A stretch of 40,789 nucleotides of DNA, from NCBI GenBank assembly GCA_024763275.1, contig JANTFT010000019.1, positions 1 to 40,789 of the forward strand, in the 5' to 3' direction. Below are positions 1-40,789 of the stretch, in pieces. How positions within the stretch are numbered: position 1 is the first letter of the stretch; each line of letters begins with the position of its first letter. Origin of the DNA: Anaerolineales bacterium (GTDB lineage Bacteria; Chloroflexota; Anaerolineae; Anaerolineales; UBA11858). Both the position numbers and the translations under genes were made by a program. The notes under the pieces are model-generated. The model did no database searches, was not told the origin of the DNA, and worked only from the letters and a program-made list of their open reading frames with translations.

Positions 1-302
1 ACCGGGCTGGAGGGCTGATCCTTCCCCCGTTTTTCTCTGGTGAAAAGCCCCAGGCTGGAAAAGTCGATTTCCATCCCGGAGAGGAACATCAGAAAGACGA
101 ATCCCAGCTCAGCCAGCAGGTCAAGCACTATTTCATGGTGCTGCACCCAGCCAAAGCCGCTGCGGCCGACAATGACCCCGGCGATGATTTCGCCTACCAC
201 GATGGGCAGGCGCAGCTTTTTAAAGCGCGACAGGGCAATAGGCACCAGGAAAGCCAGAAAGATCACGATCAATAAAGGTAGAAAAGAAAGGGTTTCTTCC
301 AT
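1..302 (-). CDS. CPA2-type cation/proton antiporter, N-terminal part (cut by window edge)
   Basis: This gene is missing from the ORF track because its stop lies outside the window. Reading the minus strand from the ATG at 302 gives 100 open codons, starting MEETLSFLPLLIVIFLAF. The hydrophobic N-terminal helix is followed by the KLRLPIVVGEIIAGVIVG segment and then LAELGFVFLMFLSGMEIDF. Both are hallmarks of the monovalent cation:proton antiporter-2 family (KefB/RosB-like exchangers), which are integral inner-membrane proteins exchanging Na+ or K+ for protons. The ion cannot be told from this fragment, and any C-terminal TrkA-N domain would lie off the window. It runs in the same direction as lipA, which ends about 140 bases upstream. 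The plus-strand ORF at 40-318 is its shadow. Confidence 0.85.
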   Translation of the reverse strand, partial: MEETLSFLPLLIVIFLAFLVPIALSRFKKLRLPIVVGEIIAGVIVGRSGFGWVQHHEIVLDLLAELGFVFLMFLSGMEIDFSSLGLFTREKRGKDQPSSP

Positions 303-403
303 AGTAATTCAGGATTGAAGATTGAAAATAAAAATCGTTTGAATGAAAATTCCTGCCTGCATCCAGTGATCTATCTCACCTGATCGCCAGGTCTCCGGGT
401 CAC

Positions 404-422
404 AAGACCGATCCTCGGTCTT
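404..422. other. Short perfect hairpin in the lipA-antiporter gap
   Basis: AAGACCGA-TCC-TCGGTCTT is an 8-bp perfect stem with a 3-base loop in the gap between lipA and the antiporter. It has no T-run on either strand, so it is not a standard terminator. Its CGATCCTCGGTCTT core also occurs in the CCGTCCT-type repeat tract near 26850, so it may be a remnant of that repeat family. Confidence 0.4.
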
Positions 423-440
423 CGCTCCCGCCGCGGGCGC

Positions 441-1349
441 TTAAGCCCGCAGGGCTCTTACCTGCTCAGCGGCATGGTAGGAGGAGCGCACCAGGGGGCC
501 GCTTTCCACCCATCTAAAGCCCAGTTCCAGGCCATATTCCTCCAGCTGCTGGAACTCCTCCGGCGTATAGAAGCGCTCCACTGGCAGATGGTTCCTGCTG
601 GGTTGGAGGTACTGGCCGATGGTGAGGATGTCCACCTCCCAGCTGCGGATCTCTGCCATGGTTTCCTTGATCTCTGCCAGGGTGTCTCCCAACCCGACCA
701 TCAACCCGGATTTGGTAAGAGCCCCCGGCTGGAGTTTCTTGGCGTTGATCAAGGTGGCCCGGGAAGCAGCTAAGGAGCTCTGGGGCTGAATGGTTTTAAA
801 GAGGCGGGGTACGGTCTCAAGATTATGGTTGAGTATATCGGGGCGGGCGTCCATGACGATCTTGAGGGCTTCCAGGCTGCCCTTGAAATCAGGGATCAGC
901 ACTTCCACGCTGCAGCCGGGCTGCAGCTCGCGAATGCGGCGGATCACCATGGCAAAGATCGGCGCGCCGCCGTCCCGGCGCTCATCCCGGTTGACGCTGG
1001 TCACTACGGCATGCTCCAATCCCAGGGTCTGGACAGAGCGAGCGGTGCGCTCAGGTTCACCCCAGTCCAGCGGCCCCGGCTGGCCGTGTTTGACATCGCA
1101 GAATTTACAGGATCTGGTGCAGACGTCTCCCAGCAGCAGGAAGGTGGCTGTGCCTTCGCCCCAGCACTCGCCCCGGTTAGGGCAGAGAGCCTCCTGGCAG
1201 ACAGTATGCAGCGACAGTCCTTCCATCAGGGCACCTACTTCCTGGAAGGAGCGGCTGTGGTTGGCTTTGACCCTCAGCCAGGGTGGGAGGCGTTTGTGTT
1301 CGGTTTGCGGGGAGGCTTTCAACCTCTCCCGGGTGGGTTTGATTGCCAT
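441..1349 (-). CDS. lipA: Lipoyl synthase
   Basis: A 302-residue radical-SAM enzyme that inserts two sulfur atoms into protein-bound octanoyl chains to make the lipoyl cofactor of 2-oxoacid dehydrogenases and the glycine cleavage system. Both iron-sulfur binding motifs are visible. The auxiliary-cluster motif lies in [13 protein letters not shown] near residue 55 (C-x4-C-x5-C). The radical-SAM motif lies in CTRSCKFC (CxxxCxxC) near residue 80. The conserved C-terminal VRSSYHAAE carries the RSSY signature of the family. The length matches typical LipA proteins (about 290-320 residues). It lies four bases downstream of mscL on the same strand, so the two are probably cotranscribed. The SD before the ATG is weak, but no better start was found. 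Confidence 0.96.
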
Positions 1350-1353
1350 ATGG

Positions 1354-1815
1354 TTAGCCCGGGCTCAGCTGGGAAGTGCAGTGAGGGCAGCGGGTGGCCC
1401 CCTGGGGGATACTCGAAAGACAGAAGGGGCACTCCTTGGTAGCTGGTTCAGGGGCCTGCTCTTCCCCGGGTTTTCCCTGCTGCAGGCGGTTGACAGCCCG
1501 GATCAGGAGGAACATAGCCAGAGCAATGATCAGGAATGAGATGATGGCGTTGATGAACAGGCCGTAATTGACCGTCACCGCCCCGGCCGCCTGGGCGTCT
1601 GCGAGTGAGAGATAAGGGCCGGCGGGAGAGCCGCTGGCGATGGTGATGTAAAAATTCTCAAAATCCACCCCTCCCAGCAGCCATCCGAGGGGGGGCATGA
1701 GGATGTCCTTGACCAGCGAATTGACGATAGAGCCGAAAGCGGCGCCGATGATGATGCCGACTGCCATGTCCATCACGTTGCCCCGCAGGGCAAAATCCTT
1801 GAACTCCTTTAACAT
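1354..1815 (-). CDS. mscL: Large-conductance mechanosensitive channel with C-terminal zinc ribbon
   Basis: A 153-residue inner-membrane channel that opens on membrane tension to release solutes during hypo-osmotic shock. The N-terminus [28 protein letters not shown] is the amphipathic helix and pore-lining TM1 of Msc[18 protein letters not shown] and a second TM near residues 86-106 follow. The usual cytoplasmic helix is replaced or extended by a ribbon with two CxxC pairs (C129, C132, C143, C146), a probable zinc-binding module. The SD reads AGGAGGA just upstream of the ATG. Four bases separate its stop from lipA. What the zinc ribbon does is unknown. Confidence 0.95.
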
Positions 1816-1854
1816 GCTGTCCTCCTGTGATCCCTACCTGTAAGTCCAGCCCCT

Positions 1855-1863
1855 ATTATAACA
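1855..1863 (-). promoter_or_regulatory. Extended -10 promoter element for mscL-lipA
   Basis: The minus strand reads TGTTATAAT, an extended -10 element (TGn plus the consensus hexamer), about 40 bases before the mscL start codon. No convincing -35 is seen at 17 bases, as is common for extended -10 promoters. Confidence 0.5.
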
Positions 1864-1989
1864 AACCGGGGAGTTCAGAGAGTAAATGTTCTCTAAGAAG
1901 ACTTCCCGGTGGGGTGGGAGGACCAGGGTGGTGAGACTTGACAGCCCTGTAAGGTATTTTAATTCGCCCCCGGAGGGGCTGAAGTTGTT

Positions 1990-1998
1990 TGTTATAAT
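1990..1998 (+). promoter_or_regulatory. Extended -10 promoter element for the 2047 lipoprotein gene
   Basis: TGTTATAAT lies 48 bases upstream of the ATG at 2047, preceded by a GCCCCCGGAGGGGC palindrome at about 1966-1979. It has the same nine bases as the mscL promoter on the opposite strand. A TTGACA at 1938 is an alternative -35, but its matching -10 is poor. Confidence 0.45.
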
Positions 1999-2046
1999 CA
2001 ACTAAAGCCACCTGCAACCGTCTATCAAACAATTCAAAGGGGCCAT

Positions 2047-2631
2047 ATGAAGAGAGTTCCAGCGCTGCTGTTGCTTATCGGGTTGGTTTCCGGTGTCCTG
2101 ACCGCCTGCCTGCCGCTCACTCCAGTCGCCAATGGTCAGGTCTCGGAAGCCTATATCCAGACCGCTGTTGCCAGCACCCTGGCTGCGGAGAGGGCCAGGG
2201 AAGCCGGGGGAGCGCTGTCCTTCACCTCCACACCGGAAGGGACCCCCGCTGAGGAAGGCACTCCCGGCGCTGAGGAGGGGGAGGAAACCCCCGAAGCCAG
2301 CGACCCTGAACCGACCCTTGAAAACCCCTGGATGCTGCAGAGCTGGTGTGAGGACCACATGGATGGCTGTGTGAAATACGATCTCTCCAACCGCACGGAT
2401 TCCTGGCTGCAGATCGAGCTCAAGGAATCAGAAACTGGCGTGACGGGTTTTTTCACTGTGCGCAGCAAGACCACCGGCCAGATCACACTGATCCCGGGGT
2501 ACTACCAGGTCAAGTACACCTGGTGGTGCGACGGGGAGGTGGAAACTCTGATAGTGAACAAAGCCATCGGGTCCTGGATCGATGTCTTCAAATGCCCCCA
2601 GGGATTTTATCAGCGCCTGAACAAGCAATAA
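2047..2631 (+). CDS. Lipoprotein of unknown function
   Basis: A 194-residue predicted lipoprotein. The signal peptide MKRVPALLLLIGLVSGVLTAC ends in a lipobox with the lipidated Cys at residue 21. It is followed by EAYIQTAVASTLAAE, a motif shared with two other lipoproteins in this window. A low-complexity Thr/Pro/Glu/Gly linker runs over about residues 55-100. The compact C-terminal domain has two Trp-Cys pairs (MLQSWCEDHMDGC and KYTWWCDGEVE) and reads as beta-rich with possible disulfides. I do not recognise a named family. GGGG upstream of the ATG serves as SD. The next gene, also a lipoprotein, starts about 90 bases downstream. Confidence 0.85.
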   Translation: MKRVPALLLLIGLVSGVLTACLPLTPVANGQVSEAYIQTAVASTLAAERAREAGGALSFTSTPEGTPAEEGTPGAEEGEETPEASDPEPTLENPWMLQSWCEDHMDGCVKYDLSNRTDSWLQIELKESETGVTGFFTVRSKTTGQITLIPGYYQVKYTWWCDGEVETLIVNKAIGSWIDVFKCPQGFYQRLNKQ

Positions 2632-2722
2632 TCCTGGCAGCTGGGTATCCCCATGGGTTGTAGCGGGGATATTTCAGCGACCATCACCCTGTTTTTCAGC
2701 ACCCAATCAAGGAGAGGATCAA

Positions 2723-3256
2723 ATGAAGAAGCTGGCCCTGCTTGTTATCCCTCTTATTTTGCTGGCAGCCTGCAGCTCACCGGCAGCGCCTGAGGCTGCG
2801 GCCCCGGGCAGCACAGGATTGGAGGCCCAGCTGGCGGAAAAAGACGCCACAATCGCTGAGTTGGAGGACCAGGTCGCCGGGCTGACCGAGCAGCTGGATC
2901 TGCTGCAGAGTGATTACAATGCCCTGCTGGCTGGCGATGCGGCTGGTTCCTCAGCGAACGCGTCTCCCTTTATGTGTGAATCCACCCTGGAGAACATGAA
3001 GTACACCAGTCCATCCAGTGCTGTTGATATCCTGGAAGGCTGGTTTGCCCTGCAGCCGGATGTGGCGGAGGTGCAGGGGAAGTACTCCACCCAGTTCTGG
3101 ACTGACGTCAATTCCCGCATCCACACCATCCGCTACATCTCGGCTGAGACGGGCCTGTCGGAGACGGCCACCTTTTTGATCTTCTTCGAGGAAGGCGGCT
3201 GGAAAGAAGGCCTGCTGGACATGACCAACCAGTGCTGGCTGGATTATCCGGACTAA
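2723..3256 (+). CDS. Lipoprotein with coiled-coil stalk
   Basis: A 177-residue predicted lipoprotein. The signal is MKKLALLVIPLILLAAC with the lipidated Cys at residue 17. Residues about 33-68 (LEAQLAEKDATIAELEDQVAGLTEQLDLLQSDYNALL) show clear heptad spacing and should form a coiled-coil stalk or oligomerisation segment. The remainder (FMCESTLENMKYTSPSSAVDILEGWFALQPDVAEV and onward) is a small globular domain with two cysteines and a WxxG core. No named family is recognised. A strong SD, AAGGAGAGG, precedes the ATG. It ends just before the tRNA promoter. Confidence 0.85.
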   Translation: MKKLALLVIPLILLAACSSPAAPEAAAPGSTGLEAQLAEKDATIAELEDQVAGLTEQLDLLQSDYNALLAGDAAGSSANASPFMCESTLENMKYTSPSSAVDILEGWFALQPDVAEVQGKYSTQFWTDVNSRIHTIRYISAETGLSETATFLIFFEEGGWKEGLLDMTNQCWLDYPD

Positions 3257-3269
3257 CTGCTGGGGCTGA

Positions 3270-3298
3270 TTGACTGCTAAACTCCTCTTTGATATAAT
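3270..3298 (+). promoter_or_regulatory. Sigma-70-type promoter of the tRNA pair
   Basis: TTGACT (3270-3275) and TATAAT (3293-3298) are separated by exactly 17 bases. The predicted start of transcription is near 3305, about 20 bases ahead of tRNA-Gly. The match is close to consensus, as expected for a stable-RNA promoter. Confidence 0.8.
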
Positions 3299-3326
3299 CT
3301 TCTGGCCTGGGGGAGAGGAGTTTAAT

Positions 3327-3398
3327 GCGGGTGTGGCCAAGAGGTAAGGCATCAGCCTTCCAAGCTGACATTCACGGGTTCGAATCCCGTCACCCGCT
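3327..3398 (+). tRNA. tRNA-Gly (TCC)
   Basis: 72 bases folding as a cloverleaf. The acceptor stem GCGGGTG pairs with CACCCGC, followed by discriminator T. The anticodon arm TCAGC-CTTCCAA-GCTGA gives anticodon TCC. The T arm is ACGGGTTCGAATCCCGT. The 3' CCA is not encoded. Confidence 0.95.
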
Positions 3399-3436
3399 CT
3401 GGAGCATCCGGCAGGAGCGGACTCTGCCGGTTCTGC

Positions 3437-3509
3437 GGGCCCGTAGCTCAGCGGTCAGAGCGAGCGGCTCATAACCGCCAGGTCGCAGGTTCGAATCCTG
3501 CCGGGCCCA
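3437..3509 (+). tRNA. CAT-anticodon tRNA (elongator Met or Ile2)
   Basis: 73 bases. The acceptor stem GGGCCCG pairs with CGGGCCC, discriminator A. The D arm is GCTC...GAGC, the anticodon loop CTCATAA gives CAT, and the T arm is GCAGGTTCGAATCCTGC. The three G-C pairs typical of initiator tRNA are absent from the anticodon stem, so this is elongator Met or a lysidine-modified Ile2. The two cannot be separated by eye. The outermost anticodon-stem pair is an A-C mismatch. It is probably cotranscribed with tRNA-Gly 38 bases upstream. Confidence 0.88.
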
Positions 3510-3532
3510 TCGTCGTGATAGGAAGGATGCTT

Positions 3533-3690
3533 GTGGTAAAGACAGGTATCCTTTGTTGTTTAACTCTTGAGGTTAATTGCACGAGTAAGTCAGTCAGCAG
3601 TAAGCAGTGAACAGTGCTGGAGCCGATCTTGCCCGGGCTGAGGGCGGAGCACTGCTAACTGATAACTATTCCTTTCCCACCAGGCTGCAG
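3533..3690 (+). repeat. Dispersed ~155-bp repeat, copy 1
   Basis: This copy is nearly identical to 10315-10468. Its core is a run of heptamers, CAGTCAG CAGTAAG CAGTGAA CAGTGCT, followed after about 30 bases by the inverted form AGCACTG CTAACTG ATAACT, so it can fold into a long imperfect hairpin. It sits immediately downstream of the tRNA pair. No ORF or transposase is present. Confidence 0.85.
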
Positions 3691-3704
3691 GCTATTTTGT
3701 TATC

Positions 3705-5144
3705 TCAAGGCTCCGGCACATCCAGCGGCTGACTGGTATAAATTCCAAAACTTAAATCTGCAGCCCCACTACTTTCTACTCCGCCACTTTTCCAACTATA
3801 ACCGATAAATGACAGAGTAACTGGTTGATTTTCTGCATCCATCGCACCGGGCCTGTAAAAATCAATTGTCATTCTTGGCATTGATATGGTGCCTGATTCC
3901 TGACGGGTGAAATAGAATTGCTCTATATTACTAAATTCATCGGGTCGCTGACATAGCACTGTTGATTCAATTGAAAATGTGCCGCTGCCTTCCCCCACGA
4001 ACCTGAACATTATACCGGACCCATCAGGAGGTGGTACAGCAGGCAGGTCGCTGAATGTGATCCGGGCATTGCCGGTGGCGTTTTCAAAATCATCTATAGT
4101 GGTACCGCTGTAATCCACCCAGCCGGAAGCGGTCAGCGCATCCCAGTCAATTTCCAGATGCACAGCGCCGGAATTAGTATTAAGACCCATTCCAAAGCAA
4201 TAACCTCTATCAGGTTGGGAAGGATGGGCCCACAGGATAATTCCAAAAAATTTATAGGCATCATCATTGGTGAAATCATAGACCGCAGTACCCGACCCTG
4301 AATCGCCCCCGCTGCTGGAGCCGGAATCTGCCTGAGGAGTCTTTTCGCGGGCTTCTCGAGTCGCATCCATTTCTTCCTGATCCATAAGAGCTGCATCCAG
4401 ACCAAACTCGGCTTCGTTGGTTTCCCAAACATGCGGATCATCGGTCGCTTGCCCATCAGCATAAGCAGCTTCCTGCCTCTGGTTGATCCGCTCAGCCAGC
4501 TTCTCCACTTCTTTCTCAAAAAGGGTGTGAACCCGTCTTTTCAAAAGCTGCCGTGTTACCTGCTTTACCAGATTGGCGTTCAGCGGCGCCCCACTCAGGA
4601 CTGCCTCTTTCAGTACCTTTGGAGCTACTTTCTCGATAGCAAACTCGGCCACCTTGCCAGCTCCCTCCATCGTCTTGCCCAACAACCAGCCAGTTGCCCT
4701 CCCCAGCTTTTTGAAACCATGGCGGATAAAACCGAATAATCCTCCCCTCCCGCGGCTGCGTTTGGCAGTCAATGCCTGGGCTTTTTTCTGTAAAGCCTGT
4801 ACCTTGGCTTCCAATTGATTGATCAGTTTTGCTTCCAGGTCCGGATCGTAGTTGCTGCCGGCTTTCAATTTGGCGATCTGATCGGCATACAGCTGGATCA
4901 GTATATCCAGCTCATTGCCTAAACCTGCCTGCTGTGATAGAGACATCAAATGACCCTTCGGCAGCAGAGCAGATTCCACTTCCCCGCCCAGACGCATCTG
5001 AGCTGAGAACATCAGTAATACCGAGTCGTCATACGGATGGGCGATATTGAATGTCAAAACCGGGTTTGTAGATGGTGCCAGGGCGAGCATCAGGCTGGCT
5101 GCTAATACCGTCAAAAGGATCTTCAACAATGATTTACTGGACAT
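3705..5144 (-). CDS. Exported protein of unknown function with basic amphipathic segment
   Basis: A 479-residue protein. The ATG at 5144 is preferred over the track start because GAGGAG lies six bases upstream and MSSKSLLKILLTVLAASLMLALA then forms a signal peptide. Residues about 80-125 are predicted coiled coil (KLINQLEAKVQALQKKAQALTAK). A strongly basic, glycine-rich amphipathic stretch (GGLFGFIRHGFKKLGRATGW) and further basic helices follow. The middle is acidic and Ser/Gly-rich. The last 170 residues look like a beta-rich domain. The gene overlaps its upstream neighbour by 11 bases, so the two are probably translated together. I do not recognise a family. The amphipathic block could be membrane-active, but that is inference. 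Confidence 0.75.
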   Translation of the reverse strand: MSSKSLLKILLTVLAASLMLALAPSTNPVLTFNIAHPYDDSVLLMFSAQMRLGGEVESALLPKGHLMSLSQQAGLGNELDILIQLYADQIAKLKAGSNYDPDLEAKLINQLEAKVQALQKKAQALTAKRSRGRGGLFGFIRHGFKKLGRATGWLLGKTMEGAGKVAEFAIEKVAPKVLKEAVLSGAPLNANLVKQVTRQLLKRRVHTLFEKEVEKLAERINQRQEAAYADGQATDDPHVWETNEAEFGLDAALMDQEEMDATREAREKTPQADSGSSSGGDSGSGTAVYDFTNDDAYKFFGIILWAHPSQPDRGYCFGMGLNTNSGAVHLEIDWDALTASGWVDYSGTTIDDFENATGNARITFSDLPAVPPPDGSGIMFRFVGEGSGTFSIESTVLCQRPDEFSNIEQFYFTRQESGTISMPRMTIDFYRPGAMDAENQPVTLSFIGYSWKSGGVESSGAADLSFGIYTSQPLDVPEP

Positions 5145-5721
5145 GATCTTGCTCCTCAAAACCAATCGCCTCGACGTACACCAGATCCCCCGCCTGCAAG
5201 CCAAAGGTCAGACCGCTGGCATAGTACAGGTCAGCATCTGGCACCAATTCCTTCTCGACCGGCAGGATGAACCACTCCTCCAGCCCGGCCAGGGAAGCCA
5301 GCTGCTTGCGGTCCATGAATGCGAAAAACTGGTCCGGACTGTAGTGGGTCGGGAGGATCTCCGTCTTGGGGATCTCCGCCCGGCTGAGTTCCACTCCGTT
5401 CTCAAAGACCACCTGACTGCCCTGCGCCGGATAAGCCCACTCCTCATAGCGGATAGTTTCCACACTGCCTTGCAGCCCCTCCCTCTGGTAAAACAGAATA
5501 TAGAAACTCTGCGGCAGACCCCATTCATCCACCAGGTCCTGCTGTTGAACGGAATACGCATACCCATCTGGCACACTTGAGCCGAAATCAAAACCGGTCA
5601 CCATTCGGGGCAGATTCTCGAACTCATTGATCCCCAACAACAGCAAACCCGTGAGACAGATACCGGCCACAAAAAACACAAGAATCCTCTCCAAACTGTC
5701 AGTTCCCTTTTTACCTTTCAA
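5134..5721 (-). CDS. Single-pass membrane-anchored protein of unknown function
   Basis: A 195-residue protein with a TTG start supported by GTGAGGAG just upstream. One N-terminal transmembrane segment (ILVFFVAGICLTGLLLLGI) would leave the remainder outside the cytoplasm. The soluble part (DGYAYSVQQQDLVDEWGLPQSFYILFYQ onward) looks like a small alpha/beta domain and includes the repeated phrase RYEEWAYPAQGSQVVFENG. No named family is recognised. It overlaps the start of the 479-residue gene by 11 bases, and the pair probably forms one functional unit. Confidence 0.75.
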   Translation of the reverse strand: MKGKKGTDSLERILVFFVAGICLTGLLLLGINEFENLPRMVTGFDFGSSVPDGYAYSVQQQDLVDEWGLPQSFYILFYQREGLQGSVETIRYEEWAYPAQGSQVVFENGVELSRAEIPKTEILPTHYSPDQFFAFMDRKQLASLAGLEEWFILPVEKELVPDADLYYASGLTFGLQAGDLVYVEAIGFEEQDHVQ

Positions 5722-6406
5722 TTTCTCCTCACTTTCTTCTCACACCTCTCGTTATAGCCTACATGCCAGGGTGCAACTTTCAAGGTCCAAAAATATTCCC
5801 TGATAATTAAGACATCTGACATATCCAGAGACCAATTTGCAAAGAATTTATTAAAACCTGCAAAAGCTGTTCAAACCTGCCTTGCGATAGACGACTAAAC
5901 CACCATAATAGCTGCTTACAGACTTCTGCCTTTTCCCGAAAAGTACCCGGACATTTTTTGCCATTCAACCAGAAAGCGCAAAAGAAAATACTATGCTGGA
6001 CTTTATTCATTTGAACAACTAGATATAGGAGGATAAGCTAGGACTAATCTCCACCGAGAGAGGTGTCCATTGCTTACCCTGCCTGCTGAATATGATACTT
6101 TTCTTGCTAATATTCAGCAATATTTTTCCAGATGAATCTGGGAATTGGTAGTGACAATATTGATAGGGGGAAAACTTGTTCCAGGGAAGCGTACAGTGAC
6201 ATTAATCTTGAGGATCATGGGATTGAGCAATGAGAACTGGCTCGAGGAAATTCTGGCGCCTTGCGGCTCACGGTTTTTAAGCCAGAACGCTGTTTCCCCC
6301 GCCCGAAAAGTAACAATAAGTGGCTGTTCTGCGTTATTATAATGAAAATGAGTCCTTCCAGTCTCTTGTGTCCTGGATTTCAAGTGCCACCAATGGGGAG
6401 GTCACT
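5722..6406. other. Long AT-richer intergenic region, no convincing gene
   Basis: This gap lies between the divergent 195-residue gene and the 459-residue lipoprotein gene. Track ORFs at 5807-6010, 6114-6383 and 6145-6342 have no SD and no protein-like composition. A terminator-like hairpin sits at 6084-6127, and a TATAAT-like -10 at 6338-6343 could serve the lipoprotein gene, although no -35 is visible. Confidence 0.6.
6084..6127 (+). terminator. Terminator-like hairpin with no obvious gene upstream
   Basis: TGCTGAATA (6084-6092) pairs perfectly with TATTCAGCA (6111-6119) across an 18-base loop, followed by ATATTTTT. The T-run is only on the plus strand, yet no plus-strand gene precedes it. 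Confidence 0.5.
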
Positions 6407-7786
6407 ATGAACAATCATCTTAAACGTTTTTTCTTGCTGGCGATTATGGCGCTGCTGTTCGCCGGCCTGGCCTGCAATCTGTCCGGTCTGACTGAAACTG
6501 TTCAGGATAGCGATCTGCAGGCTTCTGTCGAGGCCGCCTTCGTTAATACGGCCGTTGCCCAGACGCTGGCCAGCGCAGAAGGTGCGAAGCCTGGGGAGGG
6601 GGAGGATTCCCAGCCAGCTTCATCCGGGGAGGCCGCGGCTACCCCGGAACCGGAGCCTACCGCGACGATCGAGCACCAGGCCCGCCCCGGGGAGCCCGGC
6701 CGGGCAAATACCTGGGTGATCGATCAATCGACCAAATCCCAGGCGGCCTCCCGGAGTTCCGGCGCTGACCTGTTCAACACCAATTACCTTGAGAGGCCTT
6801 TCACTTCCCAGGTGATGGATTATCAGGGCTATCTGGACCTTACCCGAGTCAACCTGGAGATCTCCCCTCCTTGGGTGTACGTCACCTATGTGCTGGAAGA
6901 ATCCCCCCCACAGGACTCCAACGCGTCTTATGCCCTGGAAGTTGACCTGGAAAGCGATGGCCGGGGAGATTGGCTGATTCGCGGAAAGGTCCCCACCGGG
7001 ACCGATTGGACTACTGAGGGCGCCCAAGCTTTCCGGGATACCAATGGGGATGTCGGGGGCTTCTCACCCATGAACGCCGAAGCTCCCAACCCCAGCTGGG
7101 ATGGCTATGAGACTCTGGTATTCGAGGATCACTTCGGCAGCGACCCTGATGCAGTCTGGGTCCGACGGGACCCCGGCAACCCGAAACAGGTCCAGTTGGC
7201 CTTCAAGTACAGCTTGATCGGCAGTCCCGGGGCCTTCGCTTTCGGTGGGTGGGCGGATGAAGGGCTGGCTGATCCGGCAGCCTTCGATTACAACGATCAC
7301 ATGACCTTTGATCAGGCTGGCTCCCCCTATTCCGAGAGCAGCAAATACCCGATCAAAGAGCTGGCCTCGGTGGATAACACCTGCCGCTGGACCTATGGTT
7401 ACGAGCCCACCACCAGCTTCCCGGGGGTCTGCCCCCTACCAGCTTCCCCCACACCAACACCGCTGCCGGGTTCGATCTCCGGTGGTGTCTATAATGATGT
7501 GAATGTAAACGGATCCCGCAACGGAGGTGAGCCAGGCATCCCTAATGTCACTGTCAGGCTCGGCCAGGGTGCCTGCGGATCCACTGGCTACGCAAACACG
7601 ACAACAGCCAGCAATGGCAGCTTCCAATTTACTGACCTGCCGGCGGGAACCTACTGTGTCTCCGTGAACATCCCTCTAAGCTGCGGCGGCTGGATACCTA
7701 CAACTGTTACCCAGCGGACAGTCACCCTCGGTGCGGGAGAGGATAAGGTGATCGTCTGGTTTGGATACGCCGTTTATGTTTGCTGA
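6407..7786 (+). CDS. Lipoprotein with C-terminal SdrD-B/Cna-B-like domain
   Basis: A 459-residue predicted lipoprotein. The ATG at 6407 is chosen because GGGGAGG precedes it and the signal MNNHLKRFFLLAIMALLFAGLAC then carries a lipobox (Cys23). The shared motif NTAVAQTLASAE follows at residues 47-58, then a Pro/Glu linker. The middle domain (VMDYQGYLDLTRVNLEISPPWVYVTYVLEE and on) contains Asp-rich stretches such as DTNGDVGG and probably folds as a beta sandwich. The C-terminus (GSISGGVYNDVNVNGSRNGGEPGIPNVTVRL ... GSFQFTDLPAGTYCVSV) is a typical SdrD B-like repeat, a surface-exposed Ig-like module often binding calcium. The function is probably structural or adhesive at the cell surface, and the exact role is unknown. 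A strong terminator follows. Confidence 0.85.
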   Translation: MNNHLKRFFLLAIMALLFAGLACNLSGLTETVQDSDLQASVEAAFVNTAVAQTLASAEGAKPGEGEDSQPASSGEAAATPEPEPTATIEHQARPGEPGRANTWVIDQSTKSQAASRSSGADLFNTNYLERPFTSQVMDYQGYLDLTRVNLEISPPWVYVTYVLEESPPQDSNASYALEVDLESDGRGDWLIRGKVPTGTDWTTEGAQAFRDTNGDVGGFSPMNAEAPNPSWDGYETLVFEDHFGSDPDAVWVRRDPGNPKQVQLAFKYSLIGSPGAFAFGGWADEGLADPAAFDYNDHMTFDQAGSPYSESSKYPIKELASVDNTCRWTYGYEPTTSFPGVCPLPASPTPTPLPGSISGGVYNDVNVNGSRNGGEPGIPNVTVRLGQGACGSTGYANTTTASNGSFQFTDLPAGTYCVSVNIPLSCGGWIPTTVTQRTVTLGAGEDKVIVWFGYAVYVC

Positions 7787-7798
7787 TGAATTAATGCT

Positions 7799-7837
7799 AA
7801 AAACAGGTCCTTTTATGATGAAAAGGGCCTGTTTTTT
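7799..7837 (+). terminator. Rho-independent terminator after the SdrD-B-like lipoprotein
   Basis: AAAAACAGGTCC-TTTT...AAAA-GGGCCTGTTTTTT forms a long stem ending in a T-run, 13 bases after the stop codon. Confidence 0.85.
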
Positions 7838-8060
7838 AGTAAATATGGCTGTGTATTCAAGTCCACTCCTGCAGGGCTCTCCAAAAAATTCCATAACACT
7901 TACCGGCTGCGATCGTGGTTCCTGCTGCCCAATTTCAGCCGGTTGGATTATCATAGAGTGGGGCACAGATCATGAGGGGAGGGTCTAAATGGGTGGAACC
8001 AGCGGGAGCGGCTCTGCTTATCCCCCCCACCGGAAGATTGAAGAAAATGGGAGTGTTTTC

Positions 8061-9425
8061 ATGAAAAGAATTGTCATTGTAATCTCTTTCCTGCTCTTAA
8101 TTCCGGCTTGCAGTTATTTCGAGGGCGGACAAACAGCCAGCCCGGTGCCAGGACAGACCCGCCCTCAACCAGTTGCCTCCCTGACCCAATCTCCGCTGAG
8201 CACCAGTACTCAGGTTGTGGATCAGCTTCTGGCGCCAACCCAGACATCTGCCTCCCTTCCGACACTGGTTCAGAAAGGAGAGGACCAGGTCTGCGGTTCG
8301 GGAGAAAACCGGGTGGTAGTATTGGTGAGCCCTGAGTTCGTTGGGGGAATTCGGGCTGGTTTAGACCAGTTCGAAACAGACTTATGCGCCGAGGGGTATT
8401 CAACCTGGGAACATGCAGAGGATTTTAAATCACCCGTTCAAGTCCGGGAGTGGTTGATTGAAAACTATCTGGAATCAAAAGGTGAGCTGCAGGGGGTTAT
8501 TTTCATTGGCAGTGTTCCTTATGCCTACCAGTCATTTCGGGTTACATACAGCAATCCTGAAATCGCTGATCATGATGAAGAAGTGATCAGCTACCAGTAT
8601 TACAGTGATTTGGACGGCGATTTTAGTACGTCTCCGGATTATGTTTCCCCGGGAGGACATCCTTTTTCGTTTGATATTCACCAGGGGGATGTTGATTGGG
8701 AAATCTGGACAGGTGTCCTGCCGGTTTACCGGGGAGATTCATCTCTGACGATAGATGCCCTGAATCGCTACTTTGAGAAGAACCATGCCTACCGGGTGGG
8801 GGAATATGATCTGCCAAGAGCGTATTTATTCGTTAACGAACATTTCTCAGCGCAAACACAGGAGGAATACCAGCTAGTAATCGAACAGCAGCGATCTGGT
8901 CAATATGCTTGGACGCCCTTCAGTGAGTCAGCCAATGCCTACTTATATTTTGACGCACCGCAAAACGGGATCACGGCAGTTGACGGCTACCAGGCGCTTT
9001 CAGATGGAGTCGCTGATTTCGCTATTCTTTCCGCACATGGTTATTGGGGTGGGCATGGCCAGATAGATCTGTCCTGGTTGAATGACCATCCTCTCAGGAC
9101 TGTATTCTTCTGGAGCAATGGCTGTGCGGTTGGAAACCTGGATTATCCGGGAAATTTCCTGACTGAGGCGCTGTACAGCCCGGGCAGCCTGGTACTGGCA
9201 GCCAAGGGGACCACAAATGATTCCGGAGGAATGGGAACCAACGAGCAGGGTTTTTTCGGACATAATATAGCTGAAGCAATGGCCGGAGGGGCCAGTATCG
9301 GAGACGCGATTTTGGCCCATGTCAATGTACCGCTGATCGAACCCTGGTTGAGCAACCAGGAACTGCATTTTGCACCTTCAATCTTGTTGGGAGATCCAAC
9401 CTTGAAACTAAGAGGTAACAAGTAG
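8061..9425 (+). CDS. Putative C25 (gingipain-like) cysteine peptidase lipoprotein
   Basis: A 454-residue predicted lipoprotein. The ATG at 8061 gives the signal MKRIVIVISFLLLIPAC (Cys17) with GGGAG as SD. A Thr/Pro/Gln linker follows up to about residue 70. The body resembles the caspase-fold peptidase family C25: VVVLVSPEF at the first strand, GVIFIGSVPYAY, then FAILSAHGYWGGHG with candidate catalytic His326 and VFFWSNGCAVG with candidate Cys355. The closing SILLGDPTLKLRG matches the GDPTL signature common in C25 proteins. It would act outside the membrane on unknown proteins. The His-Cys pair and GDPTL motif are visible directly. The family name is recognition by eye, and an inactive relative cannot be ruled out. 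Confidence 0.75.
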   Translation: MKRIVIVISFLLLIPACSYFEGGQTASPVPGQTRPQPVASLTQSPLSTSTQVVDQLLAPTQTSASLPTLVQKGEDQVCGSGENRVVVLVSPEFVGGIRAGLDQFETDLCAEGYSTWEHAEDFKSPVQVREWLIENYLESKGELQGVIFIGSVPYAYQSFRVTYSNPEIADHDEEVISYQYYSDLDGDFSTSPDYVSPGGHPFSFDIHQGDVDWEIWTGVLPVYRGDSSLTIDALNRYFEKNHAYRVGEYDLPRAYLFVNEHFSAQTQEEYQLVIEQQRSGQYAWTPFSESANAYLYFDAPQNGITAVDGYQALSDGVADFAILSAHGYWGGHGQIDLSWLNDHPLRTVFFWSNGCAVGNLDYPGNFLTEALYSPGSLVLAAKGTTNDSGGMGTNEQGFFGHNIAEAMAGGASIGDAILAHVNVPLIEPWLSNQELHFAPSILLGDPTLKLRGNK

Positions 9426-9519
9426 AGTAACCTGCAGTAAATTACCACCCCAACCGATCAGGCCGGGTTGATATTGATGATTTAATGGTGAGCGACAAAA
9501 AAGGGGGAAGCTTTTGGGA

Positions 9520-9547
9520 TTGCATCCGGGATAATTGGTTCTATAAT
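9520..9547 (+). promoter_or_regulatory. Promoter of the 9620 lipoprotein gene
   Basis: TTGCAT (9520-9525) and TATAAT (9542-9547) are separated by 16 bases, with a leader of about 65 bases before the ATG at 9620. Confidence 0.6.
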
Positions 9548-9619
9548 GATTAATGAGCCTTGCTGCGGTTGAGCGGCGAAACATCCCCGGCTGAAGAAAT
9601 TCTGACAAGGAGACTAAAG

Positions 9620-10243
9620 ATGAATGGCAAACGAGCTGTGCTGGGAGCCTTCATCATGCTGAGCGTATTGGTTGCCAGCAGCTGTGCATTATCTGCGAAC
9701 AGACAATCCTCGCCCCCCCAGTTTGTTGAAAAGCCCTCTGAAACCCCAACACCAAATCTCGGGGGGCTGCAGACAACGCCAATGCCCACAATTGTGGATC
9801 TCCAGGGGAGTGTTGATTTTATCTTTGTCTATGCGGTCTATCATCCTGGAGACTTGGATTATTCTGTGACAATCAACATCCCCTTTCATCTTGATGTGAA
9901 TGATCCCCCTTATACCACTATCATTGGTGGAAGCGGTTCCGCCACTGGTTCTGGTGTCGAGGTCTATGAGGGTTGTGACATCAACATCACGGATACATTT
10001 AATATCAAAAACCTGGGAGGCAGTTTGATCACTGATGACCAGGGAAAGCTCCTGCTAGATTTCACCTGGCAAACCAATAATATGGGCGAGTACTATGTAG
10101 TATGTGACGATATAACTCTACCGCTGGGGGGCAGTGAATGGAGTGATAACGAGGTGACGCTGCCAGCGATCGATGGATACGAATATCCGTTAAGCCCGGA
10201 TGCTCCTGTCAGGTACAGGCTGCACCTGAATTCCCTTCCGTAA
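9620..10243 (+). CDS. Lipoprotein of unknown function
   Basis: A 207-residue predicted lipoprotein. The start at 9620 is supported by AAGGAG seven bases upstream and by the signal MNGKRAVLGAFIMLSVLVASSC (Cys22). A short Pro/Thr linker leads to a beta-rich domain (IFVYAVYHPGDLDYSVTINIPFHLDVND, GGSGSATGSGVEVYEGCDINITDTFNI) with an even spread of Asp, Gly and Thr. No family is recognised. It has its own promoter and is followed by the second copy of the dispersed repeat. Confidence 0.82.
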   Translation: MNGKRAVLGAFIMLSVLVASSCALSANRQSSPPQFVEKPSETPTPNLGGLQTTPMPTIVDLQGSVDFIFVYAVYHPGDLDYSVTINIPFHLDVNDPPYTTIIGGSGSATGSGVEVYEGCDINITDTFNIKNLGGSLITDDQGKLLLDFTWQTNNMGEYYVVCDDITLPLGGSEWSDNEVTLPAIDGYEYPLSPDAPVRYRLHLNSLP

Positions 10244-10314
10244 GATCAAATTCGAGAGGGTCAATCCGGTGGGTGTGGATCGGAACGGCTCCCTTAACAT
10301 CAGCCGGTACCATT

Positions 10315-10468
10315 TGGTTAAAACAGGTATCCTTTATTGTTTAATTCTTGAGGCAGATTCCGCGAGTAAGTCGGTCAGCAGTAAGCAGTGAACAGTGCTG
10401 GAGCCGATCTTGCCCTGAGGGCTGAACACTGCTAACTGATAACTATTAGTTTCCCGCTGGGCCGCAGG
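10315..10468 (+). repeat. Dispersed ~155-bp repeat, copy 2
   Basis: Same orientation as copy 1 at 3533-3690. It shares GGT(T)AAA-ACAGGTATCCTTT at the left end and the CAGTAAG CAGTGAA CAGTGCT heptamers with the facing CACTGCTAACTGATAACT. A few indels shorten the loop (TTGCCCTGAGGGCTGAACACTGC). It is non-coding. Confidence 0.85.
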
Positions 10469-10517
10469 TTCGCCCCTCGGTTACTGCCCCTCCCGTCTCC
10501 AGCGGCCCGTTAATAGA

Positions 10518-10589
10518 ATACTCGGTTTCTCTTTGATTTCCAGGCCGGGGGTGTGAAACGCCAGGTTTGCAAATCGGGAAACCGAGTAT
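10518..10589. repeat. 72-bp element bounded by a perfect 12-bp inverted repeat
   Basis: ATACTCGGTTTC (10518-10529) and GAAACCGAGTAT (10578-10589) are exact reverse complements. The 48 bases between them contain a weaker inner pairing. It lies 41 bases beyond the 3' end of the Yip1-like gene. No T-run follows on either strand, so a small structured RNA or a miniature mobile element is as likely as a terminator. Confidence 0.6.
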
Positions 10590-10630
10590 CCTCTTTAGGC
10601 TTGAGGGCTGCCCCTCAAATTCGGAAATTA

Positions 10631-11188
10631 TTACGCAAAGACAGCTTTAATGAGCACTCCGTAGACCATCATGACAATAAAGACGCCGATGAAAGTGAGC
10701 ACGATGCTGACGAAGGCCTGCCAGATCTTGATCTTGGTGTATCCTGCCAGACCGAACATGAGGGCGAAATTGTAGGCCAGCCAGAAAGCGATTCCTGTCA
10801 AAACAAAGGAAGGGCCCAGCAGCAAACCGACAATCGAGCCCAGGATTGTCCAGATGATAGCGGCTCCATATACCCGCAGGATTTCGTCATAGGTGGGTTT
10901 CACCTTGAAGATGCGGATGACATAGACCATGATCAAGACACTCAAGAAGGTGCCGACCAGAACGCTTCCCAGCTCGCCGATGGCTGCGTTGATGCCGGTC
11001 AGGCCCATCCTGCCCAAACCGCTGGAACCGCCGTTGCCCTGGAAGAAGGCGATCACTGTGTCCAGGATCACCGAAATAGCGATCAGCACTACAGCGAAGG
11101 TTGTGTTCTTCTTGTCCTCACAAGCTTCCGCTATTTTGGTTTTGCTGAACTGCAAACCAGCCAATATTAAGTTAAAACCGTTCTCCAT
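10631..11188 (-). CDS. Yip1-like integral membrane protein
   Basis: A 185-residue protein. The ATG at 11188 is preferred over the upstream track start because AAAAAGGGAGAA precedes it closely. A short cytoplasmic N-terminus (MENGFNLILAGLQFSKTKIAEACEDKK) is followed by about five transmembrane segments, including TTFAVVLIAISVILDTVIAFF, VLVGTFLSVLIMVYVIRIF and IWQAFVSIVLTFIGVFIVMMVYGV. The layout, with a soluble head and a five-helix membrane domain, resembles Yip1-domain proteins, whose bacterial role is largely unknown. The family assignment is moderate. Confidence 0.7.
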   Translation of the reverse strand: MENGFNLILAGLQFSKTKIAEACEDKKNTTFAVVLIAISVILDTVIAFFQGNGGSSGLGRMGLTGINAAIGELGSVLVGTFLSVLIMVYVIRIFKVKPTYDEILRVYGAAIIWTILGSIVGLLLGPSFVLTGIAFWLAYNFALMFGLAGYTKIKIWQAFVSIVLTFIGVFIVMMVYGVLIKAVFA

Positions 11189-11386
11189 ATCTTCTCCCTT
11201 TTTTAGTGCTGGAAATAAACGACACTCTATGGTATTTGTGTTGCCAATCCTTGTCAATAGCAAGTTTTCCCTGACAAAATTTCTGGCGATCATCAAGGAG
11301 TCAAGCCCTGGGCAGGCACAGTGTCCGAAGAGAATGGCTATCCGGGATTTCGGTCGTTTTGGAATTTACGGCTGACGATGTCCGGT

Positions 11387-13360
11387 TTATCTGTCTGCTA
11401 TGCTGGCGAAGATCCTGTCGAAGATCTCCGCCACCTCTTGAGCTCCAACTGTAGATAAGTGGTCGTCATCCACATATAAGGGTTTGTTGTCACTGACGAC
11501 CCGGCAGATGTTATCATCACATAGAATCGCGGCCGGATCTACTATCTGGACCTGGTTGTTTTGGTCTGCCAGTTTGCTCAGGATCGAAATCACAACCGCG
11601 TTCCTGGCCTGATATTCCTCCAGTGTCGGGGCAATAATGCTGGTGATGTCGCGGCCGGTTCTGACAGCCACAAAATAGGCTGAAGGAACATGATAGCCAA
11701 TCTCCGGAACCGGGGCAACCAAGACTACTTCAATGCCCATATTGACCAACTTATCTACAGTACGCTGTAGCCCGGTCTCAAACAGGACTTGATTGCTTGA
11801 TCCTTCCCCGTTCGGGTTTTCAGAATCAACGAGTTTGACTGGATTACCCTCTTCCGTTTTGAAACGCGTTCCATTAGCAGATATCACCCAGCGGCTGGAC
11901 AGGATCACGGTTTTTATCTCAGGATGGTCTTCCAGGAACAGGATAATTTTATTTGAAAATGTCGAACATTCTTGATGCGGATGGTCCGTTCTGTCAATAC
12001 CCAGCAGAGGAGGGCAGCCTGTCCTCCAGAACAGATATCCTGCCAGGGGTGTTTCTGAGGCAGAGTAATGAACAGCTGGAGCCATTGCATTGGCGTGGGA
12101 GTCGCCCCACAGCAGGAAGACAGGCGGCTGATCATCTGCTCCAATCAGGCAGGGCTTAATATCATCTCCAGTTTCACAATTCAGCCATTTCGTCTTTTCG
12201 CCGTGCCAGACCTTTCTATCCAGGATCTCTGCTTGCTCAGGTGGAATTCGGCTTGGAAGCCCCACTCTTTGATGAATGGTGAATCCTGCCAGACCGGTGA
12301 CTGCCATGACAGCTGCCGCCAGAAAGAAGATGCGTGGTTTCCTGACAAAGTCCAATGAGCGAAACGGGGTCTCGATATATTTCCATGATAGATATGAGAG
12401 CAGGAACGTTGCCGCAAACCAGAGTGCCAGCTCAAAGAGAGTGATTTCCCGGATCAGGTAATCACGGGCAAACACAAGCAAGGGCCAATGCCATAAATAA
12501 AGGGAATAAGAGATCTTGCCAATGAGAACAAAGGGCTTTGCCCTGAGGATCTTCTGGATCAGCGAGTCACCCTGAATCCCGGCTGCGATGATCAGGGCGC
12601 TTCCCAGAACGGGGGGAATGGCCGCCGCACCAGGGAAAGCGGTTTCTTCAGAGTAAAGCAGAACACTGGCCAGAATCAGGCTCATTCCACTGGCGGAAAG
12701 GAAATTCCTGGCCTTGGGCCCCATTTTCCCCGGATTGCTCAGAGCGAGCAAGCTCCCTGTTAACAGTTCCCAAATCCGGCTCTGGGTCAGGAAAAAAGCT
12801 GCGCTGGGATCCTGATCGAGGGTGTAGACAGCTACAATGAAGGACGCTTCAGCAATCAAGACCAGGATTAAGCGGACATGTTTCTTGAAATACCGGAACG
12901 AGAATACCAGCAGGAGAGGAAGCCCAAGGTAAAACTGCTCCTCGACAGAAAGGGACCACATGTGCAGGAGAGGTTTGAGTGCTGAAGGACTTTCAAAGTA
13001 TCCTGATTGGGTCCAAAAGAAGATATTGGATAAGAACAGGGTCGTAGCGGTAGCGCTTTGACCAAGTTCCCGGTAGGTGGCGATATCATACAACCAGGCG
13101 CCAACGGCCAGAGTCAGCAGGATGACAGTAAAGAGCGCCGGGTATATCCGGCGAATGCGCTTTTCGTAAAATCTACTCAGGGTGAATTTGTTTTCCAGGA
13201 TTTCTTCAGCGATCTTCTTTGTGATCAAAAAACCTGAGATCACAAAGAATACGTCTACTCCAACAAACCCCCCAGAAAACCGATTAAACCCGGCATGATA
13301 AAAAAGAACTGCCAGGACCGCAACGGCCCGCAATCCATCAATATCCGGTCTGTATTTCAT
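11387..13360 (-). CDS. Acyltransferase 3 (OafA/YrhL-type) with C-terminal SGNH domain
   Basis: A 657-residue membrane O-acyltransferase. The N-terminal half carries the acyltransferase-3 domain: MKYRPDIDGLRAVAVLAVLFYHAGF with the family His, FVGVDVFFVISGFLI, and MWSLSVEEQFYLGLPLLL, across about ten or eleven membrane helices. The C-terminal third is an SGNH-type domain: FLLWGDSHANAMAPA holds the Ser nucleophile block GDSH, and DDDHLSTVGAQE holds the Asp-His pair. Such two-domain proteins move acetyl or other acyl groups across the membrane onto surface polysaccharide or peptidoglycan sugars. The acceptor here is unknown because no polysaccharide genes are adjacent. The ATG at 13360 is preferred to the TTG start in the track, although its SD is weak. 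Confidence 0.92.
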   Translation of the reverse strand: MKYRPDIDGLRAVAVLAVLFYHAGFNRFSGGFVGVDVFFVISGFLITKKIAEEILENKFTLSRFYEKRIRRIYPALFTVILLTLAVGAWLYDIATYRELGQSATATTLFLSNIFFWTQSGYFESPSALKPLLHMWSLSVEEQFYLGLPLLLVFSFRYFKKHVRLILVLIAEASFIVAVYTLDQDPSAAFFLTQSRIWELLTGSLLALSNPGKMGPKARNFLSASGMSLILASVLLYSEETAFPGAAAIPPVLGSALIIAAGIQGDSLIQKILRAKPFVLIGKISYSLYLWHWPLLVFARDYLIREITLFELALWFAATFLLSYLSWKYIETPFRSLDFVRKPRIFFLAAAVMAVTGLAGFTIHQRVGLPSRIPPEQAEILDRKVWHGEKTKWLNCETGDDIKPCLIGADDQPPVFLLWGDSHANAMAPAVHYSASETPLAGYLFWRTGCPPLLGIDRTDHPHQECSTFSNKIILFLEDHPEIKTVILSSRWVISANGTRFKTEEGNPVKLVDSENPNGEGSSNQVLFETGLQRTVDKLVNMGIEVVLVAPVPEIGYHVPSAYFVAVRTGRDITSIIAPTLEEYQARNAVVISILSKLADQNNQVQIVDPAAILCDDNICRVVSDNKPLYVDDDHLSTVGAQEVAEIFDRIFASIADR

Positions 13361-13514
13361 CTTATTGTGCACCGAAAATATCCTTGCCCTAAACAACCCT
13401 GAGCGACGAATTAGACCTTGTTGAAGAAAAAAAGACAGTCTAATCCGTTACAAATTCTCATGAGATGATAGTCCGAAAACCGATAATTGGAAAGGCGCAA
13501 TAAAATACTGGAGT

Positions 13515-13545
13515 TAAAAAAACAGAGCGTCTAAAGGACGCTCTG
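13515..13545 (-). terminator. Rho-independent terminator of the response regulator/kinase operon
   Basis: On the minus strand CAGAGCGTC-CTTTA-GACGCTCTG is followed by seven Ts. It lies about 55 bases past the response-regulator stop codon. Confidence 0.9.
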
Positions 13546-13599
13546 GTCAAGAACCGAAGCCGAATCGATTGACTACTAGCAATCTACTTATAATCTGGA

Positions 13600-14250
13600 T
13601 TACCGTCTGACGATGCCCTGCTGCCAGGCATAGACCGCGGCCTGGGTGCGGTCAGCCAGGTGCAGCTTGCTGAGGATGTTGCTGACGTGACCCTTGACGG
13701 TGTTGACACTGATCACCAGCCCGTCAGCGATCTCGCTGTTGGACTTCCCCTTGGCAATCAGCTTAAGCACCTCCATTTCCCGGTCGGTGAGCTCGGTGAA
13801 GGGGTTGAGTTCTTCCCGGTTGGCGCCGTGCAGTTCCTGGATGACCCGGGAAGCGACCCGTGGGTGCAGGGTGGCTTCCCCCTGAGATGCCCGCCTGAGG
13901 GCGTCGGCTAGTTCGTCCATTTTCACGTCCTTGAGTATGTAGGAGATCGCTCCGGCCTGCAGAGCCGGGAATATGTATTCGTCCTGATGGTAAGAAGTCA
14001 GCACCACGATCTTAGTGCGGGGGCTGACGGCTTTGACCTGGCGGGTGGCCTCCACGCCGTCCATCTTGGCCATCACCAGGTCCATCAGCACCACATCCGG
14101 TACGGTTTTCTTGGCCAGCTCAACTGCCTCAGTACCCGATTTGGCTTCCCCGACCACTTCAAAGTCGGGCTGAGAGGCCAGAAAGGCGCTGACCCCGCTG
14201 CGGACCACCTCGTGGTCGTCTACCAGCAATACGGTAATAGGTGTGGACAT
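13600..14250 (-). CDS. NarL/FixJ-family response regulator
   Basis: A 216-residue DNA-binding response regulator. The receiver domain spans about residues 1-122, with acidic pocket D11/D12, phosphoacceptor D57 in VVLMDLVMAKMDG, the Thr/Ser switch in VVLTSYH and the conserved Lys in YILKDVKMDE. The C-terminal LuxR-type helix-turn-helix reads LTDREMEVLKLIAKGKSNSEIADGLVISVNTVKGHVSNILSKL. SD AGGAAGG precedes the ATG. It lies 13 bases downstream of its histidine kinase and is surely its partner. Its target genes are unknown. Confidence 0.95.
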   Translation of the reverse strand: MSTPITVLLVDDHEVVRSGVSAFLASQPDFEVVGEAKSGTEAVELAKKTVPDVVLMDLVMAKMDGVEATRQVKAVSPRTKIVVLTSYHQDEYIFPALQAGAISYILKDVKMDELADALRRASQGEATLHPRVASRVIQELHGANREELNPFTELTDREMEVLKLIAKGKSNSEIADGLVISVNTVKGHVSNILSKLHLADRTQAAVYAWQQGIVRR

Positions 14251-14263
14251 AGGTTTTCCTTCC

Positions 14264-15847
14264 TCATAAGAGAGAATTTAAGGGTGCTCGAATGGTCAAT
14301 CTGGTCCCCAGTCCGGGCTGACTGATTATTTCCAGGGTTCCGTTTACCAGGTCAGCCCGCTCCTGGATGGATTTCAGCCCGATCCCGTAGGACTGCTCCG
14401 CCGGCTGGAAGCCGATCCCATCATCAGCGATCGAAAGCCGGATCTCCTCCCGGTTGTAAGCCAGCTGGATGTCCACGTTCTTAGCGAAGCTGTGGCGGGC
14501 CACGTTGGAAAGCGCGCCCTGCAGGATGCGGTAGAGGGTCTGCTCGATTTCCAGGGGGATGGTGCGCTCTCCTGTGACCCGGACGGATATGGGAATTCCC
14601 AGCATATTCTCGGTTTCCTCTGCCAGCTGGCGGGCAGCTTTCACCAGCCCCTCTCCCTTGAGGGCCGCCGGGCGCAGCTCGTGGATCAGGTCGGTCAGTT
14701 CGCGCCGCACATCATCCACCAGGCGCTCTGCTTCGGTCAGGTTGGCGACGGCCTGCTCGGGGGCATTGCTGCAAAGGGAATGGGCTGCCGCCAGCTGAGC
14801 GGAGGCGGCGAAAGCCTGCTGCTTGACGCTGTCGTGCAGCTCCCGGGCCAGGCGGTTGCGTTCTTCCATGATGGTGATTTCCTGGCGCTCATTCAGCAGG
14901 TTGTCCATCTGTACGGCCATATTGTTAAGGATATGGCCCAGTTCAGAGAGCTCATCCCGGTTGGGGTCATCCACCAGCACTGTGAAGTTGCCCTGGCTCC
15001 AGGCCCGGGCGGAAGCGGCAACCCGGTCCAGGCGTGAGGTGAGCATTTTAGCGGTCAGGAAGCCGAAAATGATCCCGAACAGCCCTGCTAAGCCAGTGGT
15101 GGCAATGAGAACGATAGCGATCTGGCGGGAAATCTGCTCCCACTGCAAAATTTCAGTGATGCGCGATTTGTGCTGAAAAGCCAGGAAGCCTACTGTATTG
15201 AGGGGATTGTCCTCATCTGGGATGGGCACTACCCCGACGATGACGTTCTCTTCCATGGGTTGGACCAGGACATCATAATCCCGGGAGCCATAGAGCGCTG
15301 CCTGGAGCGGACCTGCCAGACCGGGAATCTCATCGGGGTTGATGATCTCTCCCGGCTTGGTCTGCTGCAGCACACCGTGGGGAATGGAATCGATCAAATT
15401 GCCATCAGTGTCCAGATAGACAATGGACAGGATGTTGGTGTTGCTGGCGTTGATGATGAAGTTGCCGATTTCAATGGGCTTGATGTCCACCACGGTCTGG
15501 GAGAACGGACCCAGGAATTGAGCCAGGCCCTGGTTGTCGGGCGGAGAGCTGGAAAGGAAATGGCTGCCGATGGAGACATATTCGCCCAGAGATATGTCCA
15601 GGCGGTCGATCGCCAGTTTTTCTGCCAGCCGCTGGTCATCAAAGAAGACTTCCTGGGAAGTTGACAGCTGCTGGATGACCTCTTCCTTGGATACCCTGGC
15701 CTCCCGGACAACCCAGATCGTCATCCCCAGAATGCCGAACAGTTCGGCCATCACCAGGGCAATAATGGTCACGCCGAAATAGCTGAGCGTTAATTTCCAG
15801 CGCAGCCGGCTGAATCGATCCAGGAAGGTTGACCAGAATTTGATCAT
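14264..15847 (-). CDS. Membrane sensor histidine kinase (HisKA_3 / NarL-partner type)
   Basis: A 527-residue kinase. TM1 is near residues 20-45 (YFGVTIIALVMAELFGILGMTIWVV). An extracytoplasmic sensor of about 190 residues follows, then TM2 (IAIVLIATTGLAGLFGIIFGFLTAKML), a HAMP domain (SRLDRVAASARAWSQGNFTVLVDDPNRDELSELGHILNNMA) and a dimerisation domain with phospho-His338 in RLARELHDSVKQQAFA. The HATPase domain shows the N box LSNVARHSFA and G boxes ADDGIGF and GIGLKSIQERADLVNG. It phosphorylates the adjacent response regulator. The signal sensed is unknown, and the sensor domain is not one I can name. The predicted transcript starts at the A of the ATG, so the mRNA appears leaderless. Confidence 0.94.
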   Translation of the reverse strand: MIKFWSTFLDRFSRLRWKLTLSYFGVTIIALVMAELFGILGMTIWVVREARVSKEEVIQQLSTSQEVFFDDQRLAEKLAIDRLDISLGEYVSIGSHFLSSSPPDNQGLAQFLGPFSQTVVDIKPIEIGNFIINASNTNILSIVYLDTDGNLIDSIPHGVLQQTKPGEIINPDEIPGLAGPLQAALYGSRDYDVLVQPMEENVIVGVVPIPDEDNPLNTVGFLAFQHKSRITEILQWEQISRQIAIVLIATTGLAGLFGIIFGFLTAKMLTSRLDRVAASARAWSQGNFTVLVDDPNRDELSELGHILNNMAVQMDNLLNERQEITIMEERNRLARELHDSVKQQAFAASAQLAAAHSLCSNAPEQAVANLTEAERLVDDVRRELTDLIHELRPAALKGEGLVKAARQLAEETENMLGIPISVRVTGERTIPLEIEQTLYRILQGALSNVARHSFAKNVDIQLAYNREEIRLSIADDGIGFQPAEQSYGIGLKSIQERADLVNGTLEIISQPGLGTRLTIRAPLNSLL

Positions 15848-15853
15848 GTCTAT

Positions 15854-15882
15854 ACTATAAGCGACTTATCGCCTGTGGGCAA
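15854..15882 (-). promoter_or_regulatory. Promoter of the kinase/regulator operon, predicted leaderless
   Basis: On the minus strand TTGCCC (15882-15877) and TATAGT (15859-15854) are separated by 17 bases. Six bases lie between the -10 and the ATG at 15847, placing the expected transcript start at the A of the start codon. No SD is present. Confidence 0.6.
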
Positions 15883-16450
15883 GTTTTGCAGGATGTGGTC
15901 TTTATCATAGTCTAACAATTCCCTGGGGACAATCTCAGAGGGTGTTGTCTTGTCCCCTCCTGGAGTAGGGGGAGAAATTCATCCGCTAGGAGCTGGGAAG
16001 AAAGCCGGGTATCAGCTATCATGATCACCAGAAAAAACCTGCTCTATTTTTTCTTCTTCTTTCTGAGAGGAGATGGACTGAATCCGTTCGGCCCATCTCT
16101 TTTTTTTATTGGATGGAATGAGAATTTCAGTCCTGGATCGGTCTGGAATCCCCCTCTTGACTTAACAGATTAGCAGGAAAACCCTTAATGACCTGGCTCA
16201 GGCTAAGTTTTCTGTTAGGTGGGCTTGAAAACGAGAGCCCGGGAAGACGAACCGAGTATAATTAACGAGACTTGCACACTGTCGGGAAGTCCTTCCGGCA
16301 GCTGGGCAAGCGGTCATGTTAGAATACAGGCAAGGCGGCTGCTATTTTTCCGTCTGCCTGAGAGAAATGACTGCTCGCGCCGGAAGAGAGAAAACTTCCC
16401 GAGCGGATATTGGCGTCTCAGATGCAGGGTTTTTTTCTTAAGGAGAATGA
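15883..16450. other. Divergent intergenic region containing an orphan terminator
   Basis: This 570-base gap lies between the kinase promoter and the GTPase signalling operon. No convincing ORF was found; the track ORF at 16219-16584 runs into the REC gene and is out of frame. It holds the terminator at 16070-16107 and a TATAAT-like -10 at 16257-16262 that could start the operon, although its -35 is poor. Confidence 0.6.
16070..16107 (+). terminator. Orphan Rho-independent terminator
   Basis: GAGATGG-(16-base loop)-CCATCTC is followed by eight Ts on the plus strand. The preceding plus-strand DNA has no gene, so it would end a short non-coding transcript or a leader. Confidence 0.75.
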
Positions 16451-16453
16451 TTG

Positions 16454-17524
16454 GTGGTCCAGTATTCAGTACTTATAGCGGATGGAGATCCCGATTATAT
16501 CCAATACCTGGCTGGCACATTAAAGGCCAACGGATTCAAGACTGCTGGCACCTCGTCGGGGGCCAATGCCCTGCAGCTCTATAAAAAAGAAAACCCGGGC
16601 CTGGTGATTGCCGACCTGGATCTAGCGGAAATGAACGGCCTGGACCTGCTCCAAGCCCTGCGGAACTTCAACCCCCGGGTGAAAATAATCCTGACGACTG
16701 ACTCGGCAACCAAGGAGCTGATCACGCGGGCGTTTCGGATGGGTGCCCTGGATGTCCTTGAAAAACCCATTGACATTGAACTTCTGACCAATAAGATCCG
16801 GGAAACCCTGAGCCGGGAGGACCGTGCTCTGGAAGGTGATTTGAGAATGATGAGTCTGTCCAGCATCATCCAGATCAACTGCGATGAGCGCAATCAGGCC
16901 CAGTTGATTCTGAATCATCAGGGTCGGGAAGGGATGATCTTCTTCAAAGAAGGAGAGATGGTCCACGCTGAATTCGGGGGTTTGATAGGTGAAGAGGCGG
17001 TTTACGCCCTGCTGGGTTGGGAAAAGGGCACTTTCCAGCTCAAAATGGGAGCTGAACCCAGAACCCGGACGATCACTAAGCCCTGGTCGGGAGTTTTGTT
17101 GGAAGGCATGCGGCGCATTGATGAATCCACCGCGGGCTGGAGCGCTGATTGGGAGGAAGACAGTGAGCTTTCCCCCGGAGAAGCCCAGGATGATCTGGCT
17201 CCCCGGATCATCAGATCGATCAGGAGCATCCGGGATGTCAGCAGCGCGATGATCTGCGGGAAGGATGGTACAGTACTTGCTCAGGAAAACGGCGCTGGTG
17301 AGAATGATATTCTGGGGCGGGGCATGTTCGTCAAGGAAAAGAGCGAGCTGATCGGCGGGTTTTTAGATGCCGGCGGCTTCGAGCGGGCTGCGCTTTCCGG
17401 TTCGGGAGGGCGAGTCTATTTGCAGCAGCGGGATGATCATTTAATACTATTGACCTTGAGCAATCGCTCATCAGCTGAATCCGTCTTCGAAAATGTGGAG
17501 ATGATCTACAAGCGCTATGAGTAA
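16454..17524 (+). CDS. REC-DUF4388-roadblock fusion response regulator
   Basis: A 356-residue three-part signalling protein. Residues about 1-120 form a receiver domain with phosphoacceptor Asp in LVIADLDLAEMNG, the switch Thr in IILTTD and Lys in LEKPID. The usual Pro after the phosphosite is Ala. Residues about 130-205 form a DUF4388/PatA-N-type domain (LRMMSLSSIIQINCDERNQAQLIL ... GEMVHAEFGG ... ALLGWEKGTFQL). Residues about 245-355 read as a roadblock/LC7 domain (SSAMICGKDGTVLAQENG ... VYLQQRDDHLILLTLSNRSS). AGGAG lies eight bases before the GTG at 16454, while the track's TTG at 16451 leaves five. It is the first gene of the GTPase operon and presumably links phosphorylation input to the GTPase module. 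Confidence 0.85.
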   Translation: MVQYSVLIADGDPDYIQYLAGTLKANGFKTAGTSSGANALQLYKKENPGLVIADLDLAEMNGLDLLQALRNFNPRVKIILTTDSATKELITRAFRMGALDVLEKPIDIELLTNKIRETLSREDRALEGDLRMMSLSSIIQINCDERNQAQLILNHQGREGMIFFKEGEMVHAEFGGLIGEEAVYALLGWEKGTFQLKMGAEPRTRTITKPWSGVLLEGMRRIDESTAGWSADWEEDSELSPGEAQDDLAPRIIRSIRSIRDVSSAMICGKDGTVLAQENGAGENDILGRGMFVKEKSELIGGFLDAGGFERAALSGSGGRVYLQQRDDHLILLTLSNRSSAESVFENVEMIYKRYE

Positions 17525-17545
17525 GCTTAAGTAAGGAAGGGTATT

Positions 17546-18562
17546 ATGATATTTCCTAGACGCGACGCGATCTACCAGAACCTGAATACTTCCTTTACAA
17601 ACTTTGGAGAACTGCTGGTCGACTTAAAAGAGAACAGTTTTACTGGAGTCGTGCAGGTCAGTTTCTGGGAGTACGAGGGCGTACTGCTCCTGGATAATGG
17701 GAACATCATCAATGCTGTTCAGGAGGATAATGGGGTTGTTATTTCCGGGCAGGAAGCCGTTAAATTGGTGATTGACAAGGCCAAAGAGAAAGATGGCTCT
17801 ATCAGTGTATATAACCAGACCGGGGAAATGGTAACCATGCTGGCCAGCGTGACAAAAAGCAAAGCGGTCTACCAGAACTTGAGCACGGAGTTTACCAGCC
17901 TGGAAGCCCTGATCGGCAAGCTGCAGAATGAAGAACACACCGGTTATATAGAAGTCAAATTGGAGGACAGCCACCAGGTCGGATACATCTTCCTGCTGAC
18001 CGGCCGGGTCATTGATGTCCTGCTGACCGCGGCCGGGGGGGAGGTCACCGGGGTCCATGTGCTCAACCGGATCATGGAGAAGATCTCCTCGACGGGCGCT
18101 GTCTTCAATGTCTACGAATCTGCAGTTGAGGAAGCGCTCTCGGACAGCGAGGTCATCAGGATCAGCTACAATCTACCCCGGCTGCTGGAAACCTGGGGCG
18201 TGGTGATCGGTGCTGTGGAATCCGCTGCTGACTCGCTGCTAAAGCCGGGTGATTTTCTGAATACCTTTAAAGATACATTAATTGCCAACGCAGAAGAATA
18301 TCCTTTCCTGGACCCCTTTGCCGCCAAGTTCCACTACCAGGATGGGGAGGTCACTTTCACCGGCGAGGTGAAAAAAGAGTTCAGCCGGGCGATTGCCAAA
18401 TGCCTGTGGGAGACCGTGGAAGTGCTGGCCGAGAATACCGCCCTGGGCGGCAAGGATTTATTCGGCCCTATCCGGACTGCCATCACGGAGGCCGCCGGAG
18501 AACATCAGGAGCTGATTGACCGCTTCAACATTGCTGTTTTGCTGCCGGAGTTATTTACCTGA
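17546..18562 (+). CDS. Tandem DUF4388-like protein
   Basis: A 338-residue cytoplasmic protein. The N-terminal half holds two copies of one unit: IYQNLNTSFTNFGELLVDLKENSFTGVVQVSF...GVLLLDNGNIINAV, and VYQNLSTEFTSLEALIGKLQNEEHTGYIEVKL...GYIFLLTGRVIDVL. Both have the strand pattern of DUF4388 (gene-product repression of growth, small surface protein, then GxV-a/h). Residues about 200-338 are mostly helical and unassigned (LPRLLETWGVVIGAVESAADSLL). SD AAGGAAGG precedes the ATG. It lies 21 bases after the REC gene and 12 before the next roadblock gene. No enzyme motif is present, so an adaptor role is inferred. Confidence 0.78.
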   Translation: MIFPRRDAIYQNLNTSFTNFGELLVDLKENSFTGVVQVSFWEYEGVLLLDNGNIINAVQEDNGVVISGQEAVKLVIDKAKEKDGSISVYNQTGEMVTMLASVTKSKAVYQNLSTEFTSLEALIGKLQNEEHTGYIEVKLEDSHQVGYIFLLTGRVIDVLLTAAGGEVTGVHVLNRIMEKISSTGAVFNVYESAVEEALSDSEVIRISYNLPRLLETWGVVIGAVESAADSLLKPGDFLNTFKDTLIANAEEYPFLDPFAAKFHYQDGEVTFTGEVKKEFSRAIAKCLWETVEVLAENTALGGKDLFGPIRTAITEAAGEHQELIDRFNIAVLLPELFT

Positions 18563-18574
18563 TTCGGGAAAACC

Positions 18575-18952
18575 ATGAAAGCTGGACTGGGAGAGATCAA
18601 CCTAATACCAGGTGTGTGGGGCAGCCTGCTGTGCACTAACCAGGGTGAGCTGATTGAGAATCTCACTCCGCCCGGGCTGAATAAATCTACCCTGGAGAAT
18701 ATTTCCCGGCATATGGTGGAGCTGCTGTCTGGTACTGTTGATTCTATACCGGGATTGGGAGAAGTTGTCCTCCACTACCAGGACAGGAAGGTATTCGCTG
18801 TTGACTTGGAGCGGGCTGTCCTGATAGTGGTCTGCACGCCCAGTGTGGATATCTCCCTGCTGCGGCTGAACATCAATGTGGTGCTGACGCGCTGGGAGGA
18901 CGATCCCGGCGTCCAGAAACGGCTCCGGGAAAGATTTGTAGAGAGGATATAA
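18575..18952 (+). CDS. Roadblock/LC7-family protein
   Basis: A 125-residue small alpha/beta protein. The phrase GVWGSLLCTNQGELIENLTPPGL near the N-terminus, followed by a helix and the strands EVVLHYQDRKVFAVDLERAVLIVVCTPSVDISLLRLNINVVL, fits the roadblock/LC7 fold. Such proteins often bind or regulate Ras-like GTPases, as MglB does for MglA. It is one of three stand-alone roadblock genes in this operon. The SD is weak (CGGGAAAACC), suggesting translational coupling with the gene ending 12 bases upstream. Confidence 0.78.
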   Translation: MKAGLGEINLIPGVWGSLLCTNQGELIENLTPPGLNKSTLENISRHMVELLSGTVDSIPGLGEVVLHYQDRKVFAVDLERAVLIVVCTPSVDISLLRLNINVVLTRWEDDPGVQKRLRERFVERI

Positions 18953-19011
18953 AAGTAAGCTGAGGGAATACTGAGGAACCCAGTACTTATTCATTGAGTC
19001 AGGAGAATAAT

Positions 19012-19803
19012 ATGGTTGAAGTTCTAAAAGGAAATCTTGCCCAACTCTCTCTGCTGGACATCCTGCGCATGCTCAGCTCTTCCGGCCGTAGCGGCCGACT
19101 GGATGTGCGCCAGGGCAGTAAGACCGGAGAGATCTATCTGCGGCGAGGGAACGTGGTCCACGCCGTGACAGGTGTCCAGATGGGCGAGAAAGGCGTGTAC
19201 ACCTTGATGGGCTGGATGGAGGGAGAGTTCAGCTTCACCCCCGACGTGGAGGCTCCCGAGCAGTCCATTGAAACAGCTACTGAACAGCTGATGCTGGAAG
19301 CTTCCCGCCAGGCAGCACAGTGGGGGGACATCAAGGATGTGGTTTCCTCCACTGACGCGATATTCAACATCAGTCCTTCCGGGTCCACCAACACGGTCAG
19401 CTTGAAGCCGATCGAGTGGCAGGTGCTGACCCAGATCAACGGGGAGAAGTCAGTAGCGGATATTGCGGAAGCCCTGGACCTGCAGGAATTTGAAGTGGCC
19501 AAAATCGTCTACAGCCTGACTACCGCGGGTTTGCTGCATGAGGTTTCAGACGTTCAGCGGACATTCAAGGAGATCGTTGAGGAAAGCTTCTTTGAGGTGT
19601 TGGCCGACAATTTCACAGAGGTGATGGGTCCGATTGGACCGGTCATCATCGAGGATGAAATCAAACTGATGGGGGAAGCCCGGGATGCTTTTCCGCAAGC
19701 CAAGGCGGCAGAGCTGGTTGAACGGGTCAGTCTGGAGATCGTAGACAGCCGCAAGCGGGCAGAGTTTCAGAAGAAGATGGTGCTGGTATTAAAGGGGAGT
19801 TAG
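19012..19803 (+). CDS. DUF4388 protein with winged-helix-like middle
   Basis: A 263-residue protein. The ATG at 19012 is chosen over the TTG at 18994 because AGGAG sits six bases before it. The N-terminus VEVLKGNLAQLSLLDILRMLSSSGRSGRLDVRQGSKTGEIYLRRGNVVHAVTG...ALMGWMEGEFSFTP-like pattern is a textbook DUF4388 domain. The middle (IEWQVLTQINGEKSVADIAEALDLQEFEVAKIVYSLTTAGLL) has winged-helix character. The helical C-terminus (VMGPIGPVIIEDEIKLMGEARDAF) recurs with DUF4388 in similar operons. PatA of heterocyst-forming cyanobacteria carries the same N-terminal domain. A role as adaptor or effector of the GTPase is inferred. A small hairpin, TGCCAGT-ACTGGCA, lies at 19817-19836 before the next gene. 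Confidence 0.85.
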   Translation: MVEVLKGNLAQLSLLDILRMLSSSGRSGRLDVRQGSKTGEIYLRRGNVVHAVTGVQMGEKGVYTLMGWMEGEFSFTPDVEAPEQSIETATEQLMLEASRQAAQWGDIKDVVSSTDAIFNISPSGSTNTVSLKPIEWQVLTQINGEKSVADIAEALDLQEFEVAKIVYSLTTAGLLHEVSDVQRTFKEIVEESFFEVLADNFTEVMGPIGPVIIEDEIKLMGEARDAFPQAKAAELVERVSLEIVDSRKRAEFQKKMVLVLKGS

Positions 19804-19859
19804 CGTTCCCTACACTGCCAGTTTAATGGACTGGCATTAAATACTGCAGGAGGCAATCG

Positions 19860-20660
19860 ATGCGACTTACATATATTAGAAGATTAATGGTCATTCAGGC
19901 TGTGATCGTGCTGCTGCTGGTTATTTCAGCGTTTTTCACCGCCACAAATTTGAACCGGTCCCTGGCTCTGACCATTGAGCTCACTAACCTTCAGGAAGGG
20001 GTGCAGGCAACGGGCAATATCGCGGACGCTTTGGAAGAAGAACGCATTGCTATTGGCCAATACCCCCTCACCGGCAGCGAAGATCTGCTTACCAGAATCG
20101 CAGACGCGCAGGCTGTTTACAATGAGAACTGGCAGGTTGTCACCCGGGTTTTCGGGGCCGAACAATCCCAGCTGCTGGCCGACATTGAAACCAGCCGGGC
20201 GACCTATGAAGATTATCTCAACAATATTATTACGGAATATCAATCCAACCCGGAGAACAATGATTCGGCTTCCTTTCTGAGAGACGCCATTAATTATTAT
20301 TTGCAGAATCTGGGTCCCAAGATCGCTGACCTGTCCGAACCCGCTTTTCAGAAATTGGTTTCCCAGGTGGAAACCGAGCGGGCGCGGGCTAAAAGGTTAG
20401 CAATTTTCTCCGGGGTTGCCCTCGCTTTTAGCGTCATCGTGGGTGTTATGGTTGTGGTGCTGGTGGCTGTGGTCCTGCTGTTCAGTGGGAGAATGATCCA
20501 GGCCATCCAGAATATTGTGGACGCCACCAACCAGATCAGCCGCGGTGACATGGATGCCTACATTGATGTGGACCAGGGTGGTGACATCGGAGATCTAGCC
20601 CAGGCTATTGACCGGATGCGCACCAGCCTCCGGGCGGCTATTGAGCGCCTGCGCCGCTGA
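19860..20660 (+). CDS. Membrane receptor with HAMP domain and no output domain
   Basis: A 266-residue two-pass membrane protein. TM1 is residues about 8-28 (LMVIQAVIVLLLVISAFFTA). An extracytoplasmic helical region of about 150 residues (LTNLQEGVQATGNIADALEEERIAIGQYPL) resembles four-helix-bundle sensors of chemoreceptors. TM2 is LAIFSGVALAFSVIVGVMVVVLVAVVLLF. A HAMP domain (IVDATNQISRGDMDAYIDVDQGGDIGDLAQAIDRMRTSLRAAIERL) ends the protein with no kinase, cyclase or methyl-accepting tail. SD GGAGG precedes the ATG. Its place in the GTPase operon suggests it passes a signal directly to a roadblock or DUF4388 partner. Confidence 0.88.
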   Translation: MRLTYIRRLMVIQAVIVLLLVISAFFTATNLNRSLALTIELTNLQEGVQATGNIADALEEERIAIGQYPLTGSEDLLTRIADAQAVYNENWQVVTRVFGAEQSQLLADIETSRATYEDYLNNIITEYQSNPENNDSASFLRDAINYYLQNLGPKIADLSEPAFQKLVSQVETERARAKRLAIFSGVALAFSVIVGVMVVVLVAVVLLFSGRMIQAIQNIVDATNQISRGDMDAYIDVDQGGDIGDLAQAIDRMRTSLRAAIERLRR

Positions 20661-20693
20661 AGATAATCAGAGAAAACCACAGAGGAAACTATC

Positions 20694-21182
20694 ATGAATC
20701 AAGGATTACACATACCTGAGGAGCTGCTGGACCGGATTGATCATATCCTGGCCCACCTGGCTGAAAAAGCCCATACCGACAGCATCGTGCTGGCGGATAT
20801 CAGCGGCCAGGTAATCTCCATTCAGGGCGTGATGGATGAAGGCACTCCCGCGGTGGTAGCTGCTCTGGCTGCCGGGGACGTGGCAGCCATGTCTGAACTC
20901 TCTAACCGCATTGGGGAATCCGATCCCCATGGATCTTTCTTCCACGAAGGCGAAACTAAAAGCATCTACCTGCATAATATTGCGGGAAGTTTCATCTTGA
21001 TCGTCATTTTCCGGTCGGAAACACCTATTGGCCTGGTGCGGCTGTTTGCCAAGAGAGCGGTGGAACAGCTCCTGCCGGTCACCGAAGAATTCGAGGAAAT
21101 CGTCGGCCCTCCTGCTGATTATGCGCCGGATGACTTTCGTAAAGGCATCACCCAGGAATTGGACGATACATTTACCGAGTAA
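20694..21182 (+). CDS. Roadblock/LC7-family protein, probable GTPase regulator
   Basis: A 162-residue protein. The roadblock fold is suggested by IDHILAHLAEKAHTDSIVLADISGQVISIQGVMDEGTPAVVAALAAGDVAAMSELSNRIGESDPHGSFFHEGETKSIYLHNIAGSFILIVIF, the closest of the three to MglB-type proteins. A C-terminal acidic helix (FEEIVGPPADYAPDDFRKGITQELDDTF) follows. It lies directly upstream of the MglA-like GTPase (16 bases), the same arrangement as mglBA in Myxococcus. Whether it acts as a GTPase-activating protein is inferred from that context. SD AGAGGAAA precedes the ATG. Confidence 0.87.
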   Translation: MNQGLHIPEELLDRIDHILAHLAEKAHTDSIVLADISGQVISIQGVMDEGTPAVVAALAAGDVAAMSELSNRIGESDPHGSFFHEGETKSIYLHNIAGSFILIVIFRSETPIGLVRLFAKRAVEQLLPVTEEFEEIVGPPADYAPDDFRKGITQELDDTFTE

Positions 21183-21198
21183 GGATTTTATTTGAAGG

Positions 21199-21798
21199 AT
21201 GTTTATTAATTGGAAGTTGCGAGAGATCAACCTGAAGATCGTATATTATGGTCCTTCCCTGAGCGGAAAAACGTCCTCCCTGCAGTATATCCACCAGCGA
21301 ACGCGCCCGGACCGCCGGGGAGAATTGATCTCGCTTAAGACCCGCGAAGACCGCACCCTGTATTTTGATTATATGCAGTTCGAGATGGGAGAAATCAGCG
21401 GTTTGAAACCTCGCTTTAATATCTATACTGTCCCCGGCCAGGTATATTACCGGGGCACCCGCAAGCTGGTATTGAAAGGTGTGGATGGGATTGTCTTTGT
21501 AGCGGATTCCCAGATCAGACGTCTGAACGAAAACATAGCAGCCATCAATGACCTCTTCGAGGATCTGGAAGAGTTGGGCTTTAAGCCGGATGAAGTGCCG
21601 CTGATCCTGCAGTGCAATAAGCGCGACCTTCCGGAGATCATGCCTGTGCTCGCCTTGAAGGAATCTTTGGGCTTGAACGGTGTTCCTACCTTTGAAAGTG
21701 TGGCGGTGGATGGGGCAGGTGTGCTGGATGGATTGAAGAATATTATCAGCCAGGTAGTGACCAAGGCGCGGGGAAAGATCTATTCCAGTCCTGCCTAG
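21199..21798 (+). CDS. MglA-like small Ras-superfamily GTPase
   Basis: A 199-residue GTPase. The N-terminus MFINWKLREINLKIVYYGPSLSGKTSSLQYIH contains the P-loop (GPSLSGKTS, K24). The G3 region is YTVPGQVYY, with the DxxG Asp replaced as in MglA relatives (TVPGQ). The G4 motif is NKRDLP. There is no lipidation signal. MglA-type GTPases switch on polarity and gliding in Myxococcus and on other signalling outputs elsewhere. Here the neighbours are roadblock and DUF4388 proteins with no motility gene visible. SD is short (GAAGG touching the ATG), suggesting coupling with the upstream roadblock gene. Confidence 0.93.
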   Translation: MFINWKLREINLKIVYYGPSLSGKTSSLQYIHQRTRPDRRGELISLKTREDRTLYFDYMQFEMGEISGLKPRFNIYTVPGQVYYRGTRKLVLKGVDGIVFVADSQIRRLNENIAAINDLFEDLEELGFKPDEVPLILQCNKRDLPEIMPVLALKESLGLNGVPTFESVAVDGAGVLDGLKNIISQVVTKARGKIYSSPA

Positions 21799-21809
21799 GA
21801 GAAGAAGAA

Positions 21810-22199
21810 ATGACCCGTCATTCACAGGGGATCGAAACGCCAGACACTTTTACTGAGATCCTGGAGGAGATGAATCAGGAGGGAGGTTTTTACCGTTCTG
21901 TTTTGGCAACCTCGGAAGGGCTGCCGATTGCCTCAGCCCCTGAGGAGCCAGACCAGGAGCTGGCCAGCGCCATGATCGCCATGCTCCAGAAAGTTGGTGT
22001 AGAAACCCAGGACCACCTTAGTCTGGCACCTGTAGATGAGGTGACCATCCGCACGGAAGAAAAGGAACACCTGGTTTGCCGGACGATCCCCTCCGGAAAG
22101 GATTGGGTCTGCCTCTGTGCCCTGGTACCCCCCGGTCAGTACTACCGCCGGGCAACCAACAGGGCAGTCCGGCGCATCCGGGAGATGATCGAAGAATAG
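21810..22199 (+). CDS. Roadblock/LC7-family protein
   Basis: A 129-residue protein. TFTEILEEMNQEGGFYRSVLATSEGLPIASAPEEPDQELASAMIAMLQKVGVETQDHLSLAPVDEVTIRTEEKEHLVCRTI has the roadblock helix-strand order, including the Gly-Leu-Pro-Ile-Ala core. It is the last gene of the operon, 11 bases past the GTPase, with SD GGAGAAG. A strong terminator follows within 20 bases. It probably partners with the GTPase or with the other roadblock proteins as a heterodimer. Confidence 0.82.
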   Translation: MTRHSQGIETPDTFTEILEEMNQEGGFYRSVLATSEGLPIASAPEEPDQELASAMIAMLQKVGVETQDHLSLAPVDEVTIRTEEKEHLVCRTIPSGKDWVCLCALVPPGQYYRRATNRAVRRIREMIEE

Positions 22200-22216
22200 A
22201 TTTGCTATTTCAAAAT

Positions 22217-22249
22217 AAAAGGCTGCCCGGTCGTCGGGCAGCCTTTTTG
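22217..22249. terminator. Bidirectional terminator between the GTPase operon and the protease gene
   Basis: AAAAGGCTGCCCGGTCGTCGGGCAGCCTTTTT has a 9-10-bp GC-rich stem flanked by As on the left and Ts on the right, so it can stop transcription from both converging genes. Confidence 0.92.
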
Positions 22250-22274
22250 GTTAATGGGGTTGGTAAAAAGAGGA

Positions 22275-23951
22275 TCAGGGCAGGTAGCCGTTGATCAGGT
22301 CAAATGTGTTCACGATACGCTCAAAAGCGCTGTAGTCCTCATCTGAAGTGACCTGGACGGTCACCAGCACCAGGTAAGCGGTGGGGTCGGCGATTGGCCT
22401 TACCCCCAGCACGTAGAGATCCGCGTTTTGGCCGCAGGTCCAGTAATCGTAGGCGCCCTCATAGACAGGGTCCTCGTACTTCTCGCGCCAATTATAGGTG
22501 CAGTCGTCCTCATACCAGTGTTTGACGCCGTCCAGCAGCATGATGTAGCCGCCAATATCTCCCCAGTCTCGAGAAGCGGAAAAGCTGACACCGGGAGCAT
22601 TATAATAGGAAAAGTAGTCTTCCAGATTAGGCGCGGCGGTGATGTCCACAGCGTCAAAGGACAGATCGCCCCAGTAATCTGACCAGGGAGTGCCGTCGAC
22701 CTGATTCCAGCTGGTGGGAATTTCCATGTACAGAGAGCTGGAATCATCTGTAACAGCCATGTAGCCGTCGTCAAACACCTCGAGGATGTTTACGGAGTCC
22801 AGCCCGGAGAATTCGCTGGTATCAGCGGTGTTGGTGGGGTTCTCGGCGTATCCAGGGTCAGCCAGGGGTCCGGTCACTGAGAGAGTCCGTCCATTAAATT
22901 GGCCTTCCATGAGCTCATTGGTTTGGAAGCGCATCACTTCCATTCCCAGGGTGTTTTCGTCACCCTGCGTGCGGATGATGTCGCAGTAGGTGGCCATGCT
23001 GCCGTCAGCTGCCAGGGGCAGTCCTTCCAGGGAGGTGATCAGGTCACCGGGCTGGACTCCGGCAGTATCGGCTGGAGAGCCTGATTTGACCGAGGAGACC
23101 CAAATGCCGCTGAGTGTACCGTCATCGGAAATGACAGCCATGCCGTTGATACCCAGAGAATCTACATCGTCCCCTGCTTTGAACTGCTCGATGATGGGCA
23201 GAGCGGCATCCCGTCCGATCGCAAAATACTGATTGGCTTCTGAATAGCTGGCGTAGTTTACGCCCACAACCTGGCCGTCCTCAGTTACCAGCGGGCCGCC
23301 CGAGTTGCCAGGGTTGATGGTGGCGTCGTGTTCGATGACCTGTTTGATTGAAGACCAGGTCGATTCTCCGCCGGCGTTCTCTTTGGAAACGATGCCTTTG
23401 GTCAAAGTGAACTCCGGGTCCCCTAAGGGGAATCCGGCTGCATAGACTTCCAGTCCAACTGTAATTGGATCGGGATACCACTTCAGGTAGGGGAATCCCT
23501 CTCCTTCGATGTCGATCAGGGCCAGGTCAGAGCATTCTGAGACAGCCAGGATGCGGGCGTTGTAGGTTGTGGTGGTGTCGCCGCCGATCCAGACGTTCAG
23601 CAGGGCTGCTCCGGTCACCACGTGGTTGTTGGTGATGGCCAATCCAGAGGGATCGATGATGAAACCCGAGCCATAACCGGCGCCGCTGTATTCTCCGAAT
23701 TCAGGATCCACAAATGTTCCCTGCGCTTCGATCTGGATCACGGCGTTCTTGACCTCACCCAGGCTGGTTACCAGATCTGGATCGGCAGGAGCAGGGCTGG
23801 GCTGCGCTTCTTCCTCAGCGGCAGCTTCTTCTTGTTCGCTGGCAGCAGATGGAGCCTGTTCAACTGCCGGACTGCCTCCGGTGCAGGCTGAGAGTATCAG
23901 ACCAGCAACAAGTGCCAGGGCGATTACTTGAAACTTCAAATATTCTTTCAT
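22275..23951 (-). CDS. HtrA-type trypsin-like serine protease lipoprotein with PDZ domain
   Basis: A 558-residue predicted lipoprotein. The signal MKEYLKFQVIALALVAGLILSAC places the lipidated Cys at 23, followed by a Glu/Ala/Pro linker. The S1C protease domain shows the triad His110 (TNNHVVTGA), Asp142 (ECSDLALIDIE) and Ser217 (NPGNSGGPLV). A PDZ domain follows (WVSSVKSGSPADTAGVQPGDLITSLEGLPL), unlike the two of DegP. The last ~200 residues (DVNILEVFDDGYMAVTDDSSSLYMEIPTSWNQVDG and on, with two Cys) are an extra beta-rich domain I cannot name. It probably acts in cell-envelope protein quality control. SD AAAGGAA precedes the ATG. It ends at the shared terminator. Confidence 0.9.
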   Translation of the reverse strand: MKEYLKFQVIALALVAGLILSACTGGSPAVEQAPSAASEQEEAAAEEEAQPSPAPADPDLVTSLGEVKNAVIQIEAQGTFVDPEFGEYSGAGYGSGFIIDPSGLAITNNHVVTGAALLNVWIGGDTTTTYNARILAVSECSDLALIDIEGEGFPYLKWYPDPITVGLEVYAAGFPLGDPEFTLTKGIVSKENAGGESTWSSIKQVIEHDATINPGNSGGPLVTEDGQVVGVNYASYSEANQYFAIGRDAALPIIEQFKAGDDVDSLGINGMAVISDDGTLSGIWVSSVKSGSPADTAGVQPGDLITSLEGLPLAADGSMATYCDIIRTQGDENTLGMEVMRFQTNELMEGQFNGRTLSVTGPLADPGYAENPTNTADTSEFSGLDSVNILEVFDDGYMAVTDDSSSLYMEIPTSWNQVDGTPWSDYWGDLSFDAVDITAAPNLEDYFSYYNAPGVSFSASRDWGDIGGYIMLLDGVKHWYEDDCTYNWREKYEDPVYEGAYDYWTCGQNADLYVLGVRPIADPTAYLVLVTVQVTSDEDYSAFERIVNTFDLINGYLP

Positions 23952-24180
23952 GATACTTTTCCTTTATATGATGAATGCTGAGATCATAGGCCTGGAAAGG
24001 TTTCCGGGCATCGATGATTCAATTGGGAGAAACAACAACCCAATTTCCTAAAATATAACGCAGAAGAAAACCTTCAACAAGGCAGTAATGGATAATTCTC
24101 TTATCAATTCTGTTATCCGATTCGCTGCGTCGCTGGGAAGAGGTCGGGTTTTTTCAATTGCCTGGATAAGTTTCAGATGT

Positions 24181-24188
24181 GTTATAAA
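24181..24188 (+). promoter_or_regulatory. Extended -10 candidate for the HEAT-repeat gene
   Basis: GTTATAAA with a TG one base upstream of TATAAA lies about 110 bases before the HEAT-repeat gene's ATG at 24298. TTGCCT 19 bases upstream is a loose -35. The rest of the 23952-24297 divergent gap shows nothing else. Confidence 0.35.
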
Positions 24189-24297
24189 TAGACATACCGG
24201 CAGGGGGTCCGAAGTAGGGGATGGGCCCGGAAAACTGCCGACCGAGGCGTCGTTTAACGATTGCCAGCTGGATTTCAATTTGCATTGTGGAGGAACC

Positions 24298-25101
24298 ATG
24301 GCATCCGATATCTATCATGAAATCAGGGATTTGCTAAGCAGCCCAAAGCCGGAGGAGATTCATCAGGGACTCTTGAAGATCCGGGAAGAACTGCCTTCTC
24401 TTGACGAGGAGTCTGCCCGTTCGCTGTTTGAAATGATTACCGTTTTGTTCCATGTCGATCTGTTTGACCACCCAGAACAGGCTGGCGTGATCGATGAAGC
24501 CATCAGCTTGGTGGCGGATTTCGGTGAAGTGGTGATACCCTACTTGCTGATGGACCTGGACGCAGGGGATATGAAAGCCCAGCTGGCCATTGGCCATGCC
24601 ATCGGCCGGGTTGGGGAGCCGGCTCTGGAGCCGCTGCTGGAATCATACGCCTGTGAGGAAAGTGAGGAATGCCGCATATTCCTGGTCTATGCTCTTGGTA
24701 AAATCCAATCCCCCCGGGTGCTGGAAGCCTTTGAATTAGTGCTCGAGGCTGCCAGATCGGACAATCTGGAGCTGCGCGATACCGCCATCCGGGCCTTGGG
24801 CGAATTTGTGGAGCACATCAAGCCAGAGGATCTGCCGGCTGAGTACAAAAGAGGCATGCTGGAGGCTGTCCAGAGAGATCTGGGAGACAGCAGCCCCGGC
24901 GTGCGCGCTAAAGCTGTCCGCAGCTACGGCAAGATGGCCCGCTACGGTCATCTGAATCAGGAGGAGAAAGAAAAACTGCAGGGTACCTGTGAGCTGCTGC
25001 TGGGTTTGGACGATAAGTATGATTGGGACCGGGCTTATATCGTGCGCAAAGAAGCCCAGGAAGCGCTGGACTGTATAGAAGGCTGTGGCGAAGGCGAGTA
25101 A
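24298..25101 (+). CDS. HEAT-repeat protein
   Basis: A 267-residue all-helical protein. The ATG at 24298 is chosen because GGAGG lies six bases upstream; the track start far upstream lacks an SD. The body is a run of paired helices with HEAT-like repeats (GEVVIPYLLMDLDAGDMKAQLAIGHAIGRVGEPALEPLLE; RIFLVYALGKIQSPRVLEAFELVLEAARSDNLELRDTAIRALGEF; VRAKAVRSYGKMARYG). Such proteins act as scaffolds or, in some families, as phycobilin lyases. No lyase or other catalytic motif is seen. It has its own terminator and stands alone. Confidence 0.85.
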   Translation: MASDIYHEIRDLLSSPKPEEIHQGLLKIREELPSLDEESARSLFEMITVLFHVDLFDHPEQAGVIDEAISLVADFGEVVIPYLLMDLDAGDMKAQLAIGHAIGRVGEPALEPLLESYACEESEECRIFLVYALGKIQSPRVLEAFELVLEAARSDNLELRDTAIRALGEFVEHIKPEDLPAEYKRGMLEAVQRDLGDSSPGVRAKAVRSYGKMARYGHLNQEEKEKLQGTCELLLGLDDKYDWDRAYIVRKEAQEALDCIEGCGEGE

Positions 25102-25135
25102 GAAGTAAGCGGGCATCAGCAATCTGCTGAGGTAA

Positions 25136-25172
25136 AAGGGCGACCCCTGAGTGTTATTCAGTGGTCGCCCTT
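25136..25172 (+). terminator. Terminator of the HEAT-repeat gene
   Basis: AAGGGCGACC...GGTCGCCCTT is a 10-bp perfect stem with a 17-base loop; a weak T-rich tail (GTGATTTTGTT) follows. Confidence 0.75.
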
Positions 25173-25348
25173 GTGATTTTGTTGGTCCCGTAAAGAGATT
25201 ATGAGGGGGTGTGAGGATTAATTGCGGGTTGGCCTCGTAAGCGGTGGGGAGGGATTGGCCCTTTTTCAGCATTCCGTCTTCGCGCTGCCCCCCGGGTTTT
25301 CAGGTAAAATAATCCTGACCAATATCCCGGATATAAAGGAATGCGTTG

Positions 25349-26245
25349 ATGAAAACCCGCGCCTCTCAGATCCTTGCTGTACTTATTGTCATGTCGGTTG
25401 TTCTTCCCGGCTGCCTGCCAGGTGGAGGTCAGGTGCCGGCTGATGACAGCAGCGCCGACACCATCGCTACGCTGGTGGCAGCCACCCTGGCAGCTGCAGA
25501 AGCTCCCCCTGACACGGCTGCGCAGCCCCCCTCTCCGACCTGGACAATCCAACCCGCCGTGACCGCTTCCCCTCCCGAACCTAATTTCAGTTACGCGGGA
25601 GTGAGCTTTTATTTCAATGACCTGCTGGCGGACAACATCTCCGCCGGGATCGCGCCCGGGCAGTACGATGAAAACAGCGCTATGTGGAGCATGCCGGACC
25701 ACCGCGAGTACAAGTTTAACGGTTGGGTGTTGTCAGATGCTTTTCTTGAGGCAAGCATCCGGATCTATCCAGTGGCGGAATTCAAAGCCCTGAACGAGAA
25801 CGTATCCAGCGGGCTTGAGACCCTGGATGCTGTCTTGAAACTTGATCCTCTCAACGGGGATGAACTGCGGGTGCCGGATCTATTCAATGCCGGTCAGTTA
25901 TATCACAGCAACGCCAAGCCGCTGCGCTTCCTGAACGGTTATGGGGCCCGCTGGCTGAGCCAGTATGGCCAGGCATACTCTCCCATCGGCTGGCCGGATC
26001 TGTTCTATACTTTCCAGGGTTTTACGGACGATGGGAAGTATTATGTCAGCATCATTTTCCCGGTAACCCATCCCTCCTTGCCGAATCCCGAGAATGTCAC
26101 CATGGACGACGCCTTCTACGAGAATTTCCAGGCCTATGCGGACACCACCCGCCAGGCCCTGGAGGCTGAGGCGGATAACAGCTTTATGCCCTCACTGGTG
26201 CTGCTGGACCAGCTGGTGTCCTCTCTGATGATTGGCGATCAGTAG
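25349..26245 (+). CDS. Lipoprotein of unknown function
   Basis: A 298-residue predicted lipoprotein. The ATG at 25349 follows AAAGGA at good spacing. The signal is MKTRASQILAVLIVMSVVLPGC (Cys22). The shared motif TIATLVAATLAAAE follows at residues 38-51, then a Pro/Ala/Thr linker. The body (FSYAGVSFYFNDLLADNISAGIAPGQYDEN ... WRLSQYGQAYSPIGWPDLFYTFQGFTDDGKYYVSIIFPVTHP-like text) is a single domain with many aromatic residues. No family is recognised, though the core pattern seems to recur among lipoproteins of related genomes. It has no visible partner downstream; a repeat-rich gap follows. Confidence 0.82.
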   Translation: MKTRASQILAVLIVMSVVLPGCLPGGGQVPADDSSADTIATLVAATLAAAEAPPDTAAQPPSPTWTIQPAVTASPPEPNFSYAGVSFYFNDLLADNISAGIAPGQYDENSAMWSMPDHREYKFNGWVLSDAFLEASIRIYPVAEFKALNENVSSGLETLDAVLKLDPLNGDELRVPDLFNAGQLYHSNAKPLRFLNGYGARWLSQYGQAYSPIGWPDLFYTFQGFTDDGKYYVSIIFPVTHPSLPNPENVTMDDAFYENFQAYADTTRQALEAEADNSFMPSLVLLDQLVSSLMIGDQ

Positions 26246-26286
26246 GCTGGTTTTTTCCGTTCTCGGTCTTCCGTTCTCAGCTTGCG

Positions 26287-26370
26287 CCGACTTTAAACGA
26301 ATGCTTCAACGCCCGTCCCCGGGCGTTGCTGGAGACTGCCTGAGCCTCACCGGGGACGGTTCGGCGAGCG
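26287..26370 (+). repeat. Local direct repeat, unit A
   Basis: CGCCGACTTTAAACGAATGCTTCAACGCCCGTCCCCGGGCG... to ...CCTGAGCCTCACCGGGGACGGTTCGGCGAGC matches unit B at 26466-26550 with few differences. It is non-coding and contains CCGGGGACGGTTCGGCGAG, a phrase also seen around 26410. Confidence 0.7.
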
Positions 26371-26465
26371 GAGGCAGGATGGGACGGGTCTGTGAGCAAG
26401 GCAGGATAGGGCGGTTCGGCGAGCCCGGAGGGTGGTGTCACGGTCCAGCCGTCATTGCGAGGAGA

Positions 26466-26550
26466 CCGACTTTTAACGGATGCTCCAACGCCCGTCCCCA
26501 GGCGTCGGGGAGCCCGCCTGAGCCTCACCGGGGACGGTTCGGCGAGCCCG
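26466..26550 (+). repeat. Local direct repeat, unit B
   Basis: Second copy of the 26287-26370 unit (CCGACTTTTAACGGATGCTCCAACGCCCGTCCCCAGGCG... CACCGGGGACGGTTCGGCGAGCC). It is preceded at about 26455 by GTCATTGCGAGGAGACC, a fragment of the element that forms the inverted-repeat arms. Confidence 0.7.
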
Positions 26551-26575
26551 GTGGGAGGGGATGGATCCCCATCTA

Positions 26576-26846
26576 TCCGTCATTGCGAGGAGGCTGAAAG
26601 CCGACGAAGCAATCCCCTGATTAACTAGCCTGCAAAATCTGTTTGCACAACCAGGTTCTGCGGATGAATTAAAATGACAGCAGCTGGCTGATGGGATTGC
26701 CGCGCTCCACTCCGTTCCGCTCGCAATGACAGCAATGGGGATTACCGTCTCCCCGTCCCCTTGTCCCCCCGTCCCCCGGTCCCGCCGACAGCTGCGAAGC
26801 AGCTCCGGTCTTCCGTCCTCCGTCCTCCGTCGGGAGCGCAGCGACC
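26576..26846 (+). repeat. Left arm of the ~270-bp inverted repeat flanking the sugar operon
   Basis: TCCGTCATTGCGAGGAGGCTG... to ...GGGAGCGCAGCGACC reads, with scattered mismatches and small indels, as the reverse complement of 40524-40789. It includes TGACAGCAGCTGG, GGGATTGCCGCGCTCCACTCCGTTCCGCTCGCAATGACAGCA and CTCCGGTCTTCCGTCCTCCGTCCTCCGTC. No ORF or transposase lies within it. Confidence 0.9.
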
Positions 26847-26952
26847 CTCTCCGATCCTCGGTCTTCCGTCTTCGGTCCTCCGTCCTCCATCGGGCACGAA
26901 GTGCCCCTCCCCGGTCCTCCGTCCTCCGTCCTCCGTCGGGAGCGCAGCGACC
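26811..26952 (+). repeat. CCGTCCT-type heptamer repeat tract
   Basis: Runs of near-identical heptamers (TCTTCCG TCCTCCG TCCTCCG TC; CGGTCTT CCGTCTT CGGTCCT CCGTCCT) are separated by small stem-loops such as GGGCACGAAGTGCCC and CGGGAGCGCAGCGACC. They extend the left inverted-repeat arm and produce artefactual ORFs in several frames. Confidence 0.75.
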
Positions 26953-27034
26953 TTTTTCTCAAAACCGCCGGGAAATCCCCACCAGTACCCCTACTGATAG
27001 GCTAGTAGATTCTAAAATCCCCCACAGGTGGGTA

Positions 27035-27063
27035 TTGATTTCCAAAACGTTTTGGTTTATGAT
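27035..27063 (+). promoter_or_regulatory. Promoter of the lacI-type regulator and sugar operon
   Basis: TTGATT (27035-27040) and TATGAT (27058-27063) are separated by exactly 17 bases, with transcription expected to start near 27070. The spacer consists almost wholly of the first operator palindrome, so bound repressor would exclude RNA polymerase. Confidence 0.8.
27042..27055. promoter_or_regulatory. LacI-family operator O1
   Basis: CCAAAACGTTTTGG is a perfect 14-bp palindrome with the central CG typical of LacI/GalR-family operators. It fills the promoter spacer. Confidence 0.85.
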
Positions 27064-27073
27064 TATAGAGTAC

Positions 27074-27087
27074 CTGAAACGTTTTGG
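27074..27087. promoter_or_regulatory. LacI-family operator O2
   Basis: CTGAAACGTTTTGG matches O1 at 12 of 14 positions. The centres of O1 and O2 are 32 bp apart, about three helical turns, so both face the same side of the DNA. O2 starts a few bases past the predicted transcript start. Confidence 0.8.
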
Positions 27088-27108
27088 ATAAAGACAGCTT
27101 CCCAGTTT

Positions 27109-28143
27109 ATGTCAGCTACATTGAAGGATATTGCCAACCGGGTTGGAAAATCTGTAACCACAGTTTCCAGGGCTTTGAATGACTTTGATGATGTCAGTCC
27201 GGAGACCAAGGCTGAAGTTCAGCGCGTGGCAGATGAGCTGGGCTACATCCCCAATATACTCGCTCAGCGCCTCCAGAAGCAGAGCACAGACACCATCGGG
27301 ATTATCCTTCCTACCTTTGGGCCGCGGTTTTCCGACCCGTTTTTCAGCGAATTCCTGGCCGGGATTGGGAATCAAGCTGCCAAATTAGGATATGATTTGC
27401 TGGTTTCAACCCGACCTCCCGGGAAAATAGAACTTGAAGCTTACCAGCAACAGGTCCGCAGCCCCCGGGTGGATGGTTTTATCATTGTCCGCACCCGCCT
27501 GCAGGATCAGCGCATTACCTTCCTTTCCCGGGCGGATTTCCCTTTTGTAGCTTTTGGCCGCATGCTGGATGATGACCGCTATATTTATGTGGATGAGGAT
27601 GGTGAATACGGCATGAAATTGATCACCGATCATCTGGCGGAGCTCGGGCACCAGCGTATCGGATACCTGGATGGACCGGCTGATTTGATGTTTGCCTATT
27701 ATCGGCGGGAGGGATTCGTGAACGGCCTGGCGGAGCAAGGGCTGAGCGCTGACAGGACTTTATTCGTCAGTGGAGATCTGACCCAGAAAGCAGGCTACAA
27801 GCTTGCGAATGAGCTTCTCAACAGGCCGGATGCCCCCAGCGCGATAGCTGCTTGCAACGATCTGATGGCTCTCGGTGCTATCAGCGCAGCCCAGGATCTG
27901 GGATTGGAAGTGGGAGAGGATGTGGCCATCACGGGATTTGATAATATCCCTCTGGCAGAGCACTGCCATCCCCCGCTGACAACCGTTCATCAGCCTATTT
28001 ATCAAATCGGCGAGATGGTCTGTAAGATGCTGATCAAACAAATCAGAAATGAATCTCTGGAGCAGGAACAAATCATCCTGCGGCCATCTTTGATGGTTCG
28101 CCAGTCAAGCACAGGCAAGAAAGTCCTGAGCGAGAATTCTTGA
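27109..28143 (+). CDS. LacI-family transcriptional regulator
   Basis: A 344-residue repressor. The ATG at 27109 starts the canonical headpiece MSATLKDIANRVGKSVTTVSRALNDFDDVSPETKAEVQRVADELGYIPNILAQRL, which holds the helix-turn-helix and hinge helix. The rest is a periplasmic-binding-protein-like effector domain (IGIILPTFGPRFSDPFFSEFLAGIGNQA; AITGFDNIPLAEHCHPPLTTVHQP). The effector is probably a sugar or glycoside handled by the genes downstream. Two operators lie immediately upstream, so it represses its own promoter and the operon. The SD is poor, consistent with low expression. The track start further upstream would overlap the operators and is rejected. The ABC transporter gene begins 78 bases downstream. 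Confidence 0.95.
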   Translation: MSATLKDIANRVGKSVTTVSRALNDFDDVSPETKAEVQRVADELGYIPNILAQRLQKQSTDTIGIILPTFGPRFSDPFFSEFLAGIGNQAAKLGYDLLVSTRPPGKIELEAYQQQVRSPRVDGFIIVRTRLQDQRITFLSRADFPFVAFGRMLDDDRYIYVDEDGEYGMKLITDHLAELGHQRIGYLDGPADLMFAYYRREGFVNGLAEQGLSADRTLFVSGDLTQKAGYKLANELLNRPDAPSAIAACNDLMALGAISAAQDLGLEVGEDVAITGFDNIPLAEHCHPPLTTVHQPIYQIGEMVCKMLIKQIRNESLEQEQIILRPSLMVRQSSTGKKVLSENS

Positions 28144-28155
28144 AAAGGAGGTGAT
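28143..28155 (+). promoter_or_regulatory. Perfect anti-SD match without a start codon
   Basis: AAAAGGAGGTGAT directly abuts the regulator's TGA and matches the full 16S rRNA anti-SD sequence. No ATG, GTG or TTG is placed to use it. An ATT at 28157 would open a 12-codon peptide. It may be a ribosome stand-by site or a leader-peptide relic. Confidence 0.4.
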
Positions 28156-28221
28156 TATTCTCAGAAATTGGGTAGCCTTTTTGTGTAAAGCATAAACTAT
28201 CACCAAGATGGAGGAAAAGAT

Positions 28222-29532
28222 ATGAAGAAGTTTTCTATCGTGTTATTGATCGTTCTCGTCGGAGCTGCCCTCCTGTCCGCTTGTCAGCCGCAGACCGTAG
28301 TCGAAACTGTGGTTGTTGAGAAGGAAGGCAAGACTGTCGTCGAGACCGTGGAAGTTGAAAAAGAGGTCAACAAGACCTTGGTTTTCTCTTCCCGTTTGTT
28401 CAGCCCGCCCCGTGAGCAGGAATTCTTCATCAATGAGATCATTAAACCCTTCGAAGAAGAACACGGAGTTACTGTCAACTTCCAGATCATTGATGACCAG
28501 ACCCTGCTTGACCGTGCAGAAGTGCAGCAAACCACCAATCACATCACCACCGATATCGTTGTGGCTCACAACAGCCGCATGCCTGAATGGATCGATGCTG
28601 GCTGGGTTGAGGACCTGACCGATCTCGTTGCCAGCTGGGATGACCGCACCTTCTCCACCGCGTTCTCTCAGGATACTGACAAAGACGGCCATCAGTATTT
28701 CCTGCCCGTTGGAGCTGATGTGTACCTGCTGCTCGCCAACAATAAAGCGCTGCCCTACCTGCCTGATGGTGTGGATCTGGATGCCATCACCTGGGATCAG
28801 TACGCTGATTGGGCGGTTGCCATTGCCGAAGGCGAGGGTGAGGGCAAGGTCTGCATCACCGGTATTCCTGCCAAATCCTGGATCTACATGTTCGGCGGCA
28901 CTGGGCTCTCCTACGGTGCTGGCTTCCCCGACGCCAATTCTGAAGGCGCCATGGAAGCCTGGAAGGTGTGGGAGAAGATCGGCAAGGCCAACGGCTTTGT
29001 GCCTTCTGTGCTCAATATCGACAGCTGCGTTGACCCGATGATGCGTGAGGAATCCTGGCTGACAGTCTTCCACAACGCTCGTGCTGGACAGGTTTACTCC
29101 TCGAACGAGACCGCCTTCACGCTGGCTCCCGCTCCCAGCGGACCCAATGGCATCGGCTCCATCGCCGGCGTCAGCGGCTATGCCATCATGAAGGGTGCTC
29201 CTAACTATGACCTGGCTGTAGCTTTCCTCGAGTACCTCACCCGCCCCGATATCCAGGTGAAACTGGCCAAAGGCACTGGTGGATTCATTCCGCCCGTGGA
29301 AGAAGCCATCAATTATCTTGGTGATGAGGCGATCGATGAGGTCATCAATAAGGCCGTGCTGGTCCTCAACAATGGTGTGGTTTCCGGCGTTCCCGCTGGC
29401 AACTACCAGGATTGGGGTGCAGTCAAGAAATGCTTCGATGATGTCTTTGCGGACACCATCTTGCCCGGCCTGGATGTCACTCAGGAAAGGCTGGACACTG
29501 CCCAGGCTTGTGTCGACGATCTCCTGAAATAA
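28222..29532 (+). CDS. ABC transporter sugar-binding lipoprotein
   Basis: A 436-residue extracytoplasmic solute-binding protein, family 1. The signal MKKFSIVLLIVLVGAALLSAC gives lipidated Cys21. A linker with two near-identical units (TVVETVVVEKE, TVVETVEVEKE) precedes the two-lobed body (FINEIIKPFEEEHGVTVNFQIIDDQTLLDRAEVQQ ... FLEYLTRPDIQVKLAKGTGGFIPPVEEA). It delivers the sugar to the two permeases that follow. SD GGAGGAAA precedes the ATG. Codon use looks more biased than in its neighbours, as expected for the most abundant transporter part. The ligand is inferred to be a glycoside handled by the operon's enzymes. Confidence 0.94.
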   Translation: MKKFSIVLLIVLVGAALLSACQPQTVVETVVVEKEGKTVVETVEVEKEVNKTLVFSSRLFSPPREQEFFINEIIKPFEEEHGVTVNFQIIDDQTLLDRAEVQQTTNHITTDIVVAHNSRMPEWIDAGWVEDLTDLVASWDDRTFSTAFSQDTDKDGHQYFLPVGADVYLLLANNKALPYLPDGVDLDAITWDQYADWAVAIAEGEGEGKVCITGIPAKSWIYMFGGTGLSYGAGFPDANSEGAMEAWKVWEKIGKANGFVPSVLNIDSCVDPMMREESWLTVFHNARAGQVYSSNETAFTLAPAPSGPNGIGSIAGVSGYAIMKGAPNYDLAVAFLEYLTRPDIQVKLAKGTGGFIPPVEEAINYLGDEAIDEVINKAVLVLNNGVVSGVPAGNYQDWGAVKKCFDDVFADTILPGLDVTQERLDTAQACVDDLLK

Positions 29533-29550
29533 GCTCCCTGTAAACTGAAT

Positions 29551-29580
29551 GGATAGGGCCGGGACCTCCCGGTCCTATCC
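29551..29580 (+). promoter_or_regulatory. Intra-operon hairpin after the binding-protein gene
   Basis: GGATAGGGCCGGGACCTCCCGGTCCTATCC is a 14-bp near-perfect stem followed by TTCCTTTAAA rather than a full T-run. It is placed like the malE-malF type elements that protect or partly terminate mRNA after a binding-protein gene. Confidence 0.7.
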
Positions 29581-29602
29581 TTCCTTTAAAAAAGGAATAC
29601 CA

Positions 29603-30514
29603 ATGACAGCTGCCAGTCCTGCGAAAAGATTTCGTGACCTGGGATCCAAAGCTGTTCCTTACCTTTTGATCCTGCCTGTTGTGGTCTACTATTTTCTGTT
29701 CTGGTTGCGCCCGGTGCTGAAAACGCTGATCGATAGCTTTCGAACCGCGGCGGGGGGGTTCACTTTCCAGAACTACATCATGGTGTTCACAGACCCCAAT
29801 TTCATGCCCGCCCTCCGTAATACCGCAATTATCGTTGTCTTCTCCGTGTCCCTCGAGTTTATAGCTGCCCTTTTCCTGGCCCTGCTGATCAACCGCAAAT
29901 TCTTTGGCTCCAGCCTGTTCCTTTTTGTGGCCATGATCCCTATGGCGCTGCCGGCAGTCGCTGTAGGTGCTATGTGGCTGACAGGTCTTACAGCTCACGG
30001 CTGGATGAACAGCCTGCTCTACTATCTGAACATCATTGCTGAAAGCCATAAGATCTACTGGCTGACTGGGTCAGAATGGAAGTTGCTGGCCCTGATCATC
30101 GTGGTCGACGCCTGGCAGGTGATCCCCTCGGTGATGATCATCCTGCTGGCAGGTCTGCAGAACATCCCCGAGGAGACCATCGAAGCCGGCTACGTCTTTG
30201 GAGGCGATTATCTGACGGTGCTGCGCAAGATCACTGTCCCGCTGTTGGGGCCGACCATCCAGACCGCGGTCATCCTGCGTTTGATATCAGCGATCCAGAT
30301 CTGGCTGATCATCGTGCTGCTGGTTGGCTTCTCGCGCATGCCCGTCCTTGTGGAGAGGATTGTTTATTACCACGAGGAAGTGCCCGGCCTGGATATCAGC
30401 TTCCAGATGGCTTCCGGTTATACCATCATTGTCTCCCTGATCGTTTCCACGGCGGCTTTGCTGTATCTCAGGGCTTCTGGCGCGTTTGGGAGCAAGAAGG
30501 AGGCGGCCCGATGA
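29603..30514 (+). CDS. ABC sugar transporter permease (MalF/UgpA-type)
   Basis: A 303-residue inner-membrane permease. The ATG at 29603 follows AAAGGAA, and the track start lies in the hairpin. Six transmembrane segments are visible, starting with VPYLLILPVVVYYFLFWLRPV. The cytoplasmic coupling loop is the EAA motif EAGYVFGGDYLTVLRKITVPLLGPTI, which docks on the ATPase. It pairs with the second permease, whose start overlaps its stop by four bases (ATGA). Confidence 0.94.
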   Translation: MTAASPAKRFRDLGSKAVPYLLILPVVVYYFLFWLRPVLKTLIDSFRTAAGGFTFQNYIMVFTDPNFMPALRNTAIIVVFSVSLEFIAALFLALLINRKFFGSSLFLFVAMIPMALPAVAVGAMWLTGLTAHGWMNSLLYYLNIIAESHKIYWLTGSEWKLLALIIVVDAWQVIPSVMIILLAGLQNIPEETIEAGYVFGGDYLTVLRKITVPLLGPTIQTAVILRLISAIQIWLIIVLLVGFSRMPVLVERIVYYHEEVPGLDISFQMASGYTIIVSLIVSTAALLYLRASGAFGSKKEAAR

Positions 30515-31584
30515 GCGAAAAAATCAAAAAACCCTTCAAGCTCTCCAGGCTGATCCGCAAGACCATCTTCTACCTTTTTATCGTCACCCTGGCTGTCGTC
30601 ATCATTCTGCCGGTGTTCTTCCTGGTATCACTGTCATTCCTTTCCACCCGGGAGGCTTACCTCTACCCGCTGCCGCTGCTGCCCTCTTTGAAAGCCAGAT
30701 ATTCCCTGACCTATGGGGAGCGGGGTTATCTGCTTAGTGTGTACGACGATTTCAATAAGGAATACCAGACCGTACTGGACACCAATGACTTTGAAAAAAT
30801 GTCGGTTTATATGCACTCCCAGATTGGCACACCATTCAGCATCCCTGAAATCGAGGAGGTTATTAAAGACCTGGAGAGCGGACCGGAGGATACGGTCTAT
30901 TTCAGCGCTCGCAAGGATCTTTTATATAACTATGATACTTTTTTCAAGGTTACCCGGGAGGCTGTACCGGCTCTGCTGCGCAGTCTGCAAATAGCCGGAA
31001 TGACCATCTTGATCTCATTGTCAATTGGTGGTTTGGCCGGCTACGCTTTCGCCCGCTATATCTTCGCCGGGAGGGATGCCTTGAAATTCAGCGTGCTCTT
31101 TGTGCGCATGTTCCCCGGTGTGGCCATTGCCCTGCCAATGGTGATCATCCTGGCCAATATGGGTTTCTACGACCGCCCGATCGGCCTTTCCCTGGTTTAT
31201 TCAGTTGGATCGATCTCGCTCACCATCTGGATCACCGCCAGTATTTTCATAGGAATTCCGGAATCCCTGGAGGAGGCGGCTCAGGTCTTTGGAGCAACCA
31301 AGGTTCAGAGCTTCCTGCGGGTGACCCTCCCGCTGGCCCTGCCGGGCCTGGCAGCCGCGGCCATGTACGCTTTCCTTGGTGCCTGGAACGAGACCGTCTC
31401 GGCCATCATTCTGACCCAGTTCAATCCCACCTTTTCGGTGGTCGTTTACCAGACTTTGCTGGGATCTGTCGGCCAGGTCAACCTGGCTGCAGCCGGAGGC
31501 CTGGTTATGGCCCTGCCTTCTGTGTTTTTCACCTTCTTCATCCGCAAGTACATCCAGCAGATGTGGGGAGGCGTGACCATTTAG
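30511..31584 (+). CDS. ABC sugar transporter permease (MalG/UgpE-type) with enlarged external loop
   Basis: A 357-residue permease starting at the ATG overlapping the previous stop; the track's in-frame 502-residue version is an artefact. SD AAGGAGG is strong. TM1 is TIFYLFIVTLAVVIILPVFFLVSLSF, and the EAA loop is EEAAQVFGATKVQSFLRVTLPLALPG. Usual relatives are about 270-290 residues. The extra length lies between TM1 and TM2 (YSLTYGERGYLLSVYDDFNKEYQTVLDTNDFEKMSVYMHSQIG and on), about 75 charged residues facing outside. That insert may contact the binding protein or the substrate. Confidence 0.93.
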   Translation: MSEKIKKPFKLSRLIRKTIFYLFIVTLAVVIILPVFFLVSLSFLSTREAYLYPLPLLPSLKARYSLTYGERGYLLSVYDDFNKEYQTVLDTNDFEKMSVYMHSQIGTPFSIPEIEEVIKDLESGPEDTVYFSARKDLLYNYDTFFKVTREAVPALLRSLQIAGMTILISLSIGGLAGYAFARYIFAGRDALKFSVLFVRMFPGVAIALPMVIILANMGFYDRPIGLSLVYSVGSISLTIWITASIFIGIPESLEEAAQVFGATKVQSFLRVTLPLALPGLAAAAMYAFLGAWNETVSAIILTQFNPTFSVVVYQTLLGSVGQVNLAAAGGLVMALPSVFFTFFIRKYIQQMWGGVTI

Positions 31585-31593
31585 GAGAAAACA

Positions 31594-32685
31594 ATGGCAA
31601 CTTTAAAGATGCAAAATGTCACCAAACAATTTGGCCGAAATGTGATCGCCGTCAGGGATTTTAACCTCGAGGTGAAAGAACAGGAGTTTCTGGTGCTGCT
31701 GGGTCCCTCCGGGTGCGGGAAAACCACCGCCATGCGTATGGTCGCTGGATTGGAGGAAGTCACCACCGGCAAGATCTTTATCGGTGACCGCGACGTCACC
31801 GATCTGCCGCCCCGCAAACGCAATGTCAGTATGATCTTCCAGAACTATGCGGTCTGGCCTCACATGACGGTTTATGACAACATCGCCTTTGCCCTGAAAT
31901 TAAAGAATCTGCCCGCTGAGGAAATTGACAGGAAGGTGAAAGAGGCTGCCGGGCTGGCCAAGATCGAAATGCTGCTGGATCGGCTGCCTGCCCAGCTTTC
32001 TGGCGGTCAGCAGCAGCGGGTGGCAGTCTCACGGGCCATCGCGGTTAACCCGGACATCTTCCTGATGGATGAGCCGCTTTCCAACCTGGACGCTAAACTG
32101 CGGGTTTCCATGCGCACCGAATTGAAAGCCATCCATGAAAAAGCGGGGTCGACTACGGTCTTTGTGACCCACGACCAATCTGAAGCCATGAGTATGGCTG
32201 ACCGCATCGTGATCATGAAAGACGGAGAGGTCATTCAGGTCGGCTCTCCTGATGATGTTTACCATCGCAGCCGCTCGATCTTTGTGGCTGATTTCATCGG
32301 CACTCCGCCCACCAACTTTATGGAGGTCGATGTCCGCAAGGAAGGGGAAGGGATTCATCTGGTGAACTCTCACCTGAACCTGCTGCTTGAGCCTGCCTTG
32401 GCTAAGCATTTGAACACTTACAGCAAAGATAAAATCATCCTGGGTGTCCGCCCGGAGAATATGTTGCTGGTCAGCGAAGACGAGGCTGCTCTTTCTGCCA
32501 GCTGCCTGGTCTCTGAACCTCAGGGATCCCACCAGGTGGTGGCCATTCAACTGGATGACAGCATCATCAAAGTCATCGCCCCGGCCAGCCCGACCATCCT
32601 GCCAGGTACGGCTGTGCATATGAGCTTCAAACAGGAAACTCTGCGGTTCTTTGACCCGGATACTACCCTGGCAATCAACGACTGA
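31594..32685 (+). CDS. ABC sugar transporter ATPase (MsmK/UgpC/MalK-type)
   Basis: A 363-residue ATPase. Walker A is GPSGCGKTT (K43), the signature is LSGGQQQRVAVSRAI, Walker B is IFLMDEPLSNLD and the switch His is in VFVTHDQSEAM. The C-terminal third is the TOBE/regulatory domain typical of MalK-like subunits (IILGVRPENMLLVSED). It energises the two permeases upstream. SD AGGAG precedes the ATG, nine bases after the permease stop. Having its own ATPase in the operon means the transporter does not need a shared one. Confidence 0.96.
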   Translation: MATLKMQNVTKQFGRNVIAVRDFNLEVKEQEFLVLLGPSGCGKTTAMRMVAGLEEVTTGKIFIGDRDVTDLPPRKRNVSMIFQNYAVWPHMTVYDNIAFALKLKNLPAEEIDRKVKEAAGLAKIEMLLDRLPAQLSGGQQQRVAVSRAIAVNPDIFLMDEPLSNLDAKLRVSMRTELKAIHEKAGSTTVFVTHDQSEAMSMADRIVIMKDGEVIQVGSPDDVYHRSRSIFVADFIGTPPTNFMEVDVRKEGEGIHLVNSHLNLLLEPALAKHLNTYSKDKIILGVRPENMLLVSEDEAALSASCLVSEPQGSHQVVAIQLDDSIIKVIAPASPTILPGTAVHMSFKQETLRFFDPDTTLAIND

Positions 32686-32734
32686 AGGCTTTTCGAGCGG
32701 CATTGATTGCAGGCGGAAGCTAATTCGAGACCTT

Positions 32735-35700
32735 ATGCGCTACCAGAACCGTTTTACTCTGGAGAAAATCAGCCGCCGCCTGAAAGAGATTGAGGGGCTG
32801 GTTTATCAACACAGACAACCGCTCTCCCCCTTTTGGGGCAGGGAAGTGGACGTTCCGGGTCTGCCCCTGGATGAGACCCCGGGCCGGGAAGCGGGGTGGA
32901 AGCAAATCACACCGGGAAGCTACTGGATCCTGCCGCGGGTGAATTTCCAGCTGAAAACTGCGTTCACAGTCCCCCGCGAGTGGAAAGGGGAACAGCCAAT
33001 TGCCCTGTTCCTGGACATCGGAAAGGCCAGAGACTTCTCCCATCCCGAGGCGCTGGTATATATAGATGGTGAGCGTCTGGGAGCCTGCGATCGCTACCAT
33101 CAGGAACTTGGCCTGCCCGAAAGCTTCCAGGACGGTAAAGCGCACACCCTGCATCTCAGCGGGTGGAGCGGTATTGGCGGCGCCACTGTGGGGGATATGA
33201 CCCTGCGGCTGCAGATGGGGCTCAGCGAAATTGTTGCCATCCACCCTGAAACGCGCGCTTTCCTGGCGACAGCCCGGGTCACTCTGGGGATCCTGGATCA
33301 CCTCAGCGACCAGGACTCCCGTTTTTTCCATTTACTCAATGCCCTCAACGAAGCCATAACCCGGGTGGATTTACGCCTGCCTATCGGGGAGGGGTTTTAT
33401 AATTCGATTCCTGCAGCCCACCAGTATTTGCAGGGTAGGATTAAGACCGCGGGAGAACCCCTGGATGTGGATCTGTATGCGGCAGGCCACGCTCACATTG
33501 ATGTTGCCTGGCTGTGGACCCTTGCCCAGACCCGCCAGAAATCCCGCCGCTCATTTTCCAATGCCCTGGGGTTGATGGATGAGTTCGAATCCTTCACTTT
33601 TACCCAGAGCCAGCCCCAGCTTTATGCCTACCTGCAGGAGGATGACCCCGGGATGTTTGAGGAGATCAGACGGCGGGTGCGGGAAGGCCGCTGGGAACCC
33701 ATTGGAGGGATGTGGGTCGAGGCGGACTGCAATATCACCGGTCCGGAATCCCTGGTCAGGCAGCTGCTGCTGGGCAGGGAATACTTCCGGGAGCAGTTTG
33801 GCCCTGAGGCGGAATCTCCGGTCCTCTGGCTGCCGGATGTCTTCGGGTATGCCTGGAATCTGCCCCAGCTGATCAAGGAAGCCGGGCTGGAATATTTTTT
33901 CACCATCAAGATCGGTTGGAACCAGTACAACCGGCTGCCGTTCGATTCCTTCTGGTGGCAGGGCCTGGACGGAACCCGGGTCTTGACCCATTTCTCGACC
34001 ACCAAGAACCCTGATAGCGCCCATGCTTCGACCTATAATTCGGATGCCTCACCGGGACAGATCCTGGGCACCTGGCTCAATTTCCAGAACAAGGATGATG
34101 CTCCTCCAGGGGATTCTCTGCCCCTGCTGATGTCTTACGGTTGGGGTGACGGTGGTGGTGGGCCGACCCGGGAAATGGTCGAAAATATCCTGGAGCTGGA
34201 GAACTTTCCCGCTGCCCCCCGGGCCAGGCCTGGCAAGGTGATCGATTTTTTCCACCAGCTAGAAAGGGTCAGCCAATCCCTGCCGATCTGGAACGGCGAG
34301 CTGTACCTGGAATACCACCGGGGGACCTATACCACCCAGGCCAGGAACAAGAAAGCCAACCGCAAGCTGGAATTTGCCCTCCAGAACGCTGAGTTCCTGG
34401 CAGCGGCAGCAGGGCTGTTCGATCCGGATTACAGCTATCCCGGAAGGGATCTCAAAAGGGCCTGGAAGCTGGTGTGCCTGAACCAGTTTCACGATATCCT
34501 GCCGGGCACTTCGATCGCCCCGGTTTATCGGGAATCCCTGGAGCAGTACCGGAAAGCGGAAGAGCTTGCTGATGCGATCATCCACCAGGCTCTGACATCG
34601 CTTGCTGAGCAATTTGGTTCCCAACTGGTGGTGAACCCGACCTCATTTGAGAGAAACGAGCCTGTACAGATCGATGGGGAGTATGCCCAAAGCGGGCCGC
34701 TGCCGCCTTACAGCATTACCCCTCTGGTTGAGCTGCCCGCTGAACAGGAGAGAGGGGCATTGATCTGCAGGGAGGATCTGCTGGAGAACGATTTCCTGCG
34801 GGTGGAGCTGAATCGGGCGGGGGATATCCAGCGCATCTATGATAAAAAAGCGGGCCGGGAAGTGCTCCCGGAAGGAGCGCTTGCCAATCAATGGATCGCC
34901 TTTGAGGACCGCCCCCTTTCCTGGGATGCCTGGGATATCGAGATCTATTATGATGACAAGAGCTGGCTGGCTGACCCGGCTGCATCCATCAAGGTCCTGG
35001 AGCAGGGTCCTCTGCGGGGAACGCTGGAAATCACCCGGAAGATATTGAACAGCCCTTATGCCCAGCGGATCTCTCTGGCGCATAACAGCCCCCGGATAGA
35101 TTTTGATACGACCATAAACTGGCAGGAGCGCAAGGTCCTGCTCAAGGCGGCTTTTCCGGTAAATGTGCTCAGTCCGAAGGCCACCTACGAGATCCAGTGG
35201 GGCAACGTGGAGCGCCCCACCCACAGCAATACCAGCTGGGATTGGGCTCGTTTTGAGACCGCTGCTCAGAAGTGGGTCGATCTCAGTGAGGGGAATTATG
35301 GGGTCAGCCTGCTCAACGACTGCAAATACGGGCATGATATCCACGGAAACACTCTCCGGCTGACCCTGCTGCGCGGCACCACAGACCCGGATCTGGGGGC
35401 GGATCTGGGGGAGCACAGTTTTACCTACAGCCTTTACCCCCACCAGGGCTCCTGGGCTGAAAGCACCATCCGGGAAGCCTATGCCCTGAACAATCCCCTG
35501 CGGGTCTGGAAGGGAGACAATCAGGGGGGACCCCTTACTGAAGGACCATTCTCGCTGGTTTCCGTGGCTGAACCCAACCTGGTGATCGAAACCGTCAAGA
35601 AGGCCGAGGATGGAGAGGGGCTGATTGTCCGGATGTATGACTGCCGCCGGAGCCGAGGAGAGTTCACCCTGCGGATGGGCTTCCCGGTAGCAAGCGCCTG

Positions 35701-35818
35701 GCAGACCAATATCCTGGAAGAACCCCTGATCCCCTTGGAAGTTGCAGGATCCTTGATAAAAGGGAGTTATCGGCCCTATCAGATCATAACTGTTAGAATT
35801 GTTCCGGAAGGAAGGTAA
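32735..35818 (+). CDS. GH38 alpha-mannosidase
   Basis: A 1027-residue glycoside hydrolase of the large Ams1-like type. The start MRYQNRFTLEKISRRL at 32735 begins the family's usual N-terminus; its SD is weak. The catalytic domain shows the zinc motif AAGHAHIDVAWLW (H252, H254, D256), the nucleophile block GGMWVEADCN (D331) and LPDVFGYAWNLPQLI. The C-terminal half carries the beta-sandwich domains of the family. No signal peptide is seen, so it acts in the cytoplasm on imported alpha-mannosides. E. coli MngB, another GH38 enzyme, cleaves a mannosylglycerate derivative, which gives precedent for glycerate glycosides. The true substrate here is inferred only. Confidence 0.94.
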   Translation: MRYQNRFTLEKISRRLKEIEGLVYQHRQPLSPFWGREVDVPGLPLDETPGREAGWKQITPGSYWILPRVNFQLKTAFTVPREWKGEQPIALFLDIGKARDFSHPEALVYIDGERLGACDRYHQELGLPESFQDGKAHTLHLSGWSGIGGATVGDMTLRLQMGLSEIVAIHPETRAFLATARVTLGILDHLSDQDSRFFHLLNALNEAITRVDLRLPIGEGFYNSIPAAHQYLQGRIKTAGEPLDVDLYAAGHAHIDVAWLWTLAQTRQKSRRSFSNALGLMDEFESFTFTQSQPQLYAYLQEDDPGMFEEIRRRVREGRWEPIGGMWVEADCNITGPESLVRQLLLGREYFREQFGPEAESPVLWLPDVFGYAWNLPQLIKEAGLEYFFTIKIGWNQYNRLPFDSFWWQGLDGTRVLTHFSTTKNPDSAHASTYNSDASPGQILGTWLNFQNKDDAPPGDSLPLLMSYGWGDGGGGPTREMVENILELENFPAAPRARPGKVIDFFHQLERVSQSLPIWNGELYLEYHRGTYTTQARNKKANRKLEFALQNAEFLAAAAGLFDPDYSYPGRDLKRAWKLVCLNQFHDILPGTSIAPVYRESLEQYRKAEELADAIIHQALTSLAEQFGSQLVVNPTSFERNEPVQIDGEYAQSGPLPPYSITPLVELPAEQERGALICREDLLENDFLRVELNRAGDIQRIYDKKAGREVLPEGALANQWIAFEDRPLSWDAWDIEIYYDDKSWLADPAASIKVLEQGPLRGTLEITRKILNSPYAQRISLAHNSPRIDFDTTINWQERKVLLKAAFPVNVLSPKATYEIQWGNVERPTHSNTSWDWARFETAAQKWVDLSEGNYGVSLLNDCKYGHDIHGNTLRLTLLRGTTDPDLGADLGEHSFTYSLYPHQGSWAESTIREAYALNNPLRVWKGDNQGGPLTEGPFSLVSVAEPNLVIETVKKAEDGEGLIVRMYDCRRSRGEFTLRMGFPVASAWQTNILEEPLIPLEVAGSLIKGSYRPYQIITVRIVPEGR

Positions 35819-35825
35819 TCCGTAT

Positions 35826-36434
35826 ATGACTGGATCCAGATTCGCACTTTATCTGCTACCGCCCTATCCCCTCGCGAGGGACATCGCCGAGGTGCACAGC
35901 ATGCTCCGCAAGCAGTTCGGGTTTGCTGCGGCTGACCGCTTCCCGGTCCACTGTACGGTAAAGGGATTCTTCAAAAAGAATGAGAAACCCGTTGACCGGC
36001 TGGTGGAGGAACTGGATGCATTTTTCACGGACCGGGGTCCGCTGCCGGTCAGTATTGAGAATCAGCGGGTGGATCCCATTGGCTTTGGACTCAGCCTGCT
36101 GAACCTGGACGGCAAACCCAACCAACCCTTCCTGAAGCTGCGAGAGGAAGTGGTGGAGATCATCCTTCCTTATATCGCCGATGATTGCGATTTCAGGGAG
36201 CACGATCTCGGTCATCCCTATCATCCTCATATCACCTTTGCTTTCCGGGATATCCCCAATGAGCTTTATGAGAATGTCTTTGCCTGGCTGGCCCCGGCAC
36301 CGGAGATGACCGGGCAGTTTTCCGCTGACACCTACCATTTTCTGGAGTTCTTTTCCGACGATTGGCCTGGAAACTGGTGGGAAACCATCCGCTGGCGGTT
36401 GATCAGATCGTGGCGCCTGGAGGAAAGGGCTTGA
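35826..36434 (+). CDS. 2H phosphoesterase / 2'-5' RNA ligase-like protein
   Basis: A 202-residue protein of the 2H phosphoesterase superfamily. The two HxT motifs are HCTVKGF near residue 38 and HPHITFAF near residue 138. They form the paired active site that in relatives hydrolyses cyclic phosphodiesters or ligates RNA. SD AAGGAAGG lies upstream, and the ATG at 35826 is seven bases past the GH38 stop. Its stop overlaps the GH130 start (TTGA), so it sits firmly inside the sugar operon. A role with cyclic phosphate sugars or glycerol derivatives is possible but not shown. Confidence 0.85.
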   Translation: MTGSRFALYLLPPYPLARDIAEVHSMLRKQFGFAAADRFPVHCTVKGFFKKNEKPVDRLVEELDAFFTDRGPLPVSIENQRVDPIGFGLSLLNLDGKPNQPFLKLREEVVEIILPYIADDCDFREHDLGHPYHPHITFAFRDIPNELYENVFAWLAPAPEMTGQFSADTYHFLEFFSDDWPGNWWETIRWRLIRSWRLEERA

Positions 36435-37351
36435 TAAAACTGGAACGCCTCACTGAAAGACCTGTTCTCTCCCCCAACCCGCAGCACAGCTGGGAGGCTG
36501 CGGCGGTATTCAACGCGGCTGCGATTTTCCACAATCAGCTGGTCCATCTGATCTACCGGGCTACGGACATCACCTCCAACGGGCAGCAGGGCAGGTATAT
36601 TAACAGTCTCGGCTACGCGGTCAGCAGCGACGGGGTTCACTTCAACCGGCTGGTTGACCCCATCCTGAGGGCTGATGTTCCCCAGGAATCCCGTGGACCG
36701 GAGGACCCGCGGATCGTCTCCCTGGAAGGGAAATTCTACATGCTTTACACGGGCTACGGGGGGAGATTTGAGGGGGACTACCGCATCTGCCTGGCAATTT
36801 CTCCCAATTTGATCCACTGGAAGCGGCAGGGAGTGATGCTGGATGAACCCAATAAGGACGCCTCACTGCTGCCCGCGAAAGTCGGAGGGCGGTATGTGAT
36901 GTTCCACCGCCGGGCTCCCGATATCTGGGTGTCCTACTCGGATGATCTGAAAAGCTGGTCCGACCACCGATCGCTCATGGGCCCCCTTCCCAATTCGGAT
37001 TGGGAGTCCGACAAGATCGGCCTGGCAGGTCCGCCCTTGAGAACGGAATCGGGCTGGGTAATGATCTACCATGGGGTGGGTGGGAGCCCCCGCAAGTACA
37101 GCCTGGGCATCGCCCTGCTGGATGGAGAGGATCCGGGCCGGGTGATCTACCGCCAGCCGGAGCCCATCCTGGAGCCCGAACTGGACTGGGAGGTCAAGGG
37201 GTTTGTCCCCAATGTGGTGTTCAGCTGCGGCCAGGTCGTACTGGAGGACCGGCTGCTGGTCTATTACGGGGGTGCGGACCAGGTGATCGGGGTTGCCGGG
37301 TTAGACATGAAATTCATAAATGAATTCGGAGCACAAACCAATGGCATCTAA
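36431..37351 (+). CDS. GH130-family mannoside phosphorylase or hydrolase
   Basis: A 306-residue five-bladed beta-propeller enzyme. The TTG at 36431 is chosen because GGAGG lies seven bases upstream and TTGA couples it to the preceding stop; the track ATG has no SD. The proposed catalytic Asp is D92 in SRGPEDPRIV, and other family landmarks include MLYTGYGG, MFHRR and IYHGVGG. Known GH130 members act on beta-mannosides, either by phosphorolysis to alpha-mannose 1-phosphate or by hydrolysis. Which of the two applies depends on phosphate-binding basic residues that cannot be settled by eye. Beta specificity does not match alpha-linked mannosylglucosylglycerate, so the operon may handle a second linkage. 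Confidence 0.9.
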   Translation: MIKLERLTERPVLSPNPQHSWEAAAVFNAAAIFHNQLVHLIYRATDITSNGQQGRYINSLGYAVSSDGVHFNRLVDPILRADVPQESRGPEDPRIVSLEGKFYMLYTGYGGRFEGDYRICLAISPNLIHWKRQGVMLDEPNKDASLLPAKVGGRYVMFHRRAPDIWVSYSDDLKSWSDHRSLMGPLPNSDWESDKIGLAGPPLRTESGWVMIYHGVGGSPRKYSLGIALLDGEDPGRVIYRQPEPILEPELDWEVKGFVPNVVFSCGQVVLEDRLLVYYGGADQVIGVAGLDMKFINEFGAQTNGI

Positions 37352-38708
37352 AAAGACCATAGGCGTTTTCCATTACCAGGTTGGCGGCACCGATGGCGTG
37401 TCCCTGGAGATTGACAAGTGGAAGCTGATCCTGGAAGGGATGGGCCATACTGTGCACCTGATCGGGGGGGATCTGGGAACAGCCGAGGGGACCCTGGTCC
37501 GGGAAATGTACCATCACCTTCCTGAAAGCAAACGTCTGAACCGGAACACCTTCCAGGAACTGGTTGATTTTGACCCGGCGGGCTACCAGGCAGAGCTTGA
37601 GAGGATGACAGCTGAGATCGCGGAGCGGTTCAGGGAGGTGACCCGGGACAAGGGAATTGACCTGATCCTGGCTGAAAATGTCTGGTGCGTGGGGGCGAAT
37701 CCAGCGGTGGCGCCGGCCCTGGAAATCGTCCGCCAGGAACTGGAACTCCCGGCTGTAGCCCACAACCACGATTTTTACTGGGAGCGCCGGGAGGGTTTTT
37801 CCCTCACCTGCGCCGGGGCGGTGGCTTTAGCGGACTTGTATTTACCTCCCCACGATCCAGCTATCCGTCATACGGTGATCAACAGCCTGGCCCAATCCCA
37901 ACTGCTAGCCAGAAAGGGGATCCCCTCCACGGTTGTCCCCAATGTGTTCGACTTCGCTGGACCCGCCTGGGTAAAGGATCCCTACAACGAAGATCTCAGG
38001 GAAGAGATCGGGCTGACCCCAAATGACCTGGTGCTGCTGCAGGCGACGCGCATCGTCTCCCGTAAGGGGATTGAGCTGGCAATCGACTTTGCCAGTGCCC
38101 TTAATGACCCTGAGCGGCGGAAGTTCCTCCAGGAGAAGGGCCTGTATGACGGACGTTCCTTTGGGGAGAGCGACCGGATCGTCCTGGTGCTGGCTGGGTA
38201 TGCTCGCGATGATGCTACTGGCAAGTACAAGGATTTGCTGACTGAAAAAGCCCGCCAGAGCAACGTTCCCCTGCTGTATATTGAGGACCGGGTGGACGCT
38301 GAACGGGGTCAGCGGGAGGGTAAAAAAGTCTATTCTCTGTGGGATACCTACACTATGGCGGATCTGGTAACCTATCCCAGCCTGTGGGAAGGGTGGGGCA
38401 ATCAGTTCCTGGAAGGGGTGAAAGCCAGGCTGCCTCTGCTGGTATTCGAGTATCCTGTCTACCTGGCGGATATCAAGGACAAGGGGTTCCAGGTGATCTC
38501 CCTGGGCGACCAGCTTCAGGGTTATGATTCCCGGGGGTTGGCAGTGGTGGCCGAGGATGTCATCGAACGGGCCGCCGATCAGGCGCTGATCATGCTGACA
38601 GATCCCCGGGAAAGAGCCCGGGTGGTTGAAAGGAATTTCACGCTGGGGCGGAAGCATTATTCCCTAGAGGCGCTCCGCGGATATCTGGAGAGGGTTTTCA
38701 ATTTCTGA
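37341..38708 (+). CDS. GT4-type retaining glycosyltransferase
   Basis: A 455-residue glycosyltransferase of the GT-B fold. The ATG at 37341 is preferred to 37320 because GGAG lies nine bases before it. It overlaps the end of GH130 by 11 bases. The N-terminal domain begins KKTIGVFHYQVGGTDGVSLEIDKWKLILEGMGHTVHLI, and the donor domain has LLQATRIVSRKGIELAIDF and the EX7E motif E350-x7-E358 in SLWEGWGNQFLEG. Such enzymes move a sugar from a nucleotide sugar with retention. In this setting it could add mannose or glucose to glycerate or glucosylglycerate, as the one-step mannosylglucosylglycerate synthase of Petrotoga does. That match is from memory and context only. No membrane anchor is seen. 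Confidence 0.87.
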   Translation: MASKKTIGVFHYQVGGTDGVSLEIDKWKLILEGMGHTVHLIGGDLGTAEGTLVREMYHHLPESKRLNRNTFQELVDFDPAGYQAELERMTAEIAERFREVTRDKGIDLILAENVWCVGANPAVAPALEIVRQELELPAVAHNHDFYWERREGFSLTCAGAVALADLYLPPHDPAIRHTVINSLAQSQLLARKGIPSTVVPNVFDFAGPAWVKDPYNEDLREEIGLTPNDLVLLQATRIVSRKGIELAIDFASALNDPERRKFLQEKGLYDGRSFGESDRIVLVLAGYARDDATGKYKDLLTEKARQSNVPLLYIEDRVDAERGQREGKKVYSLWDTYTMADLVTYPSLWEGWGNQFLEGVKARLPLLVFEYPVYLADIKDKGFQVISLGDQLQGYDSRGLAVVAEDVIERAADQALIMLTDPRERARVVERNFTLGRKHYSLEALRGYLERVFNF

Positions 38709-38730
38709 ACGGAGTTGGTATACAGAAAAT

Positions 38731-40488
38731 ATGAGCAGGAAAGAGAGCTTGGATCGGATCAGGGAATATCTGCAGCGGCTGTATGGTGACCTTCAGACTC
38801 AGCAGCTCTGGCCGCGTTTAATGGACCTGATGGATTCCTATCGGCGCGAAGGAAAGGACCCCGGAAAGACCCCGGTTGACACGCTGCAGAATCTGGGCGC
38901 CCTGCTGATTACCTACGGCGACCAATTTCAGGTCCCCGATCAATCCCATTTCACCACCCTGGCTGAGTTCATCAGTGAATACTTGGAGGGGTTGATCTCC
39001 GCGGTCCACCTGCTGCCGTTCTTTCCTTATTCATCGGATGATGGTTTCTCTGTTATCAACTACAAAGAGGTGCATCCAGACTTCGGCAGCTGGGATGACC
39101 TCCTTCAGCTGGGCAGGTGCTGCTATCTGATGTTTGACGCCGTGGTCAACCACGTGTCCCGGGAAAGTGAATGGTTCCAGAAATACCTCCAGAAAGTGCC
39201 GCCTTACAGGGATTACTTTATTGAGGTGGATCCGGGAGTGGATCTGAGCCAGGTCGTCCGTCCCCGAGCCCGTCCCCTGCTCACTGAAGTTCAAACCGCG
39301 GAAGGGCCTGCCTGGGTCTGGACCACATTCAGTACCGACCAGATAGACCTGAATTATAAGAACCCCCAGGTGCTGCTGGAAATCATCGATGTGCTGCTCT
39401 TCTATGTTTCCCGGGGAGCGCGGATCATCCGCCTGGACGCGATCGCCTTCCTGTGGAAGGAGATAGGCACCCCCTGCATCCACCTCCCACAAACCCACCT
39501 GGTGATCAAGCTGATGCGGGCGGTCCTCGATGTGGTGGAGCCGGAAGTCATCCTGATCACGGAAACCAATGTACCCCAGGAGGAAAACAGCAGTTATTTC
39601 GGGGAGCCGCTGGGGAACAGCTCTGACAGGAACACGGCTGGCGATGAAGCCCAGATGGTATACCAGTTCCCGCTGGCACCCCTGATCCTGCATACATTCC
39701 GGACAGGAAACACGGAAGTCCTGACTGATTGGGCATCCACAATCGCAGTGCCTTATGATTCAGCGGCTTTTTTGAATTTCATTGCCTCTCATGACGGTAT
39801 TGGCCTGAGGCCTGCGGAAGGGCTGCTGACTGAAGCTGAAATCCAGGCCCTGGTTGACCAGACCCTGGCGCGAGGAGGCCGGGTTTCCTATCGAAGCGGA
39901 CCTGATGGAAACAAGAGCGTTTATGAGCTGAACATCACCCTGTTCGATATGCTGACTGATCCCGGGGAGGCTGATTTGGAAAAGTCAGTTGCCCGGTTTA
40001 TGGCCTCCCAGGCGATCATGCTCTCGTTGGCAGGCGTGCCGGCGATCTATGCCCTCAGCCTATTCGGAGCGCCCAATAACCAGGGGGAGGTTGAGAATAC
40101 CGGGAGGGCGCGATCCATCAACCGTCAGAAATATGTTCTCAGCGATCTGGAGCAAGCCCTGGCGGATCCATCCTCCCGGGCTGCCAGGGTCTTTTCGGCT
40201 TACCGGCAATTGTTGAAGGCCAGGAAGGACCATCCGGCGTTTCATCCTCTAGCTTCTCAACAGGTTCTCAAGCTGGATTCCCGGATAGTTGCCGTCCTGA
40301 GAACCGCCGGGGAAGGACGAGAATCGGTCTTGTGCTTGATCAATGTCGCCGCTGAGCCGGTCGAGCTGCAGGTAGAAGACTCCCTGCTGGGACCACGGGG
40401 CAGGGTCGATCTGCTGACCGGGACACCCTATCGGTCGGGGAGGCTGGCCCTGGATCCGTTCCAGACCCTGTGGCTTTCAGGGAAATAA
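38731..40488 (+). CDS. GH13_18 phosphorylase, probably glucosylglycerate phosphorylase-like
   Basis: A 585-residue alpha-amylase-fold enzyme of the sucrose phosphorylase subfamily. The conserved blocks are visible: DAVVNHVSRESEWFQ, nucleophile D236 in RIIRLDAIAFLWKEIGT, acid/base E278 in ILITETNVPQEENSSYF and D355 in FIASHDGIGLRP. The phrases IHLPQTHLVIKLMRAVLDVVEP and YFG...GDEAQMVYQFPLAPLIL are closer to E. coli YcjM-type glucosylglycerate phosphorylases (EC 2.4.1.352) than to sucrose phosphorylase as I recall them. A short insert (EPLGNSSDRNTA) follows SYFG. The reaction would be glucosylglycerate + phosphate to glucose 1-phosphate + glycerate in the cytoplasm. It is the last gene of the operon; the right repeat arm starts 36 bases later. 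Confidence 0.9.
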   Translation: MSRKESLDRIREYLQRLYGDLQTQQLWPRLMDLMDSYRREGKDPGKTPVDTLQNLGALLITYGDQFQVPDQSHFTTLAEFISEYLEGLISAVHLLPFFPYSSDDGFSVINYKEVHPDFGSWDDLLQLGRCCYLMFDAVVNHVSRESEWFQKYLQKVPPYRDYFIEVDPGVDLSQVVRPRARPLLTEVQTAEGPAWVWTTFSTDQIDLNYKNPQVLLEIIDVLLFYVSRGARIIRLDAIAFLWKEIGTPCIHLPQTHLVIKLMRAVLDVVEPEVILITETNVPQEENSSYFGEPLGNSSDRNTAGDEAQMVYQFPLAPLILHTFRTGNTEVLTDWASTIAVPYDSAAFLNFIASHDGIGLRPAEGLLTEAEIQALVDQTLARGGRVSYRSGPDGNKSVYELNITLFDMLTDPGEADLEKSVARFMASQAIMLSLAGVPAIYALSLFGAPNNQGEVENTGRARSINRQKYVLSDLEQALADPSSRAARVFSAYRQLLKARKDHPAFHPLASQQVLKLDSRIVAVLRTAGEGRESVLCLINVAAEPVELQVEDSLLGPRGRVDLLTGTPYRSGRLALDPFQTLWLSGK

Positions 40489-40523
40489 GACCGGCAAGAC
40501 AGCTGGTATTCCGCGGGTAAGCA

Positions 40524-40789
40524 GGTCGCTGCGCTCCTGACGGAGGACGGAGGACGGAAGACCGGAGCTGCTGCGCAGCTGACGGCGGGACTTAGGGACT
40601 GGGGGACGTGGAGACGGTAATCCCCTTACCTGCTGTCATTGCGAGCGGAACGGAGTGGAGCGCGGCAATCCCATCATCCAGCTGCTGTCAACTGAATTCG
40701 TCCGGAGAGCCTGGTTGTGAAATCGAGCTCTGCGAGCCAGCTAATCAGGGGATTGCTTCGTCGGCCTCCAGCCTCCTCGCAATGACGGA
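40524..40789 (-). repeat. Right arm of the inverted repeat flanking the sugar operon
   Basis: GGTCGCTGCGCTCCTGACGGAGGACGGAGGACGGAAGACCGGAG... to ...CCTCCTCGCAATGACGGA is the reverse complement of 26576-26846 with scattered differences. It runs to the last base of the window and may continue beyond it. It contains no ORF. Confidence 0.9.

What the first reader, a model, noticed from the sequence alone, without database searches (positions are those of the whole stretch)
3705..5721. Overlapping gene pair: membrane-anchored protein plus exported protein with amphipathic basic block
The two genes overlap by 11 bases, share no recognisable family, and the larger has a coiled coil followed by GLFGFIRHGFKKLGRATGW-type basic amphipathic helices and a beta-rich tail. 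The mix resembles a membrane-active or toxin-like protein with a partner.
Basis: inference. Interest (0 to 1): 0.5.

Follow-up and report, generated by a model that had tools for sequence, protein, structure and literature searches.

The report
Modular two-gene surface system, Anaerolineales
Two overlapping genes of unknown family form a conserved, jointly transferred pair in patchily distributed Anaerolineales (Chloroflexota) bacteria: a small membrane-anchored protein and a secreted protein whose front half is constant and whose back half is exchanged between strains, suggesting a surface recognition or antagonism system.

Summary
On the minus strand, A (5721-5134, 195 aa, one TM helix and an acidic ectodomain) overlaps B (5144-3705, 479 aa, signal peptide, helical basic N-half, beta-rich C-half) by 11 bases. 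Neither matches Pfam, NCBIfam, PHROGs or PDB. Profile searches gave 28 family-A loci, nearly all in Anaerolineales. In 26 of 27 assessable loci a secreted B gene lies next to A (gaps -11 to +58 bp; in one subclass B precedes A). A profile of B's N-domain hits 13 of 301 order genomes, all among the 18 with A. The N-domains of 19 class-I Bs form one family, but their C-terminal halves fall into nine unrelated groups. Some groups are shared across N-domain subtypes, and one A can serve up to three tandem Bs with different C-ends. Next to rarA, RarA is 88% identical between genomes while A is 33% identical, so A and B were replaced together. The pair is therefore a horizontally moving modular unit. 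Most likely A holds the constant half of B at the membrane and B displays an exchangeable beta domain; a secreted toxin with an anchored immunity protein is the main rival. Nothing here shows toxicity or membrane activity.

The parts
5134..5721 (-). Gene A: 195-aa membrane-anchored protein, TTG start, GAGGAG at about 5725-5730
   Evidence: family profile E 5e-74
5617..5700 (-). A: transmembrane helix, residues 8-35
   Evidence: hydropathy; helix 7-35 in the model
5356..5556 (-). A: ectodomain, first alpha-beta4 module (residues 56-122), holding the invariant G68, P70, E93, W95, Y97, F106, G109
   Evidence: model pLDDT about 90; invariants
5152..5352 (-). A: ectodomain, second alpha-beta4 module (residues 124-190), probably an internal duplicate of the first
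   Evidence: model; the halves align in register by hhalign, P 0.001, probability only 21%
3705..5144 (-). Gene B: 479-aa exported protein, ATG start, GAGGAG at about 5152-5157, overlapping A by 11 bases
5067..5144 (-). B: signal peptide, about residues 1-26
   Evidence: hydropathy peak at residues 4-25; helix 4-22
4425..5066 (-). B: constant helical N-domain (about residues 27-240), shared by all 19 class-I Bs; its first helix (DSVLLMFSAQMRL) is also shared with class III
4590..4757 (-). B: basic Gly-rich segment, residues 130-185, with GLFGFIRHGFKKLGRATGW at 135-153
   Evidence: conserved in nearest homologues
3708..4286 (-). B: variable beta-rich C-terminal module (residues 287-479); the same module type is found only in G867's two tandem Bs

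Best explanation
A and B are a two-component envelope module that moves between Anaerolineales genomes as one unit. Shown: the linkage, the constant-N/variable-C architecture of B, the joint replacement at one site, and A's constancy while B's C-ends vary. Inferred: A is anchored in the cytoplasmic membrane with its acidic ectodomain outside; B is exported by Sec and docks to A through the constant helical N-domain (perhaps its first helix after the signal peptide), so that the exchangeable beta-rich C-domain is held and displayed at the surface to bind a variable ligand (neighbour cell, substrate or phage). FHA or zinc-ribbon cytoplasmic domains on some A proteins suggest that in those variants A can also report inward.
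For: B lies beside A in 26 of 27 assessable A loci, within -11 to +58 bp where measured. The B N-domain profile hits 13 of 301 genomes, all among the 18 A carriers (hypergeometric 4e-19, not corrected for phylogeny). The 19 class-I N-domains form one cluster and the C-halves nine; C-types cross N-subtypes (G006, G007_1 and G762c share one), and G007 has three tandem Bs with three C-types behind one A. A and B N-domain distances co-vary (Mantel r 0.62, 0 of 5000 permutations). At the rarA site RarA is 88% but A only 33% identical, and the intruding pair resembles one in another family (48/42%). A carries FHA-TM, zinc-ribbon-TM or lipobox N-ends and lectin-like or TolB-propeller C-ends, as expected of an exoplasmic, membrane-held binder. 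The A ectodomain is acidic in all members, and class-I and class-II B N-domains are neutral to basic (the unclassed G027 B is -6).
Against: Binding of A to B is not shown. Class-III B N-domains are acidic, so simple charge attraction is not general. Class-II B N-domains show no detectable homology to class I. No C-module scanned has a recognised ligand-binding family, and no fold match reaches significance.
Confidence: 0.42

Rival explanations
1. B is a secreted antagonistic protein: the constant helical, basic, Gly-rich half damages membranes, the variable beta half selects the target cell, and A is a membrane-anchored immunity protein that neutralises the constant half.
For: Linked pair replaced as a unit; tandem Bs behind one A would fit immunity against a shared killing half; patchy distribution; basic Gly-rich helices.
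Against: Amphipathicity within chance; no toxin or pore family; FHA, zinc-ribbon, lectin-like and propeller fusions to A are unusual for immunity proteins; no orphan A genes that would protect non-producers were clearly seen.
Confidence: 0.25
2. A is an export, folding or assembly factor for B (a dedicated membrane-bound chaperone), and B acts alone once released.
For: Overlapping or abutting genes; one A for several Bs sharing one N-domain; weak, non-significant Foldseek neighbours of A include LolA/LolB and T7SS chaperones.
Against: In class III B precedes A at most loci; extra extracellular binding domains on A are not needed by a chaperone; fold matches not significant.
Confidence: 0.15
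3. A signalling pair: B is an extracellular ligand-binding subunit and A a transmembrane co-receptor that signals inward.
For: FHA-TM and zinc-ribbon-TM versions of A; variable C-domains.
Against: The window's A has only about 7 cytoplasmic residues, and many A proteins are lipoproteins with no inward domain.
Confidence: 0.1
4. Ordinary envelope housekeeping proteins of unknown family, paired only by inheritance.
For: Purifying selection; conserved site beside rarA in several genomes of the genus.
Against: Not found in most genomes of the family (15 of 21) and order (283 of 301); joint replacement at one site; C-module shuffling.
Confidence: 0.05

Closest known systems
Polymorphic toxin systems (Zhang et al. 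2012, PMC3482391)
   Same: Exported protein with constant N-part and recombining C-terminal module; tandem paralogues; small adjacent partner gene
   Different: No recognised toxin domain; partner A is constant while C-modules change, so it cannot be matched to the C-module; A is membrane-anchored with extracellular fusions
BamE (SmpA/OmlA) and BLIP-type alpha-beta folds (from memory)
   Same: Motif layout of each half of A (helix, G.P, W.Y, F..G.L); tandem duplication as in BLIP
   Different: No match to PF04355 among the members, no BamE in these genomes, and neither BamE nor BLIP among the 50 listed Foldseek matches
Two-gene anchor/display pairs, such as lipoprotein plus surface-exposed partner (general kind, from memory)
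   Same: Adjacent genes for a membrane-held protein and an exported partner
   Different: New sequence families; exchangeable C-module; found only in Anaerolineae in this sampling
Zorya ZorA (PADLOC)
   Same: Weak coiled-coil match to B residues 106-234 (E 4e-4)
   Different: Score 17 bits over a helical stretch only; B has no TM region there and no other zor gene was noticed nearby

Membership tests
Polymorphic toxin system | Constant N-region with interchangeable C-terminal modules | tested here: met
   One N cluster, nine C clusters, C-types crossing N-subtypes
Polymorphic toxin system | C-module is a recognisable toxin domain | tested here: not met
   No toxin domain in the B proteins scanned (Pfam; NCBIfam and PADLOC for the window's B only)
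Polymorphic toxin system | Each C-module has its own cognate immunity gene | tested here: not met
   One A for three Bs with three different C-types in G007
Polymorphic toxin system | Toxicity neutralised by the partner | not testable with these tools
   Needs an expression assay
BamE/SmpA-OmlA family (PF04355) | Sequence match to the family | tested here: not met
   PF04355 not among matches of 24 A members; no PF04355 match in the own genome or 20 relatives while control genomes ring
BamE/BLIP-like fold | Helix plus beta-sheet fold similar to solved members | tested here: inconclusive
   Model has two helix-plus-four-strand modules, but no Foldseek match at E<=0.001 and neither family in the 50 listed rows
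New A-B pair family (defined here) | Family-A ectodomain adjacent to a secreted B gene | tested here: met
   26 of 27 assessable loci; window gap -11
New A-B pair family (defined here) | Physical interaction of A and B | not testable with these tools
   No complex prediction or assay available

The most novel reading that the evidence does not exclude
A previously undescribed, horizontally exchanged polymorphic recognition system of Anaerolineales: a constant membrane-held receptor plus secreted proteins with a constant docking half and a shuffled recognition half, used to tell neighbours (or phages) apart, with alleles replaced as whole pairs at a fixed chromosomal site.
Probability: 0.25. 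Interest if true: 0.7.

Novelty: new variant of a known kind. Interest (0 to 1): 0.5.

Why it matters
Anaerolineales are abundant, mostly uncultured bacteria, and little is known of their surface conflict or recognition systems (general knowledge). A compact two-gene module with shuffled C-ends and joint replacement at one site is a concrete candidate, and the constant partner makes a clear, testable prediction: A binds B's N-domain.

Tried and rejected
(1) Named family: none in Pfam, NCBIfam, PHROGs or PDB sequences. Band_3_cyto, NNH1, ZorA (PADLOC) and EspB matches are weak, helical or coiled-coil, and taken as chance. (2) BLIP/BamE membership of A: suggested by motif layout, not supported by Pfam or the listed Foldseek rows. 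(3) Phage or plasmid cargo: no relatives in phages, plasmids or IMG/VR. (4) tRNA-site island: the pair lies about 200 bp beyond tRNA-Met and G005 has a different gene there, but no attachment-type repeat was found. (5) Amphipathic helix as evidence of membrane activity: moment not above shuffles. (6) Charge complementarity as a general docking rule: fails for class III. (7) Structure of B: model too poor (pLDDT 60) for fold inference; the NspA-like match has E 0.03. (9) Extra family-level A searches around G762 and G867 added no new carriers. (10) Two literature searches found no description of the pair.

Full report
What is there. The window is contig C19 of a 2.55-Mb draft genome. Named relatives of the pair's carriers are Chloroflexota/Anaerolineales metagenome assemblies. 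On the minus strand, A (5721-5134, TTG start) and B (5144-3705, ATG start) overlap by 11 bases, each with GAGGAG upstream. A has one TM helix and an acidic ectodomain (-17 to -18). Its AlphaFold model (pLDDT 80) shows helix-strand-strand-strand-strand twice, and the halves align in register, weakly (P 0.001). B has a signal peptide, a helical N-half and a beta-rich C-half; the model is poor (pLDDT 60). Neither is in Pfam, NCBIfam, PHROGs or PDB, and no Foldseek match is significant.

Pairing. A searches gave hits in 6 of 21 family genomes, 18 of 301 order genomes from 12 genera, 3 of 396 in a class draw and 1 of 400 in a phylum draw. The last two draws include the window's own genome. Reading the loci, 26 of 27 assessable A genes have a secreted B gene immediately adjacent; G810 is the exception (its A reading frame is broken) and G762:C162 ends near a contig edge and was not counted. 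Measured gaps run from -11 to +58 bp. At four class-III loci (lipoprotein-type A) B precedes A; at G867 the class-III B follows. Reciprocally, a profile of the class-I B N-domain hits 13 of the same 301 genomes, all A carriers. The probability by chance is 4e-19, uncorrected for shared ancestry. The one B without a visible A (G762:C3:52) starts at a contig end.

Modularity. The N-domains of 19 class-I Bs form one similarity cluster, while their C-halves fall into nine clusters or singletons with no convincing profile similarity between them. C-types are shared across distant N-subtypes: G006, G007_1 and G762c share one, and G792a shares one with the G000c10 group. G007 has three tandem Bs with three C-types behind one A. 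The window's C-type recurs only in G867's two tandem Bs. Class I and class III Bs share only the first 60 or so residues, the signal peptide and the helix after it (hhalign probability 93%, E 4e-7 for a single comparison). Class II has no detectable homology to either. A 'LTPEE' beta domain is shared between the C-ends of some A proteins and class-III Bs (E to 2e-14).

Joint replacement. In five genomes of the genus a pair lies beside rarA. RarA is 87-89% identical between G006 and each of G005, G002 and the own C10 copy, but the G006 A is only 33-37% identical to theirs. Instead it is 58% identical to the window's A and 48% to that of G867 in another family, and B's N-domain follows (44% and 42% against 16-18%). 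So A and B were exchanged together at one site. Between the own C10 pair and G002, dS is 0.28-0.30 for the pair against 0.84 for rarA, which suggests a more recent shared origin of the pair than of its neighbour. The own genome thus holds two pairs: one at rarA (C10) and the window's beyond tRNA-Met. In G005, at the site equivalent to the window's, a different gene stands beyond the tRNAs.

Architecture of A. Family A occurs with FHA plus TM, zinc ribbon plus TM, TM alone or a lipobox at the N-end, and with lectin-like (3keto-disac_hyd/Laminin_G_3), TolB-propeller or 'LTPEE' domains at the C-end. This places the A domain outside the membrane (inference from these neighbours).

How it probably works. 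Because A stays constant while B's C-modules change, and one A serves several Bs, A must (if it binds B) recognise B's constant half. The simplest reading is anchoring and display of an exchangeable recognition domain. The strongest rival, an immunity protein against a killing N-half, makes the same binding prediction, so only a toxicity test separates them.

Limits. Genomes are fragmented drafts, so absences are soft. The N/C boundary was set at fixed residues. A-B binding, localisation and function are untested. The BLIP/BamE resemblance of A is recalled from motif layout and was not confirmed.

Noticed in passing
window 1354-1815 (-): MscL channel with a C-terminal zinc-ribbon-like tail (CPFC...CPHC); MscL E 1e-42, zinc-ribbon matches only weak.
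   Followed up: partly
window 2047-3256 and 6410-10243 (+): Run of lipoprotein or secreted genes around the pair, including an SdrD-B-like domain protein and a protein with a near-threshold match to peptidase family C25 (7989-9425).
   Followed up: partly
window 16451-21798 (+): Response-regulator, PATAN-like, roadblock-like and MglA-like GTPase genes in a row, resembling a polarity or motility module; read by eye only.
   Followed up: no
window 27028-40488 (+): Apparent sugar-uptake cluster: LacI-type regulator, ABC transporter, large alpha-mannosidase-like protein, glycosidase-like gene, glycosyltransferase and sucrose-phosphorylase-like gene; read by eye only.
   Followed up: no
L017 3926-5921 (G000:C10): Second A-B pair of the same genome, beside rarA.
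   Followed up: yes
L065 4682-6388, L068 699-1790, L063 5175-5990: Family-A proteins with a cytoplasmic FHA-type domain before the TM helix, hinting at inward signalling in these variants.
   Followed up: partly
L066 3365-10632 (G940): B-A pair followed by HlyD-like, ABC ATPase and permease genes of MacAB type; not noticed at the other loci read.
   Followed up: no
L053 4593-11572 (G867): Array A-B-B-A'-B'' combining class I and class III pairs in one run.
   Followed up: partly
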